Source: Armatimonas rosea | Lineage (GTDB): Bacteria > Armatimonadota > Armatimonadia > Armatimonadales > Armatimonadaceae | Reading direction: 5' to 3' | NCBI RefSeq assembly: GCF_014202505.1 | Contig: NZ_JACHGW010000002.1 | Coordinates: 496,001 to 560,000, forward strand | DNA: 64,000 nucleotides | Shown: positions 1-64,000 of the stretch, piece by piece | Numbering within the stretch: the stretch's first letter is position 1 | Layout of the letters: each line of letters begins with the position of its first letter | Notes under the pieces: model-generated | The model's database searches: none | The model's input: the letters and a program-made list of their open reading frames with translations, nothing else | What the model was told of the DNA's origin: nothing | Made by a program: the position numbers and the translations under genes

Positions 1-692
1 TCGCTGAGCTCTTTGTACTCGGTGGGGTAGAGGTACTTAAAGGCCAGGTCTTCGAGCTGCCACTTTACCTGCCAGATCCCAAGGCGGTGGGCCAGCGGCG
101 CGAAGATCTGCATGGTCTCCTCCGCGACCCGCTGCTGGCGCTCGGGGCGCAGGCCCTGGAGGGTGCGCATGTTGTGGAGCCGGTCCGCCAGCTTGATGAC
201 CATCACGCGAAAGTCTCGGGCGGTGGCCAGCAAGATCTTGCGCAGGTTCTCCGCCGACGAGCGGGTCTCGAGGCGCTTGCGGCGGCGTGAGTCCACTTTT
301 CCGGTCTCCGCCTCTTTTGCTGCGGCCTCTTTTGCGGCGGCGGCCAGCTCGGGGGCGAGGCGCTCAAAGTCGGCGAGCTTGAGCTTGGTGACTCCATCGA
401 CCAGCTGCGCGATCTCCTCGGAGAAAGTCTCTTTGATCTCGTCGCGCGTCACCCCGCAGTCCTCGACCACATCGTGGAGGAAGCCCGCCGAGATACTGGC
501 CTCGTCCATCTCCAGCTCCGCGAGGATCTGGGCGACCGCGACCGGGTGGATAATGTAGGGCTCGCCGCTCTTGCGGAGCTGGCCATCGTGTTTCTGTGTC
601 GCAAAGTCGTGGGCGCGGCGGAGCAAGGCTATATCCGCGTGAGGGTTATAGCGAGCAACACGCTCTAGAATGCTCTCCAGACTTGCTGTCAT
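1..692 (-). CDS. RelA/SpoT-type (p)ppGpp synthetase/hydrolase, N-terminal part
   Basis: The minus strand reads open from an ATG at 692 to the window edge, about 230 residues. It carries the HD hydrolase domain of the stringent-response RSH family: an early KHDGQLRKSGEPYIIHP segment, HDVVEDCGVT with the metal-binding HD, then VDGVTKL, SSAENLRK and VIKLADRLHNMRTL, and FAPLAHRLGIWQVKWQLEDL entering the linker before the synthetase domain. The synthetase and C-terminal regulatory domains lie outside the window. An Ala/Glu/Lys-rich insert of roughly 30 residues sits between VDGVTKL and SSAENLRK, longer than I recall for RelA or SpoT. Reading on the complement is unambiguous. Whether it is bifunctional cannot be judged from this part. 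Confidence 0.93.
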   Translation of the reverse strand, partial: MTASLESILERVARYNPHADIALLRRAHDFATQKHDGQLRKSGEPYIIHPVAVAQILAELEMDEASISAGFLHDVVEDCGVTRDEIKETFSEEIAQLVDGVTKLKLADFERLAPELAAAAKEAAAKEAETGKVDSRRRKRLETRSSAENLRKILLATARDFRVMVIKLADRLHNMRTLQGLRPERQQRVAEETMQIFAPLAHRLGIWQVKWQLEDLAFKYLYPTEYKELS

Positions 693-899
693 AGGTAGGG
701 GTTATTATAGTCTATCTGACGCTTCTTGCCCAGAGAGGCCTGGTACTCTGCATTTTGGTCTAGGATGATAAATTTTTCTTCTGTTGATAATTTTATAAGG
801 CTGATTATCGCAAAGTGCTAAAATTTCTGGTAGAATTGGACGATTACCTGGCATAGTGATCCAAAATTAACTCTTGCCAGAAGAGAAGAGAGAGAAAAT

Positions 900-1277
900 A
901 TGGGACGAAGACCAAAGGTTTTAACTGAAGGAACAGAAACCGCCACACCCGCACCTGTAGTGCGCCGCCGCCGCCGATCGACGGTAGATCATGGGGCTCA
1001 GGGGCAGATTCTCGTGGCCTCGTTGCTTAAATCGCGCGGTGAGCGTGGTGCAACGCAGGAAGAAGCGCTTGCTGTGGTGATGTGGGCTCGGGGAATTCAC
1101 GAAGAGGCTGCGGAACTAAAGGCACTCTCCACCCGTGTTCGCCGTGCTAAGACCGAGAACGCCGCCGAGCGACAGGTTGCGCTGATGCTGAACCAGGCGC
1201 TCCTCGACGGAGTGCTCTCGGGCGCGCTGGCAGTCGATGTCAGCGAGTCGGGTGCGATCACCTTCAGCCAGGCCTAA
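900..1277 (+). CDS. Small hypothetical protein with basic N-terminus
   Basis: A 125-residue protein I do not recognise. It opens with MGRRPK and has a poly-Arg run near residues 23-27, followed by a predicted mostly helical body rich in Ala, Glu and Arg. The basic N-terminus could contact nucleic acid, but no named domain is visible. It stands alone, divergent from the RSH gene, behind about 200 bp of clearly AT-richer DNA that probably carries the promoters of both. A purine-rich GAAGAGAGAG stretch just before the ATG is the only ribosome-binding candidate. A strong bidirectional terminator follows within 6 bp of the stop, which supports a real, monocistronic gene. Confidence 0.7.
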   Translation: MGRRPKVLTEGTETATPAPVVRRRRRSTVDHGAQGQILVASLLKSRGERGATQEEALAVVMWARGIHEEAAELKALSTRVRRAKTENAAERQVALMLNQALLDGVLSGALAVDVSESGAITFSQA

Positions 1278-1282
1278 GTGCC

Positions 1283-1321
1283 AAAAAAAGCCTCCCCGGC
1301 ATGTCGCCGGGGAGGCTTTTT
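1283..1321. terminator. Bidirectional rho-independent terminator
   Basis: GCCTCCCCGGC (1290-1300) and GCCGGGGAGGC (1306-1316) form a perfect 11-bp stem with a 5-nt loop. Seven A precede it and five T follow, so it can end transcripts from the small gene on the plus strand and from the arabinofuranosidase gene on the minus strand. Confidence 0.95.
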
Positions 1322-1327
1322 ACTTTT

Positions 1328-2827
1328 CTAGAGCTTCAGCCGAATGACGTTCCACGAGGCGGCAGGGAGTGTCGCCGTGAGCGTCTCGCCGCTCACGACG
1401 GCGCCCGTCGCCTGCTGGGGCACGACATTCTCGGGGTTGGTCTCGGTATTGACGGCCTTAAGATCGGCGTGGTGCATCGTGGTCCACTCGATCACCTCGG
1501 CCTTACCAAAGCCCCGGAGCGTCGTGGTGAGCTCCAGCGGCTCGGTGAGGCTGCGGTTGATCGCAAAGATCGTCAGCGCATCGCCCGACTCACTGATAAC
1601 CGCACTTGTTGCGAGGTACGGAGCCTTATCGCGAGTCGCACAGTCGTAGGTGGGGGAGCTGACTGCCGTTCGAAGCGCGGTGCCACGGCCGTACTGCGAG
1701 CACTGCTGGAGCGGGTAGAAGATGGTCTGCCGCCACGCGCCGCCACCGGGGCGAGTCATGATCGGCGCAATGACGTTCACAATCTGCGCGATACAGCCGA
1801 TCTTGAGGCGATCCGCATACTGGAGCATCGCCAGCAGCATCCCGCCGACCACCAGCACGTCCTCCATGTTGTAGATGTCTTCCAGCTGCGGCCGGACCTC
1901 GTCCCAGCGCGCCCCGAGCTGGCCCCAGTCGCCGCTGTGGTACCAGACATTCCACTCATCGAAGCTGAGATTGATGGTCTTCTTGCTCTTCTTGGCTGCC
2001 TTCACCGCATCACAGAGCGCGATCGCCTCCGCGATAAAGTCGCCCATGTTCTCGGTCTCGGCGAGAAACGCGGGCGTGTCGTTGGCGCGGTTGTTGTAGT
2101 AGGTGTGCAGCGAGAGGTAGTCCACATTGTTGTAGCTCTCGTGCAGCGACTCCCACTCCCACTTGCCGAAGCTGGCCATGCCCCGCCCCGACGAGCCGCA
2201 GAGAATGGTCTCGATACTGCCATCCACCCACTTCATCAGCTTGGCGGCCTCGTTGGCGACCCGGCCGTACTCATACGCCGTGCGAGCACCCATCTGCCAG
2301 GGGCCGTCCATCTCGTTGCCCAGGCACCAGACCTTGATGCCGTACGGATCGGTCGCGCCGTGGCTCTTTCGTAAATCCGAGAGCTGCGTCCCGCCGGGAT
2401 GGTTGCAGTACTCCACCAGCTGACGTGCCTCATCCGGGCCACGGGTCCCCAGATTGACGGCCATCATCGCCTCGGAGCCGACTTTCTTGCACCAGCTCAT
2501 GAACTCATTGGTGCCAAACTCGTTGGTCTCGGTGATGCCCCAGGCCAGCTCCAGGCGTCGTGGACGGCTCTCGCGCGGCCCGACACCGTCTTCCCAGTTG
2601 TAGCCGCTGACAAAGTTGCCGCCGGGGTAGCGGATAATCGGCATCGAGAGCTCCCGTACCAGCGCGATCACATCCTCACGGAAGCCCTCGCTATCGGCGG
2701 TCGGGTGGCCGGGTTCGTAGATTCCGGTGTAGATATGGCGTCCCAGGTGCTCCGCGAAGCCCCCATAGACGCGTGGGTCGATCTCAGAGAGGACAAAGTC
2801 CTTGTCTAGTGTCAGCGTTGCGTTCAT
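1328..2827 (-). CDS. abfA: Alpha-L-arabinofuranosidase, GH51 family
   Basis: The 499-residue product matches the usual GH51 length and layout: a (beta/alpha)8 barrel then a C-terminal beta domain. Visible landmarks are RYPGGNFVSGYNWEDG (66-81), the acid/base region CLGNEMDGPWQ with Glu172, and the nucleophile region LSFDEWNVWYHS with Glu291. The family removes terminal arabinofuranosyl residues from arabinan, arabinoxylan and related oligosaccharides. There is no signal peptide, so it should act in the cytoplasm on imported oligosaccharides. It sits with GH38 and GH36-type enzymes in the same 10 kb, which suggests plant-polymer use. ATG start; purM lies upstream on the same strand with a 27-bp gap. 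Confidence 0.95.
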   Translation of the reverse strand: MNATLTLDKDFVLSEIDPRVYGGFAEHLGRHIYTGIYEPGHPTADSEGFREDVIALVRELSMPIIRYPGGNFVSGYNWEDGVGPRESRPRRLELAWGITETNEFGTNEFMSWCKKVGSEAMMAVNLGTRGPDEARQLVEYCNHPGGTQLSDLRKSHGATDPYGIKVWCLGNEMDGPWQMGARTAYEYGRVANEAAKLMKWVDGSIETILCGSSGRGMASFGKWEWESLHESYNNVDYLSLHTYYNNRANDTPAFLAETENMGDFIAEAIALCDAVKAAKKSKKTINLSFDEWNVWYHSGDWGQLGARWDEVRPQLEDIYNMEDVLVVGGMLLAMLQYADRLKIGCIAQIVNVIAPIMTRPGGGAWRQTIFYPLQQCSQYGRGTALRTAVSSPTYDCATRDKAPYLATSAVISESGDALTIFAINRSLTEPLELTTTLRGFGKAEVIEWTTMHHADLKAVNTETNPENVVPQQATGAVVSGETLTATLPAASWNVIRLKL

Positions 2828-2854
2828 AAAGACAGTTTACAAAATAATCGAGGC

Positions 2855-3862
2855 TTATGCCAGCACCACCTCATGTGCACCTGTCGTCACCTCCCCTATC
2901 ACACTCGCCGTCTCACCCGAGGCGCGGAGCGTAGCGAGGGTGGCGTCGGCGTGCTCGGGGGCGACCACGAGCACGAGGCCGACTCCCATGTTGAAGGTCC
3001 GGTACATATCCGCCTCGGGGACATTGCCGATCTGCTGGATGCGCTCGAAGATCGGGAGCACGGTGAAGCTGGACTTCTGGACCACCGCGCCGCAGTTCTC
3101 GGGGAGGGAGCGGGGGATGTTGTCGTAGAAGCCGCCGCCGGTGATATGGGCCATCGCCTTGATCGTGTCGCCCGCGTCGAGAATCGGCAGGATCGCGGGG
3201 GCGTAGCAACGGTGCGGCGCGAGCAGCTCGTCGGCGACCTCCTCCACAGGAACATTGCCGACCTCGAAGAGAACTTTCCTTGCCAGCGAGTAGCCGTTGG
3301 TATGGAGCCCCTCCGATGCCAGCCCGATCAGCACATCGCCTGGTGCGACACTCGCGCCGATGAGGATCTTGCTCTTATCCACCATCCCCACGATGCAGCC
3401 GGCGATATCGTACTCACCGTCGGTGTACATCCCCGGCATCTCCGCGGTCTCGCCCCCGATCAGGACGCAGCCACTGGTGCGGCAGCCCTCCGCGAGGCCC
3501 TTGACCACATCGGCCGCGACAATCGGGTCGAGCTTGCCGGTGGCGAAGTAGTCGAGAAAGAAGAGCGGGCGTGCGCCTTGGACCAGGATGTCGTTGACAC
3601 AGTGCCAGACCAGATCGCGGCCCACAGTGTCGTGCTTGCCGGTCATGAAGGCCACTTTGAGCTTGGTGCCGACGCCGTCCATGCTACTTACCAGCACGGG
3701 CTCGCGCATCCCGCCAAAGTTGGGCTGGAACATCCCGCCGAAGCTGCCCACATCCGCTAGGACACCCTCGTTGAAGGTCGAGCGAATGTGCTGCTTCATC
3801 CGCCGTACCGCCTCGTTGCCCGCATCAATACTCACGCCGGAATCGGCATAGGTCACGCTCAT
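2855..3862 (-). CDS. purM: Phosphoribosylformylglycinamidine cyclo-ligase
   Basis: The 335-residue product is the AIR synthetase of de novo purine synthesis, which closes FGAM to AIR using ATP. The start MSVTYADSGVSIDAGN is diagnostic, as are VSSMDGVGTKLKVAF, HCVNDILVQGARPLFFLDYF and ALIGGETAEMPGMY-like (VLIGGETAEMPGMYTDG) segments and HITGGGFYDNIPRSLP. Length is normal for a cytoplasmic dimeric enzyme. It stands alone among purine genes here. The Uma2 gene upstream ends 3 bp before this start, so the two may be cotranscribed although unrelated in function. Confidence 0.97.
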   Translation of the reverse strand: MSVTYADSGVSIDAGNEAVRRMKQHIRSTFNEGVLADVGSFGGMFQPNFGGMREPVLVSSMDGVGTKLKVAFMTGKHDTVGRDLVWHCVNDILVQGARPLFFLDYFATGKLDPIVAADVVKGLAEGCRTSGCVLIGGETAEMPGMYTDGEYDIAGCIVGMVDKSKILIGASVAPGDVLIGLASEGLHTNGYSLARKVLFEVGNVPVEEVADELLAPHRCYAPAILPILDAGDTIKAMAHITGGGFYDNIPRSLPENCGAVVQKSSFTVLPIFERIQQIGNVPEADMYRTFNMGVGLVLVVAPEHADATLATLRASGETASVIGEVTTGAHEVVLA

Positions 3863-3865
3863 AAA

Positions 3866-4471
3866 CTAGCTCTCTTCTCCTCGCGCCCACGCACGCACTT
3901 GCTTGCGCCAGGCAATCTGTGTTGTCTTTTGGCCCTGAAGCACGAGCTCGGTGAGTCGTATTGCCTCGGCTCCCTCTAGCACCTTGCTACTTGTTAGGGC
4001 GACGAAACCTGCCTCCGTGCGGCTCAAAATTTGTAGCTTTGCCCCCCGCCAGCGCCAGATTTCCTGGACGCCTAGCGTGTGGTAGAGGCTATCCTTCCCG
4101 ACCGAAGGGCTGGTGACATCCACTTCGATCACCAGATCAGGGTACATGGTGACAGGGTCGCTCTCCGTGTAGTCCTCGGAGATCTCGGCACGTGCTCCTA
4201 GTATGAAACCCGAGTCGGGTTCGGCTCCCTGGAGCCTCTCCTCGCGGGAGAACGTGGTGCTTCCGAGGGAGAGAAACGCAAGCTCGTGCTCCTCGCAGAA
4301 GAACTCCACCAGACTTTCGAGGAGGCGTTTGGGGGCTTCGTGCTTCAGAAGAGGGCTCATCTCGATTTCCAGGCAGCCACGGTCGTAGGTGAGGCGTGCC
4401 TGCTCCCCGACTTCAAAGAGAAGCCGCTGGTAGGTCTCCCAGGCCACGTTCTCCAGCACAACCGTCGACAT
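3866..4471 (-). CDS. Uma2 family (DUF820) putative endonuclease
   Basis: The 201-residue product has the Uma2/DUF820 layout: an N-terminal WETYQRLL segment, a central GAEPDSGFILG, then YPDLVIEVDVTSPS and a C-terminal QEIWRWRG. Asp in EPDSGF and Asp plus Glu in PDLVIEVD fit the restriction-like nuclease core, with the catalytic Lys absent or shifted. The family is large in cyanobacteria, Chloroflexota and Armatimonadota and its physiological role is not settled. The gene lies between purM (3 bp downstream) and the kinase-like gene (3 bp upstream). Confidence 0.85.
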   Translation of the reverse strand: MSTVVLENVAWETYQRLLFEVGEQARLTYDRGCLEIEMSPLLKHEAPKRLLESLVEFFCEEHELAFLSLGSTTFSREERLQGAEPDSGFILGARAEISEDYTESDPVTMYPDLVIEVDVTSPSVGKDSLYHTLGVQEIWRWRGAKLQILSRTEAGFVALTSSKVLEGAEAIRLTELVLQGQKTTQIAWRKQVRAWARGEES

Positions 4472-4474
4472 TGT

Positions 4475-5614
4475 TTATCTAAAAGCTGGGTAGAGGGGCA
4501 TTGGCTCTAAATCCGCCCAGCGCGTTTTCAGGATACCATACAGCTCTGCGGCCACCTGCGCGACTCCAGGCAAAAGAGCGACGAGCGGGGGCCGCGCCAG
4601 CAGGTTCTCCAGGCGGTGCAGGTGCCGCTGACGGAGCGTCACAAGCCCCCAGGTGTGGTCTTCTTCCTCCCAGTTGCCTGCCCAGTCCCACGTCAGGGTG
4701 AGCAGCACCCAGCCCGCAAGGACTAGCGTCAGCTGCTCTTCAAAATCGTCTCCGCCGGGAAAGTGCTCGCGGTAGCCGGCGAGCAGGCGCTCCGGTAGAC
4801 CTTCGGGGAGCTTGCTCGTGCACCAGCAGGTGGGGAAGGGGGCGAGGAGATAGGCGGCATCTAGCAGAGCGTGGCGCATGCGTGCTCCCTCGCAGTCGAA
4901 GAAGACCACGCGCTCGCCGCGCAGGACATGGTTATCGGGGCAGCAGTCGGTGGGGCTGAAGGCGAGGTAGTCGCCGGGGCTCTCCACCACCACGCCGATC
5001 CGTGCCAGCTCCGAGACGAAGCTCTCGGGGAGCACGACCCCGTAGCGCTCCGCAAGCTCGCCAAATTTTGCTACCTCGCTCTGGAACTCGCCGGGCACGC
5101 TGGGCTTTGGTGGTGCTCCGCCGCGTGCGGTTCGTAGCGCGTCCCACTGCGCCGCGCTTTCCTGGGTCGCCGCATGGAGCGCGCCAAGGCTCCGTGCGTA
5201 GGCAAAGAGTGCGGCTTCTGCGGCTGTGGGATCGCTTCCTGTCAGCCGGTCCGCGAGGCTCTGCGCGTCCGCCCCCAGGTCCTCCATCAGATAGAAGCCA
5301 CGCTCGGGATCGCCCGTGTAGGCCACCGGCCCCAGTCCGAGCGGCCCCAAGACTTCGCAGCCCGCCCACTCGTTGCAGAAGCGAGAAAAGGCACTGCGCG
5401 GGGCATCGTCGCCCACCACATATGGGTTTTCGTCGTCGCCGAGGGATGCCTTCAAGATCACGCTCGCCACGGGGCCATTTTCGACGGCGAGGCGGTAGAC
5501 CCGGTTGCGGCCCTGCTCCCGAAACGTGTCGGTGATCGTGCAGGTGATCGCCTCGCCCCACAGTGTCCGCAGGGCTTGCTCCGCGGCGGATTGCCAGTTC
5601 TCGGTCTCGGTCAC
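4475..5614 (-). CDS. Aminoglycoside phosphotransferase-like kinase
   Basis: The 379-residue product looks like the APH/choline-kinase fold. It has an N-lobe with VASVILKAS (candidate ATP-anchoring Lys) and LMEDLG at the hinge, then a C-lobe with SPTDCCPDNHVL and VVFFDCEGA. The catalytic loop normally reads HGDxxxxN; here the His is replaced but Asp and Asn remain, and the DFD-type metal Asp is present in FFDCEGA. Substrate is unknown; a small-molecule or sugar kinase is as likely as antibiotic resistance. The start overlaps the stop of the upstream alpha-mannosidase gene by 4 bp, so the two are translationally coupled. A role in mannoside metabolism is inference only. Confidence 0.7.
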   Translation of the reverse strand: MTETENWQSAAEQALRTLWGEAITCTITDTFREQGRNRVYRLAVENGPVASVILKASLGDDENPYVVGDDAPRSAFSRFCNEWAGCEVLGPLGLGPVAYTGDPERGFYLMEDLGADAQSLADRLTGSDPTAAEAALFAYARSLGALHAATQESAAQWDALRTARGGAPPKPSVPGEFQSEVAKFGELAERYGVVLPESFVSELARIGVVVESPGDYLAFSPTDCCPDNHVLRGERVVFFDCEGARMRHALLDAAYLLAPFPTCWCTSKLPEGLPERLLAGYREHFPGGDDFEEQLTLVLAGWVLLTLTWDWAGNWEEEDHTWGLVTLRQRHLHRLENLLARPPLVALLPGVAQVAAELYGILKTRWADLEPMPLYPAFR

Positions 5615-8600
5615 TTGGGGTGTACCACGAAGGTTTTGATCTCAAAGGGCCGGTAGGGAAAGGTCAGGGTGTTGTTTTTAAACGGCACGGGCATGGGGTC
5701 TTGCTCCAGGGAGTTGGTCTCGTAGGCGGCGGCGAGCTTGAAGCCGAAGGTGAGGGTTGCCTCGCCGCGGGTTTGGAGGGCTTCGTAGAGGCGGACAACC
5801 AGCGCGTTGCCGTCGGTCTCGGTGCGCTTGACGGTCTCGATAATCAGGCCTTGGTCGTCTATCGAGACAAAGTCGTAGCGGGGGGGGAGTGCGGCCTTGG
5901 GGTTCTTCGGGGCGAAGCGGGCGAGCAGCGGGTAGCTGAGCGCGTGGGCTTCATCGACCGTCTCGTTGCGCCAGTCGCCGGTGTGGGGGAGGATCGCGTA
6001 GGTGAAGCGGTGGAGCCCCTGGTCGGCGTCGGGGTCGGGGTAGATACCGGACTTGAGCAGCGTGAGCGAGAGCGTGTTCTCGCGGGCATCGTAGCCGTAC
6101 TTGGTGTCCGAGAGAATGCTGACCCCGAAGTCTCCCTCGGAGAGATCGGCCCACTTATGACCACAGACCTCGAACTTGGCGGCGTCCCAGCTCGTGTTGC
6201 GGTGCGTCGGCCGCTCGATCGCGCCAAAGGGAATCTCGTAGGTGGCGCGGCTGGCGAGCACGGTGGCGGGTACATGGGCCTTGAGCAGGGTCTGGTGCTC
6301 GTGCCAGTCGATCTCCGTGACCAGCTCGACACGGGCAGAGTGCGCCCAGAGCTGGATGCGCTGGGTGATTCTGGAGTTCCGGAACTGACGCTCGACCAGG
6401 ATACTCGCACGCACCGGGCCGTTCTCGATCACCTCAAAGCGGGTGACGGTGGCTTCGTCGGCGAGGGGGCAGGGGCTGTCGCGGTAGGTTGCGTCGATAT
6501 TCCAGGCATCGTAGGCGGCGGGCTTGTCCTCATACGCGACCAGGGTGGCCGGGGCGGCCAGGGCCTCGCGCTCGCCGTCCTCGGTCTTGTGGACAATCGA
6601 GGCCAGCTCGCCGTGGGCAGTGAGCGTCACCCGGACAAAGTCATTTTCGAGGACATTCTCCTCGGCGACTACCGTGCTCTCATCGGCGGGGGCATCGGTG
6701 CGGCCCAGGCCAATGGTCTGGTAGCCAAGGGGCTCGACCTCCAGAAGCGTTACTAAGTACTCACGCTCCTTGCCGACCATGCGCAGGAACTGACTGCTGA
6801 GGGGCTCGCCGTCGGGGTCGGTGAAGAGGACACGGCCCTTGCGCACCAGATCGCCAGGGAGCCGGACATAGAACGAGTCGCTGGGGCGGAGCGTGTCGGT
6901 CGGGTTGAAGACAATCACGGAGTCCGTGGGCGTGGCGATATTCTGGGAGAGCTCCGTCAGTGCGGCATCTTGCAGGGCGAGAGCCCCTGAGACCACCTCA
7001 CCCAGCTCGCGCTCGGCTTGCTCGACTGCAGGGCGGATGCAGGTGCCGGGGAGGATATCGTGGAACTGGTTGAGGAGCAGTGTCTCCCAGAGCGTGTCGA
7101 GCGCGGCCTTGGGGTAGGGCGTCCCCAGCTGGGTCTGGGCCAGCGCGGCAAATAGCTCGGCGCTGCGCAGGGCGCGCTCGGCGGTACGGTTGCCCTGCTT
7201 GATGCGCCCCTGCGACGTGTAGGTGCCGCGGTGGTTCTCCAGATAGAGCTCGCCGCTCCAGAGAGGCAGGTTGGTCTTGGGGAGGCGTGCAAAAAACGCA
7301 TCGGCGCGGTCGAAGCCGCACGAGCCGAGGCCCGCGACACTCTGGAGCCGCCGCGCCACTTCAAGCATCCGCCGGGTCACGCCGCCGCCGCCATCGCCGT
7401 GCCCGACACAGTGGCAGATCTCTTGGTGCAGCGCCTTGTCCTGGTAGCGCTCCCAGCCACGGCGCAGCTCAAAGGGCGTCAGCTGCCCGTTGTAGGTGGA
7501 GATCTCCTGATTCAGCCCACGGTGGAACTCGGGCGCGGTCAGGAACTGGGTGAGGACCTCGGTGCCGTCGATCCCGCGCCAGCGGAACGTGTCGTGGGGC
7601 ATGCGGTTGGTGTCCGACCAGGAGATCTTCGACGTCAGAAAGTACTCCAGCCCGCAGGACTTCATCAGCTGGGGCAGCGACGCGCTGTAGCCAAAGACAT
7701 CCGGGAGCCAGAGAATCTTGGTCGTGACACCGAACTCTTGCTCAAAGAAGCGATTGCCAAAGAGCACCTGCCGGATGAGCGCCTCGCCCGATGCGAGGTT
7801 GCAGTCGGCCTCCACCCACATTCCCCCGGTCGGCTCCCAGCGCCCCTCGGCGACACGGGCTTTGATCTGCTCATACAGCTCGGGATAGAGCGTCTTGCAC
7901 CAGGCATAGAGCTGGGGCTGGGACTGGGTGAAGGTAAACTCGGGGAACTCCCGCATCAGGCGCAGGGCCGTGGCAAAGGTCCGCCCCACTTTTTGCTTCG
8001 TGTTGGGAATCGCCCAGAGATATGCGAGATCAATGTGTGAGTGCCCCAGGAGCGCGACATGGGGCTCGGTGCTGGCGGCGGCGTGTTGTGTAAAGAACTG
8101 TGCCAGTACCGCCCGCGACTCCGCGTTGGTATCTGCCTGGAGTGCTTGCTCCAGTGCCTCCCGTAGGCTCTTGCCGGAGGGGGACCGCTCCGAAAGAACC
8201 CCGAGTAGCTCACTCGCCGTGAGGAGGTCGTAGTAGAGCCCCTCGGCCTCGCGATCGATCACGACCAGCTCGGCTGTCTGGAGTATCGCCTCGCCGCCGC
8301 GCGACGGGCTGTAGCAGGAGATCTCCAGCGTGTGGCTCTCGCCGCCGGTGGTGGGCTCGTGGAGGAGCACATCGCCGTGGTTGTAGTCCAGCGCTTGCCA
8401 GAGCTCTCCATCGACCGAGAGCAGCGGCTCGCAGCCGGGTAGCTCAAACCAGAGCCCCACTCGCTTGCCCGCCCAGTCTGGGGGAACCATGACGCTGGCA
8501 CGCAACCAGCACTCTTCCTCGGTAGCGGTCCAGACAAAACCAGGGGCGACGGCTTGCACGTGCCCGGCGCGCTCAAAGGTCCAGTTGGTGATCGGGAGGC

Positions 8601-8673
8601 GCTGGGAGAAGACGGTGTGCTCGCAGGCGGTCAGCCACTGCTGCACCCACTCGGGGATAGAGGGAGAAATCAT
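5611..8673 (-). CDS. Alpha-mannosidase, GH38 family
   Basis: The 1020-residue product has the full GH38 architecture: an N-terminal beta domain (about 1-200), the catalytic domain starting at LLGHSHIDLAYLW, the nucleophile region ILWLPDVFGYSASLPQL, the helical middle domain with CVGHGDGGGG and LLLNQFHDILPGT, and long C-terminal beta-sandwich domains. His and Asp of GHSHID and Asp of LPDVFG are the expected zinc ligands and nucleophile. There is no signal peptide, which suits cytoplasmic alpha-mannosidases that trim imported manno-oligosaccharides. It is followed with a 4-bp overlap by the kinase-like gene. Upstream lies a GC-rich inverted repeat in place of an obvious promoter. Confidence 0.95.
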   Translation of the reverse strand: MISPSIPEWVQQWLTACEHTVFSQRLPITNWTFERAGHVQAVAPGFVWTATEEECWLRASVMVPPDWAGKRVGLWFELPGCEPLLSVDGELWQALDYNHGDVLLHEPTTGGESHTLEISCYSPSRGGEAILQTAELVVIDREAEGLYYDLLTASELLGVLSERSPSGKSLREALEQALQADTNAESRAVLAQFFTQHAAASTEPHVALLGHSHIDLAYLWAIPNTKQKVGRTFATALRLMREFPEFTFTQSQPQLYAWCKTLYPELYEQIKARVAEGRWEPTGGMWVEADCNLASGEALIRQVLFGNRFFEQEFGVTTKILWLPDVFGYSASLPQLMKSCGLEYFLTSKISWSDTNRMPHDTFRWRGIDGTEVLTQFLTAPEFHRGLNQEISTYNGQLTPFELRRGWERYQDKALHQEICHCVGHGDGGGGVTRRMLEVARRLQSVAGLGSCGFDRADAFFARLPKTNLPLWSGELYLENHRGTYTSQGRIKQGNRTAERALRSAELFAALAQTQLGTPYPKAALDTLWETLLLNQFHDILPGTCIRPAVEQAERELGEVVSGALALQDAALTELSQNIATPTDSVIVFNPTDTLRPSDSFYVRLPGDLVRKGRVLFTDPDGEPLSSQFLRMVGKEREYLVTLLEVEPLGYQTIGLGRTDAPADESTVVAEENVLENDFVRVTLTAHGELASIVHKTEDGEREALAAPATLVAYEDKPAAYDAWNIDATYRDSPCPLADEATVTRFEVIENGPVRASILVERQFRNSRITQRIQLWAHSARVELVTEIDWHEHQTLLKAHVPATVLASRATYEIPFGAIERPTHRNTSWDAAKFEVCGHKWADLSEGDFGVSILSDTKYGYDARENTLSLTLLKSGIYPDPDADQGLHRFTYAILPHTGDWRNETVDEAHALSYPLLARFAPKNPKAALPPRYDFVSIDDQGLIIETVKRTETDGNALVVRLYEALQTRGEATLTFGFKLAAAYETNSLEQDPMPVPFKNNTLTFPYRPFEIKTFVVHPK

Positions 8674-8690
8674 CGGCTCATTTTACCCCG

Positions 8691-8727
8691 CCCGTTGGAG
8701 GGGCTGGTCACCCCCCCGCTCCAACCG
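8691..8727. repeat. GC-rich inverted repeat
   Basis: CCCGTTGGAG (8691-8700) pairs with CTCCAACCGGG further along, imperfect by one extra C, around a pyrimidine-rich loop. It lies between the xre stop and the alpha-mannosidase start. No T-run follows on the minus strand, so it is not a standard terminator. It resembles the other GC-rich palindromes in this window. Confidence 0.6.
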
Positions 8728-8733
8728 GGGGGA

Positions 8734-8940
8734 CTACTCCGGGTCGTGCTGGAAGACTTCATCGAGGGGCTTGCCAAAGACAGCGGCGATACGAAAGGCA
8801 AGCTCCAGGGTGGGGGAGTACTTGGCAGCCTCGATAGCGATCAGGGTCTGGCGTGTCACTCCCACTTTCTCCGCGAGCGCTTGCTGCGTCAGCTCGCCGT
8901 GCTCGAAGCGGAGCTTGCGGATGTTGTTGCGGATCGGCAT
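8734..8940 (-). CDS. XRE-family HTH regulator (short)
   Basis: The 68-residue product is a single helix-turn-helix domain: MPIRNNIRKLRFEHGELTQQ, then ALAEKVGVTRQTLIAIE with the recognition helix, then YSPTLELAFRIAAVFGKPLDEVFQ. It belongs to the very short YozG/Xre-type group that commonly pairs with a small membrane protein. It starts 2 bp after the stop of the upstream membrane gene, so both come from one message. The operator-like palindrome at 9414-9434 is its likely target. Confidence 0.9.
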   Translation of the reverse strand: MPIRNNIRKLRFEHGELTQQALAEKVGVTRQTLIAIEAAKYSPTLELAFRIAAVFGKPLDEVFQHDPE

Positions 8941-8942
8941 GG

Positions 8943-9383
8943 CTAGTACCCCCGCCGGTAGCCGTGGACTAGGGTGGCGTAGTGCACCAGCTCGCTCAGG
9001 ACAAAGCTAAGGAGCGCGAGCTGCCCGACAAAGACCACCGAGATGAGCTGCGGAAAGACGGGCGCTAGAAAGACCCCGCCGAGCACCAAGAGCCAGAGCG
9101 CGATCACGAGAGTCCAGTGGGCGCTGCGAAAGGCCCGGTTCTCAATTGCGGTGTCCCGCTCATCGCGGGGCTCCTGGCGGGTGCGTAGCGCGATGACCGT
9201 CATGTAGACCGAGATCAAGGCTATCTGTGCCAAGACAGCGGCGACAAAGGCGACCACCACACGCGGCAGAACCAGCTCGCCGCGGCTCGCGAGCTGCGCG
9301 ATAAAGGTGAAGTAGGGGACAAACACCACCCCGGTCGTGACCAGGCAGGCCCAGGCACTCTTCTCACGAAACGACATATCCAT
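8943..9383 (-). CDS. Four-helix membrane protein paired with XRE regulator
   Basis: The 146-residue product has four hydrophobic segments (about 10-31, 40-65, 88-108 and 113-133), with a charged loop ALRTRQEPRDERDTAIENRA between helices 2 and 3. That RDERD loop is typical of DUF2178-like small membrane proteins encoded beside short XRE regulators. Function of the family is unknown. The start at 9383 has GGAGG 8 nt upstream and a promoter-like TTGACA...TACATT before that. It is the first gene of a two-gene operon. Confidence 0.7.
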   Translation of the reverse strand: MDMSFREKSAWACLVTTGVVFVPYFTFIAQLASRGELVLPRVVVAFVAAVLAQIALISVYMTVIALRTRQEPRDERDTAIENRAFRSAHWTLVIALWLLVLGGVFLAPVFPQLISVVFVGQLALLSFVLSELVHYATLVHGYRRGY

Positions 9384-9391
9384 CGAAGTAA

Positions 9392-9434
9392 CCTCCGTGG
9401 ATAATGTACGGTATTTTTGACTTTATGTCAAAAA
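9392..9434 (-). promoter_or_regulatory. Promoter and palindromic operator of the XRE operon
   Basis: On the minus strand TTGACA (9431-9426) and TACATT (9408-9403) are 17 bp apart. TTTTTGAC (9414-9421) and GTCAAAAA (9427-9434) are perfect 8-bp inverted arms with a 5-bp centre and overlap the -35 box. That position suits repression by the XRE product. GGAGG lies at 9396-9392. If the -10 is correct the leader is very short, which is the weak point of this call. Confidence 0.65.
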
Positions 9435-9443
9435 TTTTTTACA

Positions 9444-10292
9444 TTAGGTCAAGAGGGCACGGAGCTTGGCGACATTCTCCCGGTGGCCCTTGTTATCGTC
9501 CACGGGGGTCTCCACGATCAGCGGCAGGCTCTCCGGGAGGCGTGGGTCCGAGAGGAAGGCGACAAAGCCCGCATCACCAATCGTCCCCTCCCCGATATGG
9601 GCGTGGTGGTCGCGCTTGCTGGCGAGTCCGAACTTGGAGTCGTTGGCGTGGATAATCTTGAGCCGGTCAAAGCCGACCGTCGCCCCGAAGCGGTCCCAGA
9701 CTCCGGTGGGATCGCCCACGAGGTCGTAGCCGGCGTCGTAGATATGGCAGGTATCCAGGCACACCACCAGGCGCTCCGGCTCGGCGACCCGGTCGATAAT
9801 GGCGGGGAAGTGCTCAAAGACTCCGCCTAGGGTCGTGCCCTTGGCCGCCGTGGTCTCCAGCGCCACGCGCACATGAAAGCCCGCAGTGGCCTGGTGCACG
9901 GTGTCCAGCGAGGCCGCAAGCTGGACGCAGCCCGCGTCCTCGCCCGCGCCCATGTGTGCACCGGGATGCGAGACCAGAAAGTCCAGCCCCAGTGCCTCGC
10001 AGCGCTCCAGCTCCGCGATAAAGGCATTGAGCGATTTCTGCCGGGTCTCGGGATCGGGCGAGGCCAGGTTGATCAGATACGAGTCGTGGGCGATCAGGGG
10101 CGCAAGCTTGGTCTCGGTGGCCTTGACCTTCCAGAGCGCAATCGCCTCGTCGGTGAGGGCCTTGGCGGCCCACTGGCGCGGGCTTGAGGTGAAAATCTGA
10201 ATCGTGTCGCAGGCGATATCGTGGCCCTCGATCAGGCCATTGTGCAGGCCACCGGCGACACCCGTGTGGGCTCCAAAGAGAAAACGAGGCAT
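9444..10292 (-). CDS. nfo: Deoxyribonuclease IV (AP endonuclease family 2)
   Basis: The 282-residue product is an EndoIV-type AP endonuclease that cleaves 5' of abasic sites in base-excision repair. Landmarks in order: FGAHTGVAGGLHNGL, IQIFTSSPRQW, FLVSHPGAHMGAGEDAG, VALETTAAKGTTLG, VVCLDTCHIYDAGYDL, IIHANDSKFGLASKRDHHAHIGEGTIG and PLIVETPVDD. These contain the His, Glu and Asp ligands of the three-zinc site. Length is normal. It is monocistronic by layout, with the alpha-galactosidase gene 18 bp upstream on the same strand. Confidence 0.96.
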   Translation of the reverse strand: MPRFLFGAHTGVAGGLHNGLIEGHDIACDTIQIFTSSPRQWAAKALTDEAIALWKVKATETKLAPLIAHDSYLINLASPDPETRQKSLNAFIAELERCEALGLDFLVSHPGAHMGAGEDAGCVQLAASLDTVHQATAGFHVRVALETTAAKGTTLGGVFEHFPAIIDRVAEPERLVVCLDTCHIYDAGYDLVGDPTGVWDRFGATVGFDRLKIIHANDSKFGLASKRDHHAHIGEGTIGDAGFVAFLSDPRLPESLPLIVETPVDDNKGHRENVAKLRALLT

Positions 10293-10310
10293 GTCCTAGA
10301 TACTACCCGA

Positions 10311-11825
10311 TCAGCCCGGACACGGAAAGGCGCTGCCCAGAAACTCGTCCCAGGTGTAGCTCCCGCACGACCAGCGGGTGGGGCTGGTGTTGCTCTGCCA
10401 GTCAAGCGGCTCGGCGGCGGCTTGCTCCATGGCGGCTCGGGTGAAGGCTTCGACCAGTGCCGCTCGCTGCTCCGGGCCGATGGCGTCCGGGTCGGCGGAG
10501 ACAAAGAGAGGCGTGCCGCTTTTGGCAAGCAAGTCCAGCCACTGCCGGTTGTGCTCCCAGGGAACGGCGCTTGTCAGCCCCACGCAGTCGGCATCGACCG
10601 CAAAGAACGTGTTGTGCTGGGGCATCCGAAACGCCAGCGTATTGACCCCCATCTTACGCGTTCGCTCCCAGTGCCTGCCGCTGGTATCGTCGCCGGTGCG
10701 CTGGAGCTCAAACAGCCCCGCCCCTAGGTGCCCGACCGTGTTGCAGCCGATGAGATAGGTATCCCCCGCGGCCTGCCGAATGGTCTGGTAGAGCCCCGTG
10801 AGCGCCTCCGCCGTGGTGACTCCCCGATTGGCAAGGTGCCAGCCATCCGCAGTCACACTCCCGCCCATCCCAAAGCCCCAGCGCCCGGTCACATCGAAGG
10901 TCGTGAAGTCGTGCTTGAGCAGCTGGTAGCCCCAGTCCGCAAGCCGCGCGATATCGGTGTGGACAAGGTCCAGCACCTCAGGGACGGTCGGGTCCAGGTA
11001 CGTCCTATCGCGCATCAACCGCCAGCTCTCCGGCGGGGCGCTGTTGAGGAGGGGACGAATCCAGATTCCAGGGCGCACGTCTTCGGACTTCATCCACGCG
11101 GCGAGGCCAGGAAGATCGGGGAACTTTGCGTTGCCCTGCTCGTAGGGGCCACCGTCGCAGCCGCTTGCCGGAAACCAGCCGGCATCGATCACGAAAAACG
11201 GGGCGTTCTCCCGGCTGGGCGAGAGCGCACGGATGAGGGCTGCGTCGCCCTTGACGGTCTCCTCGGAGATATTGCCGTAGCGGAAGTACCAGTCGTTGCC
11301 GCCATAGACCGGCTGTTTCGGAAGGCGCGGCGCGGGGCAGAGGGCGCGGCAGAAGCGGGTGGCAAAGGCAAAGGCGCTCTCACCCGGCTCCGACTCCAGG
11401 GGGATAATCCTCGCTGCCTCCAGGGTCCGCTCCCCCAGCCGGACACCCGCGCCGCCGTTTCGCACATCCAGCACGAGCGTGATTCCTGCGGCATCCACGC
11501 GCCACGACGCAAGGCTCGCGGCGCCGGTCTGCACCCCAAAGCCCCGTGTTGCCCCGGACTTGGGCTCATGAACGAGGGCGTACCACGGCAAGACGCGCTC
11601 CGCGGAGATTCCCCGCCACTCCAGGTCGCCGTAGCCCCGCTCCCAGGCATCGCCCAGCACCTGCACGCCCTCTGTCATCGGCAAGCTCCAGCGCAAGACC
11701 ACCCAACAGAGCGGCTCCGAAGACGAGATCAAGACGCGCCCATCGGTAATCACAACTTCGGCGGCGGAGTCGTTGCGGCCGGTCTCGGTGAAGACGGCAA
11801 GCTGGTCGGGGGAAGAGGACAACAT
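10311..11825 (-). CDS. Alpha-galactosidase-like glycosidase, clan GH-D (GH36/GH27 type)
   Basis: I place the start at ATG 11825 (MLSSSPDQLAVF), not the longer frame from 11945, because the added 40 residues would overlap the divergent Uma2 gene and look non-coding. The 504-residue product has an N-terminal beta domain and then FFVIDAGWFPASGCDGGP, RPGIWIRPLLNS, QLLKHDFTTFDVTGRWG (nucleophile Asp in KHDF) and ELQRTGDDTSGRHWERTRKM (acid/base Asp region). This order is that of clan D enzymes that release alpha-galactose or related residues. No signal peptide is seen. Substrate is inferred from fold only. Confidence 0.82.
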   Translation of the reverse strand: MLSSSPDQLAVFTETGRNDSAAEVVITDGRVLISSSEPLCWVVLRWSLPMTEGVQVLGDAWERGYGDLEWRGISAERVLPWYALVHEPKSGATRGFGVQTGAASLASWRVDAAGITLVLDVRNGGAGVRLGERTLEAARIIPLESEPGESAFAFATRFCRALCPAPRLPKQPVYGGNDWYFRYGNISEETVKGDAALIRALSPSRENAPFFVIDAGWFPASGCDGGPYEQGNAKFPDLPGLAAWMKSEDVRPGIWIRPLLNSAPPESWRLMRDRTYLDPTVPEVLDLVHTDIARLADWGYQLLKHDFTTFDVTGRWGFGMGGSVTADGWHLANRGVTTAEALTGLYQTIRQAAGDTYLIGCNTVGHLGAGLFELQRTGDDTSGRHWERTRKMGVNTLAFRMPQHNTFFAVDADCVGLTSAVPWEHNRQWLDLLAKSGTPLFVSADPDAIGPEQRAALVEAFTRAAMEQAAAEPLDWQSNTSPTRWSCGSYTWDEFLGSAFPCPG

Positions 11826-11881
11826 GCTCCAGAGATTCGGCCTGCCCCGCCCGATTCCCTGCCCTCTGATAAAATGACGAC

Positions 11882-12520
11882 ATGGCTGCCTCGACCCAAG
11901 CCGACCCTCTCCTCCTGCGCTTCCCCTTCGCAGGAGATGCCTCACTTCGCCTCCGTCCCGGCCTGAATATGGCGGACAACGAGGATTTCTTCCTCTTCTG
12001 TCAAGACAACGCCGAGCTCCAAATCGAGCGAACTGCGACAGGGGAACTCTCTATCGAAATGCCGACAAAATCTCTTACCAGCAAGCGCAACGCGCTCCTC
12101 ACCACCTACCTGGGCATGTGGAACCTCCAGAACGGCCTCGGCGATACCTACGAATCCAGTGGTGGCTTTATCTTGCCCAACAGCGCGGTTCGCTCCCCCG
12201 ATGCGGCCTGGATCTCCCACGAGCGGCTCGCCACCCTCACCCCCGAGCAGCGCGATGGCTTCCTGCCCCTCGCCCCGGACTTCATTGTCGAGCTGCGCTC
12301 CGAGACCGACCGGCTCCTGGCTCTCCAAGACAAGATGGAAGAGTGGCGCGACAACGGTGTCCGCCTCGGGCTACTTCTTGACCCCACCACCCGCACGGTC
12401 TACCTCTACCGCCCCGACACCGAGCCGCTCACCCTCACGGACCCTGAGGTCGTGGACTGCGCGCCGGAGCTTCCCGGCTTCGCGCTCAATGTCCGCTCGC
12501 TGTTTGAGCTGACGGTCTGA
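11882..12520 (+). CDS. Uma2 family (DUF820) putative endonuclease
   Basis: The 212-residue product is a second, divergent Uma2 protein. It reads LRLRPGLNMADNEDFFLFCQ at the front, IEMPTKSLTSKRNALLTTYL, then VRSPDAAWIS, LAPDFIVELRSETD, MEEWRDNGVRLGLLLDP and VYLYRPD. Asp in SPDAAW and the Asp and Glu in PDFIVELRSETD fit the nuclease core, and this copy follows the consensus better than the one at 3866-4471. It is divergent from the alpha-galactosidase gene, 56 bp away. The small gene at 12522 follows after one base. Confidence 0.9.
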   Translation: MAASTQADPLLLRFPFAGDASLRLRPGLNMADNEDFFLFCQDNAELQIERTATGELSIEMPTKSLTSKRNALLTTYLGMWNLQNGLGDTYESSGGFILPNSAVRSPDAAWISHERLATLTPEQRDGFLPLAPDFIVELRSETDRLLALQDKMEEWRDNGVRLGLLLDPTTRTVYLYRPDTEPLTLTDPEVVDCAPELPGFALNVRSLFELTV

Positions 12521-12521
12521 G

Positions 12522-12956
12522 ATGTCTCTCACGACAACCTACAAATTTCCGCTTCTTGGCTCTGAGCCTCCCTACAACCACCCGATCCAGTTTTCATTGC
12601 CGACATCCTGGAAAAAAGTAAAATTTGAAGCCCCCGAGCCTCATGCGTCGCTGACGCGGCACGGCTATACCTATAGTTTCAAGCACCGAAACCTTGGACT
12701 TGATGTGACTCTTATGCTGGAAACCAGTGGGCATCGTGCGCAGACACGCAAGTGGGTTCATGAGTCACAGTTAAAACTGAAACAGGGAAAGACTTGTACC
12801 CGCTGGCTCTCCGCGACGGAGATAACCGACGATGGGATTGAGCTGTACCCGTTCTACGAAGTGGGGATGGCTATTCTCTTTTGTGAGTATTCAACGAAGC
12901 ATCGGAAAGTGATGGAGCCAGTTGTCACAGAGCTGCTTCGTGGAGTGCGGTTTTAG
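12522..12956 (+). CDS. Hypothetical protein
   Basis: A 144-residue protein I do not recognise. It starts 1 bp after the Uma2 stop, so coupled translation is likely. It is mixed alpha/beta with many aromatic and basic residues, no signal peptide and no clear membrane segment. Base composition is lower in GC than the neighbours, which hints at a separate history. Its stop overlaps the stop of the convergent gene by 4 bp. Confidence 0.65.
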   Translation: MSLTTTYKFPLLGSEPPYNHPIQFSLPTSWKKVKFEAPEPHASLTRHGYTYSFKHRNLGLDVTLMLETSGHRAQTRKWVHESQLKLKQGKTCTRWLSATEITDDGIELYPFYEVGMAILFCEYSTKHRKVMEPVVTELLRGVRF

Positions 12957-13489
12957 CTGTTTTCGACCGTATACGGCGCGTAGCCGTAGTACTTGGGGCG
13001 CTTGTCGAGGCGGACATGGAGCCAAGCGACTCCCGCGCCGGCGGTGCTGAGCCAGAGTGGCGTGTCGCTGAGCTGGGCTTCGATAGTCTTTCCCATGAGC
13101 GCGAGGAGGGCGTGCTGTTGCTCCTCGGGGGCGTAGCGGACAAAGGCAGCAAGGTGGGCGTAGGTGGCGGGATGGCTGGTGGGGCAGGGGACAATCAAGG
13201 TGGAGTCGCCGCTGAGGTTGGGAAATGCGACCGCGGGCTCGGTGGGCGAGAAGTGCTCCGCAAAGGCAAGCGGGTCAGAGTCGCGCTCCAGCCAGGGGCT
13301 GTCGAGAGTCACAAACGCAAAGGGCTGGTCGAGCGTGACCCGTGTGACGGCAGGAGTCTCCCAGCGAAACGCGGTGTAGGGCTGCTCGGCGAGGAGCGTG
13401 AGAAAGTGGGTGCGAAACTCGGGGTCACGCTGCCAGAGTGTCAGTACCTCACCGTAGGATTGCTCCAGGTGACAGGGAAGGCGCTCCAT
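12953..13489 (-). CDS. Hypothetical protein, probably DUF6940 type
   Basis: The 178-residue product ends in WLSTAGAGVAWLHVRLDKRP and then KYYGYAPY, a C-terminal signature I associate with DUF6940 proteins of unknown function. The rest is soluble, with FLTLLAEQPYTAFRWETPAV near the front and a run through VAFPNLSGDSTLIVPCP. It starts immediately after the stop of the O-methyltransferase gene (zero gap), so they form one transcript. The conserved RLDKRPKYY end suggests a nucleic-acid or nucleotide contact, but that is a guess. Confidence 0.65.
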   Translation of the reverse strand: MERLPCHLEQSYGEVLTLWQRDPEFRTHFLTLLAEQPYTAFRWETPAVTRVTLDQPFAFVTLDSPWLERDSDPLAFAEHFSPTEPAVAFPNLSGDSTLIVPCPTSHPATYAHLAAFVRYAPEEQQHALLALMGKTIEAQLSDTPLWLSTAGAGVAWLHVRLDKRPKYYGYAPYTVENS

Positions 13490-14044
13490 CTACCCCTTCT
13501 TGCGCGAGAGCACGATGCCGTCGTCGATGGGCACGGCGACCGACTCTAGCTCGGGGTGGGCGAAGGCGAGCGCGAGGTACTCGGGCATCTGGGCGGCGAG
13601 GGAGATGGTGTCGTCGCCGATAATCAGGCCGTTGGTGCGGGTCAGGGGAACCGCGAGGCGCAGGTACTCGGCGTACTCGGGCTTCTCGGCATCCAGAAAG
13701 ACAAAGTCAAAGGGCGCGGAGCCCGTGAGGGTCTTGAGGGTCTGGCAGGCATCGCCCTCGATCAGCGTGATAGTGGCGGCGAGGCCCGCTCGCTCGAAGT
13801 TCTCCCGCGCCAGCGCGGCACGGCCCGGGTCGAACTCCAGGGTCACGACCTCGCCGCCATTGGCCGCCACTGCCTCGGCGAACCAGAGAGTGGAGTAGCC
13901 ATTCGACGTTCCCACCTCAAGCACACGCCTTGCGCCCATGGCCTTGAGCAGCGACGAGAGCAACACGGCGTTCTCGCGGCTGATGTTCCAGTAGGCATCC
14001 GCGGTGACTTCGAGCTCGGCGAGGAGAGAGTCGAGGTGAGACAT
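13490..14044 (-). CDS. Class I SAM-dependent O-methyltransferase
   Basis: The 184-residue product belongs to the COG4122 O-methyltransferase group. RRVLEVGTSNGYSTLWFAEA is motif I binding S-adenosylmethionine, VVTLEFDPGRAALARENF carries the acidic residue for the ribose, and FDFVFLDAEKPEYAEYL is the metal-site region. The family methylates catechols and related phenolics; substrate here is unknown. It runs directly into the DUF6940-like gene and is preceded by gtrA with a 9-bp gap. Confidence 0.88.
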   Translation of the reverse strand: MSHLDSLLAELEVTADAYWNISRENAVLLSSLLKAMGARRVLEVGTSNGYSTLWFAEAVAANGGEVVTLEFDPGRAALARENFERAGLAATITLIEGDACQTLKTLTGSAPFDFVFLDAEKPEYAEYLRLAVPLTRTNGLIIGDDTISLAAQMPEYLALAFAHPELESVAVPIDDGIVLSRKKG

Positions 14045-14053
14045 GGCGAGAGG

Positions 14054-14551
14054 TTATCCTTCTTTGAACGTGAAAAACTTGGCCGCGACAAAGTTCCAGC
14101 CTAGGACCACAAACGTGGCGCAGAGCTTGGCGGCATTGAGCGCCTGACGGGTGAAGCCTTGCGTATCGTTGGCCGCCCGGTAGAGCACGAGGTGGAGGGT
14201 CTCTTGTGGGGTGTGGTGGGCATTGGTCAGGTGCCAGTGCGCCGCCAGCACGAGCGCCAGAGTCGTGACAATCAGGTTGAGGAGCCAGCCGATCCCATTG
14301 GCGGCTAGAAACCGAGAGATCTGCTTCCCCTGGTCGCCTTGGGTGGCGCGGAAGGTCCAGCGCCGGTTCCAGTGGAAGCTATTGGCGACCCCCGCGAGAA
14401 AGGCGACCGTCAGCGCCAGGAGAGTCGAGAGCCCTACCCCCAAGAGGAAGTTGTAGATCCCAAAGTCGATGATGGTGGAGGAACCGCCCACGATACAGAA
14501 CTTGACAAGCTGTGTCAAGCCGGGGCGCTCGCGGAGGGCGTGGAGGATCAC
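14054..14551 (-). CDS. GtrA family membrane protein
   Basis: The 165-residue product starts LTQLVKFCIVGGSSTIIDFG, the N-terminal signature of GtrA proteins, with VANSFHWNRRWTFRA in the second half of the domain and four hydrophobic helices. GtrA proteins are thought to move lipid-linked sugars across the membrane or assist surface polysaccharide glycosylation. No glycosyltransferase is adjacent. The C-terminal helix is followed by KFFTFKEG. It heads the gtrA-methyltransferase-DUF6940 run. Confidence 0.85.
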   Translation of the reverse strand: MILHALRERPGLTQLVKFCIVGGSSTIIDFGIYNFLLGVGLSTLLALTVAFLAGVANSFHWNRRWTFRATQGDQGKQISRFLAANGIGWLLNLIVTTLALVLAAHWHLTNAHHTPQETLHLVLYRAANDTQGFTRQALNAAKLCATFVVLGWNFVAAKFFTFKEG

Positions 14552-14573
14552 GCCCTCAGTATAGCACCTCCGC

Positions 14574-14999
14574 TTATTGCGAGCTTCCTAGCAACGGGGG
14601 ATGGCGATCAATAAGCATCAGGAGGCGGCGCAGGTTTACAATCGCAGGCTCGTTCATCTGGAGACGTTCAACGGTTGCTCGTCCTATCGGGGTAATTCCC
14701 TCGATATGCACCTGCTCCTCATCCCAGCGGAAGTGCTCGCTCCAAGTGTCCCGACGCGGATGAAAGAGAGGGACGTTCTGATTCGTCTGAGGGTCAAGTG
14801 CCGTTAACGCAGCAGCTTTATGACTATTGCAGTTCCAGCAGCACCAGGCGAGATTTGCAAGGTCATCTGAGCCGTGCGCGGAACGAGGCTGTAAATGATC
14901 AATCGTGAACGATGCCGAGGAGTGATCGTCGGGCGCTAGACAGTACTCGCAGTGGCCATGGGCACGTTCCCGGACGGCTTGCCGTAGGCGCTCGGTCAT
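14574..14999 (-). CDS. HNH endonuclease
   Basis: The 141-residue product has a treble-clef HNH domain: HGHCEYCLAP (first Cys pair), FTIDHLQPRSAHGSDDLANL (catalytic His) and CCWNCNSHKAAA (second Cys pair and Asn/His). The C-terminal part carries LFHPRRDTWSEHF. This compact type is common in cyanobacteria and Armatimonadota. Its ATG overlaps the stop of the small upstream gene by 4 bp; the two form a conserved-looking pair. It may be a homing-type, defence or toxin nuclease. Confidence 0.9.
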   Translation of the reverse strand: MTERLRQAVRERAHGHCEYCLAPDDHSSASFTIDHLQPRSAHGSDDLANLAWCCWNCNSHKAAALTALDPQTNQNVPLFHPRRDTWSEHFRWDEEQVHIEGITPIGRATVERLQMNEPAIVNLRRLLMLIDRHPPLLGSSQ

Positions 15000-15382
15000 T
15001 CCACAACTACCGGCTCAAGATGAAGCTCTTGCTTGAGCTGTGCGAAGGGGATCTCTCGCCGCTTGGCCAGAGCAATGGCAGCTTCCAAACGCTCATTGTG
15101 CCACTCGTTAGCTTGGCGGACAACGGCAATCAGCTCCCCACGCTCCAGCTCAGTGATGGTTTCGGATTTTTGCTTTACGACGAGTGCGCGGTAGCGCACC
15201 CAGAAACTCTCTGAGAGCTCTTGTGTGGCCCGACGTAGGAGCTCCTCATCGCTCGGAGGATTCGGAGCTGTGGCGAACTTGGCCTTTACCGCCTGACGGA
15301 GAAGCTCTACGGCAGGGACACCTGTCCTGGCTTCTTCCGCTCGCAAGAGGGACTCGGTTTCCGCGGGGATGGTTAGTGCCAT
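14996..15382 (-). CDS. Small partner protein of HNH nuclease, antitoxin-like
   Basis: The 128-residue product begins MALTIPAETESLLRAEEARTG, a beta strand then helix reminiscent of ribbon-helix-helix antitoxins, and continues with SDEELLRRATQELSESFWVRYRAL and RGELIAVVRQANEWHNERLEAA. I recall similar small proteins encoded directly before HNH nucleases in cyanobacteria, but no function is established to my knowledge. The 4-bp overlap with the nuclease gene supports a functional pair. An antitoxin or DNA-targeting role is inference. Confidence 0.6.
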   Translation of the reverse strand: MALTIPAETESLLRAEEARTGVPAVELLRQAVKAKFATAPNPPSDEELLRRATQELSESFWVRYRALVVKQKSETITELERGELIAVVRQANEWHNERLEAAIALAKRREIPFAQLKQELHLEPVVVE

Positions 15383-15390
15383 GTGCGTAG

Positions 15391-16596
15391 TTATCCTGCG
15401 ACGTTTTCCAGTGCCTTCATGACGGTATTGACATCTTTATCGCCGCGCCCGGAGAGGCAGACGACGAGAATGGTGTCTTTGGAGAGGGTGGGGGCGAGCT
15501 TGCGGACATGAGCGAAGGCATGGGCGGTCTCGAGCGCGGGGAGAATCCCCTCGACACGGGAGACCCAGCCCAGCGCATCGAGCGCCTCCGTGTCTGTCAC
15601 CGCCACATACTCGGCGCGGCCTCGGAGCTTAAACGACGAGTGCTCGGGGCCGATTCCGGGGTAGTCGAGGCCCGCGCTGATGGAGTGCGCCTCCTGAATC
15701 TGCCCCCACTCGTCTTGGAGCAAGTACGTGTTGGCACCCTGGAACACCCCCGGACGGCCCATGGTGATGGTCGCGGCGTGCTTGTCGGTGTTGACTCCCG
15801 CGCCCGCCGCCTCAACCCCGACCAGCTTGACCGATGTGTCACCCGCAAAGGGGTGGAACATGCCCATGGCGTTGCTCCCGCCCCCCACACACGCGACCAC
15901 GACATCCGGGAGGCGGCCCTCGACCTCCAGCATCTGCGCCCGTGTTTCCTTGCCGATGACGCTCTGGAAGTCCCGCACGAGCGAGGGGAACGGGTGCGGC
16001 CCGACCGCGGAGCCCAGAATATAGTGCGTGTCCCGGACATTGGCGATCCAGTCCCGCATCGCCTCATTGCCGGCGTCTTTGAGGGTCGCGGTGCCGCTGG
16101 TCACGGGGCGAACCTCGGCTCCGAGCAGCTTCATGCGAAAGACATTGAGCGCCTGCCGCTCGACATCGACCGCGCCCATGTAGACAATGCAGGGAAAGCC
16201 AAACTTGGCACAGACAGTCGCCGTCGCCACGCCGTGCTGCCCCGCGCCCGTCTCGGCGATGATGCGTGGCTTGCCCATACGCCGTGCCAGCAGGATCTGC
16301 CCAATCGTGTTGTTGATCTTGTGCGCCCCGGTGTGGCAGAGATCCTCGCGCTTTAAGTAGATCTTCGCCCCGCCCAGCTCACGGGTCAGCCCCTCGGCAA
16401 ACGTGAGAGGGGTCTCCCGGCCCACAAAGTTCTTGAGGTGGTAGTGGAACTCGCGGTCGAACTCCGGGTCCGCCAGCGCGTCCTGCCACGCCTGCGCAAG
16501 CTCTTCCAGCGCGGGAATCAGGGTTTCCGGGACGTAGCGCCCCCCAAACGGGCCAAAGTGCCCGAGCTTATCGGCAGCAGAGACGAAGGTTTCCAT
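15391..16596 (-). CDS. trpB: Tryptophan synthase beta chain
   Basis: The 401-residue product is the PLP enzyme joining indole and serine. [20 protein letters not shown] opens it, [18 protein letters not shown] holds the PLP Lys93, and [15 protein letters not shown] and [15 protein letters not shown] are the substrate and phosphate-binding stretches. This is the standard TrpB1 type that partners TrpA, yet trpA is not within the window. The gene is likely monocistronic: a repeat-filled divergent region lies upstream and 8 bp separates it from the small gene downstream. Confidence 0.97.
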
Positions 16597-16611
16597 ACTC
16601 CCATTCTACCC

Positions 16612-16682
16612 GGTGCCGGGTGTCAGGGACGACACGGGCACCGCTTCGCTGCTGGCGTGCCGCCACAAAGTCGCTCCGCGAC
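16612..16682 (-). repeat. Multi-hairpin intergenic repeat, copy 1
   Basis: Reading on the minus strand: hairpin 1 GTCGC-GGA-GCGAC (16682-16670), hairpin 2 GGCG-GCA-CGCC (16664-16654) and hairpin 3 GTGTC-GTCCCT-GACAC (16635-16620). An outer stem GGTGCC/GGCACC encloses hairpin 3. It lies in the divergent region between trpB and the ankyrin gene. See copies at 17228, 25122 and 29082. Confidence 0.9.
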
Positions 16683-16726
16683 ATGTTGATGCGATAAAGT
16701 GAGCAACACATTCAAGGAGGTTGTCG

Positions 16727-17200
16727 ATGAAGTACAGCAAAGAAGTGGGTAGGATCTTGCAAGAAGGCACGCCCGATGAGGTGGCGGCGTGGCTGGAGCA
16801 TGAGGAAATCGATGTCAATGCGTCGCTGGTACCCTCTACCCCTGCACTCTCTCTGACACCACTCCGGGTGGCGCTGATGGGGAGAAACGCGCCCGTGGTG
16901 AAGCTGCTGGCAGAGCGTGGGGCAGTGGTAGACGCAGTGCCGGGCGAGGAACATGCGCCTCTGGCAAGCGCCCTTGTTGCCCAGGATGCCACAACCGCGC
17001 GGGTTCTTCTGGAAGCCGGAGTCAATCCTAACTTAGTCGTCGAGGGAGTGTTGCCCCTCGTGCTTGCTCTGGTGAAGAAAGACGAAGCGCTCGTGCGGCT
17101 CCTGGTGGAGTTTGGTGCCGACCCTGACCTCGTCTACGATCAATTCGGCACCACACCCCGGCGAATGGCAACCGCCCAAAACTGGGACATCTTCGCCTAA
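16727..17200 (+). CDS. Ankyrin-repeat protein
   Basis: I choose ATG 16727 because AAGGAGG ends at 16720, six bases before it. The 157-residue product has about four ankyrin units: one with TPLRVALMGRNAPVVKLLAE, one with APLASALVAQDATTARVLLE, and a third with LPLVLALVKKDEALVRLLVE followed by FGADPDLVYDQFGTTPRRMA. Such proteins are protein-binding scaffolds and no partner is visible. No signal peptide. The gene is isolated between two copies of the multi-hairpin repeat. Confidence 0.85.
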   Translation: MKYSKEVGRILQEGTPDEVAAWLEHEEIDVNASLVPSTPALSLTPLRVALMGRNAPVVKLLAERGAVVDAVPGEEHAPLASALVAQDATTARVLLEAGVNPNLVVEGVLPLVLALVKKDEALVRLLVEFGADPDLVYDQFGTTPRRMATAQNWDIFA

Positions 17201-17227
17201 CCCCACTCCTACTACTCCCACTCCCCT

Positions 17228-17292
17228 GTCGCGGAGCGACTTTGCGGCGCCCCGCGCCAGAAGCGCAGCGGAGCCCGCGTCGTTCATGACGC
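17228..17292 (+). repeat. Multi-hairpin intergenic repeat, copy 2
   Basis: Hairpin 1 GTCGC-GGA-GCGAC (17228-17240), hairpin 2 GGCGC-CCC-GCGCC (17246-17258) and hairpin 3 GCGTC-GTTCAT-GACGC (17277-17292). It lies between the convergent ankyrin and kptA genes, and its last hairpin contains the kptA stop codon at 17284-17286. Confidence 0.9.
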
Positions 17293-17838
17293 CACGGTGT
17301 CGTGGAGGAACGTGGCGGGGACGTGGTCGGTGAGCCAGACGCCGTTGTCGGAGCAGTAGAAGAGATAGCCGGCGGCGTGCATGGCCTGGGTATCGACCGT
17401 AAAGAGATGCGGCTTGCCGTGTCGCGCCCCGACACGCCGTGCGGTCTCCAGGTCCGGGGAGAGGTGGACATGGTGGCGCTGCATCTTCTGCAAGCCCTCG
17501 TGCCGAATGGTCTCCACACTGCCTGCGCCCGTGCCGTGGTAGAGAGTCGCCGGCGGGGTCTGGGCCACCAGTGCGAGATCGACTTCTACCGAGTGCCCCT
17601 GGTTGGCGCGGATGCGCTCGCCGGTCTCATCGAAGCTAAAGCGCTGCTTGTCGTTCTGCGCCACGACCTCGTCGAGCTGGGCGCGGGAGATGGGGAAGCG
17701 GTTGCGGGTGCACGCGGCCAACAGCTCCGTCACCCCGACCCAGCCGCCGGGCTGGAGGGTGAGGCCCAGGCGCTCGGGCTGGTGCCGGAGGTGCTTGGAG
17801 AGGTACTTGCTAACCTTGACGAGTCGTTCGTCGTTCAT
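17284..17838 (-). CDS. kptA: RNA 2'-phosphotransferase, KptA/Tpt1 family
   Basis: The 184-residue product transfers an internal RNA 2'-phosphate to NAD. It has VSKYLSKHLRHQPERLGL at the front (family Arg and His), PISRAQLDEVVAQNDKQRF, RANQGHSVEV, LYHGTGAGSVETIRHEGL, HHVHLSPD and HGKPHLFTVD, all in the expected order. Length is normal. In bacteria its physiological substrate is unclear, and no splicing ligase is nearby. The final residues and stop are encoded inside repeat copy 2, so the 3' end may have been altered by its arrival. Confidence 0.94.
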   Translation of the reverse strand: MNDERLVKVSKYLSKHLRHQPERLGLTLQPGGWVGVTELLAACTRNRFPISRAQLDEVVAQNDKQRFSFDETGERIRANQGHSVEVDLALVAQTPPATLYHGTGAGSVETIRHEGLQKMQRHHVHLSPDLETARRVGARHGKPHLFTVDTQAMHAAGYLFYCSDNGVWLTDHVPATFLHDTVAS

Positions 17839-17997
17839 GTATTTTTCCTTTTCCGTGGCTCGCGTTTAAGGCAGCGCACCGCCTTACCACGGGTATTGTT
17901 CTTTTTTGTTCGTGTCAATTTATCACAAATCTGAAATTGCCGCTCGAATTTAGGGAAAAATCTCGCGAGGTGCCACCAAGCGTGGCATAATCAAGAC

Positions 17998-18969
17998 ATG
18001 ACCAAACTCAAGGCAGGAGTGATTGGGGCGGGCGGGATGGGCTCGACCCACGCGCGGGGCTGGGCAAAGGCCGAGGGCTTTACGCTCGCAGGGATCGCGG
18101 ATGTGGATTTGTCCAAGGCGGAGGCGCTCGCGGGTAAGTTTGGAGCCACTGCATTTAGCTCGGTGGAGGCGCTACTGGCGTCGGGCGTGGACGCGGTGAG
18201 TGTCTGCTTGCCCAGTGCGCTCCATAAAAGTGTCACAGAGCAGGCGCTGGCGGCGGGGTGCCATGTGCTCTGTGAGAAGCCGATGGCGCTGAGCGCAGAG
18301 GACTGCGACTCCATGATCGCGGCAGCAAAAGCGGCGGGCAAGCTGCTCTCGGTGGCGCAGGTGGTGCGCTTCTTCTCCGAGTTCGCTAGTGCGCATCGCT
18401 TGGTGCAGAGCGGCGCGGTGGGCAACCCCGCCGTGGTGCGCACCCGGCGCGGCGGGGGCTTTCCCGGCTGGTCGAGCTGGTTTGGCGACGAGGCACAGTC
18501 GGGGGGGATTCTCTTTGACCTCGCCGTCCACGATATCGACTGGCTCCTCTGGACCTTTGGACCGGTGGTGCGGGTCTACGCCAAGGGCCTCACCGAGCGC
18601 GGGTTTGAGCGGCTCGACCACGCGCTGCTCACGCTACGGCACGCCAGCGGTGCGATCAGCCACACCGAGGTAACCTGGGCCGATCCCAAGGGCGGCGGGG
18701 CGACCTTTGAGATCGCGGGCGATGCGGGGCTCCTCTCCCACGACTCGCGCAAGGAGGTCTCGCTGAGCTTTCGGACCGAGACCCGCACCGGCACCGGCCG
18801 CCCGCTGATCCCCGAGGACGACCCCTACGACCAGCAGATTGCCGCCTTTGCCAAGGCCATCACGGAGGGCGGTCCGCTTGCCGTGACCGCAGACGAAGGA
18901 CGGGCAGCGGTCGCGGTCGCCGCCGCCGCCCGAGAGTCGTTGAAGACAGGCCGCGCGATCGCACTCTAA
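17998..18969 (+). CDS. Gfo/Idh/MocA family oxidoreductase
   Basis: The 323-residue product has an N-terminal Rossmann domain with GVIGAGGMGSTHARGW binding NAD(P), the CEKPMAL motif near residue 97 holding the catalytic Lys, and a C-terminal alpha/beta domain with LFDLAVHDIDWLLWTFGP carrying the typical H-D substrate-site pair. The family oxidises or reduces sugars and inositols. Together with the second homologue at 20622 and nearby glycosidases it suggests sugar catabolism. SD AAGGAG before the next gene implies continuing transcription into 18976. Confidence 0.92.
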   Translation: MTKLKAGVIGAGGMGSTHARGWAKAEGFTLAGIADVDLSKAEALAGKFGATAFSSVEALLASGVDAVSVCLPSALHKSVTEQALAAGCHVLCEKPMALSAEDCDSMIAAAKAAGKLLSVAQVVRFFSEFASAHRLVQSGAVGNPAVVRTRRGGGFPGWSSWFGDEAQSGGILFDLAVHDIDWLLWTFGPVVRVYAKGLTERGFERLDHALLTLRHASGAISHTEVTWADPKGGGATFEIAGDAGLLSHDSRKEVSLSFRTETRTGTGRPLIPEDDPYDQQIAAFAKAITEGGPLAVTADEGRAAVAVAAAARESLKTGRAIAL

Positions 18970-18975
18970 GGAGCT

Positions 18976-19428
18976 ATGACTATGTTCTCGTTCTCCCCTA
19001 ACCCCTACACCCGCCGCCGCCAGCAGCTTGCCACGGGGCTCGCCGCGGTCTCGGGAGTCACGCTGGCGCTCGTGCTCGGCAGCACCCTCCGGCTACGTCC
19101 TCGGGCGGTGTCCCCGCGCCCCAACCTCCTCTCCACCGCGAGCTTTGGGCAGGTGGCTCTCTCCCCGGACGGGACCCGCGAGGTGGCGTTTAAGGGAGGA
19201 CAGGTTGTCTTGCGGGATCGGAACACCGGTAAGCCGCTGGCGCTCTACCGCGACAGCAGTATCCAAGGCGTGCGCTTCACGCCCGGCGGGAGTGAGGTGC
19301 TGGTGCATGTCCTGAGAATGCGCCGTGTTCCCGGCCAAGCGCTGGCGCAGCTCTCAGACCACGTCATGGTGCTCGACCCTATCACCGGACAGAAAAAAGG
19401 CGAGGGGCCGTACACCCTGACCCGCTAA
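18976..19428 (+). CDS. Anchored propeller-like protein, short paralogue
   Basis: A 150-residue protein starting MTMFSFSPNPYTRRRQQLAT with one hydrophobic segment (about 18-37), then GQVALSPDGTREVAFKGGQV and IQGVRFTPGGSEVLVHV, which look like one or two WD40/PD40-type blades. The downstream gene begins almost identically (MTMFS, RRRQL, anchor), so they are duplicates; this one is far too short to close a propeller alone. It starts 6 bp after the oxidoreductase stop with AAGGAG in place. Export and anchoring on the outer face of the inner membrane are inferred. Confidence 0.65.
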   Translation: MTMFSFSPNPYTRRRQQLATGLAAVSGVTLALVLGSTLRLRPRAVSPRPNLLSTASFGQVALSPDGTREVAFKGGQVVLRDRNTGKPLALYRDSSIQGVRFTPGGSEVLVHVLRMRRVPGQALAQLSDHVMVLDPITGQKKGEGPYTLTR

Positions 19429-19446
19429 GCAGGGCCCCAAGGAACC

Positions 19447-20613
19447 ATGACGATGTTTTCCCACAACTCCTCAACACGACGCCGTCAACTTATTGCCTTA
19501 GGTTTCCTGGCGAGTACTGCCCTCCTGACCGGGACTCTGCTGGTGGCCTACTCGCTTCGTCTTCCTTCCGTAAAGCGCACCAAGAACCCACGGTCGATAC
19601 AGGCTCTCGGTGCGGCTCGCTCCCAGGGCAAGCTCCGGCGTGTGGGATCGGTTGCGCTCCCCGGCCGCCCGACGGCTCTTGCGATGCTCCCCGATAACCG
19701 AGTTGTCGTGGGGCTGACCCGGGACGACGGTGAGGCCTTTCTTGAGATTCGGGATGCGACAGCCAAGGCCGTCGAGCACCGCTTCTCAGTCAAGGCCCCG
19801 GTCTATCTCCTGCGGGTGGCACCCAGTGGCAAGGAGCTTGTCTACGCGACCGATCTGCCGGAGGGCAAGCTGTATCGGCTCGACCTGACCCAGATGCAGA
19901 CCAGCCTGCTCGCGGTTGCAGATCATCCCAGTAACCCGTGGTGCCGTGCTGCCTACTCACCCGATAGCCAGCTCTTGGCCTTCGTGACAGGGGGAAGAAC
20001 TGCCACTCTGATCGATACCAAGACCGGGGCGCAGCGCGCTCAGATTCCTCTTGTGGGCACAGGGACATATGATGATCGGATCGACTCGCTGAGCTTCTCG
20101 CCGCAGGGAGACCAGCTGGCGCTGGGCGGGGTGGTGCAGCACCAGAGTGTCCTCCAGCTCTGGGACGTCAATACACAGCAACCGAGTGTGTTTTGGGTTC
20201 CTGGCACCGGCTCACTTACCTACTCGCCCGATGGCCAGTTCGTCGCAGGCCTCGATCGCGACGGCCGCTACTACGTTCGTCGCGTCACCGATGGCCGGGC
20301 AGTTCGCCAGGGCGGCGACCTTCCTGCGATCTTTAGAGACACTCCTACGAGCTGGGGCGATGAAGCGATCCACTACCCTGGACGGGGTGGGACGCTACGC
20401 TTTCTTCCGGGGACAAACTATCTTATCTTTGCGGGCGACACCGAGGCGGGAGTGGTGGATTTGACAGGGCAAGCACAGTGGCTCTTCCTCCCGGTCTCGT
20501 TTCCCAGCCACCTCCAGCGCTACTATGGCGATGCCCACGCGGCGTGCTCGGAGGATGGCAAGCGCTTGCTGCTACATGACTTTCACTCTGTGTATTTCTT
20601 TGAGCGGGACTAA
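19447..20613 (+). CDS. Membrane-anchored beta-propeller protein (WD40/PD40-like)
   Basis: The 388-residue product has a basic N-terminus (SSTRRRQLI), one hydrophobic anchor (about 17-37) and then repeated blade-like segments: VYLLRVAPSGKELVYATD, CRAAYSPDSQLLAFVTGG, DSLSFSPQGDQLALGG, SLTYSPDGQFVAGLDRDG. The SPDG/SPQG turns are typical of WD40-like repeats. Role unknown; such proteins usually scaffold or bind peptides. It lies 18 bp after its short paralogue and 8 bp before the second oxidoreductase, forming a four-gene run. Confidence 0.75.
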   Translation: MTMFSHNSSTRRRQLIALGFLASTALLTGTLLVAYSLRLPSVKRTKNPRSIQALGAARSQGKLRRVGSVALPGRPTALAMLPDNRVVVGLTRDDGEAFLEIRDATAKAVEHRFSVKAPVYLLRVAPSGKELVYATDLPEGKLYRLDLTQMQTSLLAVADHPSNPWCRAAYSPDSQLLAFVTGGRTATLIDTKTGAQRAQIPLVGTGTYDDRIDSLSFSPQGDQLALGGVVQHQSVLQLWDVNTQQPSVFWVPGTGSLTYSPDGQFVAGLDRDGRYYVRRVTDGRAVRQGGDLPAIFRDTPTSWGDEAIHYPGRGGTLRFLPGTNYLIFAGDTEAGVVDLTGQAQWLFLPVSFPSHLQRYYGDAHAACSEDGKRLLLHDFHSVYFFERD

Positions 20614-20621
20614 GAACAACT

Positions 20622-21614
20622 ATGCTGAAAATTGGAATTCTCTCGACGGCGCACATGCACGCTGGGGCCTATGTCGCGGGCCTGCGTGGCTCGTCGGAGG
20701 CGCAGATCGTGGGGCTCTGGGACGACGACACGGCGCGTAAGGACCAGCGGGCGGCGGGCTTTGGGATCGCGGCCTACGAGACCCTGGAGGGCTTGCTGGA
20801 CGCGTCGGACGCTGTGGTGATCTGCTCGGAGAACGTCAAGCACCGTGCCCTCACCGAGGCGGCGGCGGCAGCGGGCAAGCACGTGATCTCCGAGAAGCCC
20901 CTCGCGCCCGATGCCGACGATGCCAAAGCTATGGTGGATGCCTGCGCCAAGGCGGGCGTGCACCTCTATACCGCGTTTCCCTGCCGCTTCTCCCCAGCGT
21001 TCTGGCAGCTCAAGAGCGCGGTCGAGAACGGCGACCTGGGCGAGGTGCTGGCGGCGCGCTGCACCAACCAGGGAATGTGCCCCGGCGGCTGGTTTATCGA
21101 CACCAAGCTCTCCGGCGGCGGCGCGGTGATGGACCACACGGTTCATGTGACCGACCTGCTCCGCGCCCTGCTCAACGACGAAGCCCGCGAGGTCTACTGC
21201 GAGGCCAGCAACGCCTTCGCGCACTCGGACTACGACGACGCGGGGATCTCGACGATCACCTTTGAGAGCGGCATCTACGCCAGCCTTGATGCATCGTGGT
21301 CCCGCCCGAAGTCCTTCCCTACCTGGGGCAATGTGACGATGAGCGTGGTCGGCACCAAGGGCGTGATCGAGATGGACATGTTCGCGCAAGAGTCTGTTCT
21401 CTACTCGGACAAGACCAATAAGGTCAGCTACCAGAACTGGGGCAGCAATATCGATGCCGGGATGGTGACCGCCTTTGTCCGCGCCTGCCAGGGCGACGAG
21501 GCATCGCACAAAATGCTCGCGTCGGGAATCGACGGCCTCCGTGCCGTAGAAGTGGTCGAGGCGGCCTACAAGAGTGTCACCACCCACCAGCCTGCGCTGG
21601 TGGTACGGCGCTAA
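20622..21614 (+). CDS. Gfo/Idh/MocA family oxidoreductase
   Basis: The 330-residue product has MLKIGILSTAHMHAGAYVAG in place of the usual GxGxxG glycine-rich loop, so the dinucleotide loop is atypical (STAHMH). The catalytic ISEKPLAPDADDAKAMVDAC is present, as is SGGGAVMDHTVHVTDLLRAL with the H-x3-D substrate pair. It differs clearly from the homologue at 17998, so they are not recent duplicates. The family handles sugar or polyol substrates; exact substrate unknown. It is last in the run and is followed by a perfect 9-bp inverted repeat. Confidence 0.88.
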   Translation: MLKIGILSTAHMHAGAYVAGLRGSSEAQIVGLWDDDTARKDQRAAGFGIAAYETLEGLLDASDAVVICSENVKHRALTEAAAAAGKHVISEKPLAPDADDAKAMVDACAKAGVHLYTAFPCRFSPAFWQLKSAVENGDLGEVLAARCTNQGMCPGGWFIDTKLSGGGAVMDHTVHVTDLLRALLNDEAREVYCEASNAFAHSDYDDAGISTITFESGIYASLDASWSRPKSFPTWGNVTMSVVGTKGVIEMDMFAQESVLYSDKTNKVSYQNWGSNIDAGMVTAFVRACQGDEASHKMLASGIDGLRAVEVVEAAYKSVTTHQPALVVRR

Positions 21615-21626
21615 CCTGTGGGGCAA

Positions 21627-21654
21627 TGTGCCGGGCATTGAAATACCCGGCACA
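21627..21654. repeat. Perfect inverted repeat after the oxidoreductase run
   Basis: TGTGCCGGG (21627-21635) and CCCGGCACA (21646-21654) pair perfectly around a 10-nt loop, 12 bp after the stop. There is no T-run, so it is not a classic terminator, but it may stabilise or end the message. Confidence 0.7.
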
Positions 21655-21741
21655 GAGTTGGGAGCGTCCCGAGGACGCGCAGAGCTCCTGATATCCTGCG
21701 CTCTCGGGGCGTGGGCTTCGCGGAAGGCGTGATGCACCAAA

Positions 21742-21822
21742 CCTCCCCCTTCGCGGAGCCGGAGGGGGAAAGCCGTCTAAGCGGCAGGGGGAGGCAGAGT
21801 GGCCGGGGGTAGGCAAAAAGCC
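21742..21822 (-). repeat. GC-rich palindromic element, E type, intergenic copy
   Basis: CCCCCTTCGCGGAGCCGGAGG forms a hairpin and GCCG-TCTAAG-CGGC another; the end reads GGGGGTAGGCAAAAA. Its complement aligns closely with 38134-38186, which lies inside a coding sequence. It abuts the 3' end of the glycosidase gene at 21824. Confidence 0.8.
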
Positions 21823-21823
21823 G

Positions 21824-23884
21824 CTAAACGCTCCGCACAACACTGAGCGAGAACGGGGGTAGCTCTATGGCTTGGCCTGTGACCATGCGCTTTGTCGGAG
21901 GGAGGCTGCGGCGGGGGCGGCTCTTCTCCCCGGCGTCTTTCCAGGCGTACTCCGCGTCGCTGTAGCGCCAGGTGTCTTGCCAGTGGGGGCCGTCGGGGAG
22001 CGGGAGGCGGTAGGTGCGCCTCCGGTCCCGGTTGAGCAGGAGCAGCGCCCAGCGGCTGTCGGGGCGCTTGACGGCATAGACTCCCACATCGGGGTGGGAT
22101 GCCGTGGCCTCGTAGAGCTGGTGGGGCTGCTCGCCGGGCTGTGCCCAGACCTGCGTGAGCAAGTAGGCGCTCCAGTAGGCGGGGAGCCGTGCTACGATTT
22201 TCCCTTCGTCGTCGGCGAGAAACGGGGTGAGGTTGCCCCAGCTCGCGCCCTTCATGTCTTTCTCTTTGAGCAGTGTCGCGGGCTCGTAGCCGTAGAGATA
22301 GGCCGTCGTCCCGCCGCGTAGCAGAAATCGTGCGACAATCTCGGCATTGAGGAGTGCACTCGGCAGATCGACTTCGGCGCGGGCGGCAAAGGGCGACCAG
22401 CCGTACTCGGAGATCATCCAGGGAATCTTGCGGCTCAGCCCCTCGCTCTGGAGCTTGGCGAGGGCATCGTCGAGGAGCTTGGGGTGCTGCTTGAGCTGCT
22501 TGGCGGGGTCGAGGTCCAGCGCGTCGAAGGGGTACCACTCAAACGTAAAGAAGCCAAAGAGCTCCTCGGCACCGTGGCCCTTGAGGTAGCGCAGGAAGCG
22601 GCGGTACCAGGCGCGGTCGCCGTGGGAGTCGGGCCAGTGGATCCAGCCCTCGACCGCGGTCTGGAAGCTTGGGCCACCCAGGGTGAGCTGCGGGTCGGCG
22701 GCGTGGAGGGCACGTGCCCACTGGAGATAGAGCGCCCCGTAGTCCTCCGGCGTGATGTACTGACCGTCGGGCTCTTCCCCCAACTCCAAGTGTGTCACAG
22801 GCAGCTTGTTCTCACGAAGATAGCGCAGCAGGGCCAGCGCGTTCTCGGGGGTGTCGTAGACCACGCTGACGGGCGTGAGCATCGGGAGCCCCGATGTCAG
22901 CCCGCTGGCGACCACGGTGTCGAGACCGGGCTGCTCGGTGTCTTTATCGCGGTCAACGGCGCGGTGCCAGGGATCGGTGGACGAGGCCCAAGTCGGGGTT
23001 TGCTTGTCGTGGTGGGGTGCATGGCGCACCAGCTCGCGGCCCTTGTGATCTTGCACATCGAGAGAGTGGAGCGCGTAGCCACAGGCATCGCGCGGATCGG
23101 CGGGGGGCGTCGTGGGCTCGCTGCGCTCTAAAAGCCAGAGCCGTAGGAAGCGCACCTTCTGGGGAATCGAGCCAAGGGCGATGGTCTGCACGCCGCCTGT
23201 GCCGTTTTCAATGATCCCCTTGGGGAAGACTTGCCAGGTGGTTGCTTCCTCGAAGGTCTGCTCAAAGGTCTCCGCCCCGAGTGCGTACTCCACCCGGAAG
23301 TGTGTGGCGTAGGGGGTGGCCCAGTGCAGGCGCAGGCTCCGTACCGCGACAAAGCGCCCCAGATCGACCACGACCCACTGCGGGTGCGCGGCGTTGGGCT
23401 CGTGGGTGTAGACCCGGTCCAGGTAGGGATTGCTCTTCCAGAACGAGCGCGGGTCGCCGTCGGTCAGGCGCGAGTAGCCATCGTCGTTGGCTTGGTCGAT
23501 CGTGTTGCCGCGCCGTGGCAGGCGGTAGCCCCAGCTCTTGGCAATTCCGCCGGAGGGGGCGCTCACGCTCGAGGAAGAGGTCCAGTACCCGGAGCGGGTC
23601 TGTGGCTCGCTCCAGGTGCCCTCGGGGTTCCAGTGCCAGGCCTGGATCGCCAGCTCGGTGCGGAGGCGGTAGCTCAGGCGCGGCAGGCCCATCGCGCGCA
23701 TCTGACGCACCACCTCAGGCCGGTAGACACGGTCGGTGATGCCTTGGTCGGCACCATCTACCCCCGCACCAAAGGCCACGTTTGGGCGAAAAATCGCGGT
23801 GGGTTTTCGGGTCGAGAGAGCAATGGTGACGGTCGCTGTCGGGGGGGTGAGTCGTGGCACGGGAGAGAGTATACCCGCTGTCAA
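21824..23884 (-). CDS. TIM-barrel glycoside hydrolase with discoidin-like domain
   Basis: A 686-residue protein. Residues of about 140-290 look like an F5/8-type C (discoidin) carbohydrate-binding domain (PQWVVVDLGRFVAVRSLRLH, then THFRVEY). The following barrel has HLELGEEPDGQYI with a likely acid/base Glu and IPWMISEYGWSPFA with a likely nucleophile Glu, the arrangement of clan GH-A. The exact family is not clear to me; GH39-like or an unassigned group. The N-terminus (MTAGILSPVPRLTPP) is not a convincing signal peptide, and a different start is possible. It is divergent from the pterin dehydratase gene. Confidence 0.75.
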   Translation of the reverse strand: MTAGILSPVPRLTPPTATVTIALSTRKPTAIFRPNVAFGAGVDGADQGITDRVYRPEVVRQMRAMGLPRLSYRLRTELAIQAWHWNPEGTWSEPQTRSGYWTSSSSVSAPSGGIAKSWGYRLPRRGNTIDQANDDGYSRLTDGDPRSFWKSNPYLDRVYTHEPNAAHPQWVVVDLGRFVAVRSLRLHWATPYATHFRVEYALGAETFEQTFEEATTWQVFPKGIIENGTGGVQTIALGSIPQKVRFLRLWLLERSEPTTPPADPRDACGYALHSLDVQDHKGRELVRHAPHHDKQTPTWASSTDPWHRAVDRDKDTEQPGLDTVVASGLTSGLPMLTPVSVVYDTPENALALLRYLRENKLPVTHLELGEEPDGQYITPEDYGALYLQWARALHAADPQLTLGGPSFQTAVEGWIHWPDSHGDRAWYRRFLRYLKGHGAEELFGFFTFEWYPFDALDLDPAKQLKQHPKLLDDALAKLQSEGLSRKIPWMISEYGWSPFAARAEVDLPSALLNAEIVARFLLRGGTTAYLYGYEPATLLKEKDMKGASWGNLTPFLADDEGKIVARLPAYWSAYLLTQVWAQPGEQPHQLYEATASHPDVGVYAVKRPDSRWALLLLNRDRRRTYRLPLPDGPHWQDTWRYSDAEYAWKDAGEKSRPRRSLPPTKRMVTGQAIELPPFSLSVVRSV

Positions 23885-23909
23885 AGTGCCCGATGCCCAA
23901 CGCTCAACG

Positions 23910-23964
23910 CCCGGACACTCGTTGTCCGGGTGCTTGCGTCCCTACATCAACTGCGTCCCTACGG
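23910..23964. repeat. Hairpin and short direct repeats in a divergent promoter region
   Basis: CCCGGACA (23910-23917) pairs with TGTCCGGG (23923-23930) perfectly. GCGTCCCTAC then occurs twice within 30 bp. The block separates the glycosidase (minus) from the pterin dehydratase (plus). Confidence 0.7.
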
Positions 23965-23985
23965 TAACCCGGGTACACTGTGAGC

Positions 23986-24273
23986 ATGCGCACCCCAAAA
24001 CTAACCGATGCCGCGGTGCAAGCGGCGCTGGCGCTCCGTGCGGGCTGGAGCCTAGAGAACGGTAGGATCTCCCGCACCTTCACGTTCCCGGACTTTGTTG
24101 CCGCGATGCGCTTTGTCAACGCCGTGGCCGACGCCGCGGAGGCGGCGGACCACCACCCAGATATCGACATTCGCTACAACAAAGTGACTCTTGCGCTCAC
24201 GACCCACGACTCGGGGGGGCTGACGGAGAAGGACTTCGCGCTGGCCGCACAGGCCGATACAATAGCCGCGTGA
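23986..24273 (+). CDS. phhB: Pterin-4a-carbinolamine dehydratase
   Basis: I use ATG 23986; a GTG six bases earlier is also possible. The product of about 95 residues has FTFPDFVAAMRFVNAVADAA, then DHHPDIDIRYNKVTLALTTH and GGLTEKDFALAAQAD, the complete PCD signature with the catalytic His pair. The enzyme dehydrates 4a-hydroxytetrahydrobiopterin and supports aromatic amino-acid hydroxylases, none of which is seen nearby. Its stop overlaps the GTG start of the E2-like gene by 4 bp. Confidence 0.93.
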   Translation: MRTPKLTDAAVQAALALRAGWSLENGRISRTFTFPDFVAAMRFVNAVADAAEAADHHPDIDIRYNKVTLALTTHDSGGLTEKDFALAAQADTIAA

Positions 24274-25118
24274 AGTTTACGGTCCTAGCGGAGCACGAGG
24301 GAGTCGCCACGGTCGCGGGGTGGGAGCGCAGTATCGGGCAGTTTGTCGCGCAGGGCGAGCCGTTGCTACGCCTGCGAAAGACCGACGGCACGGAGCTCTC
24401 CCTCGTCTCCCCGGTCTACGGCGTGCTCTTCAAGAAAGCGGTTCTGGAGGCCGAGGCGGTCGAGGCGGGCGAGCCACTTGCGGTGCTAGCCGGTGTCACC
24501 GAGGTGAAGACAACGAGCGCCCCCGAGCCGGACTATGTTCCGGTCGGCCCCGAGACTAGGCTCCTCCCCACTGAGCGTGAGCAGCAAATCGCCCGGCACC
24601 ATGCCGCCGCCCTTGCGCTTGTGCCGCACCAGTACACCACTCTCGCAGTCCATCTCACCGAGGTGCAGCGCTTGCAGGAAAAGACCGGCGCACCCCGCGT
24701 CGCGTTCTTTCTCGCCGCGGTTGCGGCCGCGCTCAAGGCACATCCCCGCTGCAACGCCGCTTGGCTCGCCCCCGACGATATCCGGCTCCGTCAAGATATT
24801 CATGTCTGCCTGCCCCAGCCCGACGGCACCTTTCCCGTGATAGTGGATGCGGACCGGCAGAGTGTCCTCGCTCTTGCACGTGCCCTCGAAGCTCCTCACA
24901 ACCTACCGCCGACCCAGGCCACCTTCACGCTCACGCTTGGCGAGGCGCTCACCCAGACCCCGATCCTGCACACCCCACAGACGGCGCACCTGTATCTCGG
25001 CTCCACGGGAGTGCTCACCCTCGCCCACGACCCGCGCGTGGTGGACAGCTTCGCCGCCACTGCGTTTCTTAAAGAAGTCCAGCGCAACCTAGAAGAGACC
25101 CGCTTCCTCTTTATTTAA
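24270..25118 (+). CDS. E2-like acyltransferase homologue, apparently non-catalytic
   Basis: The 282-residue product looks like a shortened 2-oxoacid dehydrogenase E2. Residues 1-75 are a lipoyl-type beta domain (SIGQFVAQGEPLLRLRKTDG, VSPVYGVLFKKAVLEAEAVE), but the ETDKA turn that carries lipoyl-Lys reads RKTDGTE. From about 100 a catalytic-domain-like region follows. The active-site DHRxxDG reads HDPRVVDS (about 253-260), losing the His. The peripheral E1/E3-binding domain is missing. GTG start overlaps the phhB stop, so coupled. It may be a structural or regulatory relative rather than an enzyme. Confidence 0.75.
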   Translation: MKFTVLAEHEGVATVAGWERSIGQFVAQGEPLLRLRKTDGTELSLVSPVYGVLFKKAVLEAEAVEAGEPLAVLAGVTEVKTTSAPEPDYVPVGPETRLLPTEREQQIARHHAAALALVPHQYTTLAVHLTEVQRLQEKTGAPRVAFFLAAVAAALKAHPRCNAAWLAPDDIRLRQDIHVCLPQPDGTFPVIVDADRQSVLALARALEAPHNLPPTQATFTLTLGEALTQTPILHTPQTAHLYLGSTGVLTLAHDPRVVDSFAATAFLKEVQRNLEETRFLFI

Positions 25119-25121
25119 CCT

Positions 25122-25184
25122 GTCGCGGAGCGACTTTGCGGCGCTCGCGCCAGCAGCGAAGCGGTGCCCCCTCGTCCATGAGGG
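25122..25184 (+). repeat. Multi-hairpin intergenic repeat, copy 3
   Basis: Hairpin 1 GTCGC-GGA-GCGAC (25122-25134), hairpin 2 GGCGC-TC-GCGCC (25140-25151) and hairpin 3 CCCTC-GTCCAT-GAGGG (25169-25184). It fills the gap between the convergent E2-like and SRPBCC genes. Confidence 0.9.
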
Positions 25185-25190
25185 CTTGGC

Positions 25191-25655
25191 CTAGGCGCCG
25201 GGGCCTTTGATGCGCCCGATACGCTCCAGAATCCGCTTGGTCTCGCCTTGGCGGTAGCGCACCCAGTCGTCCCAGAGCTTGGTCGTGCTGGGGAGGCGCT
25301 CCTTGGCGATCGCGAGGCCCTTGAGCGTGTACTCGAACTGCTCGTTGAGGAGGGTCCCGTTGGGGTAGGTCGAGCACTTGTAGCGGTGGGTCCAGCTCGC
25401 AAACGGCCCCTCGACCTGCTGGATCGCAAAGACACGTGGCTCCTCGCGCTCGCTGACGGTCGCGGTGATATCGCCCCAGGGGCCGCCCCGGAAGAGCACC
25501 AGCGCGCCCACTTGCTCCGCGATCCCCGTCGCCGTCTCTTTCTGGTCATCGGGGCAGACGCGTGCGTGGTTGCTGAGCTCGGTGACAAAGGCAAAGACCG
25601 CCTCGGGGGGGCGCTCGATAAAAAGCTGGTACTGGCGACGGATAGGTGAAGACAC
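25191..25655 (-). CDS. SRPBCC (START-like) protein, third gene of McrBC-like operon
   Basis: I place the start at GTG 25655, two bases after the stop of the McrC-like gene; the longer frame upstream is a shadow. The 154-residue product begins SSPIRRQYQLFIERPPEAVF, the classic first strand and helix of SRPBCC/polyketide-cyclase proteins, with VGALVLFRGGPWGDITATVS and FAIQQVEGPFASWTHRYKC as further strands and a long C-terminal helix. The fold binds hydrophobic ligands. Tight linkage to a restriction-type operon is unusual and its job there is unknown. Confidence 0.78.
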   Translation of the reverse strand: MSSPIRRQYQLFIERPPEAVFAFVTELSNHARVCPDDQKETATGIAEQVGALVLFRGGPWGDITATVSEREEPRVFAIQQVEGPFASWTHRYKCSTYPNGTLLNEQFEYTLKGLAIAKERLPSTTKLWDDWVRYRQGETKRILERIGRIKGPGA

Positions 25656-25657
25656 GG

Positions 25658-27229
25658 TTAATATTCTATCCGATGCAGAAAGTCTTCTAGAGCACCTTGC
25701 GGATGCCCCGGAGCCAGCGGGAGGGCACCGAGGCCACCGCCGCCGTTTGGGGTGGGCCACCAGCGGGTCTTGGTGCCGGGATAGAGCGCGACTGCGGCGA
25801 GCGTGCCGGGGATGGCATCGCGGTAGGCATGCATCGTCAGGAGATCGTCGGTGAGGGCATCGTCGTGGCTCGTGAGGCGGTACTTGGCATCGAAGTGAAT
25901 ACGCGTCTTGCCCAGCTCCAGGGTGATATCGGGGCGCACCGGACGGGTCCAAGTGGTGAGGGTGGGGTTGTAGGTTAGGCAGAGAGTCGGGGTCTCCAGG
26001 CGTAGCTCGGTGCCCCGGCGCAGGGTGAGTGCGGTGCCATCGCGGGCGGGCGTAAGGAGCTTGTCGTAGGGGAGCGCGACCCCAAACACGCTCTCCACCG
26101 CCTCAGCGACCTCGAAGAAGCACCAGTACTCGTAGAGCGTTGCCACATCGCGCCGGCCCGCCCCAAAGACCGCCTGACCACCGTCCCAGGAGAGCCGGAG
26201 TGCTTGCTGGGCGGCGAGCCAGGTGCGGTAGAGCTCACGGTAGCCGCTGCGCCGCTCCCAGAGCTTGCTGGAGACGGGAATCTGCGTTAAGGCCCCGACC
26301 TCGGCGAAAACCGGGTGCGCCAGAGCACGCTCCAGCCGGTGGATGAGCCCACGTGCCTCACGCTTGAGGCGCTCGGTGACGCAGCACTCCTCCAGTGCGT
26401 GCAGGAGCTGGCTCAGGGCATGGCGGACGAAGCGGTTCTCGGGGGTGTCGTAGGTCTCGGTGGGGTGGGTGTGGGGGAGCTGTTGCGGGACCGTGGTCAG
26501 GCCGCGCTCTGCCAGCCGGTGCCCTGCGGGGACAGGCTGGCGTGGTGTGGCCGTGGCGAGCCAGCGCACCGCACGGGGCGTGAGCCGCCGTGCACGACTG
26601 AGGGGCTGCTGCTCCGTTTCCGGGGTCAGCACGCGGTGCGGGTCGGCGAGGATACGCGCGAGCGCTTGCTGAAACTCCCCGCTCTCCAGCAGGCCACGCA
26701 GGAGAAAAAAGCGCTCGGTGAGACGGGCGGGGTCGGTCTGCTCGCTGGGGGTCACGGGTGAGGTGATATCGGTGCGCTGGCGCAGGAGCAGGTCGGTGGC
26801 GCGCCGTGCAATCGCTTCGAGCAGGAGGCGAAAGTCCGTGCGGTAGGAGAGCTTGGTCGAGACAATCTCCAGTCCCACACGGGCTCTCTCTCTACCCGTT
26901 TCGTCTTCCAGCACCAGAGTCAGTAAGCCGGCTTCGTTGCCCGCCGTGAGGGTGCCCGTGTGCGGGTTGGTGCGGCTACGCTGGACAGGGCCACCGTCGC
27001 GGAGCCGCCAGCCGTGGGGGGCACCCGACAGAGCCCACTCCGCCACCCCGTTCTCCCGGAGCTGCACGGGCTCCTCGCCGAAGGCGGACGCCTCGGTGGG
27101 GGAGATTTGCTGGAGGGAGTCGGAGTAGAGGATGAGCTGCCCCCCGCCCCCCGCCTGCCCCCTGCCCCCCGCAAGCGGGGGAAATATAAGGGTGTGGGGG
27201 TTACTCAAAGGCGTAGCCCCCGAAGCCAT
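25658..27229 (-). CDS. McrC-like restriction component (DUF2357 and PD-(D/E)XK nuclease)
   Basis: The start at ATG 27229 overlaps the McrB-like gene by 29 bp; a TTG nearer its stop is an alternative. The product of about 523 residues has a DUF2357-like region (IVSTKLSYRTDFRLLLEAIA) and a C-terminal PDDEXK_7/DUF524-like nuclease with LYEYWCFFEV, RPDITLEL (Asp434) and HFDAKYRL (Asp447, Lys449). These proteins act as the nuclease partner of McrB-type GTPases. The first 30 residues are largely encoded by a GC-rich palindrome (PPLAGGRGQAGGGG). SRPBCC follows 2 bp later. Confidence 0.85.
   Translation of the reverse strand: MASGATPLSNPHTLIFPPLAGGRGQAGGGGQLILYSDSLQQISPTEASAFGEEPVQLRENGVAEWALSGAPHGWRLRDGGPVQRSRTNPHTGTLTAGNEAGLLTLVLEDETGRERARVGLEIVSTKLSYRTDFRLLLEAIARRATDLLLRQRTDITSPVTPSEQTDPARLTERFFLLRGLLESGEFQQALARILADPHRVLTPETEQQPLSRARRLTPRAVRWLATATPRQPVPAGHRLAERGLTTVPQQLPHTHPTETYDTPENRFVRHALSQLLHALEECCVTERLKREARGLIHRLERALAHPVFAEVGALTQIPVSSKLWERRSGYRELYRTWLAAQQALRLSWDGGQAVFGAGRRDVATLYEYWCFFEVAEAVESVFGVALPYDKLLTPARDGTALTLRRGTELRLETPTLCLTYNPTLTTWTRPVRPDITLELGKTRIHFDAKYRLTSHDDALTDDLLTMHAYRDAIPGTLAAVALYPGTKTRWWPTPNGGGGLGALPLAPGHPQGALEDFLHRIEY
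27166..27181. repeat. GC-rich palindrome inside mcrC-like coding sequence
   Basis: CCCCCGC-AA-GCGGGGG is a perfect hairpin, flanked by a poly-C tract at 27140-27165. It is read in frame near the N-terminus of the McrC-like protein as a Gly/Pro-rich stretch. Confidence 0.75.
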
Positions 27230-28838
27230 CGCGCAGGAGCCGGGCTTGGAGGGTGCGGAGGGCGGCGGTGGTCTGGGGCCAGTCCTGGGCCTGGGCGAGG
27301 GTGAGCAGGGCATCCAAGGCGGGCGCGAGGCGTCGCTGGGAGCCATGGAGGCGGGGGAGGATCTTCAGGCAGAGCGCGGTATCGAGTGCCATGTCGACCT
27401 GGTCATCCCACTGGAGCTGCTGGTAGGCGGTGCAGAAACGCAGGATCTCCGTGGCGGTACGCAGGCCGAAGCCAAGGTCGTGGGGGGTGAGGGTCTCGCT
27501 GAGGCGCAGGAGGCTTGCTTTCTCCTTTCCCAGCCCCGATGGGCTCGGGAGGGGCGAGAGAAGTGTCGTGCCGAAGCTGCTCCCTTGGCCGGCGAGCAGC
27601 TCAGGGCGGACGGGAGTCGGGTTGTCGAGGAGGGTGGCCAGGTTGGCGCTATCGACCGTCAGGACACTCGCCCGATCCAGCACCTTGGGCGAGAGTGGGT
27701 GCGTGGTCTCATCGATATTGACTGTGCCGATCAGAAAGAGATTACGCGGCCAAGCCAGAGTCTCCGGGGGGGCTCCGCCTAGAAAAATCGCCTCGCCCGA
27801 CTCCATCGCGGAGAGCAGGTCGGCACCGTAGCGCTCGATCGGGCTGAGGTTGAGCTCGTCGAGGATCAGGAAGTGGGGCAGGTCGGGCTGCTGGTTGGCG
27901 GCGCGCAGGAGCTCCAGGGCGGGTGTCGTGACATAGCGGCTGGGATCGAGCGCATCGGGGTAGCCGAGCAGGGGGTCGCGGCTGGTCCAGTCCGGCCCGA
28001 CCGCCACCAAAGCATAAGGCGCACCGAGCCAGCGTGCCAGCGCCTGCGCCAGCCGTGTCTTCCCCGAGCCCGAGAGCCCTGCCAGGATCACAAAGGGCTT
28101 GGCGCGCAGGGCGGCGAAGAACGCCGTGAGCCGCGCCTCGCTGTAGTGCAGCCCGACTGCCGTGCAGGCGCTCCGAAACGCAGGCACGAGCCCGGTCATA
28201 TCCGCCGTCGCTGTATAGGCCACCTCGGGCTCGCGGACAACTGCTGGAGCGATAGGCCTTGCACTGACTGTCGGCTTGCGGCCCTTGCGGCGGTAGATCG
28301 GCTCGGGCTGGTCCTCGGTGAGGAGCTCGGTGTAGAGGCGCAGGCTCTCGCGCAGGTGGGCAAGGAAGCTCTCGCCGTCGAGGGTCTCGGCAAAGAACTC
28401 CTGCGGGTTGTGGAAGGCATCGTTGAAGCGGTAGGTGGGGCTGTCGACATCCAGCGCGCTCTCGGGGAGCGGCGTGCGCTTCTGCGTGCTGAGGAGCACC
28501 TCCGGGGGATGGGTCGCCGACTTCATGATCCCGGCTACCAGCCCGCGCCCGTGCGGCTCGACACTGACAGCCAGGTAGAAGCCCTCTTGGATCTTTTGCT
28601 CCGGTCCCAGGATGCAGAGCCAAGGCACCTTGACCGCCTTGCCTCGCCCTACGGAGACCTCTACGGTAAAGGGCAAGAACGACTCCGGGAGAAGCATTCG
28701 CTCGAGCTGCGCCTTGAGCTCCAAAAGCTGGGTGAGGGTCGCCTGAACACGCGGGTCTTTGACGGTAACGGCGGCGGGTGGTTCGTTCCACGCGGCGCGG
28801 CTCTGGCAGAGATCTTGGAGGATTTGGGTAAGAGACAT
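27201..28838 (-). CDS. McrB-like AAA+ restriction motor with MrcB N-terminal domain
   Basis: The 545-residue product has an N-terminal DUF3578/MrcB-type DNA-recognition domain (about 1-170; FYLAVSVEPHGRGLVAGIM), a linker, and an McrB-type AAA+ module: FVILAGLSGSGKTRLAQALA (Walker A 254-261), FLILDELNLSPIERYGADLL (Walker B 323-330), GTVNIDETTH (371-380, in the region of the McrB consensus) and LDRA with a candidate Arg finger. This family powers modification-dependent cleavage of foreign DNA. A palindrome-coded insert (LLSPLPSPSGLGKEK) lies in the C-terminal part. First gene of a three-gene operon. Confidence 0.88.
   Translation of the reverse strand: MSLTQILQDLCQSRAAWNEPPAAVTVKDPRVQATLTQLLELKAQLERMLLPESFLPFTVEVSVGRGKAVKVPWLCILGPEQKIQEGFYLAVSVEPHGRGLVAGIMKSATHPPEVLLSTQKRTPLPESALDVDSPTYRFNDAFHNPQEFFAETLDGESFLAHLRESLRLYTELLTEDQPEPIYRRKGRKPTVSARPIAPAVVREPEVAYTATADMTGLVPAFRSACTAVGLHYSEARLTAFFAALRAKPFVILAGLSGSGKTRLAQALARWLGAPYALVAVGPDWTSRDPLLGYPDALDPSRYVTTPALELLRAANQQPDLPHFLILDELNLSPIERYGADLLSAMESGEAIFLGGAPPETLAWPRNLFLIGTVNIDETTHPLSPKVLDRASVLTVDSANLATLLDNPTPVRPELLAGQGSSFGTTLLSPLPSPSGLGKEKASLLRLSETLTPHDLGFGLRTATEILRFCTAYQQLQWDDQVDMALDTALCLKILPRLHGSQRRLAPALDALLTLAQAQDWPQTTAALRTLQARLLRDGFGGYAFE
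27519..27563. repeat. GC-rich palindrome inside mcrB-like coding sequence
   Basis: AGCCC-CGAT-GGGCT is the core stem, with partly complementary CTTTCTCC and GGGGCGAGAG flanks. It is translated in frame as SPLPSPSGLGKEK, a segment that looks inserted between conserved parts of the AAA+ protein. Confidence 0.6.
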
Positions 28839-28848
28839 GGGGCCTCTA

Positions 28849-28884
28849 AAACAAAAAAACGATCTCGCCGTTCCCCGGCGGATC
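28849..28884 (-). promoter_or_regulatory. Terminator-like hairpin in the McrB-like leader (possible attenuator)
   Basis: On the minus strand CGATCCGCCG, a GGGAA loop and CGGCGAGATCG form a stem with one bulged base, followed at once by TTTTTTTGTTTT. The T-tract ends about 8 bp before the AGAGG and ATG of the mcrB-like gene at 28838. A complete intrinsic terminator between promoter and start codon implies transcription attenuation of the restriction operon. Confidence 0.75.
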
Positions 28885-28910
28885 GCTGTTTACTGGTTGA
28901 GTATGAATAT

Positions 28911-28941
28911 AGTATAGCACGTCCAAGTGGTAATTTGCCAC
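28911..28941 (-). promoter_or_regulatory. -10-like box and palindrome upstream of the McrB-like operon
   Basis: TATACT on the minus strand (28916-28911) is a good -10 candidate. GTGGTAATTTGCCAC (28927-28941) is a palindrome with 6 of 7 pairs matched that overlaps where the -35 box would be, as an operator would. No consensus -35 is seen. Confidence 0.5.
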
Positions 28942-29081
28942 AGTATTTGTGGGATTTGGATTTTGTTCTAGTAAGGAAATAGTGGGTTTATGTTCTCTCT
29001 GAAGCTCTGGAATTTGTTTAAATTAGAAGGGATGCCCTGTAAATGCTGTATTTGTGTCTCGTAATTGTCTCATTATCTGAT

Positions 29082-29152
29082 GTCGCGGAGCGACTTTGTG
29101 GCGCAAGCGCCAGCCGCAGAGCGGAGCCGCCCACGTTAATGTGGGCAGCTCC
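29082..29152 (+). repeat. Multi-hairpin intergenic repeat, copy 4
   Basis: Hairpin 1 GTCGC-GGA-GCGAC (29082-29094), hairpin 2 GGCGC-AA-GCGCC (29100-29111) and hairpin 3 GCCCAC-GTTAAT-GTGGGC (29129-29146), enclosed by GGAGC (29123-29127) and GCTCC (29148-29152). Confidence 0.9.
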
Positions 29153-29160
29153 GAAGTATT

Positions 29161-29745
29161 TTAGAAGCGCACGCCGACCCCGAGGCTGAGGTTGCTGGGG
29201 TTGATCTTGTTGGTTCCTAGGCGCGGGGAGGCGGTCGCGGTGTAGGCGAGCTCGGCGACATAGCGGCGGCCAAAGCTCTGCCCGACAAAGAGACGTCCCC
29301 CCAGCACATCGGACGATGTCGTGGTGGTGGTCATGGTGGTGGTGGTCTTACCGCTGGTGTTGCTGGTGGAGAGCGACGTGCTGAGGCTGTAGATCCCAAC
29401 CCCGACCCCGTAGTAGAGGGCCGGGTTGCTGGCGGAGCGCACTCGGTACTGGAATCCAAACCCTCCCGCCATCTCGTTGCTACTCACATCGTCGCCCGCG
29501 CTGTTTTCGTAGCTGCGGCTCTTGCTGACTCCCTGCGCATAGAGGCCCCAGGTGCCCTCTTTGAAGCCCCCGAGGTCGTAGCTGAGAATGCTGGAGGCGG
29601 GGCTGTCGCCCAAGAAGGTCTTCCCCGACGACGAAAGCGGGCGTGCGACTCCGAGCTGGAGCTGCCAGCGCTTCTCCTTCCCGTCGGCGTGGGCGGCCAG
29701 CCCAGTCAAAAATAGGGCGCAAAGGGTGATGCTAAGTTTCTTCAT
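29161..29745 (-). CDS. Outer-membrane beta-barrel protein
   Basis: The 194-residue product starts with a signal peptide, MKKLSITLCALFLTGLAAHA, and the mature part alternates in strands typical of an OmpA/OmpW-sized barrel: WQLQLGVARPLS, GGFGFQYRVRS, YYGVGVGIYSLSTSLS, RRYVAELAYTATAS, ending LSLGVGVRF with the C-terminal Phe used for barrel insertion. A Thr/Ser-rich loop (KTTTTMTTTTTSS) lies between two strands. No specific channel or enzyme signature is seen. It is the last gene of the minus-strand run that begins with the ABC transporter. Confidence 0.8.
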   Translation of the reverse strand: MKKLSITLCALFLTGLAAHADGKEKRWQLQLGVARPLSSSGKTFLGDSPASSILSYDLGGFKEGTWGLYAQGVSKSRSYENSAGDDVSSNEMAGGFGFQYRVRSASNPALYYGVGVGIYSLSTSLSTSNTSGKTTTTMTTTTTSSDVLGGRLFVGQSFGRRYVAELAYTATASPRLGTNKINPSNLSLGVGVRF

Positions 29746-29766
29746 GGTTGTTGTCCTCTTTGATTT

Positions 29767-32700
29767 CTAGAGCTTTTTCGTGTTGTCGTCGAGCGTGCGG
29801 TCGATATAGAGGTGCTGGGGATCGACCTCCACCTTGTCGGGCTCGGCGCTGTCCGTTTCTAAGACGACACGCCCGGGCTCGGATGTGACAGTCTTCACAG
29901 GGAGCGCCTGCTCTTTTTTCCAGAGCCCGAACCCAAACCCCGTGGCGGGGCCGGCATCGGTCTCGTTGCCCTTGCCATCGGCGTACTTCTTGACAGCGGT
30001 GTAGGTGACAGTCACGCGCCACTTGCCGCCGACCTTCTCCTTCTTGGCATCGGTGAGGCGCAGGTCGTAGAGGGTGATCTTTTCAAAGAGATCGCTCAGA
30101 TAGGCCTGGTCGGTCGAGGGCGTGGCGGCGCGCAGGGTCTCCATCAGCTCCAGCGCCGTCGTGTAGGGCGGCTCCTGGAACGCGGTCTTCTTCACAAAGC
30201 CGGCCAGTGCGGCGTTGAGGGTTCCCTCCCCGATTCTGTCGGCGAGGGCGCAGAAGGCGATCGCGCCCTTGGGGTAGTGGATGTACTGCTGGTGCTGCAT
30301 GGTCGTCAGCGGGTTCTCCTCCTCGCGCTCGGAGCCGCGACCGCGCAGATAGCGGTCCATGTCCAGCTTGAGGAAGCGTGCCAGTGCCTCTTTGCCGTAG
30401 GCCTTTTTGAGGGTCTGGAGCGCACTGTACTCCGCGAGCGACTCGGAGAGCAGCTCACTGCCCGCGACATTGCCCCCGAGTACCTGGTGCGCCCACCACT
30501 GGTGCGCCACCTCATGGGCCGTGACATAGAACGGGATATCCAGCGCGTCTTTCTCCGTTCCCACCTTGAGGATAAACCCGATTCCCTCAGAGTAGGGCAC
30601 GGTGTTGGGGAACGACTGCGCAAACTGCTGGTAGGCCGGGAACTCCAGGATGCGCAGCTGGCGGAACTGGTAGGGGCTGAAGTTCTCGGAGCAGTAGCTC
30701 AGGGCGGCCTTGGCCCCCGCCATCATCCGCTCCAGGTTGTACTCATGGCCGGGGTGGTAGAAGATCTCCAGCGCCACTTTCTTACCGTCTTTGCCCACCC
30801 ACTGGTCGCGCTTGACCGCATAGCGTGCCGAGACAAAGGTGACAAAGTGACGGATGGGCGCGTCCATCTTGTAGCGGAAGCAGCGGCGCCCGTCCTCGCT
30901 CCACTCTTTCTCTAGGTAGCCAGGGGCGATCGCGGTTTGATCTGGCGCGGTGCGGACGGTCGCGGCAAAGCTCACCCAGTCGGCATCGGGGCCGATATAG
31001 GTGTTCTTTCGCGCCTCTTGGTCGCTGGCAGGGGCCATACGCGCCTTGGGGGCCAGCTTCTGCCGCCGTCGCTCGGACTCGTCGCTGAGCTCCGCCTCTG
31101 TCTGGTAGCCAAGCTGAGGGCAGGGCATGGTGACAAAGGCTCCGTTGGCCGCGATCGCCGTGTTGGGCTCACCGTTGGAGAAGCCGACTTTGTCGTAGGC
31201 GAGGGTGAAGGCGAGAGTCGTGGTCGCGCCCGGTGCGAGCGGCTGGGCGAGGGTGAGGGTGCGGAACCCACGGTCCTTGTCCGTGATCCCCGGTGTCGCA
31301 GGGGCTCCGAGAGTGAGCGCCTTGACCGTTAGGTCCGGGTCGGTCTGGACCACCAGCTCCGTCACGGGCTTGTCGGTCTTGTTCTTGAGCGTAAAGACTC
31401 CCTTGGACTCCCACTGCCCACGCTCGGGCCAGAGGGTGACATCTAGCTCCACATCGGTGATGCGGGGCTGGGGGATTTTCTCGTAGCGCGCCTTGTACTT
31501 CTGCTCAAACTCCACCCGGAGCTTGGTCTGCTCCTTCTCAGGGCGGTAGGTATGGCGGAGATTGGTATTGACAAAGATCCACCCCCCGATCGCCACAAAG
31601 CCCGCCGCACACGCCGCCGCGATAGCCCGCGCCGCGGGGGGAAGCTGCCCCACCTGCCAGCGCAGCGCCAGGCGGTCGTCCTTGCCCCGCACCCAGAGCT
31701 TGATGGCGACGATAACTAATAGCACCGATGCCAGCAGCCAGTAGCTTGCAAACCAGAACACCGGCTGGACAAACGGCCCAAAGCCATTCATGTCCGAGAG
31801 CTTGACCGTGGGAATGTCCCCGAAGAGATAGAGCTTGTGGTCGAGGCCCATGCTGGGAAGCGCCTGGGTGGCGATAAAGCTCACCAGCACCAGCGTGTGG
31901 CCCAGAAACTTCTGGTTGACCACGGTATGGACAAAGAACGCCAGCGCGGTCAGGCAGACCAGGGTGGGGTAGATCGTCCCAAAGAGGTAGGAGACATACA
32001 GCCCCAGCTCAAAGTGGAAGTAGCCCTTGGCCGCCTGCACGGCGACCCCCGCGACAATCAGCCCGCCGGTGAGGAGCGCGAGCACCAGAAGTAGCGCCAT
32101 AAACTTGGCCAGCGCGACCCGGTAGGTGGGCACAGGCAGGGCATCGGCGATCTGGTCCAGCTTGACGGTGCGCTCGCGCCAGGCGAGCTCTCCGGCGTAG
32201 AAGGTGATGAGGATCAGAAAGAACAGCATGAACGAGCCGCTGACCTGCTCGACCATGACACGGGTGACCGGGTAGATGGTGTTGTCGAGGAGCTTGTCGG
32301 CCATCCAGGCGTTGGTGATGAGCAGCAGCATTCCGGCGGCAGCGATCACCAGAAACGGGACACTGCGGACGATGTCGCGGAAGTAGAAGCGCAGGAGGGC
32401 GGTGAAGCCGCTTGGCATCCCTCCAGACATCCCTCCCCCCGGCCCCCTCCCTTCGCTCTGTTTCCCGCTTCGCGGGGACGAAGGGAGGGGGAGTTCTGAG
32501 GAGGTGGGTGGGAGGGGCTTTTTGCGGATCGTCATGGCTCGGGCGGAGAACTGGAAGAGGCGGAAGCCGACCATGAGGAGCGTGGCGGCCACTGCGAGCC
32601 AGAGCAGGCGGTTGTAGAGGAGGGCGCCCGTGAGTGGGAGGAGCTGCGTGTTCTTCTCCGCCAGGGTCCAGTAGCGCGTGACCACGCCCGTCGAGGCCAG

Positions 32701-33333
32701 CCCGAAGGGGTCGAAGAGCGAGGCGAGCATTCGGTTCTCGACCGAGCCCAGCAGCGCTAGCGCGATCGCCCAGCCGACAAAGACCAGCACGCCCTGGAGA
32801 TAGATCGCCAGCAGGCTGCGGGTCAGGGTGCCAAAGACAAAGAACAGGGCCGAGAGAAAGAGCACATTGGGGAGCAGGATGGTGAAAAAGACATTGACAT
32901 AGCTCTCCAAGCGGAACGGCCCGAGGCTCGCCTTATCCACCCAGGGCATGGCGGTGCCAAAGAGGACCCCAAAGAGCAGCCCGGAGAAGACAAAGAGTGT
33001 GATGGTCAAGGCGCCTAGATACCGCCCGAAGAAGTACGATGCGCGGCTCAGGCGTGTGGTGAAGAAGAGCTCGTGGGCCTGCGCCTCGAAGTCGCGGTAG
33101 ATCGCGGTGCCGACCAGGGCGCTGGCGATCACGGCACCGAACGCGCCCATGATCCCGACAATCTGGCTCAGGACAATCGGGGCGTTGACCTTGACTTGCC
33201 CATCGCCGCCGCCTATCTTGACCGCATCGGTGGTGACAAAGAGAAAGGTCAGCAGGAAGAGCACAAGAAAGAAGAGGTAGGTCGAGACCTGGCGCAGGCG
33301 GAAGCGCAGCTCGAAGAGATAGACAGCTCGCAT
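29767..33333 (-). CDS. ABC transporter permease fused to M1-type aminopeptidase
   Basis: The start ATG 33333 (MRAVYLFELRFRLRQ) lies 4 bp after the ATPase stop; the longer frame is not needed. The protein of about 1188 residues has two sets of membrane helices of the ABC2 type in the first half, separated by a palindrome-coded linker. A C-terminal M1-like zinc peptidase follows: HEVAHQWW (His940, Glu941, His944) and the third ligand Glu964 in LLSESLAEY. I recall this fusion from Bacteroidota and others. It likely pairs with the ATPase upstream. Substrate unknown. Confidence 0.9.
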   Translation of the reverse strand: MRAVYLFELRFRLRQVSTYLFFLVLFLLTFLFVTTDAVKIGGGDGQVKVNAPIVLSQIVGIMGAFGAVIASALVGTAIYRDFEAQAHELFFTTRLSRASYFFGRYLGALTITLFVFSGLLFGVLFGTAMPWVDKASLGPFRLESYVNVFFTILLPNVLFLSALFFVFGTLTRSLLAIYLQGVLVFVGWAIALALLGSVENRMLASLFDPFGLASTGVVTRYWTLAEKNTQLLPLTGALLYNRLLWLAVAATLLMVGFRLFQFSARAMTIRKKPLPPTSSELPLPSSPRSGKQSEGRGPGGGMSGGMPSGFTALLRFYFRDIVRSVPFLVIAAAGMLLLITNAWMADKLLDNTIYPVTRVMVEQVSGSFMLFFLILITFYAGELAWRERTVKLDQIADALPVPTYRVALAKFMALLLVLALLTGGLIVAGVAVQAAKGYFHFELGLYVSYLFGTIYPTLVCLTALAFFVHTVVNQKFLGHTLVLVSFIATQALPSMGLDHKLYLFGDIPTVKLSDMNGFGPFVQPVFWFASYWLLASVLLVIVAIKLWVRGKDDRLALRWQVGQLPPAARAIAAACAAGFVAIGGWIFVNTNLRHTYRPEKEQTKLRVEFEQKYKARYEKIPQPRITDVELDVTLWPERGQWESKGVFTLKNKTDKPVTELVVQTDPDLTVKALTLGAPATPGITDKDRGFRTLTLAQPLAPGATTTLAFTLAYDKVGFSNGEPNTAIAANGAFVTMPCPQLGYQTEAELSDESERRRQKLAPKARMAPASDQEARKNTYIGPDADWVSFAATVRTAPDQTAIAPGYLEKEWSEDGRRCFRYKMDAPIRHFVTFVSARYAVKRDQWVGKDGKKVALEIFYHPGHEYNLERMMAGAKAALSYCSENFSPYQFRQLRILEFPAYQQFAQSFPNTVPYSEGIGFILKVGTEKDALDIPFYVTAHEVAHQWWAHQVLGGNVAGSELLSESLAEYSALQTLKKAYGKEALARFLKLDMDRYLRGRGSEREEENPLTTMQHQQYIHYPKGAIAFCALADRIGEGTLNAALAGFVKKTAFQEPPYTTALELMETLRAATPSTDQAYLSDLFEKITLYDLRLTDAKKEKVGGKWRVTVTYTAVKKYADGKGNETDAGPATGFGFGLWKKEQALPVKTVTSEPGRVVLETDSAEPDKVEVDPQHLYIDRTLDDNTKKL
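32428..32517. repeat. GC-rich nested palindrome inside the permease-peptidase gene
   Basis: CCCCCTCCCTTCG (32443-32455) and CGAAGGGAGGGGG (32479-32491) are perfect 13-bp arms. Inside them CCCGC-TTC-GCGGG forms a second stem. It is read in frame as the linker PLPPTSSELPLPSSPRSGKQ onward, rich in Pro, Ser and Gly, between the two membrane halves. Confidence 0.9.
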
Positions 33334-33337
33334 GGCG

Positions 33338-34207
33338 CTACGCCTCCCCGACCGCGTGGAAGTAGGCATCCTCCAGGTCCGCGGCAATCGCCTCAAAGCC
33401 CTCGCCAGGGTCGGTGGACTGGTAGACCGTGATGACCGGCTTTCCCGCGATCAGGCGGCGGGAGATCACCCGGTAGCGCGCCTCGTACTCCGCGAGCTCG
33501 TCCTTGCCGATCACCTTGCGCCAGACACTCCCTGCCACCCGCCCGATCACCTCCTCGGGGTTGCCCTGCGCGACCACGCGGCCCTTGGCCAGAATCGCCA
33601 TGCGCTCACAGAGCTCGCGGACATCCTCGACAATGTGGGTGGAGAGGATCACGGTCGCGCCCTCCCCGACCTCGGCGAGCAGGTTGAGGAAGCGGTTGCG
33701 CTCGGTGGGATCGAGGCCCGCGGTGGGCTCATCGACAATGATGACACTCGGATTTGCCAGCAGCGCCACCGCGATCCCCAGCCGCTGCTTCATCCCGCCC
33801 GAGTACCCCCCCACATTTTTCTTGCGGGCGTCCCAGAGGTTCACCTGCGCCAGCAAGCCCTCGACAATGGCCTTGCGCTCCTTGCCGTTATGGAGCCCCT
33901 TGAGCGTCGCGAAGTGGTCCAGCGTGGACTCTCCCGAGAGGGTGGGGTAGAAGCCGAACTCCTGCGGCAGGTAGCCCAAAGTCGAGCGCATGGCGTCTTT
34001 GTTCTTGAGCGTGTCGGTCCCATCCAGGCGAATGCTCCCCGTGTCGGGCTCCTGCAGGGTCGCGATCGTGCGCATCAGCGACGACTTCCCCGCCCCGTTG
34101 GGCCCGAGCAGGCCAAAGAGCCCGTGGGGAATGCTCAGTGTCACTCCGTCGAGTGCCCGTACGCCATTGGGGTAGGTCTTGGTTAGGTTCTCAATCTCCA
34201 GCGCCAT
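33338..34207 (-). CDS. ABC transporter ATP-binding protein
   Basis: The 289-residue product has a complete nucleotide-binding domain: FGLLGPNGAGKSSLMRTIAT (Walker A), LPQEFGFYP (Q loop), YSGGMKQRLGIAVALL (signature), VIIVDEPTAGLDPTERNRFL (Walker B and D loop) and VILSTHIVEDVRELC (H loop), with a C-terminal extension. It precedes the permease-peptidase fusion by 4 bp, so they form one transporter. Drug, peptide or polysaccharide export is possible; nothing in the ATPase decides. Confidence 0.95.
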   Translation of the reverse strand: MALEIENLTKTYPNGVRALDGVTLSIPHGLFGLLGPNGAGKSSLMRTIATLQEPDTGSIRLDGTDTLKNKDAMRSTLGYLPQEFGFYPTLSGESTLDHFATLKGLHNGKERKAIVEGLLAQVNLWDARKKNVGGYSGGMKQRLGIAVALLANPSVIIVDEPTAGLDPTERNRFLNLLAEVGEGATVILSTHIVEDVRELCERMAILAKGRVVAQGNPEEVIGRVAGSVWRKVIGKDELAEYEARYRVISRRLIAGKPVITVYQSTDPGEGFEAIAADLEDAYFHAVGEA

Positions 34208-34288
34208 GTCTCATTTACCTCGCTACTAGCACTATTTCCATTTTTGGAAACAGTGATAGCCTCTAAGACAGTGGTAGCTGGGAGAAGG

Positions 34289-35602
34289 TTACAAGAGCCG
34301 CGTGACAAACCAGTAGAGCCCGGCAAGGCCGATCCCAACGGAGGCGGCGCGTAGGACCTTGGCATGGAGCCCCGGCTTATCGTCGGCGAGCTTGGCGAGG
34401 GCGGGAGCGACCGCGACAACGATCAGGGCCTGCCCAAGCTCGACCCCGCCGTTGAACGCCGCCAGCGCGACTCCGAGCGCGTCTTTGGGAAGCCCCACCT
34501 CCGCGAGGGCACCCGCGAAGCCAAAGCCATGGATCAGCCCAAAGCCAAAGGCGAACCAAGGCCGTAGATCGCGCACATCCCCCCGCTCGCACCGCTCGCG
34601 ACCCCCTTCGCCTGACCGGTCGTTCCTCCCTGCGAAGGGGGAGGTGAGGGATGTGGGGCGGAGCTTGCGGAGGTTCTCAGCGGCGATGGCGACAATCGAG
34701 AGGGCGATGAGCGGCTCGACGATACGCGGGGAGGGGTTCCAGAGGCCGAGCGCGGCGACCGTGAGGGTGATGCTGTGCGCGAGGGTGAAGGCGGTGATGG
34801 TCTTAAGGAGGGTCTTGAGGCCACCGCCGAGGAGCAGCAAGCCTAGCACAAAACACACATGATCGGGGCCGCCGAAGATATGCACGACTCCCTCGCGGAC
34901 AAAGCGCAGAAAGACCTGCCACCGGCTCTCGGGGGGAGTGTTGCGGTGAAGCTCCAGCGCGGGATGGTCGGCATCGAGCAGCGTCTCCAACTCGGACTGG
35001 CCGTCGCGGAAGACCGAGACCACGAGCTTTGAGGTGCTGTCCTCAGGGTAGAGCCGCGCGAGAATCTCGGGTGTCTCTACAGGTTTATCGAGTGTCGCCT
35101 GCCAGGTCAGCAGGTCATTGGCGTCGTCGCGCAGGAGCTTCGTGGTGGCGGGGGTGAAGGCGCTCCCATCGAGGCGCAGCCGCACGCGCTTGCGGAGCGC
35201 GATTTCGACTTGGGGATCGGTCAGGGCGCTCTGCCCCTCTGCCCTTGCCAGTGTACTGAGATGGGTCGTCACGCTCACTGTGGTCTTCCCCCCGCCGATC
35301 AGCACCCGCAGCCCCGAGAGCTGCGGGTCGTGGGCCAGCGCGGGGAGCGTCAGGAGAAAAGTGAGGAGAAGGCATACGATCGACGTGGTATTGGCTCGGA
35401 CGGTAGCCTGGGCGGTAAACGTGCGGCAAGCCAGGACGGTAAACGTCCGGCTATAGGGCCTTCGGCCGCCTCCTCGTGCCTCGTCGGTACAAGGTTTTTC
35501 CGAGCGGAGCGAGGCGGCGGAGGCACGACGCCCCCGGGTACCCTTTGGGTGCGGATGATTTCCATCCTGGCTTGTAGGGTGGGCACCACACACGCGTCTC
35601 AC
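34289..35602 (-). CDS. HupE/UreJ-like membrane protein with repeat-coded N-terminus
   Basis: The frame runs from GTG 35602, giving 437 residues, but the first 75 or so are encoded by repeat DNA. The likely original protein begins near SIVCLLLTFLLTLPALAHDP, a signal peptide with no ATG, GTG or TTG codon of its own in frame. A soluble domain follows, then VREGVVHIFGGPDHVCFVLG, the HupE metal-site signature, and several helices including FAFGFGLIHGFGFAGALAEV. A 28-residue low-complexity insert lies between ENLRKLRP and DLRPWFAF. The family may import nickel or cobalt. The true start is uncertain. Confidence 0.75.
   Translation of the reverse strand: MRRVCGAHPTSQDGNHPHPKGTRGRRASAASLRSEKPCTDEARGGGRRPYSRTFTVLACRTFTAQATVRANTTSIVCLLLTFLLTLPALAHDPQLSGLRVLIGGGKTTVSVTTHLSTLARAEGQSALTDPQVEIALRKRVRLRLDGSAFTPATTKLLRDDANDLLTWQATLDKPVETPEILARLYPEDSTSKLVVSVFRDGQSELETLLDADHPALELHRNTPPESRWQVFLRFVREGVVHIFGGPDHVCFVLGLLLLGGGLKTLLKTITAFTLAHSITLTVAALGLWNPSPRIVEPLIALSIVAIAAENLRKLRPTSLTSPFAGRNDRSGEGGRERCERGDVRDLRPWFAFGFGLIHGFGFAGALAEVGLPKDALGVALAAFNGGVELGQALIVVAVAPALAKLADDKPGLHAKVLRAASVGIGLAGLYWFVTRLL
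34573..34661. repeat. GC-rich palindrome inside hupE-like coding sequence (D type)
   Basis: CCCCCTTCGC and GCGAAGGGGG are the arms, with ACATCCC/GGGATGT further out. The complement of its centre, CAGGGAGGAACGACCGGTCA, aligns with CAGCGAGGAACGAGCGATCA at 38225-38244. It encodes the insert TSLTSPFAGRNDRSGEGGRE and onward. Confidence 0.85.
35404..35545. repeat. Composite palindromic element at the hupE-like 5' end
   Basis: It contains GGACG-GTAAA-CGTCC (35434-35448), a second near-copy GGCGGTAAACGTGC, and inner arms GCCGCCTC/GAGGCGGC and GCCTCG/CGAGGC. It shares CTCGTGCCTCG with the element at 36648-36817. It occupies the position where a start codon and ribosome-binding site would be expected. 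Confidence 0.7.
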
Positions 35603-36603
35603 GGCGGCGGGAGCTCCGTCTTGCTGAGGAGCTTGAGGCCATCGGCGCTGTACTGGTAGAGGGTATTGCCGCGCTGGATGAAGAGATACTGGCCCTTGGC
35701 CGCGAGGCTTGCGGGGCCGCCACCGGGCTGGCCTCCCCCAGGTCCTCCGGGACCGCCACCACCGGGGCCGCGGCGCTGGAAGCTGGCATCGGGCTTGCCG
35801 CGGAACTTGCGGGGGATGAAGGGGAACGAGTCGGTGAGGACATAGTAGTAGGTGCCCTTGGGGAACTCTGGTGTTACCCCGTAGCGCCCGTTCCAGGGAT
35901 CGAGGTCGCCGCTGCCCTTCACGAACTCAAAATCGCTCTCAAACGAGCCATCGTAGACCCCACCGGGGCCGCCTGTCTCTGTGCGCTCCCCGCTCTTGAG
36001 CTTGTAGCTGGACTTGAGCTTCTTGAGGGGGGAGCTAGCCTTGCTCGCCTCGGCGTAGGCGTAGGGGCTATAGACCGGGTAGCCGTCTGCGGCCCAGCCC
36101 ACGAGCGCCATCTTGTGGGTGTAGTCGAGCTTCTTAAGCAGGCCCATCGGCATGCCGTGGTAGTGGTAGGCCCCACTCGGCTGCACGTGCGCCAGGTTCT
36201 CATCGACTCCCAGCCCGCCGCGTGCGCCCATGAAGCCGGTCATTGCTTCGTAGCGCCACTGGCGGTTGCCACTCCAGAACTCCGCGGTGGTCGGGTCGAA
36301 GGTGACACCATTGACCGCGATCCCAAAGTTCTGCCCCGTGTCGGTGCCGCCGTTCTCGTCGGGCTCGGGCTTGACGGGGACGCGGAAGGCGTAGCGTTGC
36401 GGCGAGATAGAGTTAGGGTTGCCACGGTTGGGGAACTGCCCGGTGACGTGGTCGGGAATCCCGTTGGCCGTGATGTAGCGAAAGCCCTCGCGAACCTCGA
36501 TCGAGACCTCGTTTTTATACTGCGGCGTGCTCTGCGCCCGGAGCGCTACCGCGGTCGTGGTCAGCGTCAGCGCCGTGGCAAGAAGGATTGTCGTGCGTTT
36601 CAT
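35599..36603 (-). CDS. YHYH domain secreted protein
   Basis: I use ATG 36603 (MKRTTILLATALTLTTTAVA), a clear signal peptide; the longer frame runs into the MITE-like repeat. The 334-residue product carries the YHYH domain: FGIAVNGVTFDP, EFWSG, SGAYHYHGMP (about 145-153), VGWAADGYPVYSPYAYAEA and FVKGSGDLDPWNGRYGVTPE. The domain occurs in exported proteins of planctomycetes and marine bacteria, next to sulfatases, with function not established to my knowledge. A Gly-rich stretch follows (GGGGPGGPGGGQPGG). It is in line with phosphoesterase and sulfatase genes. Confidence 0.85.
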   Translation of the reverse strand: MKRTTILLATALTLTTTAVALRAQSTPQYKNEVSIEVREGFRYITANGIPDHVTGQFPNRGNPNSISPQRYAFRVPVKPEPDENGGTDTGQNFGIAVNGVTFDPTTAEFWSGNRQWRYEAMTGFMGARGGLGVDENLAHVQPSGAYHYHGMPMGLLKKLDYTHKMALVGWAADGYPVYSPYAYAEASKASSPLKKLKSSYKLKSGERTETGGPGGVYDGSFESDFEFVKGSGDLDPWNGRYGVTPEFPKGTYYYVLTDSFPFIPRKFRGKPDASFQRRGPGGGGPGGPGGGQPGGGPASLAAKGQYLFIQRGNTLYQYSADGLKLLSKTELPPP

Positions 36604-36647
36604 GATGGCTCTAGCGTAGGATACCCGAGTGAAGAAGTCATGAAGGC

Positions 36648-36817
36648 TTTTAGACCGCCCCCGTGGGAGGGGGGCGTCTCGCTGTCCTCGTGCCTCGGAC
36701 ACAAAGGCCTCCGGCCATACCGATACTATGGGTGCGTAGCGCCCTTCGTGTCGGAGCCTGCGACGACAGCAAGACGCCCCCCTCCCACGGGGGCGACCTA
36801 AAACGGGGGCGGTCTAA
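36648..36817. mobile_element. MITE-like element with about 39-bp terminal inverted repeats
   Basis: The left arm starts TTTTAGACCGCCCCCGTGGG and runs to CTGTC at 36686. The right arm starts GACAGCAAGACGCC at 36765 and runs through CCCACGGGGGCGACCTAAAA near 36803; about 37 of 40 positions pair. A further partial copy of the tip, CGGGGGCGGTCTAAA, follows to about 36818. No open frame inside. It lies between the YHYH start and the phosphoesterase end and supplies the latter's last five codons and stop. I saw no target-site duplication. Confidence 0.75.
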
Positions 36818-38333
36818 ACGTGTACTCAAACGCCTTGGATGCCTCCCCGTTCTCGGTGCGCACAAACGTAAAGCCCGCTTTTTGGGGTGTTACGCTGAGC
36901 TTGATAATCCCCGAGCCATCGAGCATCTTGCCCTGCTTGTAGCCGTACTCCTCGGCGCTGCGGCTGCCACCGCCGCGCCCGTGGCTGGGTTGGGGGACAC
37001 ATTGGTAGATAATGCCGTCCACTTCCTGGTGCGCGAAGAGATGGTCGTGGCCGTGGAAGACCGCGCTGACCTTGTTCTTGAGCAGAAGCTGGTGGATGGG
37101 CATGTCCCAGCCGGGGCGTTTTTCTTTGAAGGTATCCGTGCCATCGGCGCTCTTGCCCCCCCACTCCCAGAGCGGCGCTGCCTCCGCGCCCCCACGGCCG
37201 TCGCGGCCCAGCCCCCCGACCAGGTTGTGGATAAAGACAAACTTCCACCTCGCCTTGCTGGTCTCCAGGGTCTTCTTGAGCCAGTCGTACTGCTCTTTTC
37301 CGAGGGTGACATACCAGTTGTCGATAATGCCATCGGCGTTCTGGCCGCCGCGGCGAGGCCGGTTGGTGGTGTGCCCGTAGGGATCGAGGCCGATCAGGAG
37401 CGCATCGCCGGACTCGTAGGCCCAGTGGTTCTCGGGGGCGCTGGGGAAGTAGCGCAGCCGCTCTTGGCGCGCCCAGGAGGCCATCTCCCGATCCGCCCCA
37501 CGCTCGCCATCGTGGTTGCCCGGCACCATCAGGACGGGCACCTGTGCTTGGTCGAAGTAGTAGCGCTGGGCCACATACTGCGCGTGGGCATCCCGGAAGT
37601 TGGGGTACTTGTCGGTCATGAAGGTATCGCCCAGATCCACCATAAAGTCCGTGTCGCGCATCGCGGCCAAGGAGCGCAGGTAGACCGCCTGCACGGTGCC
37701 GCCATCGAGGTGCGAGTCTGCCTGGATCGAGAAGGTCAGGGGGCTCCCGGCGGGGCGTGCGGTCACAAAGCTGCGCTCGGGCGACGGCTCTTTCCCGCCG
37801 CTGAACGTTACCTGCCAGTAGACCCGCGCCCCCGGCGCAAGCCCCGTCAGCTCCAGCACGACCGGCTCGCCCTTAGGGAACTTGGTGAGCGGTAGGCTCT
37901 TGGTCAGCTTTCCGGGCGCACTGCCGTAGACCAGCGTTCCCTCGGAGTCCGCATAGCACAGCACACTGATCGTCGCGCCGGTCTTGGTCACCCGCCCAAC
38001 CACCATATCGTAGTCATGCGCCGGAACTTCTGTGCGATAGACCACCGGCGGCCCGCCCTGGCGCCGTCCCTGCGGGTCGCTGCTCGCCTCCACCGCATCG
38101 TCGCAGCAGTCGTCTTGCCTCTCCCCGTCATTTTGCCTCTCCCCGCCGCTTAGACGGCGACCCTCTCCGGCTTCGCGAAGAGGGTAAGACTTGGCGCTAG
38201 TATTATCACTACTCCCCCCCTTCGCAGCGAGGAACGAGCGATCAGCCGGAGGGGGTGGCGAGCCTAAGCGAGCCGGGGGAGGCAAAAACGCCACGACAAG
38301 CGGAAGTGCCGCAAAGAGTGTTACTAGCTTCAT
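36798..38333 (-). CDS. Secreted metallophosphoesterase with Fn3-like domain
   Basis: The 511-residue product has a signal peptide, MKLVTLFAALPLVVAFLPPP, then about 75 residues of low-complexity, repeat-coded sequence, then a purple-acid-phosphatase-like beta domain (DYDMVVGRVTKTGATISVLC). The calcineurin-type core follows: FSIQADSHLD, FMVDLGDTFM, LMVPGNHDGERG, FVFIHNLVGG and AVFHGHDHLF, which supply the two-metal His/Asp/Asn ligands. The C-terminus FRPPPF and stop come from the MITE-like repeat. It overlaps the sulfatase stop by 4 bp (ATGA). Confidence 0.88.
   Translation of the reverse strand: MKLVTLFAALPLVVAFLPPPARLGSPPPPADRSFLAAKGGSSDNTSAKSYPLREAGEGRRLSGGERQNDGERQDDCCDDAVEASSDPQGRRQGGPPVVYRTEVPAHDYDMVVGRVTKTGATISVLCYADSEGTLVYGSAPGKLTKSLPLTKFPKGEPVVLELTGLAPGARVYWQVTFSGGKEPSPERSFVTARPAGSPLTFSIQADSHLDGGTVQAVYLRSLAAMRDTDFMVDLGDTFMTDKYPNFRDAHAQYVAQRYYFDQAQVPVLMVPGNHDGERGADREMASWARQERLRYFPSAPENHWAYESGDALLIGLDPYGHTTNRPRRGGQNADGIIDNWYVTLGKEQYDWLKKTLETSKARWKFVFIHNLVGGLGRDGRGGAEAAPLWEWGGKSADGTDTFKEKRPGWDMPIHQLLLKNKVSAVFHGHDHLFAHQEVDGIIYQCVPQPSHGRGGGSRSAEEYGYKQGKMLDGSGIIKLSVTPQKAGFTFVRTENGEASKAFEYTFRPPPF
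38113..38290. repeat. Tandem palindromic elements (E and D types) inside the phosphoesterase gene
   Basis: The segment 38134-38186 (GCCTCTCCCCGCCGCTTAGA onward) matches the complement of 21742-21800. The segment 38210-38287 matches the D-type element at 34573-34661 and ends GGGGGAGGCAAAAA as at 21802-21822. Both are read through in frame, giving an unnatural spacer between signal peptide and mature enzyme. Confidence 0.88.
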
Positions 38334-39733
38334 AGTCCGCCACCGCCTCCTTGACCACCGCCTTGGCCCTTTTTGCGGCCCCCTTGGCCGCCTCCGCCCC
38401 CCTTGCCGCCGCGCCGGATATTGGTCTCGGCAGGCTTGCTGGGGTCGTAGCTGGGGTTGACTGTAGCGAACTGGGCGTTGATCTCTTTGAGGTAGTCGGT
38501 CAGGCGCTTCTCCAGGTCCGCGCGCTTCTCAGGCTGGGACTCCGCAAGGTCGGTGCGCTCCGATGGGTCTCTGGCGATATCGTAGAGCTGGACGCTGCCG
38601 GTCTCGTAGAACTTGATCAGCTTCCAGTTCCCTAAGACAATCGCCGATGCCGGGCCGCCGTTGTCGAAGTCGTAGTGGGGGAAGTGGAAGAAGAGTCCCT
38701 CACGGGAGCGCTTGACCGTGCCCGTGCCGCCGGACTTGAGGATCGGAAGGAGGCTCCCGCCCTCGATCCCTGTTGGCAGGCTCTTGAGCCCGGCGAGGCT
38801 GGCGATGGTGGGGAAGAGATCGACTCCCGTGGTGGGGACACTCGACGTGCTACTTGCCGCGATCCCAGGGCCTTTGACCAGGAGCGGGACACGGATTCCG
38901 CCCTCCAGCACATGGCCCTTGCCGCCCCGAAGCGGGAAGTTGCGGCCGGGGGTGCCGTGGTCGGTGGTGTAGAGGATATAGGTGTTATTCTCGGCGTTTT
39001 GGGCCTTCAGTGCCTGCATCAGGTCGCCCAGCACCTTGTCCATGTCCTCCTGCGCCTTGTCCTCTTTGCTGGCGTACTGGTCGAGCTGGAGGTAGAAGGG
39101 CTTGCCGGCCTTGAGCTGCTCGGTGATAAAGGCGACACTCTTCTGACCGGTGAGCGGGGTCTGTTCGGTGCTGGGATCGGCGCTATTGTCGGGGCCGCCG
39201 TTGTTATTGGGCCCATCGTTGACCGGGAACCCATGGCGGCTGGGGTTAGCCCGCCCGACATGCCACTTGCCAAAGTGCGCCGTCGCGTAGCCTGATTCTG
39301 TCAGTAGCTCCGCGATTGTCTTCTCGCTCTCGGAGAGCTCGGTGCTGGTCTGGGGGGCACGTAGCTTGGTGTTGCCCACATCGCCGTCGCGCTTGCCCTC
39401 GTTGACAAAGGTCATGTGCAGCTGCGCCGGGCTCTTGCCGGTGAGCAGTGCCGCCCGCGACGGTGTGCAGCGCGGTGAGGCGGCGTAGAACTGGGAGAAG
39501 CGCATCCCTCCCTGGGCCAGTGCCTCGAAGTGGGGCATCCGCACGCCGTTGTTCTTCGCGCTGGGTGTCTTGGGATCCTGGGCAAACGGCAGGCTGCTCC
39601 ACCCGTGGCCCTCGCCCTGGATGACAATAAAGTTAGGCCGCTTCGTCGCGCCCTGTGCCTGCGCCTTCTGCGTGGGAGCGTTGCCCAGAAAGAGGCAGCC
39701 TCCCAGCAGAGCAAGAGAGAGAACTTTCTTCAT
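38330..39733 (-). CDS. Sulfatase family protein
   Basis: I use ATG 39733 (MKKVLSLALLGGCLFLG), a signal peptide with possible lipobox Cys13. The 467-residue product has the sulfatase signature CTPSR (89-93), whose Cys becomes formylglycine, then LLTGKSPAQLHM, YATAHFGKWHVG and LYTTDHGTPGR. The usual N-terminal DD pair reads NFIVIQGEGHGW, so one metal ligand set is changed. The C-terminus is Gly/Lys-rich (RRGGKGGGGGQGGRKKGQGG). It likely desulfates exported glycans. It is first in the run into the phosphoesterase, YHYH and HupE-like genes. Confidence 0.88.
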   Translation of the reverse strand: MKKVLSLALLGGCLFLGNAPTQKAQAQGATKRPNFIVIQGEGHGWSSLPFAQDPKTPSAKNNGVRMPHFEALAQGGMRFSQFYAASPRCTPSRAALLTGKSPAQLHMTFVNEGKRDGDVGNTKLRAPQTSTELSESEKTIAELLTESGYATAHFGKWHVGRANPSRHGFPVNDGPNNNGGPDNSADPSTEQTPLTGQKSVAFITEQLKAGKPFYLQLDQYASKEDKAQEDMDKVLGDLMQALKAQNAENNTYILYTTDHGTPGRNFPLRGGKGHVLEGGIRVPLLVKGPGIAASSTSSVPTTGVDLFPTIASLAGLKSLPTGIEGGSLLPILKSGGTGTVKRSREGLFFHFPHYDFDNGGPASAIVLGNWKLIKFYETGSVQLYDIARDPSERTDLAESQPEKRADLEKRLTDYLKEINAQFATVNPSYDPSKPAETNIRRGGKGGGGGQGGRKKGQGGGQGGGGGL

Positions 39734-39763
39734 ACTCCACAGGATTTCGGGAAAAAATGAATC

Positions 39764-39993
39764 CCGCATTAATGCCTCGGTGAGAGATGATATTTCTACA
39801 CCCTGCGACGATAATACAACAGGCAGAGGAGATATTACAGAAGGCAGAAGCCTTATGACAAAGGAGGGAAGGGTTAACGCGAGTGCCAGGGACGATAGCG
39901 CACGAGGCAGAAGCCATCGCGCAAGACAGAGAAGCGATCCTGCGGGAGGCCGATCTGATAATACGACTCCCAGAGGCGATAGGGCTACGGCTC
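39764..39993. repeat. Degenerate 21-bp tandem repeat, about 11 units
   Basis: Successive 21-nt units such as gacgataatacaacaggca, ggagatattacagaaggca and gacgatagcgcacgaggca are in register. The unit equals seven codons, so every frame shows heptads: AxCxIxS-like on the minus strand, DxxTxRG/S-like on the plus. It fills the gap between the sulfatase start and the end of the propeller gene. No convincing start codon and ribosome site were found. Confidence 0.75.
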
Positions 39994-40572
39994 AAGACGC
40001 GAACCCACAACGGTGAGGTGCGCGACCTTCCCCTCCCACGCGCTCCGGCTGAGCGAACTATCCGCACGGCAGACGTCGATCTTGCGTAGTTTGGTTAGCT
40101 GACCATTTTTCTCGACTTTGAAGATAGTCACTTGGTCGTTGGGGGGCGACTGCTCTGGATCGCCGTAGGTAAGGACGCAGGCAAAGCGCCCCGGGGCATC
40201 GAACCAAAGCGGGCTTGGGTTGGTTGCAACATACGTGGCGAGAGGCTTGAGGGGAACCAGTGCTCCGGCTTGCACACGGTACTGGCAGAGTGCTCCGTGC
40301 GAGCAGCTGATATAGGCAAAGCGACCACTCGGGTGAAAGCGCAGGAAGCTCGGGTGGCTATGTGCCTCGACCTGGTGGGGGGAGAGCTTCTTTAGAGCTG
40401 CATCCCGCCCTAGACGCCACTGGTAGAGCTGGGCACGGGAGCCATCCAAGCTGTAGGCAAAGTGACCCGTGGGATCGGTCTCTACCTCCCAGTCGCCCTT
40501 CATCGCAACGGTACGAAGGGGGCTGTTTTTGAAGCGCAGTCGTAGGGGCAGTAGGGACGCTGGGGTTTCCAT
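39985..40572 (-). CDS. Beta-propeller protein, lactonase-like (short)
   Basis: I use ATG 40572 (METPASLLPLRLRFKN), because the longer frame overlaps the divergent hydrolase gene. The 195-residue product has three to four propeller-like blades: VETDPTGHFAYSLDG, HSHPSFLRFHPSGRFAYISC, LWFDAPGRFACVLTYGDPEQ and a last strand VAHLTVVGSR. The spacing is that of 6-phosphogluconolactonase-type (Lactonase) propellers, but it is about half the usual length of 330-350. It may be a truncated duplicate or need to dimerise. The end runs into the 21-bp repeat. Confidence 0.65.
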   Translation of the reverse strand: METPASLLPLRLRFKNSPLRTVAMKGDWEVETDPTGHFAYSLDGSRAQLYQWRLGRDAALKKLSPHQVEAHSHPSFLRFHPSGRFAYISCSHGALCQYRVQAGALVPLKPLATYVATNPSPLWFDAPGRFACVLTYGDPEQSPPNDQVTIFKVEKNGQLTKLRKIDVCRADSSLSRSAWEGKVAHLTVVGSRLEP

Positions 40573-40605
40573 GGTAGCTGCCGCTATTGTAACATAGCGA
40601 GTAAA

Positions 40606-41598
40606 ATGGCTATCATGATGCGAGACAACCTCACCCCGGCGCAGCGCCGTGCACGTTTTTTGAAGCTTATCGACCGGCCTCGCGTCCCCCTCAATGTCAC
40701 GATTGTGGGAAGCGAGAGTGGCATGCTGGCGATCGAGCAAGGGAAGTTTGCCAGCGAGCCGGGTGAGCGCGTCCCGTTTCTGCTCCACCGTCCCGCCGAC
40801 GATAAGACCAAGCGGCCTGCGGTGCTGGTGCTCCACGGGACGGGCGGAAGCAAAGAGGGCAATAAAGCGCTTCTCACCGAGCTGGCCGAGCGTGGGTTTG
40901 TGGCGCTGGCCATCGACGGCCGCTACCACGGGGAGCGGGTGCCGGGGGGAGCCAAGAGCACCAAGGAGTACAACGAGGCGATCTTCCGCGCCTACCAGAC
41001 ACCCGAGCCACGTCCGCATCCGCTCTATTTCGACACGGTCTGGGACGTGCTACGCGCGGTAGACTTTCTGCAGAGGCACCCTGCCGTGGACGGCAAGCGC
41101 ATCGGGGTGGTGGGGTTTAGCAAGGGGGGAATCGAGACCTGGCTCGCCGCCGCCGCCGATGAGCGCATCCAAGTTGCGGTTCCCGCGATCGCGGTGCAGT
41201 CGCTGCGCTGGAGCCTGGAGAACGAGAAGTGGCAGGCGCGCGCGGGCACGGTCAAGGAGGCGCACCTCGCCGTGGCCCGCGAGCTGGGCAAGAAAGAGCT
41301 CGACGCCGAGGTCTGTCGGGCGCTCTGGGGGAGGGTGCTTCCGGGGATCCTCGATGAGTTCGACTGCCCGCAGATGCTCACGGCAATCGCGCCCCGCCCC
41401 CTGCTGATCCTCAGCGGCGAGAAGGACCCCAACTGCCCCCTGGAGGGCGCAAAGCTCGCCTTCGCCGCCGCCGAAGAGGCCTACAAAGCCAGGCGGGACT
41501 GCCTAAAAATCGATGTCGCCACGGGAGTGGGGCACCAGGTGACGGACACGCAGCACAAGCTCTTTGTCCGCTGGCTCGTCACCTGGCTCAAACCGTAG
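40606..41598 (+). CDS. Alpha/beta hydrolase (dienelactone hydrolase/esterase type)
   Basis: The 330-residue product has the fold's RPAVLVLHGTGGSKEGN (oxyanion loop), the nucleophile elbow RIGVVGFSKGGIETWLA with Ser in GFSKG, RPLLILSGEKDPNCPLEGAK (acid Asp) and VGHQVTDTQHKLFVRW with the catalytic His. An ATG at 40606 (MAIMMRDN) or 40615 may be used. No signal peptide. Esterase or acetyl-glycan esterase activity is plausible given the neighbourhood, but substrate is unknown. It is divergent from the propeller gene, 33 bp away. Confidence 0.85.
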   Translation: MAIMMRDNLTPAQRRARFLKLIDRPRVPLNVTIVGSESGMLAIEQGKFASEPGERVPFLLHRPADDKTKRPAVLVLHGTGGSKEGNKALLTELAERGFVALAIDGRYHGERVPGGAKSTKEYNEAIFRAYQTPEPRPHPLYFDTVWDVLRAVDFLQRHPAVDGKRIGVVGFSKGGIETWLAAAADERIQVAVPAIAVQSLRWSLENEKWQARAGTVKEAHLAVARELGKKELDAEVCRALWGRVLPGILDEFDCPQMLTAIAPRPLLILSGEKDPNCPLEGAKLAFAAAEEAYKARRDCLKIDVATGVGHQVTDTQHKLFVRWLVTWLKP

Positions 41599-41613
41599 TC
41601 GCGCTGGGGGAGG

Positions 41614-42111
41614 CTAGCCGCCGCCGCCCTTGCCACCCTTACCGGCCTTACCGCCACCCCCCGCACCGCCGCCGGGAGGGCCACCGACACCGCCGGGCGC
41701 ACCCGGACCACCAGGTCGTCCGCCGCCGGGGCCGCCGCGCTGGCTGCTGCGAATCTCTTCCAGCTTCTTCTTCTGCTCGGCGGTTAGGACCGCATTGATC
41801 TGATCGGTGTGCTTGGTGCGCAGGGCGTTCATCTCCTCGCGCTGCTTATCGGTGATGGCCTGGAGCTTGGTCTTCTGCTCCTCGGTCAGTCCAAGCTGCT
41901 CCAGAGTCTGCATATTGATCCCACCGCCGCGCTGGCCACCGCCACCACCACGCTGACCACCGCCTCCGCCGGGGCCACCCTGGCCACGACCGCCGCCTTG
42001 ACCGCGTCCCCCGCCCTGGCCACCGCCACCTGCCGGGGGCTGGGCCGAGGCCATCACACCGAGGGCCAGAACGGCCACCAGAGAAACCATCACTGATCGG
42101 GTTGTCTTCAT
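41614..42111 (-). CDS. Spy/CpxP-like (LTXXQ) periplasmic protein with Gly-rich tails
   Basis: The start ATG 42111 gives MKTTRSVMVSLVAVLALGVM, a signal peptide. A Gly/Gln/Arg-rich stretch follows, then LEQLGLTEEQKTKLQAITDK and INAVLTAEQKKKLEEIRSSQ, the paired LTxxQ motifs of Spy/CpxP, and a Gly/Pro/Lys-rich end. Spy-type proteins act as periplasmic chaperones or stress sensors. A GTG 12 bases earlier is possible, but GGAG is better placed for the ATG. It converges on the hydrolase gene with a 15-bp gap. Confidence 0.82.
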   Translation of the reverse strand: MKTTRSVMVSLVAVLALGVMASAQPPAGGGGQGGGRGQGGGRGQGGPGGGGGQRGGGGGQRGGGINMQTLEQLGLTEEQKTKLQAITDKQREEMNALRTKHTDQINAVLTAEQKKKLEEIRSSQRGGPGGGRPGGPGAPGGVGGPPGGGAGGGGKAGKGGKGGGG

Positions 42112-42171
42112 GGAAATTTCCACTCCTTCAGGGTCGTTATAGGGCGAAAAAATGAAGAATTGATGACGGCC

Positions 42172-44424
42172 TCAGTGAGAGTTTTGCGCCTCCAGCACCG
42201 CCAACGCCGTCAGGTTGATGATGTCCTTGACCTCATCGTCGCGCTGGAGGATATGCACGGGCTTGCGCATCCCGACCAGAATAGGGCCAATCACATCGGC
42301 TTGGGCGAGCTGCTGCACGAGCTTGTAGCCGATATTGCCCGCCTCTAGGCTGGGAAAGATCAGGACATTGGCCTCGCCACCGAGCCGGTTGAAGGGATAG
42401 GTGCCATTGAGGATATCGGCGACCAGGGCGGTGTTGGCCTGCACCTCGCCATCCACATTGAGCTCCGGGGCGCGCTCGGCGAGGATCTCCGCGGCGCGGC
42501 GCATCTTATCGGCGCGGGGGTGGCGGACACTGCCGAAGTTGGAGAAGCTGAGCATGGCGATCCGGGGCTTGATATCAAAGCTCTGCGCGAGGCGCGCCGT
42601 GAGGAGCGCGATCTCCACGAGCGTCTCGGCATCGGGGTCGATATTGACGGTCGTGTCGGCGAAGAAGAGCACCTTGTGGCGCGTGGCGACCAGATAGACC
42701 CCCGCGACATGCTGCCCCCCCGATGCCGAGCCGATGATCTGCAGGGGCGGCTTGAGGCCATCGGAGTAGTGCGAGCCGATCCCCGAGACCATGCCATCGG
42801 CCTCGCCTAGATCGACCATGATGGAGGCGAAGTAGTCCGGGCGGCGGATCAGCTCCTTGGCCTCGCGGTGAGTCACTCCCTTGCGCTGGCGCAGTGCTAA
42901 GAGGCGGGCCACATAGTCGTCGTGGCGCTCCGAGAGCGCCGGATCGAGGATCTGAATCCCCCGCAAATCGAGGAGCATCGCGGCGGCCTTGGCGGCGATG
43001 GTCTGCGCATTGCCCAGCAGAACCGGCTTGGCGATGTGCTCCTCGGAGAGCTGGTAGGCCGCCCGGATCATCTTCTCGTGCTCGCCCTCGGTCAGGATAA
43101 TCCGCTTGGGGTCGGACTTTGCCTTGTTAAAGACAATGCGCATCATCTCGCGCGACTTCCCGAGGCGCGCTTCTAAAAGCTCGGAGTACTTCGCTAGGTC
43201 GATTGGCTGCCGGGCCACCCCGGACTCCATCGCGGCTTGGGCGACCGCCGGAGCCACCCAGAGCAGTACCCGTGGGTCGAGCGGCTTGGGGATCAGATAG
43301 TCCGGGCCGAAGCGCAGCGCGTCTAAGCCGTAGGCCTTGGCGACCGCATCGGGGACATCCTCGCGTGCCAGCGCGGCCAGGGAGCGGGACGCGGCGATCT
43401 TCATGGCCTCGTTGATTCCCGTGGACCAGGTATCGAGCGCCCCTCGGAACAGAAACGGAAACCCAAGGACATTGTTGACCTGGTTGGGAAAGTCCGAGCG
43501 GCCCGTGGCGACAATCGCATCGGGGCGCGCGGCCTTGGCATCGGGGTAGCTAATCTCCGCATCGGGGTTGGCGAGCGCAAAGAGGATCGGGCGTGGGGCC
43601 ATCGGGGCGATCATCTCGGGGGAGACAATGCCACCTGCGGAGAGGCCCACAAAGACATCGGCCCCGACCAGGGCATCGGCCAGCGTGCGGCAGTCTGTGG
43701 TGCGTGCGAACTCCGCCTGCACGGCGTTGGGAGCGGGCTCCCGGTCCGGGCGGAGCACGCCGTAGATGTCCACCATCATGATGTTCTCGGGCTTGGCCCC
43801 CAGCACGTGGTAGAAGCGTGCGGTCGCGATCGCCGCCGCCCCTGCCCCACTAAAGACAATCCGGACATCCTCGATCTTCTTGCCGACCAGCTCCAGCGCG
43901 TTCTGCAGCGCCGCCCCCGAGATGATCGCCGTCCCGTGCTGGTCGTCGTGGAAGACCGGGATGCTCATGCTCTTGCGGAGGCGCTCCTCGATCTCGAAGC
44001 ACTCGGGGGCCTTGATGTCCTCCAGGTTGATCCCGCCAAAGCTGGGCTCCATGAGCTGAACCGCCTGGATAAACGCCTCGGGGTCTTGGGTGTCTAGCTC
44101 TAGATCAATCGCGTCTAAGTCGGCAAAGCGCTTGAAGAGAACCACCTTTCCCTCCATCACCGGCTTGCTGGCCAGAGCTCCGATATTGCCCAGGCCCAGC
44201 ACGGCGCTCCCGTTGGTGATGACCGCGACCAGGTTGCCGCGCCCGGTATAGAGATAGGCCTCCTCAGGGTTTTTCTGGATCGCACGGCAGGGCGCGGCCA
44301 CTCCGGGGGTGTAGGCAAGGGCGAGATCGTGCTGGGTGAAACAGGGCTTGGTGGGCACGACTTCCAGCTTGCCGCGGGGGGCGCGGCGGTGGTACTCCAG
44401 TGCCTCGATATCTAGTGGGTTCAT
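42172..44424 (-). CDS. maeB: NADP-dependent malic enzyme with phosphotransacetylase-like domain
   Basis: The start ATG 44424 ([20 protein letters not shown]) fits MaeB; the longer frame is a shadow over the divergent promoter. The 750-residue product has the malic enzyme half: [61 protein letters not shown], and [17 protein letters not shown] for NADP. A C-terminal Pta-like domain follows from about residue 430 ([18 protein letters not shown]). It makes pyruvate from malate; the Pta domain usually senses acetyl-CoA. Cytoplasmic. Confidence 0.96.
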
Positions 44425-44546
44425 AGTTGTGGGGGGAGGGCAGGCCGTTGGGCGTGCCGGTAGTGGGATTATATCGCGGGAACGCAACCTCGGTGGGAGA
44501 GCTTTCATGTGGGATTCATCTTTTTCGCGGCACAATGGAGGCTAGT

Positions 44547-45218
44547 ATGCGCGTTTTGGTTGTGGAAGATGACGAGGTAATCGCCGGGCTACTCCAGCAG
44601 GGGCTGGAGGATGCCGGGTACACGGTCGTCGTGGCCTACGAGGGCCGCGAGGGGCTGCGTGAGGCGAGCGAGAGCGCGTTTCATCTGATCCTGCTCGATG
44701 TGATGCTGCCCGGCCTGGACGGCATGGCGGTCTGCAAGGCGCTGCGGGACCGGCGCAACCGGACACCGATCCTGATGCTCACGGCGCGCGATGCGGTCGA
44801 TGATAAGGTGCGCGGTCTCGATAGCGGTGCCGATGACTACCTCGCCAAGCCCTTTGATTTCAAGGAGCTGCTCGCGCGGGTGCGAGCGCTCACCCGGCGG
44901 GAGCGGGCGCAGAAGAGCAACCTCATCCGGGTCGCGGACCTGGAGATCGACACGGTCGAGCACCGCGCGACCCGGGGCGGGCGGGAGCTGAGCCTGAGCC
45001 ACCGGGAGTACGAGCTCTTGGTGGCGCTGGCCTCCCACGAGCGGCAGGTATTCACCCGCGAGATGATCCTGGAGCGGGTCTGGATGAGCGAGCCCACGAC
45101 CTCGAATGTGGTAGATGTCTTTATCAAGTCGCTTCGCAAGAAAGTGGATGAGGGGCACGAGAGCAAGCTCATCCAGACTGTCTGGGGGGTGGGCTACACC
45201 CTGCGAGGCCCGGAGTGA
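44547..45218 (+). CDS. OmpR-family response regulator
   Basis: The start ATG 44547 has GGAGG five bases before it. The 223-residue product has a receiver domain with VVEDDE (acidic pocket), phospho-acceptor Asp51 in LLDVMLPGLDGM, LTARD and YLAKPF, then a winged-helix DNA-binding domain with LSHREYELLVALASHERQVF and VVDVFIKSLRKKVD. It is the partner of the histidine kinase, whose GTG start overlaps this stop by 4 bp. It is divergent from the malic enzyme gene, which could be a target, though nothing shows that. Confidence 0.95.
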   Translation: MRVLVVEDDEVIAGLLQQGLEDAGYTVVVAYEGREGLREASESAFHLILLDVMLPGLDGMAVCKALRDRRNRTPILMLTARDAVDDKVRGLDSGADDYLAKPFDFKELLARVRALTRRERAQKSNLIRVADLEIDTVEHRATRGGRELSLSHREYELLVALASHERQVFTREMILERVWMSEPTTSNVVDVFIKSLRKKVDEGHESKLIQTVWGVGYTLRGPE

Positions 45219-46582
45219 GGCGCCTGCTGATCCTCTGGAACACTGTCGCGCTGCTGGTGCTCTTTGGGATCTTCGGCGTGGTTGTCCGCGGGATTGTCCG
45301 GGTGGGGATGTTTGGGGCGGTGGACCGGGACCTGCAGCTGCGCATCCGGCGCTTTATCGACTTCCCCCCCCGTCCCGATCCCAACCGCAAGCCGCCCAAA
45401 GGACAAGGGGGGCAGGGAGGCCAAGGCGAGCGTGAGCGTCCCGCCAAGGGCCAGGGCGATCCCTTCAAGCCGCACCGCTACGATCTGTCCGGGCGCTCCG
45501 TGGTTCCTCCTGGCAAGCACCCGCTCTGGGACGAAGCGGCGTTCGTGCGGGCGCTGCGGGGCGAGGCTCTCACGACAACTATCAAGCGTGACGGCGAGCC
45601 CCTGCGCGTACTCTCGGTGCCCGTGCGGGAGGGGGGACAGGTGGTGGGGGTGGTGCAGGTGCCCTACCCCGTGGTCGAGGTCGAGCGGGCGGGGATCCTG
45701 CTGGACCAGGCGCTCCTGGCGCTCATTCCTCTGGTCTTGCTTGCCGCGTGGGGTGGAGCGCTCTTACTGACGGGGCGGGTGCTTCGGCCCGTGACCCAGC
45801 TCACCCAGGCGGCGGCGACACTGGGGGCACAGAACCTCTCGGAGCGGCTTCCGGTCACCGGCGACGATGAGTTTGCGACTCTGGCGCGGACGTTTAATGG
45901 GATGCTGGAGCGGCTTGAGGTGGCCTTTGAGCAGCAGAAGCGCTTCACCGCGGATGCGAGCCACGAGCTCAAGACCCCGCTCACCCGCATCAAGGGAATC
46001 GCCAGCATGACCCTGCTGAGCACCGCCAAGCCCGAGCGCCTGCTGGTCGCCCTCGCCGATATCGACCGCGCCGCCGATACCATGGCGCAGCTTGTCCAGG
46101 ACCTGCTCCTGCTGGCCCGCGGCGACTCAGGGCACCTGGGTGAGAGCCAGAAGTCCCTCTCCGTGCGAGCACTGTTCGAGCAGGCGCAGGAGCGTGTCGC
46201 CCGCCCCGAGGCCGCCCCGATCGTGCTCGATCTCACCCCCGCGGAGCTCACTCTCTCCGGCAATGAGTCTGAGCTGCTGCGGGTGCTGGTGAACCTGCTG
46301 GAGAACGCCCTGCGCCACACCCCGCCCGACGGCAAGATCACGGTCACGGCACGCCCGGGCACGCTCACGGTCACCGACACGGGCTGCGGTGTCCCCCCCG
46401 AGCACCTCGCGCGGCTTGGGGAGCGCTTCTACCGTGTCGATAGCGCCCGCACACGGCAGGGCGGCGGCACGGGGCTGGGGCTCGCCATCTGCAAGAGCAT
46501 TGTCCAGGCCCACGGCGGCACCCTCACGATTGAGAGCGAGCCCGGACAGGGGACGCGTGTCCTCATTCACTTGCCTGCCTAG
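45215..46582 (+). CDS. Membrane sensor histidine kinase with HAMP domain
   Basis: GTG start overlapping the regulator stop. The 455-residue product has TM1 (about 4-28), a periplasmic region of about 135 residues with a Pro/Gly/Lys-rich stretch (PPRPDPNRKPPKGQGGQGGQ), TM2 (about 165-187), a HAMP linker, the H box FTADASHELKTPLTRIKG with His250, then NLLENALRHTPPDG (N box), VTDTGCGVPPEHLARLGERF (G1 and F boxes) and GGTGLGLAICKSIV (G2). The layout is the EnvZ/BaeS type. Signal unknown. Confidence 0.95.
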   Translation: MRRLLILWNTVALLVLFGIFGVVVRGIVRVGMFGAVDRDLQLRIRRFIDFPPRPDPNRKPPKGQGGQGGQGERERPAKGQGDPFKPHRYDLSGRSVVPPGKHPLWDEAAFVRALRGEALTTTIKRDGEPLRVLSVPVREGGQVVGVVQVPYPVVEVERAGILLDQALLALIPLVLLAAWGGALLLTGRVLRPVTQLTQAAATLGAQNLSERLPVTGDDEFATLARTFNGMLERLEVAFEQQKRFTADASHELKTPLTRIKGIASMTLLSTAKPERLLVALADIDRAADTMAQLVQDLLLLARGDSGHLGESQKSLSVRALFEQAQERVARPEAAPIVLDLTPAELTLSGNESELLRVLVNLLENALRHTPPDGKITVTARPGTLTVTDTGCGVPPEHLARLGERFYRVDSARTRQGGGTGLGLAICKSIVQAHGGTLTIESEPGQGTRVLIHLPA

Positions 46583-47337
46583 AGCGAGTTTGGGACGAAG
46601 ATAGGTTCCAGAAAGCGGTTGAGGACTGGGTGAAAGATCGGCTCCAGAAAGGGCGGCAGGAGGGGGGCAACAAGGGAGTCTTTGAGAGGCGTGATCTGCG
46701 GGTCAAAAGCCGGGGCGGGGTAGTACGCAAGGTGAGGGAGGGCGTAGTTGCGCGAGAGAAAATCGGTCTTGGTGTAGGTGGAGTGGCACGAGATGCAATG
46801 CGTGATCCGGCCGCGTGCTTGCTCTTGCTGACCTGCCCCGTCGTAGACCAGAAACTCCCAGTCGCCGCAGGAGCGGTTGAAGCCTTTGTGCCGCTTGATC
46901 ATGATGGTCAAGAGCTCCGGGGTCTTTGTCTCGGGGGACGAGAGCTTCTCTTTAACCACCACCGCTCCCACCGGGAGCGCGGGAAGTTCTGGGCAGAGGT
47001 GGCCAAAAGAGCGGGGGGCTTTTTGGCTAGCAGCATCGAGCGCTTTTTTCCCGAGGGGATTGACGTACACCCGGACATACTTCTTTGTCGTGTAGGAGCT
47101 TAGTGTCTCGGGGTTTGGTCGGCTCTGACGGAAGTGGGGATCGATCCTGAGGATCTCTTGCTGGCGCTGGGTTGGCCCAAGGCAGGAAAACTGGAAGGTT
47201 GGCGTGGTAACCAGCTCGGGCTCTTTCATCAGGCACAGCCAGGTTTTGTAGCTTGCAATCGGGTTGTCCGGCGCTTTTTGGAGGGGCGTCTGGCTGAACA
47301 GAGCTAGGGGGAGCAACAGGCACACAGCGAGCTTCAT
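46579..47337 (-). CDS. Secreted cytochrome P460-like protein
   Basis: ATG 47337 gives MKLAVCLLLPLALFSQ, a signal peptide. The product of about 252 residues has YVRVYVNPLGKKAL, LPVGAVVVKEKL, LLTIMIKRHKGFNRSCGDWE, EFLVYDG and ITHCISCHSTYTKTDF, so one CxxCH haem c site in the order expected for cytochrome P460 domains. The crosslinking Lys of true P460 cannot be assigned. Redox function in the periplasm is inferred. Its stop overlaps the kinase stop on the opposite strand. Confidence 0.72.
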   Translation of the reverse strand: MKLAVCLLLPLALFSQTPLQKAPDNPIASYKTWLCLMKEPELVTTPTFQFSCLGPTQRQQEILRIDPHFRQSRPNPETLSSYTTKKYVRVYVNPLGKKALDAASQKAPRSFGHLCPELPALPVGAVVVKEKLSSPETKTPELLTIMIKRHKGFNRSCGDWEFLVYDGAGQQEQARGRITHCISCHSTYTKTDFLSRNYALPHLAYYPAPAFDPQITPLKDSLVAPLLPPFLEPIFHPVLNRFLEPIFVPNSL

Positions 47338-47429
47338 GGCAAATCTCCTGTGCTCTTCGACGGAGCTCTTGCGCGGTGTGTTCCTCACGGTAGGGTGAGG
47401 TAGTTTGGTGGAGCAGAATTTTTTTTCAA

Positions 47430-47456
47430 CCCCCCAACTTTTTGGGGGGGCGTCTC
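47430..47456. repeat. Poly-C/poly-G hairpin related to the MITE tip
   Basis: CCCCCCAA (47430-47437) pairs with TTGGGGGG (47442-47449). GGGGGGCGTCTC follows, a 12-base match to 36671-36682 in the MITE-like element. It lies in a 236-bp gap without genes. Confidence 0.6.
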
Positions 47457-47573
47457 CGATTAACCTGGTGGGGATGCCTGTTACCTCATCCCCGTTTGGA
47501 TTTGGTCGTTTAGTACTCTCCCGCCGCCGCTGGTTTGGTTCACGAGCCAGTGGCGGTATTTTTCTGCCCGCTT

Positions 47574-47939
47574 CTAATCCCGCCGAACATAGGCCCAGCC
47601 GTCGGTCTGCTTCTTCACCAGCTCGCCAATCGCGGAGGGGACTGTCTTGACAAAGGGCAGGAGATCGCGCTTTCGTAGGTTCGCCCCGTGCATCGTGTTC
47701 TCGCAGAGCACAAAGCGCACGCCCCGCCGAGCCAGAGCCTCCGCTTGCAGGTGTATCTCCGACGAGCTACTCATCTGATTCCAGGCGACCAGTGGCCAAG
47801 CGCGGCTATGCACCAACACATGAATCTCCAGCCCCTCCGTCGCGAGCTCTTGCTGGAGCACGGAGAGCTCGTCGAGAGTTGTGGTCCACGTAGGATTGGT
47901 GCCTCCGGCAATATCGACCACGACCCGGTGGCGGCTCAC
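47574..47939 (-). CDS. DsrE/F-like family protein, paralogue 1
   Basis: The 121-residue product starts SRHRVVVDIAGGTNPTWTTT and has LEIHVLVHSRAWPLVA, ALARRGVRFVLCENTM with a conserved Cys, and ends AIGELVKKQTDGWAYVR. This is the DsrE/DsrF-type fold, which moves sulfur or methyl-thiol groups in some members. The gene ends the run and follows its paralogue with no gap; the last 17 residues are nearly identical (TSAIGELVKKQTDGWAY / PSAIGELVKKQTDGWAY), pointing to tandem duplication. Confidence 0.8.
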   Translation of the reverse strand: MSRHRVVVDIAGGTNPTWTTTLDELSVLQQELATEGLEIHVLVHSRAWPLVAWNQMSSSSEIHLQAEALARRGVRFVLCENTMHGANLRKRDLLPFVKTVPSAIGELVKKQTDGWAYVRRD

Positions 47940-48308
47940 CTACACTCCAAGCTTGAGGTAGGCCCAGCCGTCGGTCTGTTTCTTCACCAGCTCGCCAATC
48001 GCGGAGGTGACCGTGGCAGCGTAGGGCAGCACATCGGGCTTCTCGAGCTTATTGCGCTTCATCGTGTTCTCACAGAGCACCAGCTTCACCCCCGAGCGGA
48101 TCGCGGCCTCGACCTTGGGGTGGAACTCCACGGCACCGCCTTTTTCGGGGCGCACCAGCAGCGGCCACGCCTTGCCATGGATCACGCCCTCGATCTCGAC
48201 ATTGTTTGCGCCTAGGTCGGCGCGCAGGTTGTCGATATTGCGGAAGACCGCCTCCCACTTATCGGCACCCTCGATCCCGATATCCAAGACCACACGGTGT
48301 TTTTTCAT
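47940..48308 (-). CDS. DsrE/F-like family protein, paralogue 2
   Basis: The 122-residue product reads KKHRVVLDIGIEGADKWEAV, VEIEGVIHGKAWPLLV, AIRSGVKLVLCENTMKRNKL and ends SAIGELVKKQTDGWAYLK. The Cys in VLCENTM is shared with paralogue 1, as is the layout. Members with a single Cys may transfer sulfur or simply bind a small ligand. Its start overlaps the stop of the iscX-like gene by 4 bp, so iscX and the two DsrE-like genes form one message, giving a small sulfur-linked cluster. Confidence 0.8.
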   Translation of the reverse strand: MKKHRVVLDIGIEGADKWEAVFRNIDNLRADLGANNVEIEGVIHGKAWPLLVRPEKGGAVEFHPKVEAAIRSGVKLVLCENTMKRNKLEKPDVLPYAATVTSAIGELVKKQTDGWAYLKLGV

Positions 48309-48517
48309 TTCTTGCTATCCTTATATTCTTCGTACCACGCCATTTGAATGGCTTCTAACTTAGCTTCGTTCGAGGTCAGCGGGTCGTCGTCGAAGTCCGC
48401 CAGTGCCAGCACTCTCTTGTGCAGGTCGGTGAAGCGCACGGTCAGCGGGTCGGTCTCCGGGTCGGCATCAAAGAGCTCGATCCCGATATCCTCAGCGTCG
48501 TTCCAGGTCATTTTCAT
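48305..48517 (-). CDS. iscX: Fe-S assembly protein IscX-like
   Basis: I use ATG 48517 (MKMTWNDAEDIGIELFDADP) because the longer frame lacks coding character. The 70-residue product continues DPLTVRFTDLHKRVLALADF, DDDPLTSNEAKLEAIQMAWY and ends EEYKDSKK, matching IscX along its length. IscX binds the cysteine desulfurase IscS and iron. No other isc or suf gene is nearby; instead it heads the DsrE-like pair. Confidence 0.9.
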   Translation of the reverse strand: MKMTWNDAEDIGIELFDADPETDPLTVRFTDLHKRVLALADFDDDPLTSNEAKLEAIQMAWYEEYKDSKK

Positions 48518-48572
48518 GCCTTGCAGTGTACCCGCCGCCGCAACTTTTGGGTAAAGCGAGCCACAAATCCGT

Positions 48573-49313
48573 ATGCAGAAGCAACTTTCTCGTCGTACTA
48601 CTTGGCTTCTCAAGACCGCCTACTGGCTGGGCTATGGGAGTATCCCCACGGTGGGGACACTCGTCTACTATCTCTACCAGGCCCGGCTCGCTGAAGGGGC
48701 ACAAAGCGCCGTGTTTTTCTGTTTCTATGTGCTCCATATCTTTTTTAGCTCCGTCTTGGGCAACTGGCTCGTGGGCACCACGGGGCACTCTCAGGCCCGG
48801 CTGCACGAAGAAATCTGGAGACGTACTCCGGGGCTGCTGCCGACATTTCCCGCTCTTGAGGTGGGGAGCGACATGGCCTTTGCGGCTCGGACCCAGCGCC
48901 GCGATCTCTTGATTGCGTGGCTGATTGCTCTTGGATTCATTGCCTATAACGCCCTCTCGGCACCGACCTACCTGGTGCGCTCGCTGGTGATGCTGAGCTT
49001 GCCGCTCGTTGTCTTTCTCTTGCGAACATCTCCCGCCGAGGCCATCGCGTGGGCAGGTCCTGAGGGAGTTCGGGGCACGGGCAGTGCCGATGCCTGGGGG
49101 CCTTGGGAGGAGCTTGCTCGTGTGGAGGTACGCCTGGAGTACGACTACCTTGGGGACCCGAAGCTACTTGCGCTCAGCCTCTTTGATGTCTTTGGGAAGA
49201 GCCTTGGCCAAGTCTGGCTAGACACCGAGCGCGCTCGGCGACCCGAGCGAGCCTCACTGGAGCGCTTCTATGAGGCGCTTCGGGAGGAGTTCGCTGTTGA
49301 GGTAGTCTCGTGA
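48573..49313 (+). CDS. Membrane protein of unknown function, paralogue 1
   Basis: The 246-residue product has four hydrophobic helices (about 12-35, 45-62, 107-127, 129-149) and a soluble C-terminal domain that reads LARVEVRLEYDYLGDPKLLA, LSLFDVFGKSLG and LERFYEALREEF. That domain resembles a PH-like or YcxB-like fold, but I do not recognise it firmly. The next gene repeats the same plan. Divergent from iscX, 55 bp away, so it starts a plus-strand run. Confidence 0.68.
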   Translation: MQKQLSRRTTWLLKTAYWLGYGSIPTVGTLVYYLYQARLAEGAQSAVFFCFYVLHIFFSSVLGNWLVGTTGHSQARLHEEIWRRTPGLLPTFPALEVGSDMAFAARTQRRDLLIAWLIALGFIAYNALSAPTYLVRSLVMLSLPLVVFLLRTSPAEAIAWAGPEGVRGTGSADAWGPWEELARVEVRLEYDYLGDPKLLALSLFDVFGKSLGQVWLDTERARRPERASLERFYEALREEFAVEVVS

Positions 49314-50125
49314 GCCAGAGGCAAGCGCCGCAGAGGGTGCCGCTCACGGAGCGGGAGAGACAGCAGCTCCTCTGGGCGTACTGGTCGGGAACGGTCCTCA
49401 CGACTATCCTGGGGCTTCTCCTGTTCCTGGGCTTTCACTATCTCAAGGGAGCCTTCCCGGATGCGCTGCCCAAGTGGCTCTGGACCCTGCTGAAAGACAT
49501 TGCCTTCGCCACGCCGCTCTGGGTGTTGCTCGCCCACGGTCAGGGGCAGCACCGTGCACGGGCGACCGGCCTCTCGCGGGAGGGAACGCTCACCGAAGTG
49601 TGGAGCCGTCGGCCACGCGGCTACCAGCTGCCGCGCCGGGTGGCGGTCGGGCGGGAGTATAGCGCTGTCGGAAAGGGGGGCTTGCTCCTGCTCTCCCTAT
49701 TTGGCCTCTGCTTCGGGAGTTTTGCCGCGTGGTTCCTTTGGCCGCGCGCTCACACGCTCGCCACGATGGCATTTGTTATTTTCAGCTGTGGGCTGATCGC
49801 GCTCGTCGGGCTGGCCGGAATCGCCTACTTCTTCCGCCTGCGAGAGCCAAGGCTCCTGCTCGGGCTCTCGGACGAGGGGCTTGTCGGGGAGCTGGTCCTA
49901 GCTTGGGAGCAGGTGGTGCGTGTCGAGGTCACCTGTGAGTTTGACTACCTCGGGCGGGAGACCAAGCTCGGCCTGCTCTTCACCGATAGCCAAGGCGGGC
50001 TCCACCCGGTTAGCCTCTCGACCAGCCAGCAGCAGAAAGAAGAGCCAACAACCTCGCTCCAGCTCCAGACCTTCTACGTTGCGCTCCGGGCGGCATTTGA
50101 ACAGCACGAAAACCAGGGAACCTGA
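49310..50125 (+). CDS. Membrane protein of unknown function, paralogue 2
   Basis: GTG start overlapping the previous stop by 4 bp, so coupled. The 271-residue product has four hydrophobic helices (about 24-46, 63-80, 122-145, 152-173) and a C-terminal domain with VVRVEVTCEFDYLGRETKLG, LLFTDSQGGLHP and LQLQTFYVALRAAFEQ, clearly matching paralogue 1 (VEVRLEYDYLGDPKLLALSL ... FYEALREEF). A hetero-oligomer of the two is likely. Function unknown. Confidence 0.68.
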   Translation: MSQRQAPQRVPLTERERQQLLWAYWSGTVLTTILGLLLFLGFHYLKGAFPDALPKWLWTLLKDIAFATPLWVLLAHGQGQHRARATGLSREGTLTEVWSRRPRGYQLPRRVAVGREYSAVGKGGLLLLSLFGLCFGSFAAWFLWPRAHTLATMAFVIFSCGLIALVGLAGIAYFFRLREPRLLLGLSDEGLVGELVLAWEQVVRVEVTCEFDYLGRETKLGLLFTDSQGGLHPVSLSTSQQQKEEPTTSLQLQTFYVALRAAFEQHENQGT

Positions 50126-50201
50126 AGCAGTGCGTGGTGCGTATTTACTCCCATGGCTCGCGCCAGGAGCAACAGCGGTGTTGCCGATCCAAAGAAAGGG
50201 G

Positions 50202-50258
50202 GTGGCGAGCGTGGCGAAGAAGAAAGATAAAAAAGACAAAAAAGATAAGAAAAAATAG
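50202..50258 (+). CDS. Possible lysine-rich microprotein
   Basis: A GTG at 50202 opens a frame of 18 codons, ASVAKKKDKKDKKDKKK after the start, ending TAG. A purine-rich AAAGAAAGGG precedes it. Such short Lys-rich tails may also be chance. There is no other gene in the 147-bp gap. Confidence 0.25.
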   Translation: MASVAKKKDKKDKKDKKK

Positions 50259-50272
50259 CCGCAAGCCTTCCC

Positions 50273-50731
50273 TCAAGCCCCTTGAGCGGAAGGCTTCTCC
50301 GTTTCAAGCGATTCCACGTCTCCCAGCACCCCCTCGGCGAGGTGCAGACGATAGGTGGGGACAAGCCGCGCGTACCGGTCGCCGCTTTGGAGAACCTTTA
50401 CCAGCTCCAGAGTGCCGGTGAAGGCCAGGGGTATCTCGGGGAAGGTGTAGATCAGGCAGGGCTTGCCCGCACCGTTTGGGGCCTTGGTTTGATGCACCTC
50501 TGGTTCGACCCCATAGATCACGGGAATTTTGGAGGACCAGACACGCGCTCCCGTCAGGAGGAGGCGCTCCGTGACAGCATAGCTGGCGGTCCAGCCGCTC
50601 CAGCAAAAAGACCCCGGTGATTTTGGGCGCAGGCCATGCAGCTCGGGGACAAAGAGAGAGCGTCCTCGGGCGTGGTGTAGCACAAAGCGTTCGCCGCGGA
50701 AGACACAGATATCCTGAAGCTGGGCAGTCAT
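50273..50731 (-). CDS. Hypothetical protein
   Basis: A 152-residue protein I do not recognise. It is predicted mostly beta: LQDICVFRGERFVLHHARGR, SLFVPELHGL, PCLIYTFPEIPLAFTGTLEL, RLVPTYRLHLAEGVLGDVES. There is no signal peptide or membrane helix. The strand pattern suggests a small beta-barrel or sandwich. It is transcribed against its neighbours and is divergent from the tubulin-like gene, 96 bp away. Confidence 0.6.
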   Translation of the reverse strand: MTAQLQDICVFRGERFVLHHARGRSLFVPELHGLRPKSPGSFCWSGWTASYAVTERLLLTGARVWSSKIPVIYGVEPEVHQTKAPNGAGKPCLIYTFPEIPLAFTGTLELVKVLQSGDRYARLVPTYRLHLAEGVLGDVESLETEKPSAQGA

Positions 50732-50827
50732 GCTCTCTTATCGGCGACGCGTGAGGTTTTACTCAGCACCCGCAACTAGGCAGAGCGCTAACACGTCTTA
50801 GTGCAACGGAGTATAATACAAATCACC

Positions 50828-53800
50828 ATGCCTGATGAGACCACGACACCTTCTGCACCGCCGCTCCCGACCGCTGCTTCCGTTGCCAGCGCTTCGTCCA
50901 ATGCCCCGATTCTCTCCCAAAACGAGGACCAGAAGCTCCGGGGAATCTCCCGCTCGCTGCTAATCGCGGTCGGAGGGACGGGCCATAAGATCCTGCTCGA
51001 TGTGCGCCAGCGCATGATCCAGAAGTACGGCTCGCTCGATAAGCTCCCGATTGTCTCGTTCTTGCTCCTCGATACCGACCAGGCGATCTTTGGGAAGAAC
51101 CCCAACTACTCCGATGCCGCCAACCTAGACAACGCCGACAAGATCCACTGCTCCGTGCACGGGGTTGAGCAGCTCCGGCGCAACTTAAGAGAGTACCCGC
51201 ATCTTAGAGACTGGCTGGACCCCCGGACCCTCTCGGGCGATATCCACCAGGGAGCGGGCGCGGTGCGTGCGCGCGGGCGCCTGGCCTACTTCTGGAACTA
51301 CGACACGATCGCCCGGCGTATCGAGGAGGAGTACACCGAGATCACCAAGGACGCTAGCAAGGCGATGGCGATCAAAAACGGGATGCAGGTCTCGGAGGGG
51401 GTGACGGTCTATGTCGTGGGCTCGCTGCTCGGCGGGACGGGCTCGGGGATGTTTTTAGACCTGGCCTACACGATCAAGGACCTGCTCAAGGACCAGCGCA
51501 TGCTGGAGATCATCGGCATCTTCGGTATCCCGCCAAACACCGCCGCGGTCTCGGTGGACAACCGGCCCAACGCCTACGCCAGCCTGCTGGAGCTCAACCA
51601 CTACACGGACTCGGCGTCGGCCTTTACCGCCCAGTACAAGCCCGACCAGCCCGGGATCGAGAACGCCGACCCACCGTTTCGCTACACCTATCTGGTCGAT
51701 ACATCGAGCCCCGCCGCCAATCTCGGCAGCGTGGATAAGATGATCGAGATGGTCGGGCACTCGGTGTTTCTGGACCTGACCAGCGAGTTCCAGCGCCAGA
51801 AGAAATCCAACCGCGACAACTTCGACCAGTTCTTGACCAACCCCGACGACCTCGGGTGCGCGCAGAACTACCTGGCGATGGGCCTGGCCGCGATCCACTT
51901 CCCGAAAGATAAAGTGCTCCATGCCTGCGCCAGCCGCCTGGCACGCCAGATCCTCACCCGCTGGACCGAGCCGCTGGCGCGTGTCAGCAACGTCGGCGCG
52001 TTTGCCGAGCAGGAGATCGGGCGCATGGGCCTCGATCCGGAGAACATCCAGCGCGGTATCCAGGTGGCCAATATCGAGTCCGGCGAGCTGATCCGCGATG
52101 TGGCCCTCGCCTACTGGAATGGGGTGAACCGCAGCTACAGCGCCGCCTACCCGGGCCACGACAATGTCGGGGCGTTTCTGATGGCGCGTCAAGAGGAGCA
52201 CCAGACCCGCTTCACCGACACCGACCCCAACCCCGATATCCTCTCCAAGCAGCGTGCCAACCTTGGGGAGTATCTCTTCCAGATGCAGCAGAACCTGCGC
52301 GGGATGATCCCGGCCAAGGAGCAGGCACTGCGCAACTTTATCAGCGAGTGTGTCAACGATCCCAACCGCCGCCACGGGGTGGCCCGCGCCTTCCTGGACC
52401 ATGCGGTCGAGCGCTTCCGTGCCTACGCTGTCGAACTGGGGCGGATGCGCGACGAAGCCCAGCCGACCATGGCCCCGATCGCCGAGGCGCGCGACGGCCA
52501 GGTGGCGGAGATGAACCGGCTCGCCAAGGACGCCATGCTCTCGCTGATCATGGGGGCCAAGCGCAAGGAGATCGACGAGAAGAAAGAGGAGTACCTGACC
52601 CGCGCCCGGCAGTGGGAGACCACCCTGCTGGATATCCGCACCGCGGAGCACGCGATCTACTTCTACACCGGGATGCTGGGGGTTCTGGAGAGCCTCAAGA
52701 CCGAGATGGATGCCTATATCGAGCGGATGAAGGGGCTGGAGGCGTTCTTCCACAAGGAGGAGCAGACCGCAGTCGAGAACCCGGTGGATGTCAATGGCCT
52801 GGTGATCTTCGACCGGGGCCAGCGCCAGGAGCTCGAGAACGGCCAGGTGACCTATGTCAATGGCGATATCGACAAGCGCTACACGGCCTATGTCGGCAAT
52901 GGCTCCGACCCGGGCAACGCGACCGTGAATACGACATCGGCGGATATTCTTTCGGAGCTGGGCACGAGCGGCAATATCTATGGCCTGCGCGATGCCGACC
53001 TCAACCGGGTGCGCTCGGGGATTATCGGGCGCTGCCGGACGGTCTTTAAGGCAGTCGAGCAGGAGTCGGTGCTAGATAAGTTCTTCGAGCGCTTCGGGGT
53101 GGGCACCGACCGCGCGATCGAGGAGCTGCGCCGCATCCACGCGCTCTCCCAACCCTTTATCCACCTGGCGGAGAACGCGCCCAACTACAAGCACCACCAG
53201 AACAAGTCCCAGACCATTGTCGGGGTCATGCACGGCTCCGAGCCCCGCTCCGACGGCGAGCAGGTCTTTATGAAGATGCTCAAGGAGACGGTGCAGGGCA
53301 TCCGCGACGGCCAGATCACCAATGCGGGCGAGCAGCACCAGGTGCTCTTCCTGCGGGAGCGGGCGGCCTTCCCCCTGCGCCTGCTGGAGGGGATGGAGAA
53401 CTACCAGTTCGCCTACGAGCAGTCCAAGGCCGCCGGGGCGAGCGCCAACCCGATCCACACGCGAAAAGATGTCAAAGAGTGGCTACGGATCGCACCACCG
53501 AGCTTCGAGGACCAGAAAGGTGCCTGGCAGACCTTCTGTGTCGGCTGGGCGGTGGGGGTCATCAGCGAGGAGCGCGACACGCGCTACACCGCCGCGGGTG
53601 CGAAAGAGACCATCAAGTTTATCGCCAGCTACCGAGACCGCTTCGGCATGGCCAAGACCGACCCGCTGGGGACCTTTGTCTCGATCACGGGCGATCTGGC
53701 CAAGCTGATGCAGGCCGCAGAGACCGAGGTGGAGCAGTCTAGCCGCCCGCCACGCGAGGCCCGCGAGATGGTGCTCCTGCTCTCCGACCAGCGCCAGCTC

Positions 53801-54199
53801 AAGGAGCAGATCGACCGCGGTATCCAGGCCAAGCTGGTCGAGCTGGGGGTGCAGCTCATGGGCCAGCAGCTCCTGGCACATGTCGAGGCGCAGAACTCCC
53901 GCAACTTCGGCCGCGCGATCCTGCGTCCCTACCAGCAGGCCATCACGGACTACCTGGAGAGCATCAACTACAACCCCGAGGCCCCCGCGGTCGTGGTTGC
54001 CCCCGTGGCACCGCCGCCTGTCGCCGCTCCCGTGGCCGTTGCCCCCCCCGCCCCCACGAGTGGGGGAGCCAGCACCGGGCCGGCCAGCTTGGGAAGCCTC
54101 AAGGAGCGCCTCGCCAACCTCCGCGAGCTGCTCACCGAAGGGCTCATCACTGAGGCGGACTTCGAGGCCAGAAAAGCCGCGATCCTCACCGAAGTGTAG
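50828..54199 (+). CDS. Tubulin-like GTPase-domain protein with C-terminal SHOCT
   Basis: ATG 50828 (MPDETTTPSAPP) is preferred over a GTG at 50801. The 1123-residue product has SLLIAVGGTGHKILLDVRQR (T1-like, about 43-62), LLLDTDQ (T3-like), GAGAVRARGRLAYF and the tubulin signature GGTGSGMFLD (202-211), the pattern of the large bacterial tubulin_2 family. A long helical middle includes NRLAKDAMLSLIMGAKRKEI. Near the end is a Pro/Ala-rich linker and a SHOCT segment, LKERLANLRELLTEGLITEA. Such proteins are thought to polymerise or remodel membranes; role here unknown. Two receiver genes follow. Confidence 0.9.
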   Translation: MPDETTTPSAPPLPTAASVASASSNAPILSQNEDQKLRGISRSLLIAVGGTGHKILLDVRQRMIQKYGSLDKLPIVSFLLLDTDQAIFGKNPNYSDAANLDNADKIHCSVHGVEQLRRNLREYPHLRDWLDPRTLSGDIHQGAGAVRARGRLAYFWNYDTIARRIEEEYTEITKDASKAMAIKNGMQVSEGVTVYVVGSLLGGTGSGMFLDLAYTIKDLLKDQRMLEIIGIFGIPPNTAAVSVDNRPNAYASLLELNHYTDSASAFTAQYKPDQPGIENADPPFRYTYLVDTSSPAANLGSVDKMIEMVGHSVFLDLTSEFQRQKKSNRDNFDQFLTNPDDLGCAQNYLAMGLAAIHFPKDKVLHACASRLARQILTRWTEPLARVSNVGAFAEQEIGRMGLDPENIQRGIQVANIESGELIRDVALAYWNGVNRSYSAAYPGHDNVGAFLMARQEEHQTRFTDTDPNPDILSKQRANLGEYLFQMQQNLRGMIPAKEQALRNFISECVNDPNRRHGVARAFLDHAVERFRAYAVELGRMRDEAQPTMAPIAEARDGQVAEMNRLAKDAMLSLIMGAKRKEIDEKKEEYLTRARQWETTLLDIRTAEHAIYFYTGMLGVLESLKTEMDAYIERMKGLEAFFHKEEQTAVENPVDVNGLVIFDRGQRQELENGQVTYVNGDIDKRYTAYVGNGSDPGNATVNTTSADILSELGTSGNIYGLRDADLNRVRSGIIGRCRTVFKAVEQESVLDKFFERFGVGTDRAIEELRRIHALSQPFIHLAENAPNYKHHQNKSQTIVGVMHGSEPRSDGEQVFMKMLKETVQGIRDGQITNAGEQHQVLFLRERAAFPLRLLEGMENYQFAYEQSKAAGASANPIHTRKDVKEWLRIAPPSFEDQKGAWQTFCVGWAVGVISEERDTRYTAAGAKETIKFIASYRDRFGMAKTDPLGTFVSITGDLAKLMQAAETEVEQSSRPPREAREMVLLLSDQRQLKEQIDRGIQAKLVELGVQLMGQQLLAHVEAQNSRNFGRAILRPYQQAITDYLESINYNPEAPAVVVAPVAPPPVAAPVAVAPPAPTSGGASTGPASLGSLKERLANLRELLTEGLITEADFEARKAAILTEV

Positions 54200-54222
54200 C
54201 CATCTCCCCGCGCTCCACGCGA

Positions 54223-54262
54223 CCCTCTTCCCCGGTTTGCTCGCAAGCTCGCGGGAAGAGGG
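54223..54262. repeat. GC-rich palindrome between tubulin-like and receiver genes
   Basis: CCCTCTTCCC (54223-54232) pairs with GGGAAGAGGG (54253-54262) perfectly, with TTGC/GCAA inside. It resembles the coding-sequence palindromes. It lies 24 bp after the tubulin-like stop and may also protect or end that transcript. Confidence 0.85.
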
Positions 54263-54294
54263 CCTACTTTTCGGGAAGGTGAGTAAGAAAGCCA

Positions 54295-54837
54295 ATGAAC
54301 CCCGTCGTTCTTTTCTTCCTGGGTATGCTCGTGGGCATCGTCGCCCTCCTTGTCTTGCTCTGGTTCGTGCCTTCATCGGAGTCAAGCAAGCCCGATCCGC
54401 GCCCGACTCTTCCACCCTTTCCCCCGAACCCCGTTCCTCAAGGGGAGCATATTCTGGTGGTGGACGATAATCCCCAACTTGCCGACCAGGTCGCTGCCTG
54501 CCTCCGAGAGGCTGGCTATGCGGTCGAGATCGTCCACAGCGCCGAAGAAGCCTGGGTTTCGCTGCGTCTCAAGCTCCCCGTTCTCGTCATTACTGATGAC
54601 ATCCTGCCTGGCGCAGATGGCTGGGAGCTGCTGCGCTGTACTCGACGTTCCGAACTGATGGATATAATTCCAGTAGTTCGTCTAGGAGAAAAAGAGCATG
54701 AGCGATTTATGTTTGGTTATCCCGGCTTCATGTTTGACATGGAACTTGTAAAACCGTTTGACTGTGAAGAGCTGGTGTCTTTTGTGCGGCGGATTTTACA
54801 GCCTGCGTCCGTTGAAGGTGAGCGGTATCGGATCTAG
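54295..54837 (+). CDS. Membrane-anchored receiver-domain protein without output domain
   Basis: The 180-residue product has one N-terminal helix, NPVVLFFLGMLVGIVALLVL, a Pro-rich linker, and a receiver domain: HILVVDDNPQLADQVAACLR, acceptor Asp101 in ITDDILPGADGWELL, and LVKPFDCEELVSFVRRIL. No DNA-binding or enzymatic output domain is present. It may place a phospho-switch at the membrane near the tubulin-like protein. The next gene is a close paralogue lacking the anchor. Confidence 0.8.
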   Translation: MNPVVLFFLGMLVGIVALLVLLWFVPSSESSKPDPRPTLPPFPPNPVPQGEHILVVDDNPQLADQVAACLREAGYAVEIVHSAEEAWVSLRLKLPVLVITDDILPGADGWELLRCTRRSELMDIIPVVRLGEKEHERFMFGYPGFMFDMELVKPFDCEELVSFVRRILQPASVEGERYRI

Positions 54838-54856
54838 CGAAGGTTAGGAAGCGACC

Positions 54857-55306
54857 ATGGACGAGCGTCTTCTTCCACTCCCCGACAAACCCATCCCACA
54901 AGGCGAGCATATTCTAGTGGTGGACGATACGCCTGCCATGGCGAATCTGATCGCGGGCTATCTTTGCGAGGCTGGCTACAACGTTGAGATTGCCCACAAC
55001 GCGGAAGAAGCCTGGGAATCGCTTTTGCAGAAGCTTCCGCTCTTGATCACTGTTGATGACTTCTTGCCAGGAGTAAGTGGACTCGGATTATGCTATCGGT
55101 TACGAGACTTGAGTGACGAGGGAAACATCTGGTCAAATACGATAATGATTGCTGATAATTCTATGCCTGAACATCTCCTTTGGGGATATAGGCAACCTCT
55201 AATAAGTATCTATCTTACGAAGCCCTTCAACCCTAAAGAGCTTCTTTGGTCTGTTCGGCGTATTTTAAAAACTTCGTCGAAGGGAGATGAGCGGTATCGG
55301 ATTTAG
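54857..55306 (+). CDS. Stand-alone receiver-domain protein
   Basis: The 149-residue product has a receiver domain closely similar to the previous one: PIPQGEHILVVDDTPAMANL, NAEEAWESLLQKLPLLI, acceptor Asp67 in VDDFLPGVSG, LTKPFNPKELLWSVRRILK, ending SKGDERYRI as the other ends EGERYRI. No anchor and no output domain. The pair arose by tandem duplication and is separated by 19 bp. A terminator follows. Confidence 0.82.
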   Translation: MDERLLPLPDKPIPQGEHILVVDDTPAMANLIAGYLCEAGYNVEIAHNAEEAWESLLQKLPLLITVDDFLPGVSGLGLCYRLRDLSDEGNIWSNTIMIADNSMPEHLLWGYRQPLISIYLTKPFNPKELLWSVRRILKTSSKGDERYRI

Positions 55307-55316
55307 AGGGCTGTAG

Positions 55317-55364
55317 AGCGGCATAAGAGGGGATTTTGCCGATACGTTTCTATGCCGCTTTTTT
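55317..55364 (+). terminator. Terminator after the receiver pair
   Basis: AGCGGCATA (55317-55325) and TATGCCGCT (55351-55359) pair perfectly around a 25-nt loop, and a T-run follows on the plus strand. The right arm lies inside the 3' end of the convergent HD-GYP gene. Confidence 0.82.
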
Positions 55365-56561
55365 AAGAAGTTCCGGGGTGGGAAGGGGCTCTTCGAGGAG
55401 ATCGGCATGCTTGCGAATCTCGATCCACTCCTGCTCGGGGATGCGCATGAAGGCCTCGACGAGGCGGGGCTCGAACTGCTGGCCGATCTCGCTGGCGATG
55501 ATGGCGCGCGCGGTGGCGTAGTCGCGGCCCTTGCGGTAGGGGCGGTCGGAGAGGATGGCATCGAAGGTGTCGGCGATGGCGAAGATGCGCGCTGAGAGTG
55601 GGATCGCCTCGCCGCGAAGGCCATTTGGGTAGCCCTTGCCGTCCCAGCGCTCCTGGTGGGTGAGCACCAGCTCCCGCTCGCGATGCAGGTGGGGGATTCC
55701 CTGGAGCATCTCAAAGCCCAGCTGCGGGTGGCGCTGCATGACCCGGCGCTCGTCTTGGGTCAGAGGTCCTGGTTTGTTGAGGATGGCATCCGGGATACCG
55801 ATCTTGCCGATATCGTGGAGGAGCGAGGCGCGGCGCAGGAAGCGTTGCTCCTCAAGCGGGAGGCCGATCTCCTGGGCCAGGCGCACCGTAAACTCCGAGA
55901 CCCGCTGGGAGTGCCCCTCGGTCTCGTGGTCGCGCTGGTCGAGAGCAGTGGAGAGCACCTCCAGCGTGGCGTTGTAGCTGCTCTCAAGCTGCGTGTAGAG
56001 CAGGGCATTCTCCAGCGCGAGGGCGGCCACATCGGCAATAGCCCGGTAGAGCTCCAGGTCCGCGTGCTCAAAGACTGGGCTCTCTTGCTTATTGATCGCC
56101 TGCATCGCACCGATAACCGTGCCGCCGCGCACCAGAGGCACCGAGAGCAGAGAGTGGGTGACCCGCCCCGTGCGCTCATCGGCGAGGCGGCTATGGCGGA
56201 TGTCGAGCTGGGCATCGTGGATCAGCAGGGACTGCTGGCGCATGATGGTCGCCCCCACAATTCCCTCGGTGAGGTGAAGCGAGAGGCCCTGGACCTGCTC
56301 CGCACCCGGCCCCGTGGCAAAGCGACAGGTGACCCGCTGGTTGAGGTGATCGGCCAGCCAGAGGGACTGCGCCTCGGCCCGAAGTGCGGCATTGACCTCA
56401 ATAAAGAGTCGGGGAATCAGGTCCTCTAACCGGAGGGTCTGCTGGAGGTGGGCCCCGATATGATCCAGAAGGGCCCGGCGCTGCTCCGCGGCGTGCAGCG
56501 CCTTCTTCATCTGCTCGTTCTCGGTTCTGAGCCGCTCAAGCTCCTCGACGGTTAGGGACAT
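55350..56561 (-). CDS. GAF and HD-GYP domain phosphohydrolase
   Basis: The 403-residue product has an N-terminal coiled segment (VEELERLRTENEQMKKALHA), a GAF domain (about 30-175) and an HD-GYP domain with GHSQRVSEFTVRLA, LLHDIGKIGIPDAIL, HQERWDGKGYPNGLRG and AIADTFDAILSDRPYR. HD-GYP enzymes break down cyclic di-GMP or related nucleotides. The GAF domain likely senses a small ligand. Cytoplasmic; no membrane helix. It is divergent from the DUF1592-type gene. Confidence 0.93.
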   Translation of the reverse strand: MSLTVEELERLRTENEQMKKALHAAEQRRALLDHIGAHLQQTLRLEDLIPRLFIEVNAALRAEAQSLWLADHLNQRVTCRFATGPGAEQVQGLSLHLTEGIVGATIMRQQSLLIHDAQLDIRHSRLADERTGRVTHSLLSVPLVRGGTVIGAMQAINKQESPVFEHADLELYRAIADVAALALENALLYTQLESSYNATLEVLSTALDQRDHETEGHSQRVSEFTVRLAQEIGLPLEEQRFLRRASLLHDIGKIGIPDAILNKPGPLTQDERRVMQRHPQLGFEMLQGIPHLHRERELVLTHQERWDGKGYPNGLRGEAIPLSARIFAIADTFDAILSDRPYRKGRDYATARAIIASEIGQQFEPRLVEAFMRIPEQEWIEIRKHADLLEEPLPTPELLKKAA

Positions 56562-56624
56562 ACTTCCCCAATTATTGGAGATTTAATGATATTTCTAGAG
56601 GGATGGGGGCGCTATAATAAACCG

Positions 56625-58463
56625 ATGAAGCGAATGTTTATGGGGACGCTGGTCTCCCCGGTGCTCTTGGGACTCGCCGCCGCCTCCCAGCCGCCCGCTG
56701 AGCTGGTGGCGCGGCATGAAAAAGAGGCAACTCCCCTGCTCAAGCAGTACTGCGTGAGCTGTCACTCGGGGGCGCAGCCCAGTGGCGGTGTCTCGCTCGA
56801 CCCCGCCGATGTGGCCGGCATCCACAAGAACGCCGACAACTGGCGCAAGGGCCTGGCACGCCTCAAGGATAGGAGCATGCCCCCGCGGGGAAGCAGCCGC
56901 CCCAGCGAGCCCCAGCGCCAGGCCCTGATCGCGGACTTGACAGCGGTCCTGGACGCCGCCCCGGTGAAGGCCACGCCAGGGCACACGGTCCTGCGCCGCC
57001 TGAGCCGCCTGGAGTACAACAACACGGTCCGCGATCTCTTTGGCGTGACAACCAAGCCCGCCGACTCCTTCCCCGCGGATGGCGGTGGCGGCGGCGGCTT
57101 CGACAACAACGCCGACACGCTCTTTCTGCCGCCGGTCTTGCTGGAGCGCTACCTGGTCGCGGCGCAAGAGGTGATCGACGCTGCCCCGGCCGAGCGGCTC
57201 TTTCCGGTCAAGCCCAGCGCCAAGCTCCCCGCACGCGCGGCGGCCAAGCTCCTAATCGAGCGCCAGGCGTCGCGCGCCTTTCGCCGGCCCGTCCAGCCCG
57301 AGGAGACCGCCCGCCTGCTGCGCCTCTACGACTCCAAGACCAGCTACGAAGACGGTGTCAAGGCGGCGCTCAAGGCCGTTTTAATCTCCCCGAGCTTTCT
57401 CTTCCGGGTCGAGGAGGCACCGGTGAACACGGGCAATATCGCCCTCACGGACTACGAGCTCATCAGCCGCCTCTCGTATTTCTTGTGGTCGTCGATGCCC
57501 GATGACACGCTCTTTGCCCTCGCCCGCGAGAAGAAGCTACGCCAGCCTGGCGTGCTCACGGCGCAGGTGCGCCGCATGCTCCTAGATCCCAAGGCCCGGA
57601 GCTTCTACGATAGCTTTGTGAGCCAGTGGCTCCACACACGGGATTTAATGACGGGGATCGCCGCGCCGGACCGGGGCCGCTTCCCCCAGTTCGATACCGC
57701 CCTGCGCGATGCGATGTACCAGGAGCCGGTGCTCTTCTTTGAGAGCCTCTGCCGCGACAACGCCCCGCTCACCCAGCTCCTCTCTGCCGACTATACGTTT
57801 GTGAACGACAAGCTCGCCGCGCACTATGGGATGGAGCCGGTCTCCGGGGGCGGCTTCAAGCGGGTTCCGGTGGACACAGCAAGGCGCGGGGGGATCCTGA
57901 CCATGGCGGCAACCCTGACGGTCTCCAGCTACCCCCAGCGGACCTCGCCGGTGCTCCGTGGCAAGTGGATTCTCTCCGAGGTGCTGGGGACCCCGCCGCC
58001 GCCCCCGCCGCCCGTGACCAAGACCCTGCCGCCCAGCGATAAAAAAGAGGGGGGCCTGACCTTCAAGCAGCGCCTGGAGAAGCACCGGGAGGAGCCCGCC
58101 TGCGCGGGGTGCCACGCGCGTATCGACCCGATGGGCTTTGGCCTGGAAAACTACGACCCGATCGGCCGCTGGCGGGATAAGATCGCCGACGATCCCGTGG
58201 ACGCCAGCGCGAAGCTGCTCACGGGCGAGGAGTACCACAACCCGGCGGAGTTCAAGGCGCTGGTGGTCAAGCAGCAGGAGCAGTTCCTGCGCAACCTGGT
58301 GGAGAAGACCCTCGCCTACGCCCTGGGCCGCGGCCTGGAGCCCACCGACCAGCCCGCGGTGAAGAAGATTCTCGCCACCCTCAAGACCGAGGGCTACAAG
58401 TCCGAGACCCTCTTCCGCGAGGTCGTGCTCTCGCTGCCGTTTCAGTTCAAAGAGGGGAGATAG
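56625..58463 (+). CDS. DUF1587/1595/1592/1588/1585 cytochrome-type protein
   Basis: I use ATG 56625 (MKRMFMGTLVSPVLLGLAAAS), a signal peptide; 56586 is possible. The 612-residue product has an N-terminal CVSCHSGAQPSGG haem site, LRRLSRLEYNNTVRDLFG (DUF1587), ASRAFRRPVQPEETARLL (DUF1595), YELISRLSYFLWSSMPDD (DUF1592), ILTMAATLTVSSYPQRTSP (DUF1588) and CAGCHARIDPMGFGLENY (DUF1585). The family is abundant in Planctomycetota and Verrucomicrobiota and usually neighbours a DUF1552 gene, absent here. It probably acts as a periplasmic redox protein. Confidence 0.93.
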   Translation: MKRMFMGTLVSPVLLGLAAASQPPAELVARHEKEATPLLKQYCVSCHSGAQPSGGVSLDPADVAGIHKNADNWRKGLARLKDRSMPPRGSSRPSEPQRQALIADLTAVLDAAPVKATPGHTVLRRLSRLEYNNTVRDLFGVTTKPADSFPADGGGGGGFDNNADTLFLPPVLLERYLVAAQEVIDAAPAERLFPVKPSAKLPARAAAKLLIERQASRAFRRPVQPEETARLLRLYDSKTSYEDGVKAALKAVLISPSFLFRVEEAPVNTGNIALTDYELISRLSYFLWSSMPDDTLFALAREKKLRQPGVLTAQVRRMLLDPKARSFYDSFVSQWLHTRDLMTGIAAPDRGRFPQFDTALRDAMYQEPVLFFESLCRDNAPLTQLLSADYTFVNDKLAAHYGMEPVSGGGFKRVPVDTARRGGILTMAATLTVSSYPQRTSPVLRGKWILSEVLGTPPPPPPPVTKTLPPSDKKEGGLTFKQRLEKHREEPACAGCHARIDPMGFGLENYDPIGRWRDKIADDPVDASAKLLTGEEYHNPAEFKALVVKQQEQFLRNLVEKTLAYALGRGLEPTDQPAVKKILATLKTEGYKSETLFREVVLSLPFQFKEGR

Positions 58464-58503
58464 GCTGCCCTATTCGATAAGGCTACGAACGCATGAAAAC
58501 AGA

Positions 58504-58537
58504 AAGCCCCACCGCCCAGGACTGGGTGGTGGGGCTT
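58504..58537 (-). terminator. Terminator after rplL
   Basis: AAGCCCCACCGCCCAG and CTGGGTGGTGGGGCTT form a 16-bp stem with one wobble pair and a 2-nt loop. TCTGTTTTC follows on the minus strand, ending the rplJ-rplL message. Confidence 0.88.
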
Positions 58538-58553
58538 GCAGGGAGCGGAGCTC

Positions 58554-58925
58554 TTACTTGAGCTCGATGGTAGCGCCCTCGGCCTCGAACTGAGCCTTGA
58601 GCTTGTCTGCCTCGTCCTTGCTGACGCCGGTCTTAACAGCCTTGGGAGCGGTGTCGGCGATCTCCTTGGCTTCCTTGAGGCCAAGACCAGTGACATCACG
58701 GATGACCTTGATGACCTGGATCTTCTTGTCGCCGGGGCTCACCAGCACGACGTCGAACTCAGTCTTCTCGTCCTCGACGGGCGCGGCAGGGCCACCGGTT
58801 GCGGGGCCAGCGGCCACGACGGCGGAGACGCCAAACTCGGTCTGGAGGGCCTGAACGAGCTCGTTTACCTCGAGGATCGTCATGCTCTTCAGCTGCTCAA
58901 TAAAATCTGCGGTATTGATAGCCAT
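58554..58925 (-). CDS. rplL: 50S ribosomal protein L7/L12
   Basis: The 123-residue product has the N-terminal dimerisation and L10-binding helices ([20 protein letters not shown]), an Ala/Gly/Pro hinge ([18 protein letters not shown]) and the C-terminal factor-binding domain, [20 protein letters not shown] then [18 protein letters not shown] and [19 protein letters not shown]. Length normal. It is cotranscribed after rplJ, with a terminator directly downstream. In most bacteria rpoB follows; here it does not. Confidence 0.98.
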
Positions 58926-58964
58926 AATAGTTTCCTTTAAACGTAGTCGGGTTTAAGCCGGAGC

Positions 58965-59480
58965 TTAAGCTGCCTTCTGCTCTGCGATAGACGCAAGCGT
59001 CGCGGCAAGGCTGGTCAGGGGGGACTGGAAAGCCCCAAGGATCATCGCGTAGAGGGTGTCGCGCGGCGGGATCTTTGCCAGAGCATCGATCTTCGCGGCG
59101 TCCCAGTAGACTCCATCGACCACACCACCCTTGATCTTCAGGGGCGTGTTGCGGTTGCTGGCGATGTAGTCGCTGAGCACCTTGGCGGCTGCCAGGGAGT
59201 CCTTCGCAAAGACAACAGCCGTGGGGCCGTTGAGGGCTGCATCTAGGTCTGCATCTGCCGCGATAATGCCATCGGCTGCGCGCTTGAAGAGCGTGTTCTT
59301 CACGACAGAGAAGTCGCTCTCGCTATCGGCGGCGTTCAGCTTGGTGCGGATATCACCTACCTGGGGGACGCTCAAGCCACGGTACTCCGTCAGGATGACG
59401 GCGGAGCTACTCTTCAGCAGGTCGCTGATCTCCCCGACCACACCCGGCTTGGTACCAAGTTTCTTTTTAGGTTGTGCCAT
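58965..59480 (-). CDS. rplJ: 50S ribosomal protein L10
   Basis: The 171-residue product begins AQPKKKLGTKPGVVGEISDL, continues SSAVILTEYRGLSVPQVGDI, then RTKLNAADSESDFSVVKNTL and LNGPTAVVFAKDSLAAAKVL, the typical L10 order, with the C-terminal helix FQSPLTSLAATLASIAEQKA that binds L12 dimers. AAAGGAGGT lies 11 bases before ATG 59480. It is preceded by an L10-type leader and not by rplA or rplK. Confidence 0.97.
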   Translation of the reverse strand: MAQPKKKLGTKPGVVGEISDLLKSSSAVILTEYRGLSVPQVGDIRTKLNAADSESDFSVVKNTLFKRAADGIIAADADLDAALNGPTAVVFAKDSLAAAKVLSDYIASNRNTPLKIKGGVVDGVYWDAAKIDALAKIPPRDTLYAMILGAFQSPLTSLAATLASIAEQKAA

Positions 59481-59489
59481 TTAAGTTTT

Positions 59490-59660
59490 CACCTCCTTTT
59501 GCGTAAAACACAAAACCCCCGACCGGAGGCAGTCGAGGGCGCACGAAGATATTAAGATGCTGTCATCTTCTCTACCTCGGCGGGCGGATTTCACTAAGAA
59601 ACCCATTAAACGCAGATGCGTGCCGGCTGTCTCTGGTGGAAGTTATTGATTTCCAAGCGA
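59490..59660 (-). ncRNA. Ribosomal protein L10 leader
   Basis: On the minus strand the block reads through AGAGACAGCCGGCACGC, TTAGTGAAATCCGCCCGCCG and an attenuator-like hairpin CCCTCGAC-TGCCTCCG-GTCGGGGG followed by TTTTGTGTTTT, then AAAGGAGGT before rplJ. Sequence and place fit the autoregulatory L10 leader bound by L10(L12)4. The exact 5' boundary is not certain. Confidence 0.78.
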
Positions 59661-59698
59661 GGAGTCTACCACGGCCATTGTGGGATTGCAAGCCTTTT

Positions 59699-61108
59699 TT
59701 AGGCCGCACGCCGGAGCGCTGGCGGTTCTGGGTCGACTGCCTGGGAGCAGAGCTCCGGACTCTCTAGCATGGCGGACTCAAATGCTGCAAAGATCTCGGG
59801 GTTGAAGTGCGTCCCGACCTGGCTTCGCATGAACTCCATCGCTCGGTCGTGTGACCAGGCAGCGCGGTAGGGACGATCCGATGTCAGAGCATCGTAGACA
59901 TCCGCAACCGCGACAATACGCGCCATGAGCGGAATATTGTTGCCTGCGAGCTTATCGGGGTAGCCGCTCCCATCCCATTTTTCATGGTGGTGGCGTACGG
60001 CCTCGACGACCTCGGGCGGAAAGGGAACGGGCTGAAGGATGTCGCTTCCCAGTGCTGCGTGCTCTTTGATGAGCTCAAACTCCTCAGGAGTCAGCTTGCC
60101 TGGCTTATTGAGCACCGCCTCCGGAATGGCGATTTTACCGATATCGTGCAGTGCTGCGCCGACCTCAAGCGCGCGGAGCTTGTCCTCTGGGAGTGTTAGC
60201 TTTCGACCGATCGCCATCGACATCGCCACGACTCGGGCAATATGCTCTTGGGTGTAGCGATCTTTTGCCTCAATAGCACGCCCCATCGCCTGGACCATAG
60301 ACGAGTAAAGGCTCTCTAGTTCCTGGAATCTACGCTCCCGTTCTTCATCACGCTCCCGATGGAGCTTTAGGTTGTGGAAGTAAAGTAATGGCTGTGGTAA
60401 TACTGCTAGTAGTAGCGCTACGACACTGAAATGCCCTTTTTGGATATTAAATATAATCCAGGCTAGCATTGTTATGAAACAACCCGCTGCTAGATAGGTT
60501 GGCATTACCCAAAGTGTATTATTCCTGAAAAAACTGAATGATTTTTTACTTGTCCATCCCATTGATAGTGATATCGCTATAGTAAAAAATACACTGTTAA
60601 TGATATGGTGAAACAAAACGCTTATTAGGATATAGATAACAGAAAATATTGATCCTGACATGTTTGAGAATGAATTATCAGTAAAAATATACCTTGTTGG
60701 GGTGCCGTTGATATCTAGTGCGTTAAAGAACTTATATGTTATGTAGCTTGTTAAAGATACATTTGAGAAATTAAATATAGTTTTATGGGTGTCTTCTTTT
60801 TTTATATTTGCATTAATCATTGTTGATATGCCTGTGATAATGCCGATAAATGGGCCGTATACAAGCAGTGAGAGAATTGTAGCGATGAAGCCTAAAGAAA
60901 TATTTGCGGATTGGTGTTTATTTTGTTTGGAGAAGAGTGGTACTTTGAGATTGCCTGAATAGATTCCAACAACAACAAGTAGGAATAGTAATGGGATCTC
61001 TTGAGTGGTAATCGGATGGTGGCGGTAGGCGTCCGTCACTGCGCCCACAGCGAGGAGGGTGAGAAGGGCGATATATGCAGTTGCTGATTTTGGAAGACGC
61101 TCAGCCAT
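59699..61108 (-). CDS. HD-GYP domain protein with multi-helix membrane sensor
   Basis: The 469-residue product has about six to eight hydrophobic helices over residues 10-240, a coiled linker HRERDEERERRFQELESLYS, and an HD-GYP domain: HIARVVAMSMAIGRKLTLPE, ALHDIGKIAIPEAVLNKPGK, HHEKWDGSGYPDKLAGNNIP and AVADVYDALTSDRPYRAAWS. The membrane half is much richer in A+T and in Asn, Ile, Phe and Lys codons than the rest, so it may have been acquired separately. It degrades cyclic dinucleotides in response to an unknown membrane signal. Confidence 0.92.
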   Translation of the reverse strand: MAERLPKSATAYIALLTLLAVGAVTDAYRHHPITTQEIPLLFLLVVVGIYSGNLKVPLFSKQNKHQSANISLGFIATILSLLVYGPFIGIITGISTMINANIKKEDTHKTIFNFSNVSLTSYITYKFFNALDINGTPTRYIFTDNSFSNMSGSIFSVIYILISVLFHHIINSVFFTIAISLSMGWTSKKSFSFFRNNTLWVMPTYLAAGCFITMLAWIIFNIQKGHFSVVALLLAVLPQPLLYFHNLKLHRERDEERERRFQELESLYSSMVQAMGRAIEAKDRYTQEHIARVVAMSMAIGRKLTLPEDKLRALEVGAALHDIGKIAIPEAVLNKPGKLTPEEFELIKEHAALGSDILQPVPFPPEVVEAVRHHHEKWDGSGYPDKLAGNNIPLMARIVAVADVYDALTSDRPYRAAWSHDRAMEFMRSQVGTHFNPEIFAAFESAMLESPELCSQAVDPEPPALRRAA

Positions 61109-61165
61109 ATCTATGGTGATTATCGGGTGAATGAAGGCGAGATTATAGGGTAGTGTTTGTGTGTT

Positions 61166-61777
61166 TTATGCAACAAGTCGCAGGGGGGGACGACGGGTGT
61201 TTTCGGTATCTTCTTCTGGAGGCGGGAGGGGCTGAAGCCGCTCTTGGGCAAGCCGGTGGCTGAGGAGCTCCAAGAGCTCAGGGGCGATGAGGCCATCCTC
61301 AGGAAGCGAGACACTGGCAATCCAAGGGTGAAGGCGGAGAAAGAAGGCGGCCCCATCTGGTGCAAGGATACGGTAGCCGCGGACGGCCTGCCGCAGGTTC
61401 TGGGCGACAGTGGCGAGGTCGCTGGCCTGGGTTCCTGGAAGAATGATCTGGAAGTTGCCTGGCCCTTCAGGGCGGAGGATGTCCGTAGCACGTAGCGTCC
61501 CCCGTAAGACCAGCTCAAGCTCCTCCTGTGTTTGTGCCACACGCTCCGGACCGATGGCCGTAACCACTCCCTTCCAATCGGCGATCTCCACTTGGAGAAT
61601 ACTGAGGGCTTGTCCCAGTTCCTGGGCCCGGAAACACTCGCGCTCCAGGAACGAAGCCGGGTTGCTCGTGGTGCGACGGAGCCCCGAGAGGAGGCGCGCT
61701 GCCGCAACCACGGTGGTGGCATAGACCTGGGCACTTTGCTCTGCCGAGAGGGCAGAGGGCTTCTGGAACCATTTCAT
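61166..61777 (-). CDS. Degenerate GGDEF-like protein
   Basis: The 203-residue product has a helical N-terminus (SALSAEQSAQVYATTVVAAA) and a GGDEF-fold core, ELELVLRGTLRATDILRPEG then PGNFQIILPGTQASDLATVA and PWIASVSLPEDGLIAPELL. The catalytic GGDEF is replaced by GPGNF, so cyclase activity is unlikely; a GTP- or c-di-GMP-sensing or structural role is inferred. A second frame in the same DNA (61120-61734) is a shadow. It lies just upstream of the HD-GYP gene, 57 bp away. Confidence 0.78.
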   Translation of the reverse strand: MKWFQKPSALSAEQSAQVYATTVVAAARLLSGLRRTTSNPASFLERECFRAQELGQALSILQVEIADWKGVVTAIGPERVAQTQEELELVLRGTLRATDILRPEGPGNFQIILPGTQASDLATVAQNLRQAVRGYRILAPDGAAFFLRLHPWIASVSLPEDGLIAPELLELLSHRLAQERLQPLPPPEEDTENTRRPPLRLVA

Positions 61778-61830
61778 ATCTCTTTATCATTGGCAAGAAA
61801 AATCAATCTGTCTAGGTATAATCGTCGGGA

Positions 61831-62826
61831 ATGTCCCAAGCACGCGCCCATGCCCACCGTGTCCTGCAGGAAGAAGCAGAGGCACTCTTACTGATCGCCC
61901 AGCGCCTCGATGCGACTTTTGATACGGTTGTTGAGCAGCTGGTCTCCTCCACGGGACGAGTGGTGGTCTCGGGGATGGGCAAGAGCGGCCATGTGGGACG
62001 CAAGATCGCCGCGACCCTGGCGTCCACGGGAACACCCGCGCTCTTTCTCCACCCTGCTGAGGCGATGCACGGCGATCTGGGGATGGCGGCACCGGGCGAT
62101 ACGGCGCTGGTTCTCTCCAACTCAGGGGAGTCCGACGAGCTACGGGCGCTGCTGCCGGCTCTCAAGCGCCGGGTCTCGTGCCTGATTGCGATGACAGGTC
62201 GCCGTGAGTCGACGCTAGGACGGGCCGCCGACTTTATCCTCGATACCAGTGTTCCCCGTGAGGCCTGCCCCATGAACCTCGCCCCGACCACCTCGACCAC
62301 GGCGATGCTGGCACTCGGGGATGCCCTGGCGGTGGCGGTGATGGAGGCGCGCGGCTTTCGCTCCGAGGACTACGCGCGGCTCCATCCTGCGGGCTCGCTG
62401 GGGCGGCGGCTCCTGCTGAAGGTCTCGGACTTGATGCGGAGCGGCGATGAGCTTGCGGTCGTGCCGGAGAGTGTCACGGTCCACGATGCCATGACCGCCA
62501 TCACACGGGCACGCGCCGGGCTGGCCTGTGTGGTAGATGGCCAAGGGCGGCTCGTGGGGGTGCTCTCCGATGGCGACTCACGGCGCTTCTTTGTCCAGAT
62601 CGGCCCCGAGGCCTGGGACCGGCCCGTCACCGAGGCGATGACCCAAAATCCACGGCTGATCGAGGGGGATCCCCTGGCCGCTGAGGCGATGGAGAGCTTT
62701 GAGAGCGGCCCACTACGCTTTGGGGACATGCCGATTGTTGATAGCGAAGGCCGGCCTGTGGGGGTGCTGACCCTCAAGGACCTCGTCCGTGCGGGAATTC
62801 TTCCACCAAGTAGTCGCGATGAATGA
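61831..62826 (+). CDS. kdsD: Arabinose-5-phosphate isomerase (KpsF/GutQ/KdsD)
   Basis: The 331-residue product has a SIS domain (RVVVSGMGKSGHVGRKIAAT, HPAEAMHGDLGMAAPGD, LVLSNSGESDELRALLPAL and NLAPTTSTTAMLALGDALAV) and two CBS domains (VTVHDAMTAITRARAGLACV and DMPIVDSEGRPVGVLTLKDL). It converts ribulose-5-phosphate to arabinose-5-phosphate for Kdo synthesis. It is divergent from the GGDEF-like gene and overlaps kdsC by 8 bp. Together they imply a Kdo-type lipopolysaccharide. Confidence 0.96.
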   Translation: MSQARAHAHRVLQEEAEALLLIAQRLDATFDTVVEQLVSSTGRVVVSGMGKSGHVGRKIAATLASTGTPALFLHPAEAMHGDLGMAAPGDTALVLSNSGESDELRALLPALKRRVSCLIAMTGRRESTLGRAADFILDTSVPREACPMNLAPTTSTTAMLALGDALAVAVMEARGFRSEDYARLHPAGSLGRRLLLKVSDLMRSGDELAVVPESVTVHDAMTAITRARAGLACVVDGQGRLVGVLSDGDSRRFFVQIGPEAWDRPVTEAMTQNPRLIEGDPLAAEAMESFESGPLRFGDMPIVDSEGRPVGVLTLKDLVRAGILPPSSRDE

Positions 62827-63370
62827 CGATCTTACGGCGCGGTTGGCGCGCATTCGCTTGCTGGCACTTGATGTCGATGGCACCCTGACCGATGGGGGAA
62901 TCTACTTTGGGGCCAATGGGGAGGAGCTTAAACGCTTTCATACCCAGGATGGTCTGGGCATTGTCTTGGCGCGTGGGGTGGGGCTCCAGGTTGCCTGGGT
63001 GACGGGGCGAGACTCGAGCATTGTCTGGCGGCGCTCGCAGGAGCTGGCGACCCCGCGCCATCTGGTGATGCAGGGAGTCAAAGACAAGGTCAAGGCGCTG
63101 GAGTTCTTGGCGCGGGAGACCCAGGTCTCGCTGAGCGAGGTGGCCTTTATGGGCGATGACCTCAACGACCTCCCCGCGATGAGCGAGGCGGAGGTGGCGC
63201 TCTGCCCTGCGGATGCGGCCTCGCACGTGCTCCGCGCCGCAGACTGGGTCGCGAGTCGGCGGGGGGGAGAGGGCGCGGTGCGTGAGGCAATCGAGCTGAT
63301 CCTCACGGCGCGTGGGGACTACGACCGTGCGGTGGCGCTCTATCTGGAAAAGCTAGCACCCGGGCAGTAA
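62819..63370 (+). CDS. kdsC: 3-deoxy-D-manno-octulosonate 8-phosphate phosphatase
   Basis: ATG 62819 (MNDDLTARLARIRLLALDVD) overlaps the kdsD stop by 8 bp; a start further upstream is not needed. The product of about 183 residues is a short HAD phosphatase: LALDVDGTLTDGGIYFGANG (motif I), AWVTGRDSSIV (motif II), VMQGVKDKVKAL (motif III Lys) and VAFMGDDLNDLPAMSEAEVA (motif IV). The cap is missing, as in tetrameric KdsC. It removes phosphate from Kdo-8-P. Cytoplasmic. Confidence 0.95.
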   Translation: MNDDLTARLARIRLLALDVDGTLTDGGIYFGANGEELKRFHTQDGLGIVLARGVGLQVAWVTGRDSSIVWRRSQELATPRHLVMQGVKDKVKALEFLARETQVSLSEVAFMGDDLNDLPAMSEAEVALCPADAASHVLRAADWVASRRGGEGAVREAIELILTARGDYDRAVALYLEKLAPGQ

Positions 63371-63373
63371 ACC

Positions 63374-64000
63374 ATGGAAAAACAAGGCACAGATGAGCAG
63401 CGGCGGCGGGGGCGGCGACCCGTGGATGCCCGTGCGCGTCGGGAGCGGGTGGAGAAGGCGATCCAGGAGCTAGAGAGCCTCAACCTACCCTTTACCATGC
63501 AGGATGTCGCGGACCGTGCGGATGTCTCGCGGGCGACTCTCTACCGGGATGCGGCACTCCGCGACCTTGTCGGCTCGCGGGGCGATGGCCCGAAGGTGCG
63601 CCCGGCAGACTCCCGCTCCGTGGCACAGCTCGAAGAGGAGCGCAAGGGGCTTCTCTCGGAGCGGCGTGCCCTGCGGCGTGAGCTCGACGAGACTAAGAAG
63701 CGTGTCAATGAGCTCCTGGAGCGCTGTGCAGCCCTAGAGCGTGAGCAGCGGGAGCGTCCTGCCGCCCCCGAGCAGCCCAGCCAGAGTGAGTCCGAGAAGA
63801 TTCGTGCCCAGGCCTACGCCGATGGATTTGCGGCGGGAACGCGGGCCGCGATGCAGCGGGGTGGGACTCGTCCGGGCGTGGTGAGTACCGGTGGGCTCTC
63901 CAGCGCTGCGGCGCGTCTTCCCCGGGCCTCAGTGCTCTCGGCGCGGCGTACTCTGGCCCGTGCGCTCCACCCCGATTTGTTTGCACAAGACCCTGCCACG
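63374..64000 (+). CDS. HTH and coiled-coil protein with J-domain-like end, truncated by window
   Basis: The plus frame from ATG 63374, 3 bp after kdsC, is open to the window edge (209 residues). It has a basic start (QRRRGRRPVDARARRERVEK), an HTH-like segment NLPFTMQDVADRADVSRATL with recognition helix, a long coiled coil (RKGLLSERRALRRELDETKK) and, near the edge, LSARRTLARALHPDLFAQDP. The last reads like J-domain helix II and HPD. A TetR/DUF6262-type DNA-binding start joined to a DnaJ-like end is unusual. Function unknown; the end is missing. Confidence 0.6.
   Translation, partial: MEKQGTDEQRRRGRRPVDARARRERVEKAIQELESLNLPFTMQDVADRADVSRATLYRDAALRDLVGSRGDGPKVRPADSRSVAQLEEERKGLLSERRALRRELDETKKRVNELLERCAALEREQRERPAAPEQPSQSESEKIRAQAYADGFAAGTRAAMQRGGTRPGVVSTGGLSSAAARLPRASVLSARRTLARALHPDLFAQDPAT

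What the first reader, a model, noticed from the sequence alone, without database searches (positions are those of the whole stretch)
16612..29152. Four copies of a multi-hairpin repeat with covarying stems
Copies at 16612-16682 (minus), 17228-17292, 25122-25184 and 29082-29152 share an invariant first hairpin (GTCGC-GGA-GCGAC). Hairpin 2 keeps its GGCG/CGCC pairing while its loop varies in length. Hairpin 3 has stems GTGTC/GACAC, GCGTC/GACGC, CCCTC/GAGGG and GCCCAC/GTGGGC around a loop of type GTYNMT. Stem sequences change while pairing and loop stay, and two copies add an outer stem that also covaries. This is compensatory change, so the structure itself is selected or copied as a fold. It may be a REP/MITE-like element or a structured RNA.
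Basis: seen in the sequence. Interest (0 to 1): 0.75.

Follow-up and report, generated by a model that had tools for sequence, protein, structure and literature searches.

The report
Transposase-linked multi-hairpin DNA repeats
The four repeats belong to a family of about 30 small mobile DNA elements scattered between genes, each a row of hairpins kept foldable by matching changes on both sides of the stem; they flank, and are probably copied by, a single-strand-DNA transposase of a group that a published survey listed as having no such repeats.

Summary
The repeat is not limited to the window: a covariance model finds 36 strong arms at about 30 sites in the 6.3-Mb genome, as single arms or as inverted two-armed copies, five of them sharing one central hairpin. 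Covariation is real: 51 double-change cells against 18±3 in shuffles. Of 243 HP2/HP3 pair cells 237 are Watson-Crick and only 6 G·T, which fits a DNA hairpin better than an RNA. One Y1 (HUH) transposase gene lies between two outward-facing copies; its six paralogues are each flanked by a different inverted repeat, three of which also occur in the window. A sister species lacks the family; two two-armed copies have clean empty sites there. The transposase carries the Y---Q--HH motif of "subclass 1.2" TnpA-Y1, which Quentin et al. 2018 tabulated as having no REP partner. Of homologues from several phyla, 38 of 69 have inverted repeats at the gene's flanks, against 4 of 245 control windows, and in the two groups checked the repeats are dispersed. 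Best reading: a REP/REPIN-like element of a subclass-1.2 transposase, with a multi-hairpin arm and no GTAG foot. Movement by this enzyme is inferred, not shown.

The parts
16612..16682 (-). Copy 1, single arm. HP1 16670-16682; linker 16666-16669; HP2 16654-16664; mini-hairpin 16643-16649; HP3 16620-16635; outer stem 16612-16617/16637-16642. Left partner of the pair that encloses the ankyrin ORF.
   Evidence: Sequence; model match G000:C2:512613-512684(-), 82.1 bits; 89-90% match to the flanks of the Y1 gene
17228..17292 (+). Copy 2, single arm. HP1 17228-17240; linker 17241-17244; HP2 17246-17258; mini-hairpin GCGCAGC 17263-17269; HP3 17277-17292.
   Evidence: Sequence; model match G000:C2:513226-513299(+), 74 bits
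25122..25184 (+). Copy 3, single arm starting 3 bp after the stop of ORF 24270-25118. HP1 25122-25134; HP2 25140-25151; mini-hairpin 25156-25162; HP3 25169-25184.
   Evidence: Sequence; model match G000:C2:521120-521191(+), 75.5 bits
29082..29153 (+). Copy 4, single arm. HP1 29082-29094; HP2 29100-29111; mini-hairpin-like GCAGAGC 29116-29122; HP3 29129-29146; outer stem 29122-29127/29148-29153.
   Evidence: Sequence; model match G000:C2:525080-525152(+), 72.8 bits
16721..17200 (+). 159-aa ankyrin-repeat ORF enclosed by copies 1 and 2 (interior 541 bp, against 545 bp around the Y1 transposase gene elsewhere). Possible passenger; not shown.
   Evidence: Pfam Ank_2 1.2e-08; only partial ankyrin matches in G001, G006, G007
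21629..21711 (.). Repeat of another family, cognate to the Y1 gene of locus L067
   Evidence: BLAST of Y1-gene flanks against the window, E 5e-10
35431..35534 (.). Repeat of another family, cognate to the (internally deleted) Y1 gene of locus L073
   Evidence: 88% over 104 nt, E 1e-31
36648..36818 (.). Two-armed repeat of another family, cognate to the Y1 gene of locus L068
   Evidence: 91% over 70 nt and 88% over 80 nt; inverted repeat I2

Best explanation
The copies are REP/REPIN-like DNA elements: non-autonomous repeats at gene junctions whose arm is a row of single-strand DNA hairpins (HP1, a TTTG-type linker, HP2, a mini-hairpin, HP3). Each arm is about 70 nt, and arms occur alone or as inverted pairs that meet at HP1. 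Their cognate enzyme is most likely the Y1 (HUH) transposase at G000:C3:822777-823238, which lies between two outward-facing copies. Proposed mechanism: when the DNA is single-stranded the arm folds; the enzyme recognises the fold and short unpaired motifs, cleaves beside it through its catalytic tyrosine, and rejoins or copies the arm elsewhere, mostly at gene junctions. Because the fold rather than the stem sequence is read, HP3 and HP2 stems can drift by paired changes. Shown here: the family, its structure, its association with the gene, and species-specific insertion. Inferred: recognition, cleavage and movement by this enzyme.
For: 36 arms at E<1e-4 in the genome. Covariation: 51 double-change cells vs 18.2+-2.6 in shuffles, 0 of 500 reach it; slid controls 5-15. 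237 Watson-Crick vs 6 G-U cells. Y1 gene with intact DHVH and YVERQKEHH between outward-facing copies at 822641-822711(-) and 823257-823327(+). Six paralogues each flanked by other inverted repeats; flanks of this gene match only the four reported copies in the window, flanks of three others match three other repeats. Clean empty sites in G001 for two two-armed copies: 134 vs 6 bp and 145 vs 1 bp. Homologues in other phyla: 38 of 69 with inverted flanks vs 4 of 245 controls, Mann-Whitney p 4e-12; flanking repeats dispersed in a relative of the order (59 matches) and in three cyanobacteria (33-58 matches).
Against: No biochemical or population evidence of movement. No conserved GT[AG]G foot, the hallmark of characterised TnpA-REP substrates. 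About half of the sampled homologues show no clear inverted flanks at this sensitivity. Quentin et al. 2018 reported no REP for this enzyme subclass (PMC6006769). The transposase locus itself has no clean empty site in G001.
Confidence: 0.82

Rival explanations
1. A structured RNA (riboswitch, attenuator, small RNA or mRNA-stabilising 3' hairpins) selected at the RNA level, found at many genes.
For: Compensatory changes; copies sit next to starts and stops of genes; REPs elsewhere can act in RNA once transcribed (PMC3733652).
Against: Only 6 of 243 pair cells are G-U; no Rfam match; either orientation relative to genes; inverted two-armed copies; absent at the junctions read in a sister species.
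Confidence: 0.05
2. Repeats moved by an unrelated transposase; the Y1 gene landed between two copies by accident.
For: The ankyrin gene in the window is also enclosed by two copies, so enclosure by itself is not proof.
Against: Each of the other Y1 paralogues has its own inverted repeat; three of those repeats are also dispersed into the window; the association recurs across phyla.
Confidence: 0.04
3. Ordinary IS200-type insertion sequence: the repeats are decayed or solo ends of an IS that moves as a unit (MITE-like ends).
For: The protein scores above the IS200 cut-off of NCBIfam; solved relatives are IS200-type; single arms could be solo ends.
Against: The gene is single-copy (paralogues 40-53% identical) with about 30 repeat sites; the ends are inverted multi-hairpin arms, whereas IS200/IS605 ends carry one subterminal hairpin each; two-armed copies have no internal gene.
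Confidence: 0.09

Closest known systems
REP/BIME/REPIN elements with TnpA-REP (RAYT) transposases (E. coli, Pseudomonas, Stenotrophomonas; PMC2817692, PMC3116915, PMC8266576)
   Same: Dispersed intergenic palindromes, inverted pairs, one Y1 gene per repeat family enclosed by its repeats, hairpin as recognition unit, several families per genome.
   Different: Arm of about 70 nt with three to four hairpins rather than one 20-40 nt hairpin; no GTAG/GTGG foot; the enzyme belongs with IS200-like class 1, not class 2; lower copy number.
TnpA-Y1 subclass 1.2 (Quentin et al. 2018, PMC6006769)
   Same: Length (154 vs median 148 aa), DH[IV]H, Y---Q--HH, low copy number with diverged paralogues, relatives mainly in Cyanobacteria and Bacteroidota.
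   Different: That survey lists no REP or IS structures for the subclass; here the genes have flanking inverted repeats with dispersed copies, and the range includes Armatimonadota, Chloroflexota, Gemmatimonadota and Planctomycetota.
TnpA-Y1 class 3 repeats (Solibacter etc., PMC6006769)
   Same: Atypical structures without GTAG around a Y1 gene, many copies in the genome.
   Different: Class 3 has Y----Q and about 178 aa; this protein has Y---Q--HH and 154 aa.
TIRYT / TIRtrons (Di Nocera et al. 2013, PMC3733652)
   Same: Tyrosine transposase genes flanked by long inverted repeats, some dispersed in the genome.
   Different: TIRYTs were mostly assigned to subclass 2.1, often with a GGGGWSAS motif; not this enzyme group or arm structure.

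Membership tests
REP/REPIN with cognate Y1 transposase | Many dispersed copies at gene junctions | tested here: met
   36 arms at about 30 sites; junctions read lie between genes
REP/REPIN with cognate Y1 transposase | Inverted pairs of the unit | tested here: met
   Five two-armed copies sharing HP1 and one with two HP1 8 bp apart
REP/REPIN with cognate Y1 transposase | Y1 gene enclosed by the repeat; one gene per repeat family | tested here: met
REP/REPIN with cognate Y1 transposase | GT[AG]G tetranucleotide at the 5' foot of the hairpin (canonical REP) | tested here: not met
   No GTAG foot at HP1, HP2 or HP3; before the mini-hairpin 25 of 27 have GNAG but only 2 GTAG
REP/REPIN with cognate Y1 transposase | Cleavage of the folded single strand by the cognate enzyme | not testable with these tools
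   Needs biochemistry
TnpA-Y1 subclass 1.2 | Y---Q--HH and DH[IV]H motifs, about 148 aa | tested here: met
   YVERQKEHH, DHVH, 154 aa; 71 of 72 recovered homologues have Y---Q--HH
TnpA-Y1 subclass 1.2 | Placement in the published tree or clustering | not tested
   Reference sequences of all classes were not in hand
TnpA-Y1 subclass 1.2 | No REP association (as tabulated, PMC6006769) | tested here: not met
   Flanking and dispersed repeats
Class 2 TnpA-REP (RAYT) protein family | NCBIfam NF047646 above its cut-off | tested here: not met
   31 bits, cut-off 80
IS200/IS605 insertion sequence | Transposase model above cut-off | tested here: met
   NF033573 66.2 bits, cut-off 55
IS200/IS605 insertion sequence | Several near-identical copies of the gene | tested here: not met
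   Seven paralogues, 40-53% identical to this one
Class 3 TnpA-Y1 | Y----Q motif | tested here: not met
   YVERQ is Y---Q
Known structured RNA (Rfam 15) | Match at gathering threshold | tested here: not met
   The only match in the window is an L10 leader at 59501-59654

The most novel reading that the evidence does not exclude
Subclass-1.2 TnpA-Y1 enzymes, tabulated as having no DNA partner, are the transposases of a separate, phylum-spanning branch of REP systems whose arm is a row of hairpins read as a fold rather than a hairpin with a GTAG foot. Much less likely, pairs of arms may also enclose and carry passenger genes, such as the ankyrin gene here.
Probability: 0.6. Interest if true: 0.65.

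Novelty: new variant of a known kind. Interest (0 to 1): 0.57.

Why it matters
A published classification left TnpA-Y1 subclass 1.2 without any repeat partner or IS-like ends, so its role was open. Here a set of these genes has cognate, dispersed, structure-conserved repeats, in this Armatimonadota order and, by flank analysis and copy counts, in Cyanobacteria. That gives a directly testable substrate for each enzyme, and a natural experiment on how a single-strand-DNA enzyme can read a fold while stem sequences change. It also offers an annotation route for GC-rich intergenic repeats in these phyla.

Tried and rejected
Structured RNA: disfavoured on G-U rarity, no Rfam match and context. Ordinary IS200 remnants: disfavoured because the gene is single-copy and the flanks are inverted multi-hairpin arms. 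CGTC-REP membership was considered because some sister families end in GGCGTC, but there the CG lies in the stem and at the other end of the hairpin from the published tag. An empty site at the transposase locus itself was not obtained: the left flank aligns in G001 up to the repeat, then a different gene follows. The ankyrin locus has no clean empty site in G001 (different neighbour); G006 has the two flanking genes as neighbours without ankyrin or repeats, which is only suggestive. Bulk fetching of G001 contigs gave little and was replaced by one concatenated flank search. The paper library gave nothing on Armatimonadetes REPs and no later report of repeats for subclass 1.2; most subscription papers are not held, so priority is not proved.

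Full report
Observation. Within the window exact HP1 occurs only at these four places.

Extent. The window is G000:C2:496001-560000 of a 6.3-Mb genome. A DNA search found 25 matches, and a covariance model built from 27 copies found 36 arms at E<1e-4, all but one above 57 bits (the 27 building sequences match by construction). They occur as single arms, or as two arms in inverted orientation: five sites share one HP1 between both arms and one site has two HP1 copies 8 bp apart, giving about 30 sites. Four copies within 12.5 kb of the window is a cluster I cannot explain.

Structure. On the 27-copy alignment 92.8% of cells pair, against 80.9±1.0% when partners are shuffled. There are 51 cells with changes on both sides, against 18.2±2.6, and none of 500 shuffles reaches either value; sliding the partners by 1-3 columns gives 5-15. 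HP1 hardly varies, so the support comes from HP2 (its last pair) and HP3 (nine stem variants). Of 243 HP2/HP3 pair cells 237 are Watson-Crick and 6 are G·T. An RNA helix under selection usually shows more G·U intermediates (general knowledge), so I read this as a DNA hairpin. The two arms of one copy often have different HP3 stems, each internally paired.

The partner gene. The genome has seven Y1 transposase (PF01797) matches. One, C3:822777-823238, lies between copies of this repeat at 822641-822711(-) and 823257-823327(+). It encodes 154 aa with DHVH and YVERQKEHH intact; Pfam Y1_Tnp 1.5e-21. The other six genes are flanked by other inverted repeats of similar layout. BLAST of all flanks against the window matched this gene's flanks only to the four reported copies, and matched three other families to 21629-21711, 35431-35534 and 36648-36818. 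So the window holds repeats of four Y1 genes, each found by the flanks of its own gene.

Mobility. The nearest genome held, G001, is about 74-92% identical over aligned stretches. The family as such is absent there; 14 weaker matches belong mainly to a sister family with the same HP1 but a different HP3, and its nearest transposase is 47% identical. One or both flanks of 21 element loci were placed in G001. Two two-armed copies have clean empty sites: 134 bp in G000 against 6 bp, and 145 bp against 1 bp. In the other junctions read, this family is also absent, sometimes with a repeat of another family at the same place. No target duplication was evident.

Which enzyme. NCBIfam puts the protein above the IS200 cut-off (66 vs 55 bits) and well below the REP-associated cut-off (31 vs 80); the solved structures it matches are IS200-like transposases. 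Quentin et al. 2018 (PMC6006769) define subclass 1.2 by DH[IV]H, Y---Q--HH, about 148 aa, low copy number and mainly Cyanobacteria and Bacteroidetes, and list REP as "no". A genome-collection scan with an alignment of twelve of these proteins returned relatives in those phyla and in Chloroflexota, Gemmatimonadota, Planctomycetota and others. Of 72 homologue ORFs recovered, 71 have Y---Q--HH. The inverted-flank score reached 30 in 38 of 69, against 4 of 245 windows shifted along the same loci. In one relative of the order the flanking repeat has 59 matches in the genome, many in inverted pairs, and in three cyanobacteria 33-58. I did not repeat the published tree, so "subclass 1.2" rests on motifs, length, copy number and taxonomic range.

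Mechanism. By analogy with the E. coli and Stenotrophomonas enzymes, which bind and cleave REPs as folded single-stranded DNA (PMC8266576), I propose that the arm folds when single-stranded and is cut and rejoined by the cognate tyrosine enzyme. Candidate guide motifs are the four-base HP1-HP2 linker (TTTG in 17 of 27) and GNAG before the mini-hairpin (25 of 27); neither was tested. Reading the fold rather than the stem sequence would explain the paired drift of HP3. HP1 (GGA) and the mini-hairpin (GAA, GCA) both have C-GNA-G triloops, a class known from the literature as unusually stable in DNA (own knowledge, not tested here).

The ankyrin gene. Copies 1 and 2 enclose a 159-aa ankyrin ORF with an interior of 541 bp, against 545 bp around the transposase. 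It has only partial ankyrin matches in three relatives, and one relative has the flanking genes as neighbours without it. This could be a passenger or two independent insertions; I cannot decide.

Verdict. Observation confirmed, REP-like interpretation supported, RNA interpretation disfavoured. As a kind it is known (REP with Y1 transposase); the enzyme group, the multi-hairpin arm and the missing GTAG foot make it a new variant.

Noticed in passing
L067-L073 (own genome), upstream of each Y1 gene: The Y1 paralogues share a conserved leader of about 45 nt just upstream of the start (for example TTTTTATCAGATTTGG...CCGTTATAGGGGCATG), although their flanking repeats differ. It may be a promoter or a regulatory site.
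   Followed up: partly
window 16721-17200: Ankyrin-repeat ORF enclosed by two outward-facing copies with nearly the same interior length as the transposase locus; no clear orthologue in three relatives.
   Followed up: partly
L009, L010, L011 against G001: At some junctions the sister species carries a repeat of another family at the same intergenic position, as if these sites were reused or the families replaced each other.
   Followed up: partly
L134-L146 (G001): A sister repeat family keeps the same HP1 (also as ATCGC-GGA-GCGAT, a paired change) but a different HP3, suggesting that hairpin modules are exchanged between families.
   Followed up: partly
window 34594-34652 and 38205-38263; 21772-21807 and 38123-38158: Long GC-rich inverted copies that match no Y1-gene flank; origin unknown.
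   Followed up: no
L073 (own genome C1:923750-923905): A Y1 paralogue with an internal in-frame deletion between the HUH and tyrosine motifs; its repeat is still present in the window at 35431-35534.
   Followed up: no
several copies (L019, L021, L023, L028, L030; copy 1 of the window): A GGTANAAT motif, resembling a -10 box very close to a start codon, often follows the HP3 end, so copies sit just upstream of probable leaderless promoters.
   Followed up: no
window 59501-59654 (-): Rfam L10 ribosomal protein leader, 46.3 bits against a gathering score of 44.
   Followed up: no
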